DNA from: Xiphophorus maculatus
Lineage: Eukaryota; Chordata; Actinopteri; Cyprinodontiformes; Poeciliidae
Direction of reading: 5' to 3'
Assembly: GCF_002775205.1 (NCBI RefSeq)
Contig: NC_036443.1
Location: forward strand, 19,749,266 to 19,813,265
Length of the DNA stretch: 64,000 bases
Shown here: positions 1 to 64,000 of the stretch, piece after piece
Numbering within the stretch: the stretch's first letter is position 1
How the letters are laid out: every line of letters starts with the position of its first letter
Position numbers and translations under genes: made by a program
Notes under the pieces: model-generated
The model's database searches: none
Told to the model about the DNA's origin: nothing
The model's input: only the letters and a program-made list of their open reading frames with translations

Positions 1-1204
1 CATGTATTTTCAATGGGCAAAGGATGCAATTTATATTTCATTGTCGCACACTGAAGAGGTGCAGTAAAGATTCTAGATAGTCTATCCTGGAGAAACACAT
101 TTCAGTAGATTCTGTGATGATGTTCAGGTGATGCACAGTGAAAAATTGTCAGAAAAAGGCATATGTGAATTTTTAACAGTTTCAATTCTAAAACACAAAC
201 ACAGTTTAGCATTGCAGGCTACAGTCTAGATGTCCTGTAGAGCAAACCTGCTACTGAAATCAGCAAAATGGAGATAACTGTCAGGTATTTCAGAATAAAA
301 GTAACATGACAAATCGACGTCTTCACAGAGCCCGCTAATGATTTTAAAAATCTGAGTATTTGAGATAGTCCTACTCCATCCTGTCATTATTTTTAGCGGG
401 CAGAAAACTAGATGCTCTGTGTCAAAGTTAATATCAAAAAGTTAAAAGCTAAAAACATTTCCTCTTAAATAAGAGCAAATTCTACATTAAAGGTGATACG
501 ACATAAAGTGCAAAGAGAGGTTTCAATAAATGCACTGGGGCTGACTAAGAAGTCACAGAGGCAGGATACACATACTCTAAAAACGCCTCTTCACTTTTCT
601 CTTCGCTTTTTCTTTCTCAACTCTTTTTCTCTTTCTTTTAAAAAATATTTGACTTTTTTTTTAGGCTGGATCTTTGTTTGGTCTAGCCAAGGCCTTGTTT
701 ATCATGTAACTGAAGGAGTTTATGTCCCATATTGTCTCTATTGTGATCTGAACAAATGAAGTCTGAGAGCATTGCATATAAGAAATCACAATCACGTGAA
801 TAATTTAGATATTTTCAGTCATTTTTCCTCTAATTGCCCACTTTGTTACTTGAATTCATGAGTAGTGAGTTATAGTATTTCCTGTGCCTTCTTCGAATTC
901 CTCATCTCCTCGGAATCAGCAGAAAAGTAGTAAACATTGAACAGGTTCTATTTAAAAATACTGCTTTAACTGAGATCAGTGCGAACTACAGCAACAACAT
1001 TTGTAACATCAACAATGTCAGTAGAGTAAAAAAAAAATTACAAGAGAAAAATAATTATAACAATAAAATATATCTCTTAATAGAAATCAAACCATGGTAT
1101 CTCTAAAACGAATATATTGGACAATGTAAACCTACCCTTATCAAAGTTAGCAAAATATAATAACACAATAAGCACATCAATCTTATTCCTCTCACAGAGA
1201 GCGC
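1..1204. other. 3' flank or 3' UTR of slc6a6, no gene seen
   Basis: Sequence downstream of the slc6a6 stop codon. It is AT-rich, with a pyrimidine tract at about 590-665. I see no convincing minus-strand poly(A) signal, so the 3' UTR may continue beyond the window edge. The short open frames here have no recognisable content. Confidence 0.5.
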
Positions 1205-2951
1205 TCACATCATTGTTTCTACAATGGTGTGGGTGGGCTTGATCAAGCCATTGTTCCCGTTCGGGTCCAGAGGCTGTGTCAGCTCGCTGCTCTTCAAATT
1301 GTACTCTTTCGGGCGAGAGCTCACGCCTGACTTTGCCGGGGCCGCCACTGCCTTGATCCTCTGGGAGAGGGAAGGAAATGAGACATTAGGGTAATGATCA
1401 TCAGAAACAAGGGCTCCTTCAAGGCACAAAAAGACAGCTACTGAATTTGAGACGTCAAACGTTTTTGGAAATTAAAGACTTCTTAGTACAACACTGATCA
1501 GGGCATTTTAATTTTACCCAGACAACGATGGATATGTCTAAAAAGGTCTGTTTGAGATGAACATCTAACAACAGAATGTGACTTCAGGCCTATTAATATT
1601 TGATTGATTCTCTTCCAAAACCAAAGAGCCAGAGATGCAAAACATGTTGGTTAAAACACTTTAAAATGATATGCGTAACTATGATTGATTAACTATTGAA
1701 GCCAATCAATCAGTCTAGAACATCATATATTTTAATTTTTTATTTAGAATGTTTATTTATGTTTGTTATTTGATTAATGTTTATTTAGAATGTTTCAAAA
1801 AAAAAAAAAAGAAAACACAATCATTTGTTCCCTAAGATATGACTCAATTTTTTTTCCAGTTTGGTCACTTAATTCTGAATAGGGTGTGAAAATAGGTCTG
1901 TTTTTAGTTGGTAGTGATTCTCAACTCTTTCTTTCAGTCATCACAATATATAAAAGAAGTCTTAGTATTTTACTTATTTATTTCATTTGTTTGACTTTGC
2001 TTTTTGAACATTTTGGGGTTTGTGATTACTTTGGGATTCTGCCACTTACAGCTTTCCATATTTGACTCTCTGTTTAGCTTTGTTAGAACTTTTTTCTGTC
2101 TTGTTTCAAACTCTTTGTGTTAATTTCTCTAATTATTAGTCATTTCTCCACCTTCCTTTGTTCAGGTCATGTACCCAACTGCACTACATGCTACTAATTA
2201 GTTGAACCTGATTCTCTTGTCACTCAATCACCTTCCCAGCAGTTAAAAGCCAGTCAGTTTTGGTGCCTCTCTTTGCAAGATCCTTCCATTTCCTCTCCAT
2301 GCCTTTTTTTAAAACTCTTTTGTCCATGATTCCTTGTTGCCTGACTTTTATTTTCCTTCTGTGTCTAAATTGTGTACCAGTATATTTTGGATTTGTTGTG
2401 TTGCCCATTTAACATTGTTTAAGCCTATATGAGACCAACATTTTCTTGTCTGTTTGGATTCCAGTTCAAACATTTTATACCCAGATTCTGAAATGGGCTT
2501 TCCTTCCACTAAGCTTTCTATTAGTTTTCCATTGAGTTGAGGAAACTTTTAAATTTTGGAATCTGTTCAAAACCACTACAGATGGCATGTTGCTGTTCTT
2601 TGCAGATACTGTATAGGAGTTGTTTGGAAATTATTCAAGCAGACTAATGAGTGACAGCTAATCTGACAGACTCTTGTCCTATAATATCTCTCACAAAAAA
2701 GCAAATGGTTAATATCTGTTAATATAGAGTTGCATTCTATGGATGTTAATATATCACTGTGAACAGTAATTAACAGTTTTAAATTATTGAAATCAGCTAA
2801 ACTGTGGAGTGTCCAACTGATTAGCTGTTAGCCTTTCACCACCCTGGAGAATTTTCCACTTTCTACTTCTAGGTGACATCTTTCTGCATAAATTAAGAGA
2901 AATTTCAGTGCTCATAACTTCGCAAAGTATTGCTTGAAAAAAAAAAAAATA

Positions 2952-3014
<63 letters not shown>

Positions 3015-6000
3015 TATATACAGTACAGACCAAAAGTTTGGACACACCTTTTAATCCAATGAGTTTCCTTTATTTTCATGACTATTGACATTGTAGATTC
3101 ACACTGAAGGCATCAAAACTATGAATAACACATGTGGAAATATGTACTAAACAAAAAAGTGTAAAACAACTGAAAATACCCCTTATATTCTAGTTTCTTC
3201 AAAGTAGCAACCTTTTGCTGTGATTACTGCTTTGCACACACTCTGCATTTTCTTGATGAGCTTCAAGAGGTCGTCACCTGAAATGGTTTTCACTTCATAG
3301 GTGTGCCCTGTCAGGTTAATAAGTGGGATTTCTTGCCTTATAAATAGTCATGAAAATAAAGAAAACCCATTGAATTAGAAGGTGTGTCCAAACTTTTGGT
3401 CTGTACTGTATATATATACATATCTGTATATATCCTTTAATATGTCGTCAGAAGAAAAATATCAAGACAGCATGTGTTGAGTTCAGGACCTGCAATAAGT
3501 GGATCTTAAAATAATTAATCAATATTCTATGATTGGGGGAAGAATCTCCATGGAAAGCCTGAAGTCTGCTAGTGACCAAAATTAAACAGACCAATGCTTT
3601 TTCAGCGGCAACATCTGTAATGTTGTGAAAGGATAATGGCACATTGCTACATAGCATATAAACTGCCTGTTCAGGCTTGTTTATCGCCTGTTGACTCATG
3701 CTGACTGGCTACTTATAATGTGGGTTAAACATTTCAAAATTCACCATGGAAATTTCCAGTTAGGAATCAAAACATTGCTTTACATTCTAATTATTACTAT
3801 AAAATGTGCTGGGGCCAATGTTTAGAAACTGAAAATATTTTTAAATAAACTTAATAGAAGCTACAGTGATTGTCTTATGAGAAATTTAAAATGACAAATT
3901 TTTACACTATTTCTTTAAAGTGTCGCTTAGAAACTCAATCAGCTCACCTCTATGAGAGGTCCCTCTGACTGCAAGATCTTGATGACCATCACCATTGGGA
4001 TGCAGATCATAGAGGCCAAAGCCAAACACCAGCCCAGGCCAATGGCCCACTCGGGATACTCATACACCTTGTTGTAGGTCAGTGGTTTGTACTTTACAAG
4101 GGAGAAAACAAAGCAACCCTAAAAGAAAAAAAACAAAAACATGCTGCCTTAAGCAGAAGCTCTGTAGCCTGTCAACATCTGTAGATGAATCCATATGGTT
4201 CTAATAAAGTAATATTTGTCTGTCTCACCATGCAGAGGACAGGAGTGATGATGGTCCAGCTCCATTTCATCCACGGGTTTGGTCTGTAGCCAATCATGTC
4301 TTCGACTGCATCATAGAAATTATCAGCTCCTAAAAGGTGCAAAGAAAATGTAATACGCCATGAACATGCTGTATGTTTCTGCTAAATAACAAAACAGCAT
4401 CTGACATTTCTGTGCATTGTTTCTGATCACAAAGTGACCTTCATATCCGCATGCAGCGATTAGCACATTTATGGACCCTTATCTCTGCTGTTTACTATAA
4501 ACTGCAGCATAATTTTTCCACTAGGTCATGTTTTGAATATATAGGCTACAAACAGTCACTTGTCTCAAGCTTGTCTCAGGAGGTTATCAGTTATCTTTGC
4601 TGGGTGAACTTATAATGAAGTCACCTGGAATGAACTTACTGTTATTTACCAGTGAGCTAAATGTGCTTGGTTGTGTTTAAATTTTGTTTGGTAAAATTTT
4701 TATTTTTTTCATTTGTAAATTTTATTAAATTTGTGTATCTTTGCATAAGACTTACTATTAAATATCATCAAATATATAACTCTAAAATTAATAATTGAAC
4801 CCATTTTGTTAGACAAAGCAAAAAAGGTTGATGTTATCATAATGTCCAGTAAGTGAACAAATACACCAAAACACAACAATTACTTCAAAAGCATTTAAGT
4901 TAATAAAACATAGAGCACATTGCCAGTTAGGCTGATTCTTATAACTGAGGAGCATCTGAACCATAAATTAATCAGTCATTTATTTCTTTATAACTATTTG
5001 TTTGGCTCTTTGTTTATTCAATATAAATAGTCTTTTTTGTTTGTAAAAGTAAAATTAAAGCAACTTATCTTTGAATAGTAGACATTTTAAGATGTGAATT
5101 GAAATGTGATTGGTGAAGTTGGAATTTGAGTGTTCAGCCTCAGAAGTTGGAAGCAGATAACTTTGAAAAAAAGAACCATAATCTTTCCTCCAACGTTACT
5201 GGCAATTTATTTAGTTTAGCATTTGTTTGTTTAATTTGGCATTAGAAATTCTTCATATTTAAATCCCAATGGACATTTTTGTATTTTGATATTTCATGCA
5301 TTTTTTGGATATCATACAAAAGTTTTTTGTTATCATGTTCTTTGATTTATTTAATGATTTTTCTATACCTAGTGCAGAGCTTAGTGACAATGTTTGTGAA
5401 ATTTTGTTTTTGTTAACAGAGAGGAAACTCTGAGGTGCTAGCTCCAGCCTCTTTATTCTCATTTCCCCAGTCCTGCAGTTAATCTTATTTATTGCAGACA
5501 TGTAAAACTCCCTCAACCTTTGTTAGCCATTATGGAGCTCCTTCCGGGATTCTTATCCAACTCCTGTAAATCATTACATTAAATGATGCTGATACAGTCA
5601 CTTCCACTTACCATAAACCCAGGCTACAGCAATGCATTCAAAAAATGCAACCCACAAAAGGCACACACCACTGGCTGCGTAGTAGTCAAAGAGCTGAAAC
5701 ACATACATGCCACCCTGGAACAGACAAAAAGCAGCTTTAATTACCTCTTTGATATATGTAATGGGGCAAAAAGTCACACAGATAAAAAGGGATGTAAAAC
5801 CATATTGAGAGAGAAGGGAGGAGGTGGTGTTGAAAGTAGGACATGGGCACTTTGGCACCTAATCAATAGAGGGAGAGTTCAACAGGTGCTGGGATGTCAT
5901 TGAAGCCCGTAAACCAGTAAGGGGAAAACTGCCCTCCAAATTTTTCCATTCACCCATGAAGTTTGTGAATCATCAACATAGCAGGAGGCCATATTTGGCT

Positions 6001-9000
6001 GCAACGATGCAGTGAATAAGCAACGATTGAGATACACATATTCTGTACATGACAAGTTACTAAAATGAGGAACCTGAAGTTCAAGTCCGATCATAAGGCT
6101 GAAATAAAGATCGTCTCATCTAGTCTGCCAGTAGAAATACAATTTACTGTAATGTTACATTTCTGTATGAATCAAAAAGTGTGCCTTTTATTTTGTCTTA
6201 ATTACTTAACTACGATTTATTTATTATACACTCCTTCACTTTAAAAATCTTTACAAAATAATCTTCTCATAATAAATGTGAAATCTTTCTTGTAAAGTCT
6301 ATCCAGTAAACATGTTCTATTTTACATAAAATACAACACAGTGAGTGAGGGTCATAAGTGAAAGACAATTTCATGTCTGAATGAACAGAGCAGGAACTGC
6401 TTTTATTCTGATAAGCTGAAACAAACTGATAAGTTTTTTGCGGCAACACAAGTATCTTAGCAGCGAGGGAGTAAGATGTCAGGTATAAATTAAGTTTTTG
6501 TTCTGAAATGACCCTAAGTCATTTTTTACCTTGTTCAGTGTTCTGTGTGGTCAATATTATCATGCTACAGCAAACTTAAACAGATTTTTTCAGGAAATCA
6601 ATAACAGACCACAGTCTGCTTATGTCACTGAAAAATACACTGCAACTTTCCTCTACTCCTGATTACAAGAGTAAAATATTTGTGAACAAGACTCACTGCG
6701 AGTCTAAGTAAGACTTGAAAACTCAGCATGAATCTGAGTTTTGAGACCGTTCACCACAAGCTTAAGTCAAGTCTGAAGTTTTGGATTTTAGGATCACAAT
6801 GCCGTTCAACTCCAAGTCTGAAACTCGGGTCACAGTCTTTGGGATGACACTTACTTTCGTTACCATTGCGAGTCCAAGGAGATAGCTTATGAGACACATC
6901 CCTGCGATGAAGATTTCTCTGCGGTAACCTTTTCTAAGAACGGATGGATAGAGATCCACGATGGATGTGATCTGTCCTTCCACTTCAACGAACTGTTGGG
7001 ACAAAGACTGCTATGAGGTTTTCAGTAAACACACAGATTAGAGGAACAAAGCTGTTGTTGTTGAGCTGTAATGACAGTTTAAACAAACTCCCCCCTGCAA
7101 ACATGGTTTGCTACAAGCATGTCAGCAGATAAGAACAATGGATCAGTGTCTCAGACCACTTGACTGCTGATATTTCTGCTCCAATGAGTTCCAAACTACT
7201 TATTATCTAAACAAAAATTCCCAGAGGGTCTTGATGCACAGAAAAACATTATTTCGGTGTAAAATACCAAACAAAACCTTGTTTGCAACAGTGGCATTAA
7301 AACACAATACGTAGCATTCAGAACTGCAAATCTGAATGACATCCACCCACAGACAGTCACACACAAACACACACTGGCCCCAATTCTCCTATGAAAATAG
7401 CTGCACTTGCATGAGCATTTACATGTACTCAAATTTAGAGCGTCGGTCTGATCTCGCTCTTGGCTGACCATGTGTGGGACTGACTTAGTACAGGGGTAGA
7501 ATTGCACTTGGAGGCAGGAAATGTGATACAGCTTGAGAAGCCCTCGGGCATGCATTTGTGTTTTGTCAACTTGGATTATCTTGTTCTAATCAAAGCTCTG
7601 CCTTTGAATCAAATGTGGAAGATTCAGATACTTGCCTGCTTGCCATTGGGAGAAGCTTTACAAACAATATGCCTGGTGGAAAAGGTTTGTCAACTGGGCA
7701 TATATATTCAGTTTTTATGCGATCACATCAGCGCATTAAAGCTGTTTTAATCCTTCCATGGTGAAGTTAAGCAGGGCAGTAAAGTGCATTTGTTGGAGGA
7801 TCAGATATCTGAAACCTTAGCATGTTAGATATGAATCAGAGAAACACTGTATGCGATTTACACTTCGGTCCAGGATGAAACAAACTACAGGACCTCAGAG
7901 GGGCAGGCATTAAACTCTGGGCATCAAACCAGTTAACATCATTATCCTGCTTACTGTCTCAATGATTGTAAACACTCTGACCTGGCTATCGAGGCCCAGC
8001 AGCAGCAGCATGATGAAGAACAGGATGGCCCACAGGGTTGGCAGTGGCATCATGGACACAGCCTTAGGGTAGGCAATGAAGGCCAAGCCAGGACCTGGAA
8101 GGAGAACAGAGTGGGGACGGGGAGAAGGGGGCAAAGGACAGGATTAACACTTCTATCTGATTACAGGCTGGACTAATTAAATGATGATATTTCTCTCTGG
8201 AAATATGCATTTTCTTTGACCAAAAGCATAAAAAATATGGCCTCCTTCTAGAAGTATTATTAGTCAATAATTAAGCAAAAATTATATGCAAAATAAGACT
8301 GTGCTTGCAGGGGCTCTTCATGTTAAAGCGTCCCCGACATGTTAATGTACATTAGCAACACAAGTCAGTTTTGTGTTTTATTTCTTACATTCTGCATAAT
8401 TTTCAACACTGATATTATGCAACAAGTATCTAATGCATGCTTATTTTTAACCTCTTCTCATTATCTAGCACATAAGACATTTATGACTTTCTATGCAACA
8501 TTCTATGAGTCATGGTCTCTCCTTCAGGGTGACTTCACTGCTATTCAGTCTGAACATTAGTTCACCTTTATTGCATTTGACATTTGTCCTTTTCTATGCT
8601 GCATGCTGGTACTTACTGTGAGCAATGGGAATGAGAAGAATCTGATAAGGCACAACTTAAATATACCACTTCCACAGCATATTGTATTTAAACCATCAGA
8701 TACAGAGTCAGCAATTGAACCTCATTTGAACAGACAAGCAAAAAGCACATATGTTTGCTTTCATCAATAATTTTGTTCATGTGCTTTGATGTGTAGATTA
8801 CAGTGAAATCACAAAATTATTATATCATATCACTGGCAATATTTGGTTGAATCTCAAAGCCAGTGTACGTAAACAACATCAAGCATACTTTAGCACATTA
8901 CCTTTACATCTCATGTACTGTGCCTTGCAAAAGTACGTAGACAACTTGAATTCTTCACATTTTGTCTCGTTACCATCACAAACTTCAAAGTATTTTATTG

Positions 9001-12000
9001 GTAATTAATGTACAAATTAAATTGGAAGGATGCATGTTTTGTCATGAAAATGTGAGAAGGGTCAATACTTTGTGGAACTTTATGTTTTGCACGTATTGAA
9101 ACTGAAACTTTGTGAAATAACTCAAGATCAATCAGGTTGCAGGAAGAGCATCAGTGAGCATCAATTTGAGTGTGTACTGTGTTGATTCCACCAGATTGTA
9201 TTTAGGTGTATCGCACTAAAATGTACATAATAATGATGCAGGCCGCTCTTCAAGTTTGTAAAAATTTTAAAAACCATGTATCCTTTTCCTTCCACTTCAC
9301 AGTTAAGCTCTATTTTGTGTTGGTCTGTCACATAAAATACCAATAAAACATGTAAACATTCATTGTTGTAAAGCCACAAATTGTGAAAAAGTTCAAACTG
9401 TTTGGACGGTTTTGCGAGGCACTGTAGAAAATACAGGAAGACAGCAACAGATCCAGTGGCATCCACCTCAGTAGATCCAAAGCACAGTGAAAGAAATAGG
9501 TTTACGTAGCAGTGCTGCTGGTCCAAAATATCAACCTCAGGATGCAAGTTCCAATGAACAGCCATTCAGTACAGAGCCAATCTTCTTAGCAGTGTCCATT
9601 GGTCAGAAGGATATGGAGTTACTAAACTGCACAAGCAGGATTATTGTGGGACAAGCTGATGATGGCGCTCCTTATTGCAGAAGTTCATTGTGTAGCTTAA
9701 ACACAGCAATTGACCAATGCGATGTTGTTTGTCCTCAGTAAACGGGGGACGAGCCATTTTATCTTTGAGCGTTTTATTCAAGGAGTGTGCAATTGCCGAT
9801 ACCTGTACTTTCTAGCATCATTGTGTCCGAAACTGTGACAAAACACTACGGATGACTCTCTCTTTTTCTCTCTCTTAAATTCGTCAAAGAATTTTACATT
9901 TCCAATTGTCTAATTGTTTTGCTTTCGGCAGCAGTGCCCACCATCACTGCTGCCATCACACTGGACCCTCGTACCTGACTCTGCCACATCGGCAATGTCC
10001 ACCCCTTGCTCTTGTGCCATGAAGCCCAGGACGGAAAATATTGCGAAGCCAGACACAAAACTGGTACCGCTGTTGAGGCCTCCCAGCAGCAAACAGTCCC
10101 TATGTCACACATATGTCATGGAGGTTGTTAATGAACACAGGTGGAACCAAAGTTCCCATTTTCTTTTCACGCAACCGACTCTGACAGAGCGTCGCTGTCA
10201 CTATTACAGTCCTGCTCCTCCCAGCAGAAACCCAGCTCACCTGTAGCAGTTGTATCTGTACTTGTTGTAGCTTCCCAGGGACGTCATGGCACCCAGGCAT
10301 ATGGCGTAGGAGAAAAAGATCTGGGTTCCCGCATCAATCCACACCTGATGGAACAGAAGAGATGCACGTTATTAATGCGATGGGAGAGTATAATGAAGTT
10401 CTCTTGGGTATCGAGATATGATTCCTCTAGAAGATTTTAATATAGACTTGTGTGCCACGCTCTGCTCCTAAGCAGCCAATTTGGTGATTTTAAAATGCTC
10501 TTTCATAGTATCTGTTGTCTTTTTCAGAGTAAAATTTTCTATTCAGAGAAGATCTTAATTTGTCGGTGAAAATCTTAGCCATAATAAACTTAGTCTAGTG
10601 CAATTGTCAATCTGCATCAATCATTTGTGCTTCTTGAATTGCAGTTGGAGGTCACACAAAATCATTTCAAATGGCCCATCGCACACTGGATACCTATGCC
10701 TCAGAGTCAGAATTACGATTTTAGGAGTATTCTTGTTATATTTCAAGCCAGCATAATCAACAAAATGACGATGCATCTCCTGTGTCCGGTATTTAATAGA
10801 TTTATTTTTTCTGTATCTTAAAAAAAAAACAACTTTCTGATACTGTTCTCCTACAGTATAAAGTTTATCAAACCTTACACTTTTACTTTTTGCCCTCCAC
10901 TTTGGTCATTTTTAAACACGCCTGGCACAAAATAGGCAGTTGTGATTAGGTACCAAGCTTACATAAAATAGCACAGATCAAAGAAAACTTGATGAGCTTT
11001 AGAAAGCCTTGGAACTACTGATAAATGTTATTTCAAAATGATCATAAGAGATTCTGGCTCCTTTAATGGACAATCCAAAGAAAATATTTTAGCACAGTAC
11101 TGTTTGTTATTCTGTTACTTTCACTTCCTGCTTTTTTCCAGCTGGTTTTCTTATACTTGTTTATGACTTATCAAACATTTTTGTTCTACTAAGAATTTGC
11201 CCCTGCATTGTTTCTTTTCTATGCTGTTTTGTCAGAAAAATGGGTGCTGAAAACCTGTAACACATTATGAACATTGGTTTATTTGGACTTTGTTTGAAGT
11301 CTTTGCTTGTTTCTGTGTTTCTTTTCATAAGTTTCATAATCGCAGTGTAGTCAGCTGTGCCTATGTCTATGTCTATTGTGACTGCTGACAGCTAATTAAG
11401 TGGTGCATGTGCGCTGCTCTTGTTAATGCCGCCATGGGCACTGGCACTTCCCTGAATATTAAATTTCCGAGATCCAATCCACAAAAAAAAAGACAGAATT
11501 TCAACATAGAAAGTGGTTGCGCCCTCGCCAGCCTCTAGTTCAGATTGAATACAGCTGCTGTGCATAAAACACTGATCACTGCAGGAGTAAACTGTTTACA
11601 TAATCAGCACCAACTCTACTCGGGTATGATGTCATCCAATATCAGAACTTCAAAGAGGAATCAAACGGTGCATTAAACCAAGAAATGCACCAGTAAATTG
11701 TCCAGAAATCAGAATCTTCCCTTAAATAACTCTCTTCCCTTGATTAGCTATCAGAATAATTATTTTTCATTTTTTAAATACAAAAAAACTGAAAACTTCC
11801 TGCATATTGGTTGATAAACACTGATTTACAACATGCACTGTGATGCACTTTTTGAGTTTAATAAAAATCAAATGGAGCTTAGAGTTTTGATCAATAAATA
11901 TATATTTTTTTTATTTTCTATTTTTTCCTTAATTTGTCATTGTCCTTGGAAAAATAAGCTGCTGATCAAATCTGAATTGGTAGATTAGCCCTAAGAAAAG

Positions 12001-15000
12001 ATATGCGTACCTCTGAGGACAAGTCAGAGTAGAACATGTCTGATAATTTTGTTGCAATATATTTCTATTTGTTTCCAGTTTTTCTGCTAGGATGTAAGAG
12101 GGACTGTGAAAAAAAGTGTAAAATGATGTACAAATGTAAAAAAGGTTGCATTAATATCCATCTCTGATTATAATGGGATGTGTTTGGAACCTGCCTCTGG
12201 ATCCTGGAGACGAGTCAGGTCTGGGTAATGTCAAGAAAATCCGAGCTCATCCCACTTCCCCATGCTGGAGATTTTAGTTTAACAGTAATAATAAATAAAG
12301 TTATCTTTAAAATGAATCACTCAAGTGACATCAAGGCCCAACAGTAGACTTAGGTGTCAATAAAGTTAGTTTAACAGTAATAATAAATAAAGTTATCTTT
12401 AAAATGAATCACTCAAGTGATATCTAGGCCCAACAGTAGACTTAAGTGTCAATAAAATAAATCTGGTTGTGTGTGTGTTGTTTTTGTCTCATGCAAACTT
12501 TGCTTTAATTCTACTTTTTTCTATCTAATCATAAGAAATCATAGTCAGTCAGAAAGAGTCATTAAACAGGAAAAGCAGGTTTCCTGGAAAAAGAGGAAGT
12601 AAGTTCCAGCCTGCAGATTTATAAAAAATAGCTGAGACTATTCCTTATTTTAAATCATGAAAGTTTAAAGAATGAAATCTAAACATTTTTGGATAATTTG
12701 ATAAGATTCAAAGTAAAATACTTATATTAATATTGGTTTACTTGTAATAATACTTACACTTATATTTGTGGGAACACTTACAAGGAAAACAAGTAACTGT
12801 AACTTTAGTAGTAAATAATTAGAATCATGTATTATTCTTTTGGTTTCTTTTCAGAAAAACATCTGTAATAACTCACATTAGGATTATAATAAGGATAATT
12901 AATAAGTTATGGTTATAAAATCATAAATGAATGATAAATCAGAGAAGCTGAAGAAAATAAATGTGATATAAGTTATGGTTATAAAATTATAAATGAATGC
13001 TAAAATCAGAGAAGCTAAAGAAAATAAAAGTGATATAAATGTGATTTTGACATTGAACTTGAAATGGTGTAAAAGGTGTAACTGCAATTAAACATCACTG
13101 ATATGTTGGAGGTAGAGAGTAGGTGAAAGGTGAAAGGCAAGGAACTAACAGGAGAGCAGAGATGATCAACGCCTTATTTAGAGAGTAGGTGAAAGGTTGT
13201 GCAGGCAATGGACATAGGAGGTTGAGCAACTCTGAGACATTAGCACAGACATCAGGACATAATGTCTGTAAGACAGTGATGGATATGAAATCATCTGAGC
13301 AGTCAGCCAATGAAACAAGCCCAGCAACAGTGCTAGCCAAAGAAACCCTATAAAAGGTGAGTGCAAAAGAGGAACCTTTCGTTGGATCCTCCGGGCAGCT
13401 TCGAGCCAAGATCGAGATGGACAAAGAACTCTGCAGCTGAAGAAGAGCCGGGGCCACGGAGCCGAAGACTGTCCTGCTCATGCATGGGGACCAACCCGTC
13501 TGGCCCACAACCTGTGGCTTCAAATCGCACTTCTCTCATCGGCTGGGTTCAGACCCCAAAGACAAAGATGAAGACAAAGGCAAAGACAAAGAAGAAGAAC
13601 TGGTGCCTTCCTTCCTGCCAGCACCAAGTCCTGTGTGACCTCACCATCCATGCGGAGAAGAAGCTCATCAGACCTACAGAGATTCCTGCCTTCGCTGATC
13701 AACATCTTCCTCCTGCTGCAACACCTTCTTCATCATCAGACCTGCGGAGATCCTGGCCTTCATCGATCGGCGTCTTCCTCCTGCTGCAGCACCTTCTTCG
13801 TCGTCGTGCCAGGTCTGGGGTTCGAGGCGCCAGGCTCCGTCCGTCTCTCTCAAAGGTTCCTTTTTTAGTTTTCAGTGTCAGCAGTAGGGAAAGATAGACT
13901 AGATGATTGATTTTACTTATTTGATTATTTCTGCTACTGAATTAAGCTGTACTGACCCTTGCAAAAATGCCTTACTAATAAAATATTTAGCATAAAGAAA
14001 ATCTAAAAGATGTTGTGGACATTCAGTTAATGAGTCACCTTAAAGTTCTTTGATGGTTGTAAAATAGCTGTGATGTTTGATTCTGGAGAGGAAGAGGGGG
14101 AAAATGTTTTATAGGTTGCTGGTAGCCCAAATTTAAAACAACATCCTTGGGACTCGCCCGAGTCACTAAAACCTACCTGGTTCAATAACAAATGCAAGTT
14201 GTAAAATAAGAGAACGAGCGACCGTTAACAGGTGTGCTCTGTGAAACTAGTTGGCTGTAGGCTGCTCAGTCTGGCTAATTCACAGGGGGAAGAAGGGTGG
14301 GACACCTGGATGTAGGCCGTTAAAAATCAGGTGAATCGTTTCTCGAAACCAGCTTAAACAGAGTTTACTTCAGTTCTGGACAGGGTAAATCCCGGCAGAT
14401 TTAGGAAACTCAAATAACCCGTTAGATGGAGAGCTGGTAGCACATCTCCCCTCTCAGAAGAGGAAGTACGAGAGTGAGAGAGTAGAGACAGAAAGGAGGG
14501 GGGGGGTGTTGCGCAACAACAAGTGGCGCCCGAACAGGGACTCGACTAACGGAGTAGGAGGGCCCTGCCAAGTCAGTAAAAACAGATGTGAGGATCTGAA
14601 TAGCTCACTTGGTTTGTTAACTCTTAGGGAATAGAGTTAATGGTGACTGATAAGGCCATCAGTCACAACCCTCGCAGTAACTGTATAGCGTACAGGTGAG
14701 GGAAAGCTTCTACTGAGGATAAATGACCGGATCCAGACAGTGAAGCTAGTAGCCAACATAGTCTAGACCCATCCCTGCTTGAAGGCTAAAGAGAGGCTTT
14801 GGGGGATAGACAACTCGAACCGACAGAGAGACGGAGTGATGGATGATCACTTCGAGGAGGAAAATCTGGGGAAGAAACCGGAGGAAGCCGGCCGTCCAGA
14901 TCGTTTGGAAAAGGAGGAGACCTCAACAGAACTGCATCAACTTTCTGCACAGCTACCCAGGGCACCCAGGACAGCGGATGGAAGGTTTGTTCATCAAGAG

Positions 15001-18000
15001 CACAGTCCCATGGGGTTCAGTCTGCATGGATGTAGCAGAGCCAATGGGGACAACAGGAAAGAGAGGTGAGAAGTACCTCTTGGTGCTGATGGACACAGTG
15101 ACAACTGCTAGAAGAGCAGGTCTTCCCCTGCAGAGGAACTCCGTTCACGTCACAGAAAGCAGGGAGGCGAAGACACTTCTCCTTTTTGCTCAGAGGAGGA
15201 AAAGGGAAGTTGCAGCTCAAAGTGTCACTGAAAACAGGGCAGAGAGTTTGGATTAAAGCTCAAGATCGGCCTGCAACTACGGGGATCAAGCTGAGATTCA
15301 ACGCCCAAGATTTTGTAAAGTAAGTACTGAACTTCAACACAGTACTACTGATGAAGAAAGGGGTCCATGAGGAAGCAGTGCTCAAGCCAGTTCTTAGCTA
15401 CAGCGAACCAGAACATTACGAGACGATGGCCAGAGAATCAAGCACCATGCCATCCTACAGTAGACTGGCCACTATTACAGGAAGGTTGCCGTTCAAAGAA
15501 CAACTTCAAGGCTTTGGACTGGGAGGGCCGTGAAGAAATTGGATTATGCTAAAGAAGAACTCCTGTCACAACCTGATGGATTAAAATGGAAAAGGATCAT
15601 GATTACGGATAAAGCGTCATGATGCTTATGCTTTTTGCTTTGCTCTGCTGAACAGCCAGAATTTTTTTTTTTGAGGCCTTCTGTCTCAGCCCATCTTCCC
15701 TTCCCTAAAGAACCATCCCACATCCTGAAGAACTGACAGTTCATCCAGCGAAAGTTCCTGTAGAAGAATCAGAGCGATCCAAGTTTTCTTTGACATTCAT
15801 CACCTCATGGGGGAAATCAAAACTCCAAGGAGGGGGTGTCAAGAGAAGTGGAGTTTTGATGACTACACTGAGCCCTCTGTGACAACTGAGGATGAAGAAT
15901 CTGCATCTTCACATCCCAGACGAACATCTTCTCTTTCCAGGGGATGAGGACGGCGAACTGCAGGAGGGTGATGGACTCCCAGCATGTGAAAGGTCTGACC
16001 TCGTGGAGGGGGTGTCAAGAAAATCCGAGCTCATCCCACTTCCCCATGCTGGAGATTTTAGTTTAACAGTAATAATAAATAAAGTTATCTTTAAAATGAA
16101 TCACTCAAGTGACATCAAGGCCCAACAGTAGACTTAGGTGTCAATAAAGTTAGTTTAACAGTAATAATAAATAAAGTTATCTTTAAAATGAATCACTCAA
16201 GTGATATCTAGGCCCAACAGTAGACTTAAGTGTCAATAAAATAAATCTGGTTGTGTGTGTGTTGTTTTTGTCTCATGCAAACTTTGCTTTAATTCTACTT
16301 TTTTCTATCTAATCATAAGAAATCATAGTCAGTCAGAAAGAGTCATTAAACAGGAAAAGCAGGTTTCCTGGAAAAAGAGGAAGTAAGTTCCAGCCTGCAG
16401 ATTTATAAAAAATAGCTGAGACTATTCCTTATTTTAAATCATGAAAGTTTAAAGAATGAAATCTAAACATTTTTGGATAATTTGATAAGATTCAAAGTAA
16501 AATACTTATATTAATATTGGTTTACTTGTAATAATACTTACACTTATATTTGTGGGAACACTTACAAGGAAAACAAGTAACTGTAACTTTAGTAGTAAAT
16601 AATTAGAATCATGTATTATTCTTTTGGTTTCTTTTCAGAAAAACATCTGTAATAACTCACATTAGGATTATAATAAGGATAATTAATAAGTTATGGTTAT
16701 AAAATCATAAATGAATGATAAATCAGAGAAGCTGAAGAAAATAAATGTGATATAAGTTATGGTTATAAAATTATAAATGAATGCTAAAATCAGAGAAGCT
16801 AAAGAAAATAAAAGTGATATAAATGTGATTTTGACATTGAACTTGAAATGGTGTAAAAGGTGTAACTGCAATTAAACATCACTGATATGTTGGAGGTAGA
16901 GAGTAGGTGAAAGGTGAAAGGCAAGGAACTAACAGGAGAGCAGAGATGATCAACGCCTTATTTAGAGAGTAGGTGAAAGGTTGTGCAGGCAATGGACATA
17001 GGAGGTTGAGCAACTCTGAGACATTAGCACAGACATCAGGACATAATGTCTGTAAGACAGTGATGGATATGAAATCATCTGAGCAGTCAGCCAATGAAAC
17101 AAGCCCAGCAACAGTGCTAGCCAAAGAAACCCTATAAAAGGTGAGTGCAAAAGAGGAACCTTTCGTTGGATCCTCCGGGCAGCTTCGAGCCAAGATCGAG
17201 ATGGACAAAGAACTCTGCAGCTGAAGAAGAGCCGGGGCCACGGAGCCGAAGACTGTCCTGCTCATGCATGGGGACCAACCCGTCTGGCCCACAACCTGTG
17301 GCTTCAAATCGCACTTCTCTCATCGGCTGGGTTCAGACCCCAAAGACAAAGATGAAGACAAAGGCAAAGACAAAGAAGAAGAACTGGTGCCTTCCTTCCT
17401 GCCAGCACCAAGTCCTGTGTGACCTCACCATCCATGCGGAGAAGAAGCTCATCAGACCTACAGAGATTCCTGCCTTCGCTGATCAACATCTTCCTCCTGC
17501 TGCAACACCTTCTTCATCATCAGACCTGCGGAGATCCTGGCCTTCATCGATCGGCGTCTTCCTCCTGCTGCAGCACCTTCTTCGTCGTCGTGCCAGGTCT
17601 GGGGTTCGAGGCGCCAGGCTCCGTCCGTCTCTCTCAAAGGTTCCTTTTTTAGTTTTCAGTGTCAGCAGTAGGGAAAGATAGACTAGATGATTGATTTTAC
17701 TTATTTGATTATTTCTGCTACTGAATTAAGCTGTACTGACCCTTGCAAAAATGCCTTACTAATAAAATATTTAGCATAAAGAAAATCTAAAAGATGTTGT
17801 GGACATTCAGTTAATGAGTCACCTTAAAGTTCTTTGATGGTTGTAAAATAGCTGTGATGTTTGATTCTGGAGAGGAAGAGGGGGAAAATGTTTTATAGGT
17901 TGCTGGTAGCCCAAATTTAAAACAACATCCTTGGGACTCGCCCGAGTCACTAAAACCTACCTGGTTCAATAACAAATGCAAGTTGTAAAATAAGAGAACG

Positions 18001-21000
18001 AGCGACCGTTAACAGGTGTGCTCTGTGAAACTAGTTGGCTGTAGGCTGCTCAGTCTGGCTAATTCACAGGGGGAAGAAGGGTGGGACACCTGGATGTAGG
18101 CCGTTAAAAATCAGGTGAATCGTTTCTCGAAACCAGCTTAAACAGAGTTTACTTCAGTTCTGGACAGGGTAAATCCCGGCAGATTTAGGAAACTCAAATA
18201 ACCCGTTAGATGGAGAGCTGGTAGCACATCTCCCCTCTCAGAAGAGGAAGTACGAGAGTGAGAGAGTAGAGACAGAAAGGAGGGGGGGGGTGTTGCGCAA
18301 CAACAGTAAAGATAAAACTTTATGCCCTCAGCTGCTCCAGGTAGGGTCACTCCACGCACAAGCAGGATGATTAGCATCACAAACGGGAAAGTTGCTGTGA
18401 CGTACACCACCTGCACAGGACAGAGACGTTTTTTGCTGAAAAGTCTCTCCAAAAGACAGTCTGGTAAACAATTTTTAGCAAACAGGGGCATAGACCATTC
18501 AAATATCTCATTTCAAGTTCCCTGGTCCACTGTTTTACCTCTTTTTTCTTTTTTTTACCTATGCCTCTGTGCCCTGTAATTAGTTCATATGAAACTCTAC
18601 ACTTCCTCAACTGGTGTTTTGTTAAACAATTTTATGGCTGTGCAATCTATTAGAGGATTTAGAGGTGCAAACAGCTTTTAAGTTAATCATTTTCTTCCTT
18701 TCCGCCATAAATGTATTTCTTTCATCCAGACAATAAAAAAACTGGACAAATCAGTAACACACATCTGTTTACACTGCAGCCTGACTGATGAAGAAGTAGC
18801 TTTCAGGACCACCTAAGCTTTGGTGTCTGATTATCTGATTGATCTTGTTCCCCAGCATGTGGTCTTTTTCCTTTTTCTAAGCAACAGTGTTTTCTTGCTG
18901 GAAAGGGTACAAAAAACAAAGACCAAACAGCATCCAGGCAACACACTAACTACAGGATATGCGTCCACTTGCTTCAGCACTTACTTTCCCAGTGGACTTG
19001 ACCCCTTTCCAGATACAGAAGAAGCAGATAACCCACACTGCCAGGAGACACAGGGCTAAGTCCCACTTAAGGGGCCCAATGTCCTCAATGCCGGTGGAGA
19101 GACTGAGGACGTTGCGTCTGTAGAGGAAACAAGGGTGCAGGACAGGTTAGCAGCAATGCAGGAGATGTGACACAGCAGGTGTTATTTTTAATAAACACTC
19201 AAGTATGTAGGTTAGAGTTAGAGGGATATCACGAGAAGCTAATTAAAAGTAGAGGAAAGGATTTGAAACAGGCGCATGCCCTGGCCTTCCTGTGTTGTTC
19301 AGCAGCTCTAGCATAGGAAACAACGGAGTGTAAAAGCCTTTGAAGCTGAAGCTCCTATCATATTTAGAGGTGTGAGAAAGGAAATACAAAATCATATTTC
19401 ATGGTGGGAATTTAGTGTAACTTGTTGCAGCTTGTAGCTTCATTATGACAATACATGGCTGAAAACCGACAACATTGCAGAACTATGTTGTGCAAGAAAT
19501 GAGCCTGGTCAAACATGTTTACGCAACAAAGATACAGAGGCAGTATTACTTCAGTTTATTCACGTGCATGTGCATGTGTGCGTGCGTGTGTGTGCCTGCG
19601 CAAGCTGGCCACTCTGTCAGTGAATACTCACTCCCAGAACTCGGTGACTGGGGAAGTAAAGTTAGTAATATTGGCCGCCAGCCAAAGGGTCTTGTTCTTG
19701 CGGATCGTGTCCTCCACACAGTGTTCTGTGTTCCACGGCTGCTTGCATTTTGCCCAAGGAAGCTCGGGCTGAAAGCACTGAAAGAGGTAGTAGAGTCCCC
19801 AGGCCAAGATCACGATGTAGTAGATGTTCAGAAGAGAGACGATCACGATAGAAGCGTAGCCGATACCTGCAGGATTTTCAAAGAAGCATTTCCTTATTAA
19901 AAAAATCTGCTGGAAAAAATGTCACAGGATAAATCTGTGTTTTAAAGCAGCTTTTTTAGTACTTTGATATTGGCATCGAAAATGTGAAAAGTGTGAAATA
20001 AATATAGATACAGTTACTTCAGGCCATATTTCAGCGAAGATAGGAAATAATAACTTTGGTCACAAACTTCCAATGAAATAAACAACTTCAGGTTTCTCAC
20101 CATGAACCATTGACAGACTGTCATTTATCACGTGCTTTGTTGGCCATAAAATAAAGCAAATACTTAGAAAAAGGAGCATCATTCTCTAAGAAGGAGCTGT
20201 CCTTTCCAAGAAGTTACCTGCATGTCTTTTTTTTTAATCTAAAGCCAACTTCACAACTTCTGGAATGTTGCTGGAGAGCATTTATTTATAATGCTGATCC
20301 AAAGACTGAACACTTCTCTAAACAACGATCTGTGATATCAAGAGTTTGAACTCCAGCAGCTGGCTGTAATAGCTGACTAAAAACAGAGGTAAATGTCCTC
20401 AGCTTGAATGGATTTTCAACTGTAGAGTCCTTGGTGTATTTCTGTTATTTTTAGATGACTTTGCTTCAAACCTGAACACTGAACTCCCCAACCAACACCC
20501 CACCCTGTCTGTACTCATCCACCACTCTGGAGTATTTTTAAACTTATCTTCTCCGTCACCCCCACACCCACCTCGTCATTCCCGCATACCGATTTCAAAC
20601 TGATGAATAAGTCTGTGCTTTGGCAGGTGTGCCTGCACTTGACTTTGTGTAGAGGAGCTGTGGGGAAAATCCTGGATTCCCTGTGTGCTATGAACAATAA
20701 AAACAGGAAACATCTGATTGCTTGCTTCAGTCTTTCTGCATCCGTAAGACACAGTGCTGTGAAGTTTTTTTTTTTTTGTCTTTTTATGCAATGTCTCTCA
20801 TGTGGACATGACTAACTGTGTCACACCAGCTAATGGGGCGTGGTGTGCTACTGCTTCTTTACAGCTGTCCCTCAAAGTTAAAAGGGGCCCCATAAATGCA
20901 GCAAGAGGACAAACAGTGTGCACAAGGCACATGCCTGTGTGAAATTCTCACAGTGTGACATCCGTTTTAAAAATACTGCAATATACCATTTTGTGTTTGT

Positions 21001-22478
21001 GATCTTTGTAGTGAAACTCAAGTAAAACAATCTGACAGTGACTGCTTAATTAGTTGGGTTATCTTCTCATGTAGCTGACCTGCATTCAGCTGCTTAACAG
21101 GCAGGTTGCTGTTAGTTAGTGAATAGTCATTTTAAAACAGTGTTCCTTCAATTTTCACCCCTTGAAATCAAAGTCTTCTTTCAGCCAGCTGACTCAACAG
21201 CAGGTGGGAGAGGGGCTGCTGGATAAAATTGCCCTTTTCTGACATTAAAAGAAGTTTAAACCTTAGAAGCAATGTGAAACCATTACCTGTAAAATATTTG
21301 ATTTACTTTGACACAACTAACAACCACTTCAGAAAAGGGCTGCAACAAATTATTATTTTGTTATTATTAATATTATTGTTTTTAGTAATTGATTATTCTA
21401 TTCATTACTTGACAAATAATTTGATTAACAATTTCAGCTGCGTTTCAGAACATGCAGTATTTATGATTTCCCATAACTGTCTCTACTCACTGAAACTCCA
21501 TTGACTTCTTGTTCTTTTGGTTATTTAAGGATTGATCAGTCTCTCTTTGTCCTTATCTAACCCGACTGTCCATCTCTCCACCTTAATTTCACAACCAGAC
21601 AGAAAACAATGTCGTCTTGTGTCTGTTTAACACAAACACAAAGGATTGCTCAAGGATGCAAAGAGAAACAAGGCAAACTGAGCCCAGCACCGCAAAGAAG
21701 TGTTGCGATTCATTTTGCTCACAGTTCATTTCTAAGGTAACTATAAACAAGATGCTTCATGTTCAACGAACTGAATTTAAGCTATGCTTTGAACATTAAT
21801 ATGGACCAGCATGAGAAAAAGGATGAAGAACGAGCGCAAGATGAGATTATCCACATGTTATATTGTGGCCTCAAGTCAGGTAAAAGGTTGAAACTATATG
21901 GATAATGGATGTTCTGAACCAATTTTTTGAATACACGTCAGATAGCCAGCTAAAGGGACATATGCACATGACTGAGTTTTCTGTAGGTGTGGATGTGTTT
22001 GTTTGTGTATTTGGACCAACCAGTAAAGATGGGGCAGAGCTTGGCCCAGCAGGTTATCCCCCCCTCAGAGGTGTACTGACCGAGCGCCACCTCCAAGAAA
22101 AACACAGGCAGCCCACCTCCGAAAAGGAAGATGAAGTAGGGGATGAGGAATGCACCTTGGAAAAAAACAGGGGAATAATGTCAAAGTAAGCCATCTACTT
22201 CACTACTTCCGATGAAACCCTATAAAGTGCAATTTGTATCTGAACCTACCTCCACCATTTTTATAACAAAGATAAGGAAATCGCCACACGTTTCCTAATC
22301 CAACAAAGCCTCCGGCCACTGACAGGACAAAGTCGAGCTTACTGGCCCACTTCTCCCTCTGAGGAACCTTTCCTTCTGCCTCATCCTCAGGTCGGGTGCC
22401 TGGGCTCTTCCCGGGTGAAGGTTTGAGGGTGTCCTTATGGAAATCCTTTAGGCATTGGAGCTTCTCTTTTGATGCCAT
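1205..22478 (-). CDS. slc6a6: Sodium- and chloride-dependent taurine transporter, coding exon split by an LTR element
   Basis: SLC6-family 12-TM symporter that imports taurine with Na+ and Cl- at the plasma membrane. Coding exons (minus, transcript order): 22250-22478, 22021-22155, 19632-19866, 18985-19117, 18306-18410 plus 12195-12224 (one exon cut by the LTR element), 10241-10344, 9975-10099, 7982-8094, 6855-6992, 5612-5714, 4229-4329, 3948-4118, 1205-1360. They sum to 1878 nt (625 aa plus stop; human TauT is about 620) and every splice phase agrees. Recognition rests on the N terminus [16 protein letters not shown], the TM1 motif [18 protein letters not shown]-glycosylation sites in EL2 (NKT, NIT, NFT), [18 protein letters not shown] in TM6 and the C-terminal [14 protein letters not shown] 22476-22478 follows an acceptor at 22480-22481. 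The exon at 12195 ends in a GC donor. Without the insertion the gene would be intact; as read, the frame leaves the gene after codon 279 (end of TM5), runs through 55 LTR-derived codons and stops at 18138. Confidence 0.95.
2949..3010. repeat. TA microsatellite
   Basis: An almost pure (TA)n run in the last slc6a6 intron, just beside a Tc1-type MITE that itself inserts at TA. Confidence 0.9.
3021..3408. mobile_element. Tc1/mariner-type MITE (388 bp)
   Basis: Starts CAGTACAGACCAAAAG and ends with its reverse complement CTTTTGGTCTGTACTG. It is flanked by TA on both sides, as expected for Tc1/mariner. The interior matches the widespread fish Tc1-like family whose terminus reads CAGACCAAAAGTTTGGACAC. 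It has no transposase coding sequence, so it is a non-autonomous deletion derivative. It lies in the intron between the last two slc6a6 coding exons. Confidence 0.85.
8918..9424. mobile_element. Tc1-like MITE (507 bp), second family
   Basis: The left end TA-CTGTGCCTTGCAAAAG and the right end TTTTGCGAGGCACTG-TA are inverted repeats flanked by TA. The interior resembles the fish Tc1 family beginning CAGTGCCTTGC. There is no transposase frame. It is intronic in slc6a6. Confidence 0.75.
10346..12192. other. slc6a6 intron, no further feature seen
   Basis: AT-rich intronic sequence between the TM5 exon (12195-12224 part) and the TM6 exon. No coding, RNA gene or clear repeat was recognised. Confidence 0.5.
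12225..12228. repeat. Target-site duplication GTAA, left copy
   Basis: GTAA immediately before the 5' LTR. It is repeated at 18306-18309 after the 3' LTR. On the minus strand it is TTAC, the end of the Leu-Tyr codons of slc6a6. Confidence 0.85.
12229..14521 (+). repeat. 5' LTR
   Basis: 2293 bp, TGTCAAG at the start and CAACAACA at the end. U3 holds a ~92-bp tandem duplication at 12274-12460 and a ~67-bp duplication near 12903-13040. A TATAAAAG box is at 13349, and AATAAA at about 13978 is a likely poly(A) signal. This suggests U3 up to about 13375 and a long R/U5. The open frames at 13361-13897 come from a ~66-bp repeat and are not judged to be genes. Confidence 0.9.
14524..14541 (+). other. 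Primer-binding site, tRNA-Lys type
   Basis: TGGCGCCCGAACAGGGAC, 18 nt, begins 3 nt after the 5' LTR. It is the complement of the 3' end of a tRNA-Lys as used by many retroviruses. Confidence 0.9.
15000..15112 (+). pseudogene. Integrase-core-like remnant
   Basis: One frame shows the pattern PWGSV-MDV followed by [11 protein letters not shown], which resembles the start of a retroviral integrase catalytic core around its first Asp. The similarity ends soon after; the rest of the core is missing and neighbouring frames are interrupted. It cannot encode an active enzyme. Identification is from pattern only. Confidence 0.4.
15816..15860 (+). repeat. Hairpin enclosing an extra polypurine/LTR-start motif
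   Basis: A perfect 12-bp inverted repeat (ATCAAAACTCCA / TGGAGTTTTGAT) encloses GGAGGGGGTGTCAAGA, the same 16 bases that form the true 3' LTR junction at 16005-16020. Confidence 0.75.
16003..16012 (+). other. Polypurine tract
   Basis: GTGGAGGGGG directly abuts the TGTCAAG start of the 3' LTR, the position expected for the plus-strand primer. Confidence 0.8.
16013..18305 (+). repeat. 3' LTR
   Basis: Second copy of the 2293-bp LTR, offset by 3784 bp from the first. I see no difference between the copies on reading through. It is followed by the target duplication GTAA at 18306-18309, which is coding sequence of slc6a6. Confidence 0.92.
19869..22018. other. slc6a6 intron, no further feature seen
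   Basis: Intron between the second and third coding exons. It has several A/T runs but no recognised gene or mobile element. Confidence 0.5.
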
Positions 22479-22481
22479 GCT

Positions 22482-23985
22482 GGGGAAAACAAAAGGAGAA
22501 CATGCTAGACAAGGAGTCAATGAAAGGAGACTCAGAGGTGAGAGGGATAACAGCAGACAGGAAGCTGCATTAACCAGATAATACTGTTCCCTGAATGCCT
22601 TGCAGCATGCTGTGTGAGCACATGAGATGCAGAGCAATGCTGGTAATCTCTCTAATCTGAGAAACCAATGTATGAAGGTCATTCATTTGGAACATTGGGA
22701 AGTTTGAGAAAGAACAAAAGTGAATCAGCAGAGTATTATTTGGCCATCCCTCACAAATAACACCATCTCACAGTGAAACTGATCCAAAATATTTTCTAGA
22801 ACATTATTTAAGGTATTCAAGTCATGACACTGTGAATGAGGGGGAAATTGATAAGCTTTTAGTACCTGGCCTGAACAGGAGGGGAAAATATCTCCTGCTC
22901 GCAATGACTTAGGCCAATTTTAAGCTGTAAAATATTCCTCCCACATCCCCAAAGCAGTGATTGCTTTCAGGAAGCTACTACAGCTTAAGTTCACCTTAGT
23001 GTTTACACTTTATACTGCCTTTCCAAGAAAGAAGAGCTTCGTTATTCCTGACTAGGGTGTCGGATTTCCCCACATGATCCTGACGAGGGAAAGAAACCTC
23101 AACAAGAAAAGTCAAGACTGAAAATAACCAAAGTTCTCAGCTTGGTTAAGGAGTAAAAAAGGGATGCAAAGGTTATATTCGAGGTTTCTTCAGAGAAAAA
23201 CAAAGCAAGGGAGACTTCCTTCTCTTTTGTCACAAATACAGAAGTCAGCAGAGCAACACTAAGAGCTTCCTCTTAACTCAATGTTTACCACCAAATGAAT
23301 GTCAACTCCGGAAACTCAGACAAAGGAGCACATTCAGAAAAGAAAAGCAAACAAGGAGATGATCCAACCATAAACTAATGATAACTTGAAACTGCATTTC
23401 TACAAATAGCACAAAAAATAATCATTCAGTCAAAAGCAATTATCCCCCTCTCATGAATGGACACTTTGACCAGAAAGCCAGCTCTCACATTCCCACTGGG
23501 ATCCCTGTGCCTCCTTGGTTAATTGGCACTGCGTTGTGCTCTGTGTCCCGTCATTTTCAGGGATTTCTCCCTTTTTGTTGCGCATGACAAGTCAACTCGA
23601 ACCGCTTTGCATTCTCAAACCTGCTTACATAACTGGATCAGTTCTTGCACAGACTCTGTTTCTCATCCTGTTTGCTTTCCTCCTTATCCCTTTCTCTCCA
23701 TTTCCACTCGCCTGCTCACTGTGTACGCCTCCACCTGCCTGCTTGCCATTTGGAAGCTGTCAGAGAAGACTTGGTACAGGCCATCTCTGTGACTCAACTC
23801 AGATTTGATTCAGAAGCTGATTTTTTTTTTTTTTGACTGTACCAACAGAAAAACATTATAAAGACAAACTAAGCATTTAGAAAGCAGCATCAAAAATATA
23901 ATTGAACTGCTTTTAATTTAGGCTATTTTTAACTTATACAAATAGGAAAATGAGCACATGCAAACTCAATAAAAATGAAAAACTT
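22482..23985. other. First slc6a6 intron (if the upstream exon is real)
   Basis: Non-coding, with a poly(T) run near 23820. No open frame with recognisable content. Confidence 0.45.
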
Positions 23986-23987
23986 AC

Positions 23988-24070
23988 ATTTCCTTCATGG
24001 CTGCGACTATGTATAGTGATCCTCTCTCTCAGCTGTCACCATTCCTCTGTACTGAATGCCTTTATGCACA
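23988..24070 (-). other. slc6a6: Putative upstream 5' exon of slc6a6
   Basis: A good donor (GGAAAT|GTAAGT, minus strand) lies at 23986-23987. An ATG at 23996-23998 would splice in frame to the first certain coding exon (ATGAAGGAAAT joined to CATGGCATC), adding four residues (MKEI) before MASKEK. The start of the exon is not defined. It could instead be purely 5' UTR with an incidental ATG. The assignment rests only on splice signals and phase. Confidence 0.35.
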
Positions 24071-24210
24071 CAGGGGTCACAAGAAGTGGAGCTGACAGCA
24101 CAGCCCGCCCCTTGGCTAAAGACAATTAAATCCAAAGTAGAGATTGGATGCAGCCGTAGTGTGACAGTCAACCCAGGTACCAACGTAGGAGACTGTAAAT
24201 TTCCACTACT
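24050..24210 (-). promoter_or_regulatory. Candidate slc6a6 promoter with TATA-like, GC-box and TonE-like motifs
   Basis: On the minus strand this stretch carries CATAAAGG near 24060, a GGGGCGGG box near 24105, and TGGAAATTTAC at 24195-24205, which fits the tonicity-response element TGGAAANNYNY. TauT genes are known to be induced by hypertonicity through TonEBP/NFAT5, so the motif is plausible. Motifs this short also occur by chance. Confidence 0.3.
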
Positions 24211-24812
24211 CTCTACCCTCAAACATATACACACACCCATACACACAGTGCAGAGTGGTGGTGTGGAGGTTGGGTGAGTGAATGTCTCACAAACAGACAC
24301 ACACACACTTCTTATTCATGTTGAAGACAGAGGACATTTCAGAGGAGAAGAAGGGTCGAGCTACTCCTTTACTGTGGGTGGGCTTTGATTTATGATCTGC
24401 TGTAAAAAAAAAAAGGATGCCCTGAGAGTTTGGATCTTTCCTGCACATTCTAACAAACAGAAACAGAAACACTAAACTTTCATATTAAACCCTTCCTTTA
24501 CGAGGCACAGTTATAGCAATGCCAGTTTTTTTTCTTCTTTATCCGTGCTCTTGCAACATGTGTTATCTAGGAAATATAAACAAAGACTGTATCAACTTAT
24601 AACAAAACCTAATACGGTAATGTGTCCTCTCTGTTTGTCCATGGTTACTGCTCAGAGAGTTCACAATGACTGGCTACAGTTTGCTGGCATGTAGCAGTCA
24701 GTTAACAACTGAAAGATTCCTCTGCAGGCAAGGTTAAGCAGGGGGAAAAAAATCAGCAGAAATTAAAGCTTAAACACCTCTAAAACAGTATGTGCCCAAG
24801 TCATTGTGATAC

Positions 24813-25330
24813 ATTTTAGTGGAAAAGTGTTTACCGCCTTTGAGCTTTTCCGTTTTTTTCTCTTTAGTGCTTCAGATGATCAAGCAAGATTAAAATCAGA
24901 AAACACGAGTAAACACAAGATGTGGTTTTCAAATTATGATTTGACTGTTTAGCAACAACAAGAACAAAACACTTGTTTAAATTTCTTTGTGATTTAGTAG
25001 ATTGTTTTAGAAAGCTCAGGAAAAGTCAATCCAGGCCTGAATGTTTTCAAACTTGCAGCAGTGAAATTCCTGTTAAGCAGAACTTGTCTTACACCATGAA
25101 ATAGGATGAAGATCTTAAGATGTAACACATCATATGAGGAGCTATATGAAATCCAAGGACAGATGAAAAAAAAAATAGTCCTTGACATTTATCAATCTGG
25201 AAAGGGTTACAAGGCCATTTTTAAGGCAGTGAACCACAGCGACAGACATTATCTACAAACGAAGTAAACTTGGCACAGAACTGCTTCCACCAAGGTTTAT
25301 GGGACTATTGCTTCTCCATACAGAACCAGG
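24813..25330 (+). mobile_element. Degenerate Tc1-like element
   Basis: The left part resembles the terminal region of a fish Tc1 family. At about 25190-25250, TATCAATCTGGAAAGGGTTA followed by CAAGGCCATTTTTAAGGC corresponds to the helix-turn-helix part of a Tc1 transposase. Indels break all frames. Confidence 0.55.
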
Positions 25331-28300
25331 TTGGTTTGAATACATTTATTCCTTTAACAAATTAAATCATTTCGAAACATTAAAATTATAATTCTTCTCA
25401 AAGACTCAAGCTTCATAGGCTGGATGCTGGGGACTATTTGTTACACACCTCCAGCTGAAAAAAATCCAACAAGCCTTGAGGGGTTTACCTGCTGGGGGAG
25501 CGGATTTGGGTTACCTGCCTGTCAATCATACAATGAACACATGAGACCAAACAGGGGCCAAAGAAGTAGGTTAAGCGTCCACCACTCATCATCACATATA
25601 AGCCGGTAAATGTCTTACTTCATCAGACCTACTTCCCTAAAGTGAACAAAACAAACATTTATCTCTGTATTTATCGCTTTTGCTTGTGAAACTACATCTG
25701 GAAGCTATAAATATGTACGTATTTATAGTATGTACATAAATACATACTATTTGTGTATTTCCTCTACATCATGGTCTGAAGTCTGAACACACTCACAGCA
25801 GATATTTCAAAAGGATCAAACAAATTCAAGGACTGCTATCTTATCAGGTATAAACACAGAGAAGCCTGGTTCAAAGGCCAAACCGGCGGGGGTTTTTTGG
25901 CTTTCTTTTTTTTAGTGCCGAAAAGTTTACTTAAACTGGGCTTACTGAAAGGTTAAAACATGTTAGTTGTTCAGCGGAAGTCTGACAGAAATGAAAATAA
26001 GGGTCCAGTAAAAGTCAACACAACTGTTGATATAAGCACTAAACGCATATCCGCCTGCAGCCACAGCAATGTACAGATCCGGTTGGAATGTCACACAGCA
26101 ATGGTTCAAAGATATTTTAAAACGTTAAGCAATTTTTATAGTTATTTTTCATATTTAAATTATACCTCACTGTTCATATGATGTTTCATAGTTTGCATAT
26201 GAGACAGGACAAGAATCAAAGAGCACAAATATGAGGAGAAAATACATGCAATATTTATTAAAATTAGTCAAATTAAAATCATTCAGACACACAAGGTGAC
26301 ACATAAACTTTCATATTAATTTTGAAGTGAAGGCATCCCACACTCTTCAGATCCACAATCATGTTCTGCCTTTCTTACAATGTAAACCTGCATTGTGCAT
26401 TTTAACACTGTAAACAGTGTTTTTATAAAGCGGCCAGCCAATGGCCTGGAGTTTCAGTGGTTTCACCCACAGAGAACAAAAGACCTGTCAGCACGACAAC
26501 TGCCTTCTGACGTTAGGGGGAAACAGGAAAGTGACTGGGAGGTAAAAAATGCAGGTTCGAGCACACTGGGCTTGTTTGTGCAACAAATCTTGAATCTAAA
26601 GTAGCTGGGCAATGCATGAGAGTGTATTTAACTTACAACAAGTTAGAATAGCAGGTAGATCAACAAAAAACCTTACATGATGAGGAAATTTATATTAATT
26701 TCCAAAGACAAATGTGAGGTCCACTTAGCCTCTGCTTCACAAAGCTACATAACTTCAGCAAAGTATTTTATTTTATTTATTTTTTTACAAAAGGAAGTTT
26801 TTGTTACTCACCCTAAAATTTGACACAAATCCCAATTGAAACATTCAAGCATCATAAAAATGATTCAGTGTTTTATGTTGTGACATAAAACAGACATCCA
26901 TCAAGCCATCAAAGTTTGTGAATCACTTTCACACGGCTCACTGGTTCATGACTACAGGTGATTTTGTGTTGTGGAAACATAACAACATGGTATTTCCTGC
27001 ATATGCCACCTTGAGAGCTTCTAGGACATAGGAGACACTGAGTAATCTTTGACCTAGGATCGATGCCTGCTAAGAGTACTTTGACTTCACATTTTCTAAA
27101 ACCTACTTTAAATTCAGCAACTATGTTAAATTTCTTTCTGAACTTAACAGAAACATCTATTGTATCCATTTGGGAGTGAATGTTTGCAGTAATGTCAGCA
27201 GTATTGTAGGCATAAATCGTTTCTCTCTGGGTAAGTTAACTTCTTAAATCACCTCATTACTAGTTAGTCAACCTCTGTATATTTTTTTTTCAGTGTGACA
27301 CCAGACAGGTCAGGAATAAAATTGAATAAAACCTTAATAAGATTAAAAACCAATATCCTACTTCATCATGAATATTGGTGGGTTTTAACATAAACAAAGA
27401 TCCAAGGACAGTGAACACTCCTGCAAAGTCGACTGCTGTTGATGCTTCAAGTCGTGTGACTAGGACAAAACTTTTCACTTGATGCAGGAAGGATCCAGGG
27501 TTACCCTTCTTCCTGAATTCTGATGTTTTGATGACCTTCTTTAATTTTGTACAATAAATTGTAAAAGAAACAGAAATATACAAGGATATTATTTACCCTT
27601 ATTTCTCAACTTATTTCTCAACCAATGGTAGATTTACCAGGACCCAGGTCTTCGGTTATCAAGCAGACATATACAACATTGTGGACATTGTTCAACAGCA
27701 AGAAACTTAAAACTATTTATGTTTATTGTAACAAAAAAGTAGAGATTTACAATTTACTAAAGCTGACACCTGCCCTATAGGGGCTAAAGCACTGATTCAT
27801 GTTAATGTCTTCACATAAACAAAACAATCTAAGGGATTACTTTAAGTTTATCCCCAGTTCTGTTTGTTTAAACAATATTATAAAGAGAAAATCCAAATCC
27901 AAACAGTCCACTTATAAAGAGTCCATTATGTCTGAAACCAGACAGAATGTCTCAGAGATACAAAGGCTTTGATTATTAGGCAAACATTAGAATGGAAGTT
28001 TATGAACTAAAATTAAAGAAAGTGTTAGGAGTCTACTTAGAGTCTGAGCCTATTAAAGAAGGTCTAAGTGTAACTCGCCGAATCCCATGTACTCTGAGTC
28101 ACTCTGTATGTGTCTCAACAAGATTTTTACTGGAAACTTTTGACTGAGTTTCATCAACTCAATTATTCCTTTAAATGAATCTTTGTGGTGAGTAAATGAT
28201 GTGTAAATGTAATTCATGTAAATCTTTTCCAAAAGTCTTGCAAATAGACATTGGTTCAATGGTATACAATTTTAGTGCACCAAAATCAGGCCAAAGTTAA

Positions 28301-29074
28301 CATTGTACTTTTTATCCTCAGCAAATCAAGTTAAAGGATGTATCTGTAGATTTTTCAGCAGTCTACCTTTTTGTTTACATCTGAAGAGTTCGAGACCAGA
28401 GGTTGACTTGGACAGATTTAGCTAGTCTGTTCTTAGAGGTCTGTCTAAGGGCAGAACAGTCACATGGTGACTCTGTAATCCTGTCTCACATGCCGACGCC
28501 GTTGTTATCTCTTCAGAGCTGACAATGTTCAATGCCAAACATGCTGGTAAGCCTGATATCAAACCATCCACAAACACTGAAGGAGGAAAAAAGGGGTGGT
28601 TGATGAAGTAAAAATGTATCAGATCTGCATCTGATGGACACAACTTTTAAAGCATCCGGAAGATCCCGGAATGTCGTGTTTCTGTGACGTAATGTAGGTT
28701 ATATTTACTAAGCTTTGTCAGAGAACCAACTGTCTTGGACAAAGCTGACTAATGCGACCACTGCTCGCTTGCTCGTCTTTGCCCTGGCTGCTAATGCTCA
28801 AGAGAGCATGTAAGGCTTAATCCCATATTACTGTGGCTATGTTAAGTGCAAGGCACTGACAGTGACACTTCCAAAGCAGAACCAAGAGGAAAGCAGAGAG
28901 ATAAACAGCATACCAGCTTAATAAACATGAGCTTGAGTCATGGTTAAAGAAATCTCACAGGGTTCTGGTGCTTAAACGATGTGGCAGTAACATGATGGAA
29001 CCCTCTCTTTTTAAAATACACATCCTTACGAGGTGAAAAACATACACTATAACGTTTCCATGGATGTTAATATT
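25331..29074. other. Intergenic sequence, no gene seen
   Basis: AT-rich. A small palindromic patch (TATAAATATGTACGTATTTA and ATAGTATGTA...TACATACTAT) lies at 25707-25751. No exon structure, RNA gene or recognised repeat otherwise. Confidence 0.5.
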
Positions 29075-29086
29075 GAATTTAATCTT

Positions 29087-29293
29087 TTTTTTTTTTTTAC
29101 CCCTCCAGGGGGTCTTTTGTGGGCACTAGTGTCCCTTATATGACAGTAGGCTGACAGGAAACGGGGAAGGAGAGGTGGGAAGACATGCGGCAAATAACGT
29201 CGGGTCCGGGAGTCGAACCCGCGACGGCCGCGTCGAGGACTCAAGGCCTCCAAATATGGGTTGCGCTATTCCCTACCCCACCACGGCAAGCCC
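29087..29293 (-). mobile_element. tRNA-derived SINE
   Basis: On the minus strand a tRNA-like head contains a B box (GGGTTCGACTCCCG) downstream of a weak A box. An unrelated body and a terminal A run follow (the T run at 29087-29098 on the plus strand). Perfect 12-bp target duplications GAATTTAATCTT flank it at 29075-29086 and 29294-29305. This is the structure of a target-primed SINE, not of a functional tRNA gene. Confidence 0.85.
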
Positions 29294-29305
29294 GAATTTA
29301 ATCTT

Positions 29306-31676
29306 ATCAGGTAGAATTTGTGAGTTGCTGTATCATTGATATTGATTATAATTACTATTAAACTTCAACTTAAAAAATTAGGTGAAATGAAATGAAAGTA
29401 GAGTTTACAAAACAAAATATGTTCTTCTAAGTTGTGCATCACCCGAATAAAATCACAATTTTTAAACAGGATTTTTTAAAAATTATATTTATTTAAACAA
29501 TAGTCATGATGCCAAGATGACATTATTTGCAGCAATTCTCTCCAAAAGTGATATTTTATATTTAATATTACTTTTTTCTTGCACAATATTCTTACATGGA
29601 TTCAAATTTTTGGCACAAATAAAATACAATTTATAATTTAATTCTACATACATTAAATCATTATTATATTATATTAATGCTCCACCTATGGTTATAGAGC
29701 TTAAATAACTCTCCCACATTAACATGCTTTTCAGATTTTTAGAACTATTTTTTATTGAGAAATTAGTATTTTCTTAACTCATGGCCCCCAATAACTATTA
29801 AGAGAAACAAAAATAGTTACATTTGAAAAACTGAAAAGTAAATATCATGAAGCACCTGAAGATGAACAAAAAGAAATTGCGATCCAATATATGTGTACAT
29901 ACATCCACTGTACTGTTGCAACAGAGCTCATGTTATCAACTTTCTGTCTGGCCTCATGTAGTCATTTCCATCTGCTCTGGTGTCTTATGAACACTACGTG
30001 TGAGCTGCATGTAGAGGGTCACTGAGATGAACATGTTGTTGTGCAGGAGAACAGATGGTGTGAATGACACAACTCTGCATGATGTGTGCACGTCATCAGG
30101 GTACTATATGTGGTAGGGAGACTAAAATCAAGTGAGATGGAAGAAACCTATGGAAAAAAAATCAATGGAAAGAAAAACCTCTCCTAGATAGAAACTAAAA
30201 TGAAAAGAGCATATAAACTTAGCAAGTAAGAAAATATGTGTTTGCTCCATAACTTCTCAAGCATGATTCCCCCCCCTTTAAACGGTACCACATTTGCAAA
30301 GTAAAAACATAGGTTGAAAAGCAGAGTTCTCAGACAATTCCAAATAATTAATTGTGCTATTAGCTCTGGTTTGGTTTTGTTTAGTGGACCGGATGATTAA
30401 AGAAACAAAGCATATTGGCAGTTTAACAACTCATTGGTTGGTACATCGTTGTGCTGCTTACTCTTCATCAAGCAGGATGCACAAGCTGATCATTCAGGTG
30501 ATTAGTAAGGTTGAGGTCAGGACAACAAGCAGGTTATTTCATTGTTTCCATCACTGAATTCTGCAGGTAGCCCCTGATAAGACCTCTGTCTGCGAGGAGC
30601 AAGTGTTCACCTCTTTGGGAGTTTTTAAGTATCGAGTCATTATATTCTTTAAGAACCTCATCTTGGTGCGACTCTGTATTGACATTCCCTCCAGTAATGA
30701 CAAGCCTTGTTTTTCCAGTGAGGTATTAGGGGGATTTGGAAAGTTTTCCATAGATAAAACCCACATCCTCAACTCTGCTGCATAACCCACAGTAAACACG
30801 TATTTTCCTTGCAACTGCTGCCCTATTTCAGAGGAATCAGAATTTCCAATTGTGTAAGATTTATTGCCTTGAAACATTGTTACAAAAAGAAATAATGGAA
30901 CAAATGCAAACCTAAATCCTTACTTTTCGTATTAAGAATATGACTTTTTCTATCTTTAACTCTAGTACTCTTCCCTCTGAAGTTTACTGTAGTCAGTCAC
31001 AGGGTTATGACTCAAAGCCAAGAGATCATTCCCCTTGTTTTCTTCTTAAGGTGATGCATTAGACGCATTACAGGAGAGATAAATACAGGCCATTGTTCTC
31101 CATGAAGAAAGGGTATTTAAAAGGAAAATTAATGCTTGGATTAACATTGTATTTCAAAACACAACGGGCCATTAAGAACACATCTTCTTTGTCTATGGTG
31201 AGAGGATACACATACCATCATTACTGTTTTAAATTGTCTGTGAAGTTAAACCTTTACACATCACTGTGTTGTGGATAATACAATTATAAAGGGCAAAAAG
31301 GAGAATTTGACTAAACGCCTGTCAGAGTACCGGTATTGGTGCTGTGCTGACTATGGGATCAGAGTCATGTTAACGGAAAGCATAGTGTCATCCGAATGAG
31401 CTGGTAAAAGAAAGAAAAAACAGACTACCCCAGAGCACGGCTCATATGTACAGCCCTGCCTTCAGCTCAGTCTCAGTTTAGCATATTAGTAATGCTATAT
31501 GTTAATCAAGACAACCCAGCTAAATATTACTGCAGGGCATTTGACCTTACGTAAAGATGAGCTGATGACAAGGTTAGAGGTTAAGCTTCAAATACCAGTA
31601 AAGTCATAAGGATTATATTAATTAGGGTTGAGAGGAGTCGGCCGTTCATCCAACACTCAAATGCTCTTCATTAGGG
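29306..31676. other. Intergenic sequence, no gene seen
   Basis: AT-rich. No splice-consistent exons and no domain-like frames. Confidence 0.5.
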
Positions 31677-31781
31677 CCACTGCTTATTCTAGAGTGAATA
31701 AGCAGTGGTAAATAACTTGTGATTCCTGAAGGTAATCACAGGATATTTCTGAAGGTAATATCCTGTGATTACCTCCAGGAA
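31677..31781. repeat. Two adjacent hairpins
   Basis: Hairpin 1 (31677-31708) has a perfect 12-bp stem CCACTGCTTATT/AATAAGCAGTGG with an 8-nt loop. Hairpin 2 (31723-31781) has a 25-bp stem with a single mismatch and a 9-nt loop; its arms are 31723-31747 and 31757-31781. Confidence 0.85.
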
Positions 31782-32999
31782 TTTAACATCAAATCCATAA
31801 ATCATGACAAAAACATAGTCTCATCACTACATCTTATGCTATCAGTTTTATCATTTTGGAACAATTGATGCCTGGCCTGCTACTTAGAAAACTATAGAAT
31901 ATGTAACTACGTATGTGTTGAAGCACCTGATTTTACAGGACAGGTGTGTATAGTTTTACCCGTAAAGTATATAATGAATATTCAGTAATTGAATATAGGT
32001 GCATTCTGGCTGCATTAAAGGTGTAGAAACATCTTGACGATGATCAGTGGAAACACCTCAATTTTAAGCTTCATGGCAAATTCTGTGAGTCATTACATAA
32101 ATGTGGTTTCTTTGTTTTCTGCTTTTAATTAATTTGCAAAAACATCATTTAACTGGGTATTTGTTTGAAGAACTTAAAGGAAAGAGATTAATACAATTTG
32201 GAATAAGGCTGTGGACAAAGTGAAGTGAAGCGTTTTGAAAACTTTCCAGATGAATTGTGAGTGTATAAAATCCAGGTACACAGGCTCTGACTACAAATAT
32301 CTATGAAGGAATACATTTAGATCAAGTTTGTTTTGCCACCATGTAGATTGAGAAGAATAATAATGGCACTGCAGCAAAAATGTTCAATGTGAAATTGTTC
32401 TTGGGGAAGCAGAACATAAGACCATCGTTTGCTGAGGTTTGAATGCTGTTGCACTGAAGGTGCACTAGTCCTTATGAGAGAAAATAACACCTTCTATGAC
32501 ATACTTTGGATGTTAATGGTTGTTAAAAATTCACACACAAAATAAACTTTAAAACATCATCCTGTTCAAATAATTTTTACATAGGATCATTACAGATCCT
32601 TAGCAGAATATGACACTTCGTTCTGTACTATTTCTGCAGCTGCTGTTCACACATGCACTTACCAGCAGGTGATATGGTGCTGAAAATGTGGTCTCACAGC
32701 TGGAAACTGGAACATCTGGGAAGAGTACAGAAAATGCTGTACATGATGTAGAAAGTGTGTGGTGAATATCCCAGGCAAAGACAGTTCAAACCAGGGTTAT
32801 TGTTGATAACAATACCAGATGCACTGGAATATGTCCACATCTGCAGCAAGCAAATGCAAAACAAAACTTAGGTCAGAGAGATACCAGTATGAAGCGCAAG
32901 TTTACCTTTCTTCGCAGTGCCTTAATATAGAGAGGAAAAGACAAATAAATAAGAGAACTAAATTCAAAATGAGTAAATGCCAAAAGAAAATACCAAAAG

Positions 33000-33480
33000 T
33001 ATTGGGTCAGCCATCAAATGGTACAATTCTGGTCTCTGTGTAAAATTACAGAGTGTGGTCAATGAATGCAAGGGCCAACCTGCACTATGCATTGTCACAT
33101 CGGCTCAAGAACAGTGGGTAATTTTCTGTGAATTGTATGAAGTTTTCAACCAGTGCACAAAGCAAAGTCCAGTATGAGAGAGTTTGGTGTGGGAAAACAG
33201 GCCTGCACATTATCCTACTTTCAACTCTATAAAACATCTCTGGGATGAGTTGAACTGGAGACAGTAAGTGAGCTCCTCTTGTCCAGGATCAGTGTCTGAT
33301 CTCACGAATGCATTTCTGAAAGAAAGCTCAGATATTCCTATAAACACTCCTAAGCTTTGTGGAAAGCCTTCTTAGAAGAGGTGCAGCAGTTATAGCTACG
33401 AAGGTTTAAGTGACATCGTTTTAAAGCCCATGGATTAAGAATGGGAAGTCATTCACCTTTATATGTGTGTGAATCAAACA
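33000..33480 (+). mobile_element. Degenerate Tc1-like transposase 3' end
   Basis: Around 33215-33260, ATAAAACATCTCTGGGATGA corresponds to the IEHLWDE motif near the end of Tc1 transposases. Downstream sequence (CATAAACACTCCTAAGC-like, GTGGAAAGCCTTCTTAGAAG, CCATGGATTAAGAATGGGA) matches the usual 3' portion and UTR of such elements. Frames are broken. Confidence 0.6.
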
Positions 33481-35560
33481 CATAATGTGCAGAACAAATG
33501 TATTACTGTTTTTTTTTTATCACTTACAGTGATAAAGGTCACAGTTCATGTCTAAAACCACTAAAATGATTCTGTCCGCAATTAGTTTTCACAACTCGCT
33601 TGGTTTCTCTCAGCCTTGTGATTTCTTTTGAAGTTGTTAAGTCTTTCAACATTGATTTAAAAACAGATTCTCCAAGGGAAACTGAACAACATCTAAAGCA
33701 TAATGTCTGTTTGTCTGAAGCAGGATGCAACAGTCCAGATTTTCCCATCCAAGAGTAAAAACAAAGCGAGTGGCTTAGCAACAACTTGTAAAACATTTGG
33801 GGAGGAATCTCTGAGTGAAAACTAATTGGATTGTTTATTTCTTGTAAGCATTCAGCAGGCCAGGCTGGAAGCCAGCAGTTTTGTTTTCTAAAGGATGGCA
33901 ACAGTTTTGAACTTCACCGTAATTTGTCCTAACAGCTGCTCCGCTGCACTGCTGTGATTTGAGCTCATAACACAGGGGGCTCCCTTAAGCCGATGTACAG
34001 CTTTGTTATTGCCTCCTAGAGTCTTTGGAATGAGCCTGATGGAGACTACATGGGTGCAAGAGACAAAATCTAGAGCAAATACACAGGCCAGCATCCATAC
34101 AGATCTGAGCGACATGCAAAGACATGCATGCAGTGTGACTTATTTACATCCTATCCTTCATGTGCAGGGAACTTGTGAAGATTGAATGACTGTGAAACAA
34201 CTCCTTTCAGACAACATTCCTATGAGTTCAGAGTCCTGGCTGGAGAAAACCCTGGTTCACAGAACATGGTGAAGTCTATAATGCAGCCACTCTACTGAGA
34301 GGAAGCCTACAAGCTTTGAAAGACTGATCTTGGAGATAAAATAAGAAATGCTGCCATCTTCAGGCTGTCTATGGAACTCTTCCCTGAAGGTTACATAAGG
34401 CAATACGGTGCATCAAATCTCTTATTATGCACAGAACTCAAAATTTTGGTTTTCTTTGAATCAGAATTACTTAAATTGTTTATGCACCACCAGACAAATC
34501 TAGTCTTAAAACTCAAATCAACCAAACAAATTTGGGACAGGCTTTCAGTGTGAATAAAGTTCAGCTTTACAAATCTTAGCACAGAAGGAACTGCTATGTG
34601 ATTTTTAAATCATTAGTAGCCCAAATCTCTTATTGCTTTTTTCTATGGTGCCCATAAGAATTAACTAACTACTAAATTAGTTAATCATAATATACATTTT
34701 CTTTGTCATATTTATTTTATTTTATTTTGTAACTGGTGGTTTTAGCTCATGTGGCAAAATGTCTAGAGCAATTGTGGAAATATGATCTAAAAACTAAATT
34801 AAAAGAGCACTGTTATTTCTTATAATAAGGGTATAGGTCATTAATTAAAGTAGGGCTGTATGTAAATATTTGATCCATATGTATTATTTTGACTCTGCAA
34901 AGAAATGCAAATGCAAATAAATTGCAACTTTAGCATCTAGTTCTTGTTTTTAAAACTGATTAAGTTTATTACATAATTCTTCCCTGAAAGAACAGTAAAA
35001 ATAATTAAAAGCTTAAATTTAATATGACAGTCATGCTGACAATTGTAAATAAACTTCTAACCAGCATAGTAAGATGAATGTCTAAGAGATTACTAAAAAA
35101 TCTGATTTAGTCATTTATGAAGCCAAATAATACTTATGTGTGTAACGCAAGTTCTAATGCGAAAGAAAATATGAGAAAATATTGAGAAAATATATTTACA
35201 ATAGGCGATAAAAGAAATTGACAGCACTGTTAACAATTTTTATTTTATTTATTTGCTACACACATAAGGCAAAATGGGTTTGCTGGAAAAATAAGCTCCA
35301 TGTTCAGCTGAAGCAAAGTGCAAGAGTGGATTAGAGGGTGATATGTGTGAAGAGGGAATCCCACAGTTCAAGCAGTGAGGTAAAGGAGAGCCACAAAATA
35401 CTTTCAAGTAACCACAAAACACAATTTAATAAAACCGAAGACTAACAGGATGTTATCTGAACTAGTAAAGGGAGGAAAAATATTTTTTTAATCACATTGT
35501 TCTGAAATGTGAGAATTAGAGCATTACATCCTCTCTATATAGCCTTTTTAAAGCACTAAA
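33481..35560. other. Intergenic sequence, no gene seen
   Basis: AT-rich spacer downstream of abtb1. No recognised feature. Confidence 0.5.
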
Positions 35561-35566
35561 ATACAA

Positions 35567-35572
35567 TTTATT
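35567..35572 (-). terminator. Candidate abtb1 poly(A) signal
   Basis: AATAAA on the minus strand about 375 bp downstream of the abtb1 stop codon. It is plausible but unproven. Confidence 0.35.
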
Positions 35573-35945
35573 GAAGTTTTACATGATACACATGAAAAAC
35601 GTTAAATTATATCTAGCTGCTGTAGATCATTTTAATTTCATGCATGAATAATGCAAAAGTATTCTGTTATTAATATGTCATCCTTCTTCTTCTTCACAAC
35701 CAATCTCAGAGATTAATATCAGTACAAACCAGATCACTTTCCTCTTGTTTGGTATGGACTTCCTATTAAATGAGTTAAACTCCCCAACAACCATCACATA
35801 TGGTATAATCTGTGCCATACGCTGTAAATAAAATAGAACCTGTAAACATAAAGATGCATATGTTTTTCTTCTCACCTCACTAAAGATTCCCTCCAAACAT
35901 GATCTTAACATTTCAGCACCAGATAGAGGAATCTGATGACTCCGC

Positions 35946-38900
35946 TCAGCAGTCAATATTGATGCTAGAGAGCAGCTCCTCCAACGCCTCCAGCTTCTGA
36001 TTGGCCTCCTCGATGGCGCTGTACGTCTGTACGTTGCTGGCGATGTGGAAGCGGATGTCGTCCACCAGAGGGACAGAGTCCGTCTCCTGTCGCTCCTCCA
36101 GTGACGCGGCGTCCTCCTTTATCATCTCGGCAAACTCGTCCTGCTCCACCAGCTGTGGACAGAGGTGGCAGGTACACAGGTGTGAATGCATCTGGAGGAG
36201 GAACTGGATGTGTCTGACCTGATCATCTAGAACTGCACCATAACGGCATCGTGGTTCTATTTTTATATTTTACTGTTTTACCTTAAGTAATTTTAGATTC
36301 ATCATCATTTTATGTTTTTCTCATTTCCTGTAGTTGTGTGTTGCTAGCATAGCACGTTTGTTGATTGTAAAACTCCTGAATATTTTGGAGAATTTGTCTC
36401 TGTTCATTCCATTCAAAACAGACATGAAACTTCCTAAAGCTTTCATACCCAAAAAGGTTGAATGCAACACAACCAAAACTACAAAGGTACAAAATGGAGA
36501 GGGGGAAAAAAATGACCGTCAGCTACTTGAGACGCTAAATGAGGAGTAAAACCACAGTCAGTAACAACCAGGTTTGAAATCACAGGTAATTGAGCAATGA
36601 TGAGGGTCACACACACTTACCCGCTCAATGATCTTTGCCATGAACTCTGTGCACTGATCCTCCAGCCGAGAAAGACGGAAGAGCTTGGCCGTCTTCCACA
36701 TGTGCAGGACGTTGTCCTCACAGATCGCCTTGGCGAGCGTCTTCCCACAGAGACGCTTCAGCCCCGGCAGCAGGTACATGTCAGCCACGCAGAGCACATC
36801 AAACACGCTGTCCATCGTCAGCTGGACGGGGAAGAAGAACCGATCAGCGTTCAAGATGAGCGCATTAAAAAAAGTGTTGACAATCCCGCTGAATACAAAG
36901 CATCACTGTTGTTTTGAGTAAAAACTCAATAAGCTCCTAATGTTTAATTATTTATTTTGGTGGTAATTTAATAAATGATTTTTAAACTTTTTAATATTAT
37001 ATTAATGAACTAAAACAAATAAATATATTTCCTGAAAAATAAAATCCTATGTAGAAAATGGCATTACTACACTTAAATTTGTCTGATAACAAAATTGGGT
37101 TGATGATTTAAAACATTTAAACCAGAATAAAAGGATCGTACTTTTTCACAGCACTTTAAAAGCTTTTGACAGTGTTCACACACACCTCTGTGTCATCAGT
37201 GTAGATGTAATACATGACGTGAATAAAGACTTCATGGGAGATGTTGTGCAACGTTATCACCGGGGTACTGGGCTGCGACTGCAGCTGCTCGCCCTCACTG
37301 AAGTGGTCCTCCAGTAAGGCCTTAAAATAATCACTGCGCCCACAGAAAAAAGCCTGAAAACACACATTATTAAAATCTGACATTAACAGAATAATAATTG
37401 TAGGGTTTGGATTCATGTTTGTGGGCTTTGAAATTCCTACCTTGTGACATAAGAAATCAAAACCCTCTACTCTGAAACAGATATCAGGGTAAGTAGGGAA
37501 CAGATCAACCCTGTTAAAGGGAAGTTCACCAAATCCAACCTGGGGAAGGAAAGAAGAGTATGTAGTAGCAGTTGATCTGTGTTTAGCATCCGAATTTCAC
37601 TGGGTTTAGCGTCTCACTCTTAGTTCAGTGGGCAGTGCACAGTCTGCTAACTGGGCCATTTCCTCTTGGAGCTGACAGGTGCGAGGCTCAAGGCTAAGAA
37701 CTTTGACACAAGTTCCAGGTTTGTTGGACACTTCAAAATGACAGGAGAAGAAAAAGAGATCATTTCAGATTATAATTCATGGTGAATCAAAACAATCAAA
37801 GCTCCAGAAGAGAAAAATAGATAAATTAGCAATATGAATTATGAACTACACAATATATTAAATAGCAGTCTTACCAAATTCATACACCTGTTTACATTTA
37901 TTCTCCAGTTCTTCCATAAGGTCTGCCATCTTGCACTGCTTAGCGAGTCGCCTGCAGTCTTCCACCAGACTTATATCAATATCCATTCGTCCTGTAACAT
38001 TATAAAACTAATAAAGTTCTCACTTTTTTGTTACGCATTTTTTAAATTAGTCTAATTAGAGTTAATTAGGTTGTTTTTTTTATGTATTTCAGTTTCTATT
38101 TTCTTTTTCATCAAAATATAGCATAAAAAAAATACTCACCAGTATAAAAATATTGAAGAATTGCTCCAAAGGCAGCAGGATTGATCTAAAATCAAAACAG
38201 TTTTTGTTCCAATAACATAAAATTTATTCCACTAAACTTGAATGAGACAAATTTACTTATTTAAGTAAAATTCTAAATTACCAAAGGATGTTTGAGGGTT
38301 ATAAGGTTCTTTCCTTTCCATTTTGTCTCAAACATTTCGGTGAAGTACTCTGAACGTGCGCTGAGAACACATCGGTGAGCTGCAAACATTTGTCCATGAA
38401 CCAGGAAGTTGACATCACTGTGCTGACCCTGCTCTAACAACCTGAAGGGAAACAGCAGGGGTATGTTTTATACTAAACTGTTTTACCTTCGCAAGCTTTA
38501 ACAATATATTACTGCTTTTTTCCCAAAGTTAATACCCTAAAAAAAGAGAAAATCTTCACACTTACATGTGTAGGAAATAGTTAAAATCATTGCGCTGCAT
38601 GGCACGGACGCTGACACACTTGTAATCTTTGAGCAGGCGTCGGATTGAGTCATTCAGGGAGCCATACACACATCTTTCACCATCGAAGGTGTTGGCTTCA
38701 CACTTGGCCCCTGGAAGTGAATCCACATTAAAAAAAAAAAACAGAATCAAAATGTAGAATCCTTCAGCAAACATCCTTTTATTATGAAAATCTCACTTTA
38801 TCCAGTGAAAATTCAATTTTACCACTAGCCAACAGGTACTGGACTAGCTCCTCATGGCCACAGAGGCACGCATAATACCTGTAGGAAAAACAGCTCTTTT

Positions 38901-40278
38901 TTTAGGATACTTTTATGATAATGCTTTGTAGTGAATAGCATTAGAATAACTGCAGGTCTGCAAACAATATACTTACAAAGGTGTGCTGTCCCATTTATCT
39001 CTCACATTGAGGTCCACATCCCTTTGTTCAACAAGGTACCTTAAAGAGAACCATAAGGTCTGATCTGTGAGCATATTGAGTTTACCAACAGTCCTTACCC
39101 TCCCTTTTAAGGAGGATAAGGACTCCTTTTATTTACAGGCAATAAAACAAAAGAATTTATGAAAAAAATTAATCTGAGACAAACAAAACAAAACAATAAA
39201 TGCAACAAAGTAATGTTTCTTTGCAAGGACAAAAAAAAAATCTAAGTATTTTGTTTGAAATGTCTATTTTAATTTGTACCACTACTCTGAAATTCATTTC
39301 TATAAATGTAATTTCTGTATAATTATTATTATTATCATCACTATCATCATCATTATTATTACTACTACTACAGGTAATGGTCACATCGATTATTTTTTAA
39401 TGATATGTGTTTTACAGTATGGACTAATTTTATCAGGAGACGGGTTCATTATTCAGTTGTAGGCCATTTTGTTTATTTTGTCTGGATTCTTTTAACATGG
39501 TCAAAAATAAAGTCTTTTCCAAACAACACTTGACAGTAAAGTAGTACTAAATCCATATTTAACACTTAATTTACCCATAAAGTAAAATTACATATTGAAT
39601 AAAATGGCAATATTTTAAAATGTATTTTAATAAAAATGTCTACATAAAAAAATGCATTAACAGTGACTTAGCTGTGCACGTTGTTAGTATTTATCTGATG
39701 GGTGAAAATGTCTTTCCAGTTATTTATAAAGCACCTTAAAATAACCGGAGGTCCAGAAAGTGCTGTACATACACACTATCAAAAATCGATACGTTACACA
39801 CAGTTGAAATAGACAAATTAAGATAGTTAAATTAGAGTAGAACGTGCAAAATGCTTCAGCAAATAAATGTTTTAAGACAAAAACCGAAAATGTATCTTAT
39901 AGAAAAAGGCCTGATGCTATATATCGCTGGAAAATACAGCAATAGCAATATTAAAGACTTTAATGTTAAATATTGCACACACAAACTCTGACCTACAAAC
40001 GTTAGCCTGACAAGCTGGGTCATCGGCGCTAATGTTAGCAATCTTCCGCTTCTGCTTCTGAGCAAAACATCGTTTAACAGCAGTTAACGGGACAGGACAG
40101 GGCTAATTATTATTTTCGTTTGCTTTATCGCACATCTATGCCAGGTGTCAGCCTGATGAAGCAGATGCTTGTGAAACAGTGTTTCTGCAAACCAAAACGA
40201 CGTTAACAGAGCCGCTGGTTACCTGACTCTACAAATGTCGCCCTTTCTGCAACTACTAAACAAGTCGTACACATCCAT
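35946..40278 (-). CDS. abtb1: Ankyrin repeat and BTB/POZ domain-containing protein 1
   Basis: Cytoplasmic BTB adaptor protein of the BPOZ type. Twelve coding exons (minus): 40223-40278, 38977-39039, 38823-38878, 38566-38710, 38282-38441, 38140-38185, 37875-37991, 37618-37730, 37441-37539, 37186-37353, 36621-36821, 35946-36152. They sum to 1431 nt (476 aa; human is 478) with all phases consistent and canonical GT-AG borders. Key motifs are the N terminus MDVYDLFSSCRKGDICRVR; ankyrin repeats with DKWDSTPLYYACLCGHEELV; a first BTB domain (GQHSDVNFLVHGQMFAAHRC); a second BTB domain (DICFRVEGFDFLCHKAFFCG); and the C-terminal DDIRFHIASNVQTYSAIEEA. There are no stops or frameshifts. The start codon matches the family. 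The foldback element begins 186 bp upstream of this ATG. Confidence 0.96.
39317..39372. repeat. ATT/ATC trinucleotide repeat
   Basis: Imperfect ATT, ATC and ACT trinucleotide run in the first abtb1 intron. Confidence 0.7.
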
Positions 40279-40463
40279 GGCCGCCTCGGAGTTCTCGGTC
40301 CTCTGAAATGCATTGAGACGGCCTGTCTGCCGGACAGGTGGGTGATGGTTTGGTGTGGCTGCAGGTGGAGCTCGACGGACGAACAGAAAGTTGACTGTCT
40401 CACACCTTGTTGACAAATCGCCGCTGCAGCCTCTTCGAAGCCTCTGTGTTTTCGTTAAAGGGG
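40279..40463 (-). promoter_or_regulatory. abtb1 5' UTR and remaining proximal promoter
   Basis: Comparatively GC-rich 185 bp with several CpGs (GACGGCCTGTCTGCCGGAC, CTCGACGGACG), TATA-less, between the abtb1 ATG and the foldback. It is probably the surviving core promoter and leader. Confidence 0.45.
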
Positions 40464-43409
40464 CCGGTGTTATGCCCAAAAATGCATGCCTGCCGAGAAT
40501 TGCATCCCCTGTCGCGGGAGCGCGCATCTTTCTAAACACTCGCATTTTAATGAGGAAACGGACCGAAGACGAAACTTTTAAAGATATTCGTAACAATATC
40601 ACGTTTCTTAAACATGTCAGCCTTAAAACGATGGGTTTTATATCGCAGATTAATTGAAATAAATACGGTTTTTACACATTTATTGAGACAAATGAGTCGA
40701 ACGTTTTTCAGTCCGTGTCTGAAGAAAATGCTCTGCGCATTTGGTTTGAAATTTCCCGATTTTTCTTTTAACATCATATTAGCTTAAAGTATTACAAAAC
40801 AGAGGCCCATTATGTAGAACATTTTGTATCATGCTTAACTGTCTAGCATATTAATGTAGAGGGGATGCATTTTAATGACTGAGCCTGCCAATATTTGTAT
40901 CCCCTGTCTATTGTTGATATGAAACGTAAAGCAGTTGCACAGAGAATAAGTGTCATTACGTAGAAAAGGTGAAGTCCCTCTTAACTCTTCATTTTTTCAA
41001 GTTAGCAGAGGGATGCATTTTCTGGCATAGCAAATTATTACCTTGCCAATATGTGTAGGCCTTATATATTTTCCACAAATATAATTCTACTGATACAAAA
41101 TGTATACCAGCAGTTCATAAAACAAGTGTGATTGTATAGAAAAAGTAATTTCACTCTTGACTCTTTATTTCTCCATGTAAGCAGGGGATGCATGTACAGC
41201 AAAGCCTATTATTAGCCTGCCAAAATATGCATGGCCTCTCCATGTTCTTCAAATATTATCCTATCGATATAAAACCCATACCAGTAATTCATAGAACATC
41301 TCTGATTATGTAGAAAAGGTGAAATCCCTCTTTAATTCTTTATTTATCCAAGTTAGGAGGGGATGCATTTTTTGGCAATATGGATGTCGAGCCTGCCAAA
41401 ATATGCATGCCCTATCTATTTTTCTCAAATTTTATCCTATTGCTATGAAACTTATACCAGCAGTTCATACAACTACTCTGATTATGTAGAAAAAGTTATT
41501 TCACTCTAAACTCTTTATTTATCCAAGTTAGCAGGGGATGCATTTTTTGGCAATATGGATGTCGAGCCTGCCAAAATATGCATGCCCTATCTATTTTTCT
41601 CAAATATAATCCTATTGATATGAAACTTATACCAGTAGCTCATAGAACATGTGTGATTATGTAGAAAAAGTTATTCCACTTTTAACACTTTATTTCTCCA
41701 TTTTAGAAGGGGATGCATTTTACAGCAAAGCCTATTATTAGCCTGCCAAAATATGCATGCCCTACCTATTTTCCTCAAATGTTATCCTACTGATATGAAA
41801 CTTATACCAGTAGCTCATAGAACATGTGTGATTATGTAGAAAAAGTTATTCCACTTTTAACACTTTATTTCTCCATTTTAGAAGGGGATGCATTTTACAG
41901 CAAAGCCTATTATTAGCCTGCCAAAATATGCATGCCCTACCTATTTTCCTCAAATGTTATCCTATTGCTATGAAATTCATACCAGCTGTTCATACAACTA
42001 CTCTGATTATGTAGAAAAAGTTATTTCACTCTAAACTCTTTATTTATCCAAGTTAGCAGGGGATGCATTTTTTGGCAATATGGATGTCGAGCCTGCCAAA
42101 ATATGCATGCCCTACCTATTTTCCTCAAATGTTATCCTATTGCTATAAAATTCATACCAGCTGTTCATACAACTACTCTGATTATGTAGAAAAAGTTATT
42201 TCACTCTAAACTCTTTATTTATCCAAGTTAGCAGGGATGCATTTTTTGGCAATATGGATGTCGAGCCTGCCAAAATATGCATGCCCTACCTATTTTCCTC
42301 AAATGTTATCCTATTGCTATAAAATTCATACCAGCTGTTCATACAACTACTCTGATTATGTAGAAAAAGTTATTTCACTCTAAACTCTTTATTTATCCAA
42401 GTTAGCAGGGATGCATTTTTTGGCAATATGGATGTCGAGCCTGCCAAAATATGCATGCCCTACCTATTTTCCTCAAATTTTATCCTATTGATTTAAAACT
42501 TATATCAGCAGTTCATAGAACAAGTGTGATTTTGTAGAAAAAGCTATTTCACTCTAAACTCTTTATTTCTCCATTTTAGCAGGGGATGCATTTTACGGCA
42601 AAGCCTATTATTAGCCTGCCAAAATATGCATGCCCCCTCTATTTTTCTCAAATATAATCCTATTGATATGAAACTTATACCAGTAGTTCATAGAACAAGT
42701 GTGATTATGTAGAAAAAGCTATTTCACTCTAAACTCTTTATTTATCCAAGTTAGCAGGGGATGCATTTTTTGGCAGAGCCTATTATTAGCCTGCCAAAAT
42801 ATGCATGCCCCCTCTATTTTTCTCAAATATTATCCTACTGATATGAAACGTATACCAGTAGGTCATAGAACATGTGTGATTATGTAGAAAAAGCTATTTC
42901 ACTCTAAACTCTTTATTTCTCCATTTTAGCAGGGGATGCATTTTACGGCAGAGCCTATTATTAGCCTGCCAAAATATGCATGTCCCCTCTATTTTTCCTC
43001 AAATGTTATCCTATTGATATGAAACTCATACCAGTAGCTAAGAGGATAAGTGTAATTATGTAGAAAAGGTAAAATCCCTCTTGACTCTTTATTTTTTCAA
43101 GCTAGGAGGGGGATGCATTTCTTGGCAATATCGAATTTGAGCCTGCCGATATTTGCATGCCATACCTATTTTCCCCAAATATCATCCTATTGATATAAAA
43201 CTCATACCAGCAGTTAAGGGAACAAATGTGATTATGTAGAAAATGTTATTTCTTTATTATCGCTATTGCAAGGATACTGAAGGAAATAAATCTGACAATG
43301 CATCTTTGCTAAATGTAAAGCATGCACAAACCATTCTTATTTTGGTTTAACATAAAAATTAAATCACTTTGTTTTCATTAATTTCAACAAAAGAATATTC
43401 ATAACAAAA
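40464..43409 (+). repeat. Left foldback arm with about 14 tandem monomers
   Basis: Outer part 40464-40850, then tandem monomers from about 40860 to 43210 with a ~175-bp period. Each is marked by GGGGATGCATTTT and TGCCAAAATATGCATGCCC. The inner part 43215-43409 is unique and matches the right arm. Two neighbouring monomers (near 42233 and 42410) lack one G of GGGG, a sign of local duplication. Confidence 0.9.
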
Positions 43410-45594
43410 ATCTTTGGAAAACCAATTAAGTCAACAAAAATTATGTCACATGTTTAAACTGAAAATCCACTGAACTGCAGTCATTAAAGATTTAGATTGG
43501 TACAAACATAAAATCTATAAACACATTGCACAGCAGTAGTCTGTTTCGGTTTGTGGGACCTTAATGCAGCCTTGGTGGTACCACCAGTTGCATCTGTCAC
43601 ATGTGATCTGTAAATAAATAATACAAAATGGTCAAATAACAACATAAAGAATGTTTTCTTTTAGCTCCTTATCTGTTTACTGAAGGTGATTTTGGGTTTT
43701 GTCAACATAAAGCTTCTTCTTAATTATCAATATATGATTGGTAGAACTTTATTTGAGGAGATGACAGCATGTTCCTGACATGTATGGAGATAAAAAAATT
43801 CTAGGACCACAAGCAACTGTGTTTAATGTTTTACGACTGTACTTAAAAAAAAAAAAAACTTAAGCTACTTCCCACTTACCTGCCTTGGGTGTTTATTTAT
43901 TTTATTATGATTTATTTTTGTATATCTACATACTTTGCAACTATTTTAAGGATGGTATATGGTTTGCTTGAATTGATTTTTCACTGCATTACATTGTTGT
44001 CTTACCCACATGTGATCTTCTGTGTCCTCACTGTCACAGTGTCTGCAGAGTCTGTAGAGTCTCCACTGACTCTACAGAAAAACAAACCGCATCTTTAAAT
44101 CAATGTTATAAAACAATCTTAATGGTATTTTTTGCGTTTTTTTTTTCTTTTAAATAATTCCATTTGTTAGTGTTCTTTTGAAAGTGGAACAATAATCCTC
44201 TGTGTAGATCTCAGTTGTCTAATCATCCCTTTTTGATAATGTCTGGTCTCATAAACAAATACAAGTAATAGAAACTGTACATCATATTGGCATATTGTCT
44301 GTCTATTTATGAATTGAAACACACATGTATTTAAGGTATTTCTGGGATTTATGGTAAAAGAAAGCATCACTTAGTGTTTACTTTTTTATAATTTTCTCCA
44401 ACTTAAGCCACTGAAGGTATAAAAATGGCATTCAGAAAATTTTAATATGTCTACATATATATGTGTGTACATCTTGTGAAATTTGTCATTTTGTAAATGT
44501 TAATTTTATGAAAACACAGTAATGAATATAATGGTTCACATAATACATCTCATTCCAGTTTTGTACTTTCACAAACTGCAAGTCCTTTTTGTTTATTAAG
44601 TTACATTAAAGCTACTCAAGAAAAGTGTACGTAATTGTATCCTAGAACAATTTTAAGTTTGTTGATTATGTTTTTTGCCTCAACAGTTATTGGGCTGTGT
44701 TATGTGTAATTTATTTATTAGAGATCAAGGCCAGGTGTATTGAAATGTTCTTCACTAATTGAATTTGACATAAACACTGACCTGATTGTACTTCACACAT
44801 CTGCAAAGTTCAATATTTTAATATTTCTAATTAGATAAAATAGCTGACCTAACACAATTTTTTTGTGCGTGCATGATTTTACACACAACATAGTATCCCA
44901 CCCACATAGGAACTGAATAAAAAACATGTCAAAAGACACCTGATTCTGAGAGAAGTGTGGAAGAAATGTTGAGTCGCATGGTATTAACAGCTTCTGCTGT
45001 TGATGGAAAGTTCTGGTCCTTGTTTTCCAGTATGCACTCTGCAAACCGTAAAGGCAAATATATTTTTTTGAAAAAAGAAAGAAGAGTAACAGCGGACTCA
45101 TTACAAAGACAAAATATTTGTCAAAGTATTAGATTGTCATATAGAGGTCATGACATTTATGAATAATTAGACATTTTTGCTATACTTATTTCAGACTCTT
45201 TCCATTGTCATTAAAATAAATCAACCATGTAATAAAGCAATATAATTCATAAACTACATTATATTTCAGGCAGAAATGCACAGTTTAAGTTGTTAAGCCA
45301 AAGCTGTTCATCATCTTAAAAGTTCTACTCCTACAAAATAGCATTAGATTAATGGCAATGTGATTATTAGAAAACCACTTTCATATTAATCTTTTTTTCA
45401 CAACATCAAAAACGTAAACAAGCATGTATACCAATATATTGATATATAATTCTATCTATCTTCAGACATAGATAGATATACATGTATGTGGAAAGAGACA
45501 GAACAGTACACATAAAGGTTATATAAATTGATTTGTAAACAGGCAATGTTCTACATTACATAAGAAATATAAGTAATCATAGTCAAGTATATAC

Positions 45595-45746
<152 letters not shown>

Positions 45747-45769
45747 TGTATATAAAAACATAAAACCAC

Positions 45770-46212
45770 AGCTGCCCAAATCACGGCAGAATTAAATGTG
45801 CACCTCAACTCCCCTGTTTCCACCAAAACTGTCCGTCGGGAGCACCACAGGGTCAATATACACGGCCGGGCTGCTATAGCCAAACCTTTGGTCACTCGTG
45901 CCAATGCCAAACGTCGGTTTCAATGGTGCGAGAAACGCAAATTTTGGGCTGTGGACAATATGAAACATGTATTGTTCTCTGATGAGTCCACCTTTACTGT
46001 TTTCCCCACATCCGGGAGAGTTACAGTGTGGAGAAGCCCCAAAGAAGAGTACCACCCAGACTGTTGCATGCCCAGAGTGAAGCATGGGGGTGGCTCAGTG
46101 ATGGTTTGGGCTGCCATATCATGGCATTCCCTTGGCTCCATACTTGTGCTAGATGGGCGCGTCACTGCCAAGGACTACCGAACCATTCTGGAGGACCATG
46201 TGCATCCATGTA
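45770..46212 (+). pseudogene. Tc1-like transposase fragment
   Basis: An open frame without internal stops encodes the middle of a Tc1-type DDE transposase: [17 protein letters not shown], then KHVLFSDESTF (second catalytic Asp region), WRSPKEEYHPDCCMP and KHGGGSVMVWAAISW. The N-terminal DNA-binding part, the last catalytic residue region and both terminal repeats are missing. TA tracts bound it on both sides. It lies in the intron between exons B and C of the Ulp1-PHD gene, so it came later. Confidence 0.85.
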
Positions 46213-46515
46213 TATATACATATATATATATATATATTTAAACAGCACTTACTTTAAGGGCAAACACACCACATGAAACCACACCTTCCTGGATGGCATG
46301 TTATACTGTTTCACATTTCCACATTGACACTTTCATCCCTTTGCTTCTCATAAATGTCCTTGTTGAGAGGATAAAATGTTAAATTAACATTCTAGTTATC
46401 CAATTATGACATTTTTTATTATAATAAACAATAATTGTTCTTGTTTTTCTCACCTTGTTACTTCCAAGCACCTCTTCACATCTTTTTGGGACTCTCCAAG
46501 TGAGTTAAGGAAACC

Positions 46516-49500
46516 TTTTGTTATGAATATTCTTTTGTTGAAATTAATGAAAACAAAGTGATTTAATTTTTATGTTAAACCAAAATAAGAATGGTTTGTG
46601 CATGCTTTACATTTAGCAAAGATGCATTGTCAGATTTATTTCCTTCAGTATCCTTGCAATAGCGATAATAAAGAAATAACATTTTCTACATAATCACATT
46701 TGTTCCCTTAACTGCTGGTATGAGTTTTATATCAATAGGATGATATTTGGGGAAAATAGGTATGGCATGCAAATATCGGCAGGCTCAAATTCGATATTGC
46801 CAAGAAATGCATCCCCCTCCTAGCTTGAAAAAATAAAGAGTCAAGAGGGATTTTACCTTTTCTACATAATTACACTTATCCTCTTAGCTACTGGTATGAG
46901 TTTCATATCAATAGGATAACATTTGAGGAAAAATAGAGGGGACATGCATATTTTGGCAGGCTAATAATAGGCTCTGCCGTAAAATGCATCCCCTGCTAAA
47001 ATGGAGAAATAAAGAGTTTAGAGTGAAATAGCTTTTTCTACATAATCACACATGTTCTATGACCTACTGGTATACGTTTCATATCAATAGGATTATATTT
47101 GAGAAAAATAGAGGGGGCATGCATATTTTGGCAGGCTAATAATAGGCTCTGCCGTAAAATGCATCCCCTGCTAAAATAGAGAAATAAAGAGTTAAGAGTG
47201 GAATAACTTTTTCTACATAATCACACTTGTTCTATGAACTGCTGGTATAAGTTTCATATCAATAGGATTATATTTGAGAAAAATAGAGGGGGCATGCATA
47301 TTTTGGCAGGCTAATAATAGGCTCTGCCGTAAAATGCATCCCCTTCTAAAATGGAGAAATAAAGAGTTAAGAGTGGAATAACTTTTTCTACATAATCACA
47401 CTTGTTCTATGAACTGCTGGTATAAGTTTCATATCAATAGGATTATATTTGAGAAAAATAGAGGGGGCATGCATATTTTGGCAGGCTAATAATAGGCTCT
47501 GCCGTAAAATGCATCCCCTGCTAAAATGGAGAAATAAAGAGTTTACAGTGAAATAACTTTTTCTACAAAATCACACTTGTTCTATGAACTGCTGATATAA
47601 GTTTTAAATCAATAGGATAAAATTTGAGGAAAATAGGTAGGGCATGCATATTTTGGCAGGCTCGACATCCATATTGCCAAAAAATGCATCCCCTGCTAAC
47701 TTGGATAAATAAAGAGTTTAGAGTGAAATAACTTTTTCTACATAATCAGAGTAGTTGTATGAACAGCTGGTATGAATTTCATAGCAATAGGATAACATTT
47801 GAGGAAAATAGGTAGGGCATGCATATTTTGGCAGGCTCGACATCCATATTGCCAAAAAATGCATCCCCTGCTAACTTGGATAAATAAAGAGTTTAGAGTG
47901 AAATAACTTTTTCTACATAATCAGAGTAGTTGTATGAACAGCTGGTATGAATTTCATAGCAATAGGATAACATTTGAGGAAAATAGGTAGGGCATGCATA
48001 TTTTGGCAGGCTCGACATCCATATTGCCAAAAAATGCATCCCCTGCTAACTTGGATAAATAAAGAGTTTAGAGTGAAATAACTTTTTCTACATAATCAGA
48101 GTAGTTGTATGAACAGCTGGTATGAATTTCATAGCAATAGGATAACATTTGAGGAAAATAGGTAGGGCATGCATATTTTGGCAGGCTCGACATCCATATT
48201 GCCAAAAAATGCATCCCCTGCTAACTTGGATAAATAAAGAGTTTAGAGTGAAATAACTTTTTCTACATAATCAGAGTAGTTGTATGAACAGCTGGTATGA
48301 ATTTCATAGCAATAGGATAACATTTGAGGAAAATAGGTAGGGCATGCATATTTTGGCAGGCTCGACATCCATATTGCCAAAAAATGCATCCCCTGCTAAC
48401 TTGGATAAATAAAGAGTTTAGAGTGAAATAACTTTTTCTACATAATCAGAGTAGTTGTATGAACAGCTGGTATGAATTTCATAGCAATAGGATAACATTT
48501 GAGGAAAATAGGTAGGGCATGCATATTTTGGCAGGCTCGACATCCATATTGCCAAAAAATGCATCCCCTGCTAACTTGGATAAATAAAGAGTTTAGAGTG
48601 AAATAACTTTTTCTACATAATCAGAGTAGTTGTATGAACAGCTGGTATGAATTTCATAGCAATAGGATAACATTTGAGGAAAATAGGTAGGGCATGCATA
48701 TTTTGGCAGGCTCGACATCCATATTGCCAAAAAATGCATCCCTGCTAACTTGGATAAATAAAGAGTTTAGAGTGAAATAACTTTTTCTACATAATCAGAG
48801 TAGTTGTATGAACAGCTGGTATGAATTTCATAGCAATAGGATAACATTTGAGGAAAATAGGTAGGGCATGCATATTTTGGCAGGCTCGACATCCATATTG
48901 CCAAAAAATGCATCCCCTGCTAACTTGGATAAATAAAGAGTTTAGAGTGAAATAACTTTTTCTACATAATCAGAGTAGTTGTATGAACAGCTGGTATGAA
49001 TTTCATAGCAATAGGATAACATTTGAGGAAAATAGGTAGGGCATGCATATTTTGGCAGGCTCGACATCCATATTGCCAAAAAATGCATCCCCTGCTAACT
49101 TGGATAAATAAAGAGTTTAGAGTGAAATAACTTTTTCTACATAATCAGAGTAGTTGTATGAACAGCTGGTATGAATTTCATAGCAATAGGATAACATTTG
49201 AGGAAAATAGGTAGGGCATGCATATTTTGGCAGGCTCGACATCCATATTGCCAAAAAATGCATCCCCTGCTAACTTGGATAAATAAAGAGTTTAGAGTGA
49301 AATAACTTTTTCTACATAATCAGAGTAGTTGTATGAACAGCTGGTATGAATTTCATAGCAATAGGATAACATTTGAGGAAAATAGGTAGGGCATGCATAT
49401 TTTGGCAGGCTCGACATCCATATTGCCAAAAAATGCATCCCCTGCTAACTTGGATAAATAAAGAGTTTAGAGTGAAATAACTTTTTCTACATAATCAGAG

Positions 49501-50873
49501 TAGTTGTATGAACAGCTGGTATGAATTTCATAGCAATAGGATAACATTTGAGGAAAATAGGTAGGGCATGCATATTTTGGCAGGCTAATAATAGGCTTTG
49601 CTGTAAAATGCATCCCCTTCTAAAATGGAGAAATAAAGTGTTAAAAGTGGAATAACTTTTTCTACATAATCACACATGTTCTATGAGCTACTGGTATAAG
49701 TTTCATATCAATAGGATTATATTTGAGAAAAATAGATAGGGCATGCATATTTTGGCAGGCTCGACATCCATATTGCCAAAAAATGCATCCCCTGCTAACT
49801 TGGATAAATAAAGAGTTTATAGTGAAATAACTTTTTCTACATAATCAGAGTAGTTGTATGAACTGCTGGTATAAGTTTCATAGCAATAGGATAAAATTTG
49901 AGAAAAATAGATAGGGCATGCATATTTTGGCAGGCTCGACATCCATATTGCCAAAAAATGCATCCCCTGCTAACTTGGATAAATAAAGAATTAAAGAGGG
50001 ATTTCACCTTTTCTACATAATCAGAGATGTTCTATGAATTACTGGTATGGGTTTTATATCGATAGGATAATATTTGAAGAACATGGAGAGGCCATGCATA
50101 TTTTGGCAGGCTAATAATAGGCTTTGCTGTACATGCATCCCCTGCTTACATGGAGAAATAAAGAGTCAAGAGTGAAATTACTTTTTCTATACAATCACAC
50201 TTGTTTTATGAACTGCTGGTATACATTTTGTATCAGTAGAATTATATTTGTGGAAAATATATAAGGCCTACATATATTGGCAAGGTAATAATTTGCTATG
50301 CCAGAAAATGCATCCCTCTGCTAACTTGAAAAAATAAAGAGTTAAGAGGGACTTCACCTTTTCTACGTAATGACACTTATTCTCTGTGCAACTGCTTTAC
50401 GTTTCATATCAACAATAGACAGGGGATACAAATATTGGCAGGCTCAGTCATTAAAATGCATCCCCTCTACATTAATATGCTAGACAGTTAAGCATGATAT
50501 AAAATGTTCTACATAATGGGCCTCTGTTTTGTAATACTTTAAGCTAATATGATGTTAAAAGAAAAATCGGGAAATTTCAAACCAAATGCGGAGAGCATTT
50601 TCTTCAGACACGGACTGAAAAACGTTCGACTCATTTGTCTCAATAAATGTGTAAAAACCGTATTTATTTCAATTAATCTGCGATATAAAACCCATCGTTT
50701 TAAGGCTGACATGTTTAAGAAACGTGATATTGTTACGAATATCTTTAAAAGTTTCGTCTTCGGTCATATTTCAGTCCGTTTCCTCATTAAAATGCGAGAG
50801 TTTAGAAAGATGCGCGCTCCCGCGACAGGGGATGCAATTCTCGGCAGGCATGCATTTTTGGGCATAACACCGG
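46516..50873 (-). repeat. Right foldback arm with about 22 tandem monomers
   Basis: Inverse of the left arm but longer by about eight monomers (4358 versus 2946 bp). The monomers between about 47640 and 49560 are almost identical to one another, implying recent array expansion. The outer part 50490-50873 keeps the same sequence as the left outer part except for small changes, including an 11-bp insertion near 50765. Confidence 0.9.
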
Positions 50874-51587
50874 TCACGTGACTACCAAGGTTACTTCAGT
50901 TGACTTACGGAAATGTCATAACCCGAGAAGCCGAGACAAGAACACGTGTGAGATATGTTGTTAATTCTACGGTAATGTTACAAATAATTTCGAAATTTTT
51001 GTATCTTTTTATTTAGATACTAAAAGAATATTTTTTACAAGAGTTAATTTAACAGACCGAGTTTTTTTTCTCTATAATTTGGGAATAATCGAGCTAACTT
51101 GTGTAACTTGAATGCAGCACATGTCAATGCGTTCAATCGTCCTCAAAACAAGATTTTAAAACACAATTGTACAAAGACAAAAAGATATAGGTATAAAATA
51201 TTGGCTATTTATTGTTTAAATATATTTTCCGTTTTTATCTTTATTTTTCTTGCTGTTTTGTGAACAATTACAACTGAACGTGATCAGAACATTATGCTCA
51301 GCATTTTGCTTGGTGACTTACAGCAAAAGTGTTAACTTCAGCATGTTTCATGTGCTCAATATAGATGTCCCAGCAAACAAATAAATTATTTATATGTTTT
51401 ACTTACAGTAAAGGAGCATGTTTAAAATAATTCATGGACATTGGAAAGTTTGAATGTGTGGGAAAGTTTAAGGTTTTAAAATAATCAAATTAGTCCACAC
51501 TGTAGCTTTTAATTTAAATAAGGCAAAAGTATTTCCTTTAATAAATACTTTTGCTTTAGGGGATATTTTTTGCTACATACTATATAC
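50874..51587. other. Flank between foldback and dnase1l4-like gene
   Basis: Begins with TCACGTGACT, a CACGTG E-box, followed by a moderately CpG-containing 80 bp that may be a promoter remnant. A donor-like CTACGGTAATG follows at about 50968, but I find no partner exon on the plus strand. Confidence 0.3.
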
Positions 51588-51630
51588 ATGGATGGATGGA
51601 CGGATGGATCGATGGATGAATGGATGGATA
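51588..51630. repeat. GGAT tetranucleotide repeat
   Basis: Imperfect (GGAT)n microsatellite. Confidence 0.8.
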
Positions 51631-51679
51631 CTACATAATAAATAAAACAGTGGTATTTGAAATCTACTAGTCACTTCAT

Positions 51680-51792
51680 TCATTCAACTGAGGCAAGTTT
51701 CTTTTTCAAATAGGAGATCTGAAGCTGAAACTTTTCTCGCTGCAGCAGCAGGATTTCTGTCTGCAAGCTCATCACTTCATCCTTCAAACTCC
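51680..51792 (-). CDS. Unassigned terminal exon encoding a coiled coil
   Basis: Minus strand, acceptor at 51793-51794 (CAG|GG), then SLKDEVMSLQTEILLLQREK and FQLQISYLKKKLASVE before a TGA at 51680-51682. The heptad-like Leu/Ile spacing predicts a short helix. Possible preceding exons ending in the same phase are at about 52203-52250 (CCENGVVVNQVAAAG) and 53003-53037. It is not part of the DNase I fold. I do not recognise the gene. It could be an alternative 3' end of the neighbouring transcript or a separate small gene. Confidence 0.35.
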
Positions 51793-53075
51793 CTGAGAAC
51801 AAAAATACAGGGAAATTCATTTTAAAACATCTGCGACTAGAAAATTGTGTTTTTAATTTTCCCTTTTAAGTTCAAATGCATTTACTATTTTTTATTGGCT
51901 TTTATTATCATTTATACTAATAAGTCAAAGTTACCAACTGTATAATCAGTTTTATTTATTTTAACTTCTGGGTTAGTCATGATCAGAAAATATGAAAAAT
52001 GTGATCAGTACAGAGACAGTGAAGTTCTGCCAGATCTGACTGAACACAAAGGCATGCTGTAGCACTACAAAGAAATAGAAGCCTGTTAGGCAGTTCATTT
52101 AGTCCGTGGAAAGGCTGCGTGGAAGGACTGGCAGTCTTCCAGGAATGTAAAAAAAAACACATCACATTTCTAATTCGTTTTCTTTTTTCATTTCTATGTA
52201 ATAACCTGCGGCAGCAACTTGATTGACAACTACACCATTTTCACAACAAGCTGAATCAATCAGCAGACATAAGAGCCTGGTATGAAAGGTCCCATTTCAG
52301 CACAGAAAACATACAGAGCAGAAATAAACAATATGCAGATTTTTACTGCAGTGCAAAAAATTACAAGTTTTTTGACAGACGAACAATAGTTCTTATTATG
52401 AGCAATGTCCTGTTCTGCTCAACTTTTATTTTCTTGACAACATTTTGCACCCAAAATAATCTGTTCCTTTTATGAAAGGTTTTCAAACAAGACAAGGTCT
52501 GAGCTTTGAATAGGTCATTCCCTAAGACTTTCAATTTTTTGATAAATCATGTTTCTTTGACTGAAATCATTCAAACATGGACCTAATCGAAACTATTTTT
52601 TTATCTTCCAATACTCTGCTTCATTGAGGGTGTCTTCTTCAAGAAGTTCAACCTGTAGCTTTGAGTTTATAGCACATAATGTGTTTTTATTGCCCTCTCA
52701 TTTTTTCTGTAGTCTTTAAGTTAAGTAAGGCAAAAGGATTTCCTTTAATAAATACTTTTGGTTTACAATGATCCATGTCAATCCTCAAATTCATTAATGC
52801 AACAGCAACTTTTAACTGAACACATCACAAATATAAACATTTTCCAAGGTAAGAGACGCTCCCAAATTCCATGCATATTTGAACTCCAGCCTCACCCTCA
52901 AGCACAACTGCAGAAGTTCAGAGGAAGCAATTATTAAGTAAATATTCATTTAACTTCCTTTTAACACTTTGCAGATGGAATAAATTACAATTGAATTATT
53001 ACCTGTTGCAGCTCTGCTAACTGATGCTGTAGCGATTCCACATCTTGCCAGCCAGAAAGGAGATGCACTGATTAA

Positions 53076-55430
53076 TTAGTCCTCAACCGGATAATGATCG
53101 CTGACTTTGAGCTCCTATTGGAGCATGTTTGCATTAAGTCAGGGAAATATTTAAAAGGAAAAGTCTTAAGCTTAGCATGACATCTCACCATTTTATTTGT
53201 CAGGTTAAACTCTTTCTGGAAATTGAAGGCCTTGGCAGAGTTTGGCACGATGGTTGCCAGCAGGTCATCTCCATACACAACAATCCTGCATAAGAAACAA
53301 GGTTTCTTATTTAAACTTGTGGTTTTTAGCTTGTGAACTAAAGGCACAATGTCTGTCATAAGCTCTCTAAAAATAAACCTTGCCTGTCGTAGGTGTGATT
53401 ATTTGTTGTCGCTGAAGTTGTATCCACATCATCACCAATTAGCCAGTGGACATTTCTATCACTGCGTATTCGAATGTTTTGCATTTGTTTGTCGGTGACA
53501 GAGGCACCATCTGCTCTGAAGTCTCCCAGGATCATTACATTCTAGAAAGAAAGGGAAATAAAAGCAAATTAAACCATTTATTGCAGAGCTCTATGAATTA
53601 TTTATGCCCTCTGAAATTTACATTTTATCATATTACAAACACAAATTTCAGTGTGCTTATTGGTTGTTTTTCGAGACAGATCAATCCAAAGTAGTGCATT
53701 GTGAAGTGGAAGAAAAGTGAGACATGCAACTCAAAGATGAAAAGTGTGGATTGCGATGGTGATCAACCACCACTGCTCTGATGACTTCAGAGAATTTGTG
53801 GAAGGGGTTATGATGTTATAACCTCACTTTACTTTATCTTTGACTTGTCTGCTGCATGACTTTGTCTTCATTATACTCTTAGTTGACTAATTTGTACTGA
53901 GGTTAAATTACACATGGATTCTGATTAGGTGATTCCTGATGGCAGTTGGGTTCATTGGAGGGTATGAAAGTAAATGTCGCTGAAATACACACTACACTTT
54001 TCTAATTTATTTATTCTTTTTTCTTAAGTTACATTTTTCTTGAGTTTCAGAGCTTTGTGCTACTTTGTCTTGTATTATTACATCATAGAGTTCCCAAAAA
54101 GTTTGTGGTTCACTGATGTGAGGTAAATCTTACATCAGTTAGCACTGATAACACCGTGATGTGGCAGAGTTTGTGTCAAATGAGCTCATATTCTTACATC
54201 AGTTTCCCATTTGTCTCTGGCCATTAGGAAGACATCATACAGCTCATCCAGTTCTTTCTCTGAGTCCTGCGGTGTGGCACGAACTTGGATCAGCACCAAA
54301 TCCTTCAGCACTGCAACAAATACGTAACATGCACGAAACTGTATGTGTGGCAGGAGAGCGCACAAACCTGACGAACTTGCTATTTCTTCCATCTGCTAAC
54401 ATGTCAAAATAAATCTCCTTTATTCACACAGGAGAAACAGACACGGTCATGCAGACATGACTCAGACAAACAGCAGACACCACACCAAGAGCATTAAATC
54501 TTGAAACTCTGACACACAAAGCCTCCTGTTTGTGTTAAAAGATGAGCTGCAGAAGCTGACCCGTGTTGTGAAGTTTGAAGTAGAGAATGTAAGGCTCCCT
54601 TAAAAATGCATCCACGTCGTTCTCCTGATTGTCTTCATATTGATAGGAGTCAATCAGATCCACCATGTCATCCCTGAAAATTGAATGAAAATGTTTTGTT
54701 TAAACAACTCTGTATTGCAGCGCTGAAATAGTCAAGACAGCGATGGCATTTACCTGTAGAGAAACATAAACTGCTCCTTGTATCTGGTCCTTCCCAGACG
54801 GGCGCTGAGCTGCAGGGCATAGTGGTGGGACGTGTTCACCCTGAAATACCCTCAATGTTATTTTTCTACTCACAAAGGCAGTGATATTTTTTTCAGTTTG
54901 GCTTAAAGTGCAAAAATAAAAACATACAGTCATCTGTTCTGTCAGAAACAGCTTGATGGAGGCCCCACTCACACCCACCACCTCCAGAACAACTATGATG
55001 TCATATTGAGACACAATCTATAAAAGGCAAAGGCTTCTGTTACAATACAGGATCTACAGTGGAATAAAACCTACCCGGGTTCTAACTAATGCGTGACATT
55101 GATGGTTTCTATTTCTTTCTTTGAAGGTCTTCATAAAGCATTGAACTGTTATCACTTAATTAGTTTGAAGGATTTTCATTTTCAGATTTAAAACTACTCC
55201 TGGCTGCTCTCCAAAAATACATCAGTGACTAGATTTAAAAGGCCCTTTGTAAATATAGTTGTGATGACGTGATGAGTTGATCACAGGGTCTCTGCTGCCC
55301 GATAAAACACATGGAGCTTCGGAAAGCAGCCATGTCTGATTTTTTTTACCTTAACAAGAGTTGACAGGACGTCTGGGTCTGAAACTTTAGTCTCTCTAAA
55401 CCTCTCTGCGTTGAATGAAGCGATCTTCAT
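53076..55430 (-). CDS. DNase I family protein, dnase1l4-like, probably degenerate
   Basis: Exons (minus): 55350-55430, 54928-55017, 54754-54840, 54561-54673, 54198-54310, 53384-53541, 53189-53285, 53076-53114; about 259 aa. Motifs follow the DNase I/EEP fold: MKIASFNAERF (no signal peptide, as in fish Dnase1l4), SQYDIIVVLEVV (metal-binding Glu), SHHYALQLSARLGR, YKEQFMFLYR, GDFRADGASVTDK, HTYDRIVVYGD and a terminal SDHYPVED. Oddities: the 90-nt second exon and the third exon do not agree in phase (one-base discrepancy). The usual PLH catalytic His position reads QVR. The GDFN Asn reads GDFR. The protein stops a few residues after SDHYPVE, short of the usual end. The intron after 53384 has a GC donor (AG|GCAAGG). 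All other phases agree. It is either a decaying gene or a divergent non-catalytic paralogue; the fold assignment is secure. Confidence 0.75.
53610..53765. mobile_element. Tc1-like relic in dnase1l4-like intron
   Basis: Stretches such as CATATTACAAACACAAATTT and TGTGAAGTGGAAGAAAAGTG match the subterminal region of the CAGTGCCTTGC-type fish Tc1 family seen at 8918-9424. No ends are visible. Confidence 0.45.
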
Positions 55431-56119
55431 GCCTGACAAGAGAAGGGAAAACAGTTTCCTAAAACATATATTTAAAATTATACTTTTTGAATCCCTAACT
55501 TGAATTACCTCTGGTAATGTACACACACTGTATAAATGTCTTCTCCTCAGCAGCAGGCAGTACTGGTCTTCAGCATTAATTTGTATCCAGTTCTATGAGA
55601 AACTTGTCTCTACCGGGGTTTTTTTTTTTTCAAAGGTAGACAGATGATTGGTTTGTCGCCATCACGAGGACAAGATGGATCATTTGTAGAGAGCTAGTAC
55701 ATTTTGACAGCAAGTGGCCTGACAGGTTCTATTGTTCAGCTGATGGTGATTAAGGCTGGTTAACTTCAAAGTTACTGTGCAAAGAAGAAATGTTAAAAAA
55801 GAAAATAACCTCACCTTCCATCTTAAAATTGTCTCAGTGCTATTAAACTAAGTCTAGACACGACAGCAAATTTCAGTTCACACAACTTCACTATTGACAT
55901 TAGAGTATTTTGACCAAATCATCACCCATTCACCACCATGCTTCCTCACTGGTCTTACATTAACCCAATCTGTGTGCCATATAGAAAACTGACAAAACCT
56001 CAGTTTTTACAAAGGTGCTCATCCTTCCTTTTGCTAATTTAATCAGCTGCATTTGACTGATATTACTTGGTTACGACTTTCTACGTAAAGCTGCACTACA
56101 GCTTTTTATTTTTGACAAC
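55431..56119. other. Upstream flank of dnase1l4-like gene
   Basis: An acceptor just before the ATG (TTGTCAG|GCATG at 55433-55434) implies an untranslated upstream exon that I could not place. No other feature was seen. Confidence 0.4.
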
Positions 56120-56605
56120 ATACAGTGCTGTCAAACAGCCTTTGTCCCTTTACATATTTATTTTGTTTTTCTTTTCTTTTCCATTTCACTTAAATGTTTC
56201 AGATTATCAAATATATTTTTAAAATTACACGTAGATAACCCAAGTAACTACAAAAGTTGGTTTTGGAGTGATGTTTTTTATTTATTTATTTTGTTTTTAA
56301 AAAGCTATCTAGATCAACCTTTGTAAAAATCGAATAGCTGTTTGTTAAATAATAAATTTCCTTTGATTGACCACATGTCTGATTGACTTTACTAAAGAGA
56401 AGTAAGACATTATTTGAAGAGCTCTAACCAGATCTCAAAACCAACCACTTTATGTCCTGAATTAAAAAAACAAAAAACAGATGAGAAGTAAAGATGTTGA
56501 GATCCTTCAGTCTGGAGAGGATTACAAAGTTACTTCTAAAGCTTTGGAGTTTCATTGAACCATAATGAGAGCCAAACCATAGAGAAACACCAAACAGTGG
56601 TGAGC
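56120..56605 (+). mobile_element. Degenerate Tc1-like element, 5' half
   Basis: ACAGTGCTGTCAAACAGC, then CACTTAAATGTTTCAGATTA, GATAACCCAAGTAACTAC and, near 56500, CAGTCTGGAGAGGATTACAA match a common fish Tc1 family in order: terminus, subterminus, then the helix-turn-helix coding start. Frames are broken. Confidence 0.6.
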
Positions 56606-57404
56606 ACATTCAGCCAACCAACCAATGGATTGTGACAAAAGAAATCACAGTAGCTGTCATATCTGCAACCTCATGAATGCATCTAATTACTGCTGCGGAC
56701 AACTGATGATTTGCTCCTTGTTTCTGAATTGCAATGATTCTTTCCATATTTTTGAGGTAGTTTGCCGTCTGTTTGTTTTTCCTTGCACCTTACATGTATG
56801 TAATATACAAGTTTGTATGTGTGTACTAGTACGCACAAACAAACTGGAACCTTACATATAAACCAGTCAAATTACTTAAAACAACACCTTGCCTTCAAAT
56901 TCTAGACTATGGTGGTGTGGAAAATCCTCCCAAGGCCACATTCTATTCACCCATAATCCATGTGAAGAAAAGACTCAAATCCTGGGCTCAACAGCCACAT
57001 AGTGGAGCTAAATACTTTTATTTTGAAAGATAAACAAGTGGAAGTATAAGAACTGAGCAAAAACAAAAAATGCTGCCCGACTGCCATGGCAGGAACACAT
57101 AAACAAAGGGGATCCGACACAGTGCAGCAAAAAGTATGGATGTATAGTGAGGGAGATAATAACACGATGTGCGATAATAAATACCTGAGAGCAGGGGGGA
57201 GGAGAGCAGGAAGCAAAACCTGCTGAGAAAAACAAACACAAACTGTAACAAGAACAAAGATCTACAATGAAATGTTTCACAAAACAGGTCAAAACCATAA
57301 ACGCCATCACATTTTGGGAAGAATTGTGTGCAAAATCAACATAAAGTAGTGCATATGAAGTGCAAGGAAAATACAATATAGTTTTAAGACTTGTTTATAC
57401 TATT

Positions 57405-57560
57405 ATTCTTAAAGTGGTGCCTGCATTTTGTCAATACTTTGTAGAACCACTTTTAGTAGGGTATCTGCAAGTCTTTTGACATATCAGTCTATCAACTTTC
57501 CTCATCTAGAAACTGAAATTGTTGTCCACTCCTCTGTAAAACTTGAGATTATCTTTAATT
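57405..57560. mobile_element. Tc1-like fragment
   Basis: GTCAATACTTTGTAGAACCA, GCAAGTCTTTTGACATATC and TAGAAACTGAAATTGTTG are typical of the CAGTGCCTTGC-type Tc1 family. No ends or frames are preserved. Confidence 0.5.
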
Positions 57561-58430
57561 ACTTACCCCTGCTTTAGTTTTCTCCACAATTTTATCCATT
57601 TGCTGTGTACTTTTGTCCTCATGAAGCTGTTTTTCAGCAAAGTTCTCCAACTAACCTCTGAGGCCTTTATTCACAGGTGCATGTATGCTGACGTTAAGAT
57701 TCACACTAAGTAAAAATGATAAGTAATTCTAATTATGAACTTGGAGAGTTCTGCCTCCAGGACTCTCTAAGTCAGTGGATTTTATTTAGGGGTATCAAAA
57801 CAAACGACAGAAAATGTATCTGACGTATGTAAAGAAAACAACAAACAAATCCACAGTGAAGAGAAAAAGCTTGAAGATGTTAAGATACCAAAATTCCTAA
57901 CAGGTTTTGGGTGGCGTGCGTTAGGGCTTTGCTTTGTCTCATTTAAGCCGTCAAAACTGAAAGGTGTGTCTGAAAGATGTCGTGGCTCTGTGTCTTTTAT
58001 CTTTGAACCATAACTGGATTTGTTGAAACGGATACGTCAAGAACAGAAACACGACCTGCTATCAAATTCCCTTTTTGTTCAAAAGAAAGATGTTAGATGA
58101 TTCATATTAATATTATTTAATCATACTTCCACTGTTTATGCAGTTTTCTGTTTACCACCTGATGTATATAATAACATAGCCTTCTTAATCTTTTTTTCTT
58201 CCAACAGATGCTTTCATATTTTTCTTATCTTTATAAATCTTAACACACCCAGAGTTCTTGCATCCAAAATACACTTCGAATGCATTTAAGATTCAAAACC
58301 AGAGCTGATAAGCAGGATTAGATTACAGAGGAACAATTAGAAGGAAAACATTTTTACAGCTGGGGTAGGTGGGAGCAAAACAAGTGGCAGATGTCTGACT
58401 GGTAAATCTGCATTCATACAACTTCACAAT
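57561..58430. other. Intergenic sequence upstream of the keratin gene, no gene seen
   Basis: AT-rich spacer without recognised coding or repeat content. Confidence 0.5.
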
Positions 58431-58553
58431 CACACCACACCCAGGTCTTTGCTGTATAAACTTGTGAAAACAGATAAATGTTCACAAGAGAGCTCCAGCA
58501 TCACCTGAACTCAGCACAACTTCTAGCAGAAACCTCATTGCACAAACCCCATC
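58431..58553 (+). promoter_or_regulatory. Promoter and 5' leader of the keratin-like gene
   Basis: TATAAA at 58455-58460 and a CACACCCAGG box (KLF-type) about 15 bp upstream. The ATG at 58554 lies about 95 bp downstream of the TATA box, giving a leader of roughly 65 nt. Confidence 0.55.
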
Positions 58554-61500
58554 ATGAGTGTGAGGATCAAGAAGAACAGGCGATCTGGACTTTGTTTCCC
58601 CTCTGAAGGCTTCACCAGCAAGTCCATGGGATCCAACCCAGTTCGCAAATCCAGCACCACAAACAACGTGGTTCCCATTAAACCTGTCACCATAAACAAG
58701 AGCCTCCTTACTCCTCTGAAGACCGACATCGATCCTGAAGTCCAGGCTCTGCGTACTCAGGAGAAGGAGCAAATTAAAGGTCTGAATAACCGCTTTGCAT
58801 CACACATCAAAAAGGTAAGAGGGAAATTCTGCTAAAAAAAAAAGTCTCCTATCAAAACCTGTTTACAGATTTTAAAAAATCGGTTTCACCCTAAAAAAAC
58901 AAATCTGCAATCAATGACTGTTCCCTTGGGGGTATGACCATGAGGCTCATTTCTTTTAGCTACTCTTCAAAATGGGAAAGATGAGAGAACATGCCATCAG
59001 TGATGGTTGCAATTAATTATAAAAATAAGTAGCCCTGTTATTCATTTTTACAAATCTGTAAGAATAACTTAGCCCCAGTGTAACTAGTCTTTGAAGGTGT
59101 TTTTTTATGCAGCTCTTAATATAAAGTTCCCCTGATGCCAAAACCATTAAAATGCTTAAAGGTTTCATAGCCTGAGAGAAGGAGGCCATGAGTGGTGAGT
59201 CACATTGCCCTTTCAGAAACTTCACTGCATGTGCTGAAGTAATGCAGTTGTGTGCATTATTTTATAGTCTCCAAACATACAGTCAGATCATTATCTAAAA
59301 GTTTAAAGCAAATCTAATAGAAACAATGAAAACTGGAGATTTGACTTGGAATTATGCAGTGAGGAGGATGGAAGAAAGAATGAGTTCTCCAAAAATCACC
59401 AGTAGACACTGTTGTGGGTGAAGGATGTGTGAAAAATTTATATTATTAACCTCATAGCGGATATTTCTGAGTTCAAGAACAATCTTCCTGACTGGATGGA
59501 TCTGCTTCGTACTTCTGTTCCAGGTCCAACTGTTGGAGCAACAGAACAAGATGCTGGAAACCAAGTGGCAGCTCCTGCAGAGTCAGGCTGCCTCTTCCTC
59601 CAGTACTGAGCTCATGTATAAAGCTTACATCGCCAACCTGCAAAAACAGCTGGAAGGCATCCACAACGATGGCAAACGTCTTGAGGCGGAGAAAAGTTCC
59701 TGGAATGGTCTGCTGGACAATTACAAATCAAAGTGGGAAACTTTTGTCTGTGAAACAGATTTCATTTGAAGAGAGGTAAGATCAGCACGACTCACAAGAT
59801 ATTTGTGGTTGTTTCAGGTATGAAGAAGAGACCAGCAAGAAGAATGAGTCAGAGATTTACTTTGTAGCACTCAAAAAGGTAAAAATCATGCACGTGAAAA
59901 AAATATGACATTTTTCATTTTTATATTTGTAAAAATTATAACATTTTTGGAAATTACAAAACATTTAAAATACATATTACTGACTAAAAAGTCTATGTTT
60001 CTTGGGTCACCAGGATACGGATGCAGGATTCAACGCTAAGGTGGATCTAGAAACCATGTTGTCCAGTCTTACTGACAAATTCAACTTCCTCAAAGCTGTT
60101 CATGATGCTGTGCGTAACCTCACCTCTTAACAAGTGAATTTTATAGGGATGTGATTTTTACTGGGATTTTATTGTATTTGTTTGTTTGTCTTTTTTTAAA
60201 TAAAAGGAGATGAGAGAGCTACAGGGCAGCCTGAAGGACACCTCCGTGGTAGTGGAGATGGACAACTCCCGCAGTCTTAACATGGATCAGATTGTATCTG
60301 ATGTTAAGGCTCACTATGAGGAAATTGCTGCCCAGAGCCGCGAAGAAACAGAACGTTGGTACAGGACAAAGGTGACAAAGACACTTTTTTTCTTCTAGGA
60401 TTTACTGGTAAATATTAAAAAATAATAATAATAATTAAGATAATTTCAGAATTTGTACCATAAAAAATGTCAGGATTTGTACCATTGAAAATAGAAGGGG
60501 GTATGGGGAATAAAAACTATCTTTAACTTCAGTAAAAAAAATTTCAGTGTGGCATAATTTCTAAATTAGTTTGGAACTATTTGCTTTTAACAAAATCCAC
60601 CACAATTATTGACACCCCTGACATCCATCCATTTCTTACACCCTTGTCCCCAGTGGGGTCATGAGGGGTGCTGGTGCCCATCTCCAGCGAGACATTTCAG
60701 GCGAGAGGCGGGGTACACCCTGGACATGTCACCAGTCCATCGCACACACTCCTAGCAAGCTCTTTAAAATAAACTTGTGGTTGCAGCATTTTCAGCACTC
60801 CACACACTGTGAGCAGCTTCACTAAATGAAGAACAAACGTGATGTAGCCAAAAATGCACCAGACAGTCTGTTAAAGTGTGTTTCAACACACATAAGTTTT
60901 GTGCTCTGACATTAGTTTCTATCTGCTGAGCCTACAGAGATATGTGAAGGTCAAATAGACACAGTTAACACTATATATTTTTCTCTGAAAGTACTTTGCC
61001 CTGTTCTAACATACATACACATTACTTACTTTAGTAGATTAATATGTTTTTTTTAATCAAAAATAAAATAATTTTGAAAACTGCCTTAATTTATTACTTT
61101 ATAAAAATGTTATTTGTTTGTATGAATATTTTTCTCTTTAGTCCTTAAAAATCCCAAACTTTGGTAAAGTTTATTAGATAGATCTTTTTCCACTAGTGCT
61201 ACTCATCTGATATGATAATTACTGTTTCCTTCTCTTCAATCTACAACCCACTGATACCAGTTTGACCTGATGACAACCCAAGCAAACCAGTATGGTGCTG
61301 ACCTGCGTTCCACCAAGGTGGAAATAGCAGAAATGAACCGAGTGATCAGTCGCCTGACGCATGAAATTGATGTTATAAAACCACAGGTGAGGAAGAGAGG
61401 ATTGCTCTCTGTCTTAAATTTAAGGATCTAACTAATTTAAAAAGACTGCAAAACCAAACGCTGTCTGTCAGAGCTTTTAAGCACCATATATCACAGTATC

Positions 61501-62775
61501 ACACTTCTTTGTTTAATATTAATCCTTCGGAAGCACATATAAAAGAACAACATGTCGTTTGCTACTATTAAAATGACTAACAATAGAGTCTGAAAAACAC
61601 ATGTTTACACCACTTTTCTTTCTTGTACAGTGTGACAGCATTCAGAACAGCATTACTGAGGTGGAATCAAATGGGGAACAAGCTGTGTTTATTGCTAAAG
61701 GCCGCATCAAGGACTTGGAAAAATCTTTGATGGACGCAAAACATGTCATGGCTAAACAGATCAGGGAATACCAGGAACTTATGAACATCAAGATGGCCCT
61801 GGATATCGAGATTTCCACTTATATGAAATTGATGGAAGGAGAGGAGGACAGGTGAGAGCTGCTAAAAATCTATCCATTTATGATTCACATCAGTTATTTA
61901 TCTTTCATTTAATTTTGGAACTATTTTTACGTAGGTTTTCTTTGCACAAAATAATAGTTAAGCCAGAAAAAAAATATATTTTTTTTTTTGCTTAACTTAT
62001 TATTTAAGAAATTATTCTCATAAAAACATGAATGTCAGAAACAACATACTGTACTTCCAGTTTTTGCCTTAGATTAAAGTGTGATGTAATGCTGCCCTCT
62101 TGTGGCAAAGATCATAGCACGTTGGCATGTCAAATTATGTTACTTCGTGGGGAAATTTGGGAAATGTCATCAATGATGTATTATCTTTTTTTTTTAATAA
62201 TTGTTATCATAATTAAAGATAATACAAAATCCTACACAATACACATAAACATGTTTATGTGTGAACAAATGTAAGAAAACTGGGTAGCACAAAAGCACTT
62301 GCTGGAGCAAGTCATTTCCCTCTGAACCAGTTAAAGGTTGCAGTTCCGATTGACGTATGGTGAATTCATGAATATTGGCAAATATCAGCTGATTTAGAAC
62401 AGGATGAGTAAAAATGCATTTAATCTTTAATGCCCATCAATTGCATACCTATCTGCTTTTTCATCACCAGATTTGGACAGAAGACTGTTATTAATGTCCG
62501 CTCAGCACCCATCAGACATGTGAGCTCAGAACCCATTAAAAGTGAGTGTGAGGGCATCATAATATTGCTGTACTTTTTGACCATTTTTGACCTCTGAAAA
62601 CTTTCTGAAAAAATAAATAAATAAATAAACCCAAAGTCCCTCAAAGCAGCAGCAGTAAGTTATGTGTGTTTCACCTGTTTCAACATCCTCTTTCCTGGCA
62701 GCTAATCACCAGCGGCGGAGGTCAGGGCCGATTCTCATCAAAGTGGTAGAGACCCAGGACATCTCATACAGCTAA
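58554..62775 (+). CDS. Type II keratin-like intermediate filament protein
   Basis: Nine coding exons: 58554-58814, 59524-59732, 59818-59878, 60014-60109, 60207-60371, 61261-61386, 61631-61851, 62471-62541, 62702-62775; 1284 nt, 427 aa. The internal exon sizes 209, 61, 96, 165, 126 and 221 nt are those of vertebrate type II keratin genes. Helix start [20 protein letters not shown], coil with LETKW, helix end [20 protein letters not shown] then KLMEGEED. The head (about 75 residues) lacks the usual glycine-rich repeats and the tail is only about 45 residues, so it is a simple-epithelial (K8-like) or thread-keratin-like member. It is expected to form heteropolymers with a type I keratin. Splice phases are all consistent; the donor after 60109 (GCT|GTGCGT) is weak. 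It looks functional. The exact orthologue is uncertain. Confidence 0.9.
60610..60770. repeat. Dispersed fish retroelement fragment
   Basis: CATCCATCCATTTCTTACAC, then GGCGAGAGGCGGGGTACACC and GGACATGTCACCAGTCCATC form the familiar 3' segment of an abundant teleost retroelement family. It lies in the intron after the 165-nt keratin exon. Family name not assigned. Confidence 0.5.
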
Positions 62776-63250
62776 AGCAGAACAGACTGAAGCACACAGG
62801 CCTCCTGGATCCCCAGTCTTCATAATCCACACTGATAATACAATCAGTGGAAAGAGTCGCCTGTATTTGTTTGTGTCTCATCTTGGGTCGAAACTCCTAT
62901 CAAGCTTCACAGCCTTGAAAATAGTTCGCCCTGAATTTTCCGTCTTCAATAACAAAAGAATATTCAATGTTTTCATAAGTAAATCTGTTTTGTTGATTAA
63001 TCTTCAGCACATCTGAAGGTTACCCTAACCTAATAAATATAATAATTTCATTAGTTAGTGACAACTTGCCCATGATGAGGTCCACTCCCACTGTTTCCTT
63101 TTCAATGCTTACTGTGTGTTGAAAACATTAAACGAATTAAAAACATTTTTCTGTCTGGAGTAAATTGTTGTATTTTATTTGCTCAGTTCATCAAAAAGAA
63201 AATGAAGCAAACCAACTCAAATATTTAGTTTTTAGATGTTATTGTTGAAC
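62776..63250 (+). terminator. Keratin 3' UTR with candidate poly(A) signals
   Basis: AATAAA at 63032-63037 and ATTAAA at about 63127, within 260-360 bp of the stop codon. Either could direct cleavage. Confidence 0.45.
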
Positions 63251-63277
63251 TAGAAAATTTCGGAAGAAATTTAGCCG

Positions 63278-63425
63278 GGGCCTGCCAAGGCGCGCCCGTC
63301 GGGCATGGGCCCGGCGTCGTCGCGCCACAAATCGGCGTCGACGCCAAAGGACGCCGCGACGTGATCAGTGGCACGCGGAGAACCGCAAGAACGTTAAGCG
63401 AGGCGGACGTGCACCGTTCGGTACG
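63278..63425. other. CpG-dense GC-rich block
   Basis: About 150 bp with many CpGs (AAGGCGCGCCCGTCGGGC, GGCGTCGTCGCGCCAC, GACGCCGCGACG) in an otherwise AT-rich region. No open frame or RNA gene recognised. It directly precedes the 129-bp satellite. Confidence 0.6.
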
Positions 63426-63429
63426 ATTT

Positions 63430-64000
63430 AAAATGTTGTCAAGGCTTTTATTTTGGAAGTTTTGTTAACCTTCATTTCAAAGGGCCAAACTAATCCCATG
63501 CGTAATAGTCCTTGGGTTAAAATAGTTATATAATGCTCAAAACACAAGTAGCTGATGTAAAAATATTCAAGGCTTTTATTTTGAAATTTTCAGTATGCTT
63601 CATTTCAAAGGGCCAAACTAATACCACGTGTAACAGTGCTTTGGATGAAAAAGTCAAATAAAGCCAAAAAGAGCAATTACGTCATGTAAAATTATTCAAG
63701 GCTTTTATTTTGAAATTTTCAGAATGCTTCATTTCAAAGGGCCAAACTAATACCACGTGTAACAGTGCTTTGGATGAAAAAGTCAAATAAAGCCAAAAAG
63801 AGCAATTACCTGATGTAAAAATATTCAAGGCTTTTATTTTGAAATTATTATTATGCTCCATTTTAAAGTTCCAAACTAATCCCATGTGTAACAGTGCTTT
63901 GGATGAAAAAGTCATATAAAGCCAAAAACAGCAATTACCTGATGTAAAAATATTCAAGGCTTTTATTTTGAAATTTTCAGTATGCTTCATTTCAAAGTTC
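63430..64000. repeat. 129-bp tandem satellite, truncated by window end
   Basis: At least four and a half units. TATTCAAGGCTTTTATTTTG recurs at 63564, 63693, 63822 and 63951 (exactly 129 bp apart), with a more diverged unit at about 63437. 129 is a multiple of three, so a spurious 43-residue repeat frame appears on the minus strand. Confidence 0.92.

Follow-up and report, generated by a model that had tools for sequence, protein, structure and literature searches.

Recent antisense insertion of an apparently non-autonomous LTR retroelement in a coding exon of the taurine transporter gene slc6a6a of Xiphophorus maculatus

Introduction

Insertions of LTR elements and endogenous retroviruses into exons are a known source of mutation in vertebrates. 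The locus described here, from the fish Xiphophorus maculatus, shares with these cases a young element with identical LTRs, a short target-site duplication (TSD), a coding exon as the target and a probable null allele as the outcome. It differs from them in that the element is apparently non-autonomous, with LTRs (2,293 bp) longer than the interior (1,491 bp), and in that the target encodes a taurine transporter (TauT).

The introduction of PMC12679424 describes retinal degeneration, cardiomyopathy and other defects in Slc6a6 knockout mice, and reports that human SLC6A6 variants are biallelic and recessive, with early retinal dystrophy as the outcome. Our literature search found no paper naming both slc6a6a and slc6a6b, and the passages found in PMC4977317 say nothing on this element. 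Among publications on teleost duplicates, non-autonomous fish LTR elements, exonic retrotransposon insertions and fish endogenous retroviruses, none was recognised as dealing with this element or insertion, as judged mostly from listings.

Here, we analyse a 64,000-nt stretch of contig NC_036443.1 (hereafter, the window), in which a sequence-only reading had placed an LTR element inside a taurine transporter exon. The evidence comes from a single assembled sequence.

Results

The features discussed below are as follows (window coordinates).

1205..22478, minus strand: slc6a6 (taurine transporter, slc6a6a clade), 13 coding exons, from the exon map and splice sites
18306..18410, minus strand: first part of exon 5, 105 nt, encoding TM5; acceptor TGTGCAG undamaged
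12195..12224, minus strand: second part of exon 5, 30 nt, followed by a GC donor (exon end GAG, intron start GCAGGT)
12229..18305, plus strand (antisense to the gene): inserted, apparently non-autonomous LTR element, 6,077 bp, recognised from its LTRs, TSD, and primer-binding-site-like and polypurine-tract-like sequences
12229..14521, plus strand: 5' LTR, 2,293 bp, TGTCAAG...CAACA, with TG...CA ends
16013..18305, plus strand: 3' LTR, 2,293 bp, identical to the 5' LTR
14524..14541, plus strand: primer-binding-site-like sequence TGGCGCCCGAACAGGGAC, two bases past the 5' LTR (starting at interior base 3)
16003..16012, plus strand: polypurine-tract-like sequence GTGGAGGGGG, abutting the 3' LTR
12225..12228, no strand: left copy of the target-site duplication GTAA
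18306..18309, no strand: right copy of the target-site duplication GTAA
14840..15398, plus strand: integrase relic with a broken frame, from a tblastn comparison of 72 integrase-family proteins with the window

The slc6a6 gene occupies the minus strand, its 13 coding exons, whose phases agree throughout, extending between 22478 and 1205; they were first located with a TauT peptide and then refined by splice sites. Once the element and one copy of the duplicated target site are removed, the spliced frame is open throughout and encodes 625 amino acids plus a stop codon. This empty-site protein is 97% identical over its full length to the TauT of Siniperca chuatsi (P0002), among the 120 relatives listed of 7,992 hits, and the closest fish entries in that listing (P0002-P0010) are 93-97% identical to it; in the PDB, it matches best the structure of a taurine transporter, 9j7m_A, at 1174.6 bits. 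The gene thus resembles known SLC6A6 closely by both comparisons, and what sets the X. maculatus gene apart is the interruption of its coding exon 5. At the 437 columns conserved in at least 97% of 119 relatives (the 120 listed minus P0001, a 1,026-aa fused dolphin entry), the empty-site protein shows no departures, a measure that discriminates weakly, given that 64 of the 119 relatives also show none. All donors but the one at exon 5, which is GC, are GT (11 of 12); use of the GT four bases beyond it would lose the frame into exon 6.

The sequence-only reading held that exon 5 ends abruptly at 18306 and resumes at 12224, and that removal of the element and one GTAA restores a 135-nt, phase 0-0 exon in an otherwise intact gene. 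This is correct to the base. The 105 nt of 18410..18306 and the 30 nt of 12224..12195 together make 135 nt of phase 0-0, and the remaining 12 coding exons are all open and in frame. That the gene was intact until recently is likewise supported. A hydrophobic stretch spans residues 241-274 of the empty-site protein; for the numbering of transmembrane helices we assume that of the SLC6 family. The residues GIKFYLYP that precede the cut are common to the 12 commonest variants of this stretch in relatives.

What separates the two halves is an LTR retroelement lying, as had been claimed, between two copies of GTAA. Two direct LTRs with TG...CA ends are flanked by a 4-bp TSD and enclose PBS-like and PPT-like sequences, the latter two recognised by sequence only; TGGCGCCCGAACAGGGAC is, we presume, the complement of the tRNA-Lys 3' end. 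The LTRs align over 2,293 bases at 100.000% identity, with 0 mismatches and 0 gaps, and each contains three internal tandem duplications of approximately 92, 67 and 68 bp, whereas the interior, at 1,491 bp, is shorter than one LTR. Because TGGCGCCCGAACAGGGAC lies beside the left LTR and GTGGAGGGGG beside the right one, both as read on the plus strand, the element is antisense to slc6a6. A chance match can be set aside because the 2.3-kb LTRs are exactly identical and the TSD, PBS-like and PPT-like sequences are all in register. In the window, we found no tRNA genes, no Rfam matches at gathering scores and, by blastn, no further copies of the element.

With 0 differences at 2,293 LTR sites, the 95% upper limit on divergence is 3/2,293, which, if 5e-9 substitutions per site per year are assumed, puts the age at no more than about 131,000 years (654,000 years at 1e-9 and 33,000 years at 2e-8), with the caveat that gene conversion or assembly could also yield identical LTRs and make the insertion appear falsely young. 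The earlier description of the element as young is supported by this identity.

The earlier description of the element as complete, from LTR to LTR, applies to its ends and not to its interior, which encodes no working protein. The three plus-strand frames of the interior contain many stops, and the open gag and pol of an autonomous element or provirus were not found there. Four ORFs of the element were compared with Pfam at an E limit of 1, with 0 families recognised, and the ORF bearing the integrase sequence had no match in the PDB even at E 10, so we sought the integrase through protein relatives. For the ORF at 14843-15256, an E limit of 1 gave three related proteins, of which the best, from Lates japonicus, matches at 59% over 63 residues. 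A profile built from these three retrieved 72 proteins with E values no higher than 1e-5, of which 26 are species-named (24 from fishes and 2 from a plant, Tanacetum). A tblastn comparison of the 72 proteins with the window (E up to 1e-3) yielded 48 hits, none of them outside 14840-15543. With domain limits drawn from P0121 and P0124, the hits resolve into one block at 14840-15103 (some matches reaching 15196), which takes in the last part of the zinc finger and the beginning of the catalytic core, and a second at about 15135-15398 (one more match extending to 15543), covering a C-terminal part; most of the catalytic core is absent between the two.

Fish-named members of this family (P0121/P0124/P0134; Lates, Larimichthys, Fundulus, Poecilia, Zoarces and goodeids) match the relic at 44-77% in the first block and 35-62% in the second, and unnamed distant members match it at 26-35%. 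The longer members possess both zinc finger and core, whereas the window copy is without most of the core and has no other recognised gene. Among solved structures, foamy-virus (PFV) integrases come closest to the family, and the source names of its kin range from K02A2.6-like to ERV-K-like; with no reverse transcriptase present, each gives a weak lead on the choice between Retroviridae/ERV and Ty3/Gypsy. No relatives of P0121 were found in viral contigs. Given that its interior holds only a broken integrase, the element cannot move by itself, and we therefore infer that it is non-autonomous and was mobilised in trans by the proteins of a relative. We also considered whether a 178-aa ORF present in each LTR is a captured gene; it has no Pfam family. 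When the LTR was block-shuffled, 9 of 500 shuffled versions reached the length of this ORF, which is unusual for that control, but the ORF contains a tandem duplication and was left as probably due to chance.

The likely products of the interrupted gene can be predicted from these coordinates. Read-through from exon 5 into the element would yield 334 aa, comprising 279 native and 55 foreign residues, with the stop codon at 18140-18138; the earlier expectation that everything after TM5 is lost is thus supported, if the exon is read through. Skipping of exon 5, also suggested earlier, would indeed keep the frame (580 aa) but remove residues 245-289, that is, TM5 with the loop after it. There is little support, by contrast, for a transcript that ends in the LTR: in the gene sense, the element contains 0 AATAAA, where base composition would give 2.1, though two ATTAAA, against 20 and 6, respectively, in its own sense, the identity of the LTRs meaning that these counts are not independent. 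Furthermore, an in-frame TGA lies two codons upstream of the point where exon 5 resumes, so that transcripts entering the remainder of the exon in its own frame from farther upstream in the element would stop. Given this TGA and the absence of a gene-sense AATAAA, skipping, cryptic splicing or truncation appears likelier than an LTR-ended transcript or an in-frame rescue.

Splice sites were scored with simple base frequencies, which makes the scores rough. With the second-weakest real score as the lower limit, exon 5 plus the element contains 17 sites that resemble donors and 56 that resemble acceptors. The donor-like sites in the element score up to 6.1, and a new weak acceptor (2.2) arises at the 3' junction, at 12220. 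Cryptic splicing into the element is quite possible, judging by the best acceptor-like sites, at 16367 and 12583, whose score of 10.7 exceeds that of every real acceptor (-1.4 to 9.3). When single introns with GT donors were enumerated, the best of those keeping the frame had a donor score of -0.4, compared with 0.0 for the weakest real donor.

To place the gene among teleost paralogues, we used a tree of 39 rows, namely, the window gene and 38 of the 120 listed relatives, hand-picked for breadth; 12 of its 36 inner branches are open. The window gene joins Siniperca (98/84) within a five-row group that includes three more percomorphs (100/96), which is then joined by the a-type genes of Salmo and Esox (98/83). 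The b-type percomorph genes form a separate group, and the window gene belongs with the fish a-type TauT, that is, slc6a6a. Entries of the catfish Neoarius graeffei under the names 6a and 6b fall one in each tree group. A motif in the C-terminal tail, tried as a paralogue marker, proved too loose (53 a-like, 27 b-like and 40 neither among the 120 listed), and the a/b assignment therefore follows the tree. Because the gene belongs to one of two teleost clades, buffering by the paralogue slc6a6b is plausible.

Discussion

We propose that a non-autonomous LTR retroelement, using proteins supplied in trans by a relative, recently entered exon 5 of slc6a6a in antisense orientation through a 4-bp staggered cut. 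The resulting allele would be unable to encode the 12-helix transporter, with read-through ending past TM5 and skipping dropping TM5 together with the loop. Identity of the LTRs, combined with the undecayed state of the rest of the gene, argues that this presumed null allele is young, and it is probably still segregating, either heterozygous or rare, rather than fixed. We put the probability of this reading as a whole at roughly two in three. Because the human disease is recessive and knockout mice are ill, a carrier would be expected to be well and a fixed null to be costly, unless the paralogue suffices; thus, the mouse and human phenotypes speak more for a heterozygous null that is tolerated than for one that is fixed, with the same proviso regarding slc6a6b.

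The principal competing possibility, unlikely in our estimate, is that the insertion is fixed in the species, so that slc6a6a was lost within approximately the last 0.03-0.65 million years and slc6a6b alone carries taurine uptake. The existence of two teleost clades, with the window gene a-like and genes of other percomorphs b-like, and the split of the Neoarius graeffei 6a and 6b entries between the two groups are in line with such a history; the other exons would appear intact under fixation as well, and a working slc6a6b could make it cheap. However, retention of the gene at 93-97% identity in the nearest fish entries suggests that it is needed, and the percomorphs placed in the tree include no single species with both copies. 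Slightly more doubtful still is the specific form of this history in which the fixed insertion is a natural knockout of slc6a6a, caught before decay set in elsewhere in the gene and with slc6a6b taking over.

It is improbable that the gene remains usefully expressed, with the element spliced out or bridged or with exon 5 dispensable. Both splice sites of exon 5 are undamaged and its omission is in frame, and the weak acceptor at 12220 and the many splice-like sites noted above offer raw material for bridging. Yet the frame-keeping single introns with GT donors all fall below the weakest real donor, skipping deletes a segment that includes TM5, and the sequence immediately before the cut is common to the commonest variants in relatives. 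Least credible of all is an assembly error, whereby the element was misjoined into the exon or the second LTR was duplicated from the first. Two identical 2.3-kb repeats are, indeed, difficult to assemble, but a 4-bp duplication located exactly at the TG...CA ends, in an exon continued to the base, is what a real integration produces, and the window contains no N. A falsely copied LTR, moreover, would change the age estimate and not the insertion itself.

The segregating insertion favoured here is an ordinary mutation of a known kind in a notable gene, most likely present in only some individuals. If it is a private heterozygous insertion, it would be a routine component of mutational load, yet still misleading for gene annotation. 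For the element, the locus implies that a family whose LTRs are long and which codes for almost nothing was mobile very recently. For the gene, loss of which is tied to early retinal dystrophy in humans and to disease of the retina and heart in mice (PMC12679424), a dated, single-step null in one of the two fish TauT paralogues would offer a direct test of how far the two can replace each other.

Structure and coding potential of the LTR element

The interior of the LTR element inserted in slc6a6, the taurine transporter gene, is shorter than either LTR, and each LTR (12229-14521 and 16013-18305) contains three tandem duplications, of ~92, 67 and 68 bp, together with 10 AATAAA motifs on the element's own strand. 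The first of the following open frames lies in each LTR; the second lies elsewhere in the window.

13361-13897 and 17145-17681, 178-aa open frame, one per LTR
40219-40671, minus strand, 150-aa open frame with C-terminal end MDVYDLFSSCRKGDICRVR

The length of the 178-aa frame was matched in 9 of 500 block shuffles of the LTR, and part of this frame consists of a tandem duplication; a Pfam search with it returned zero matches.

Other features of the window

The 150-aa frame likewise had zero matches in Pfam; by its resemblance, it might be exon 1 of a gene with ankyrin repeats, for example abtb1. A remnant of a Tc1/mariner-like transposase (PF01498, E 2.9e-10) occupies 45756-46241. In slc6a6 itself (minus strand), the exon 5 donor at 12193-12194 is GC, not GT (GAG|GCAGGT).
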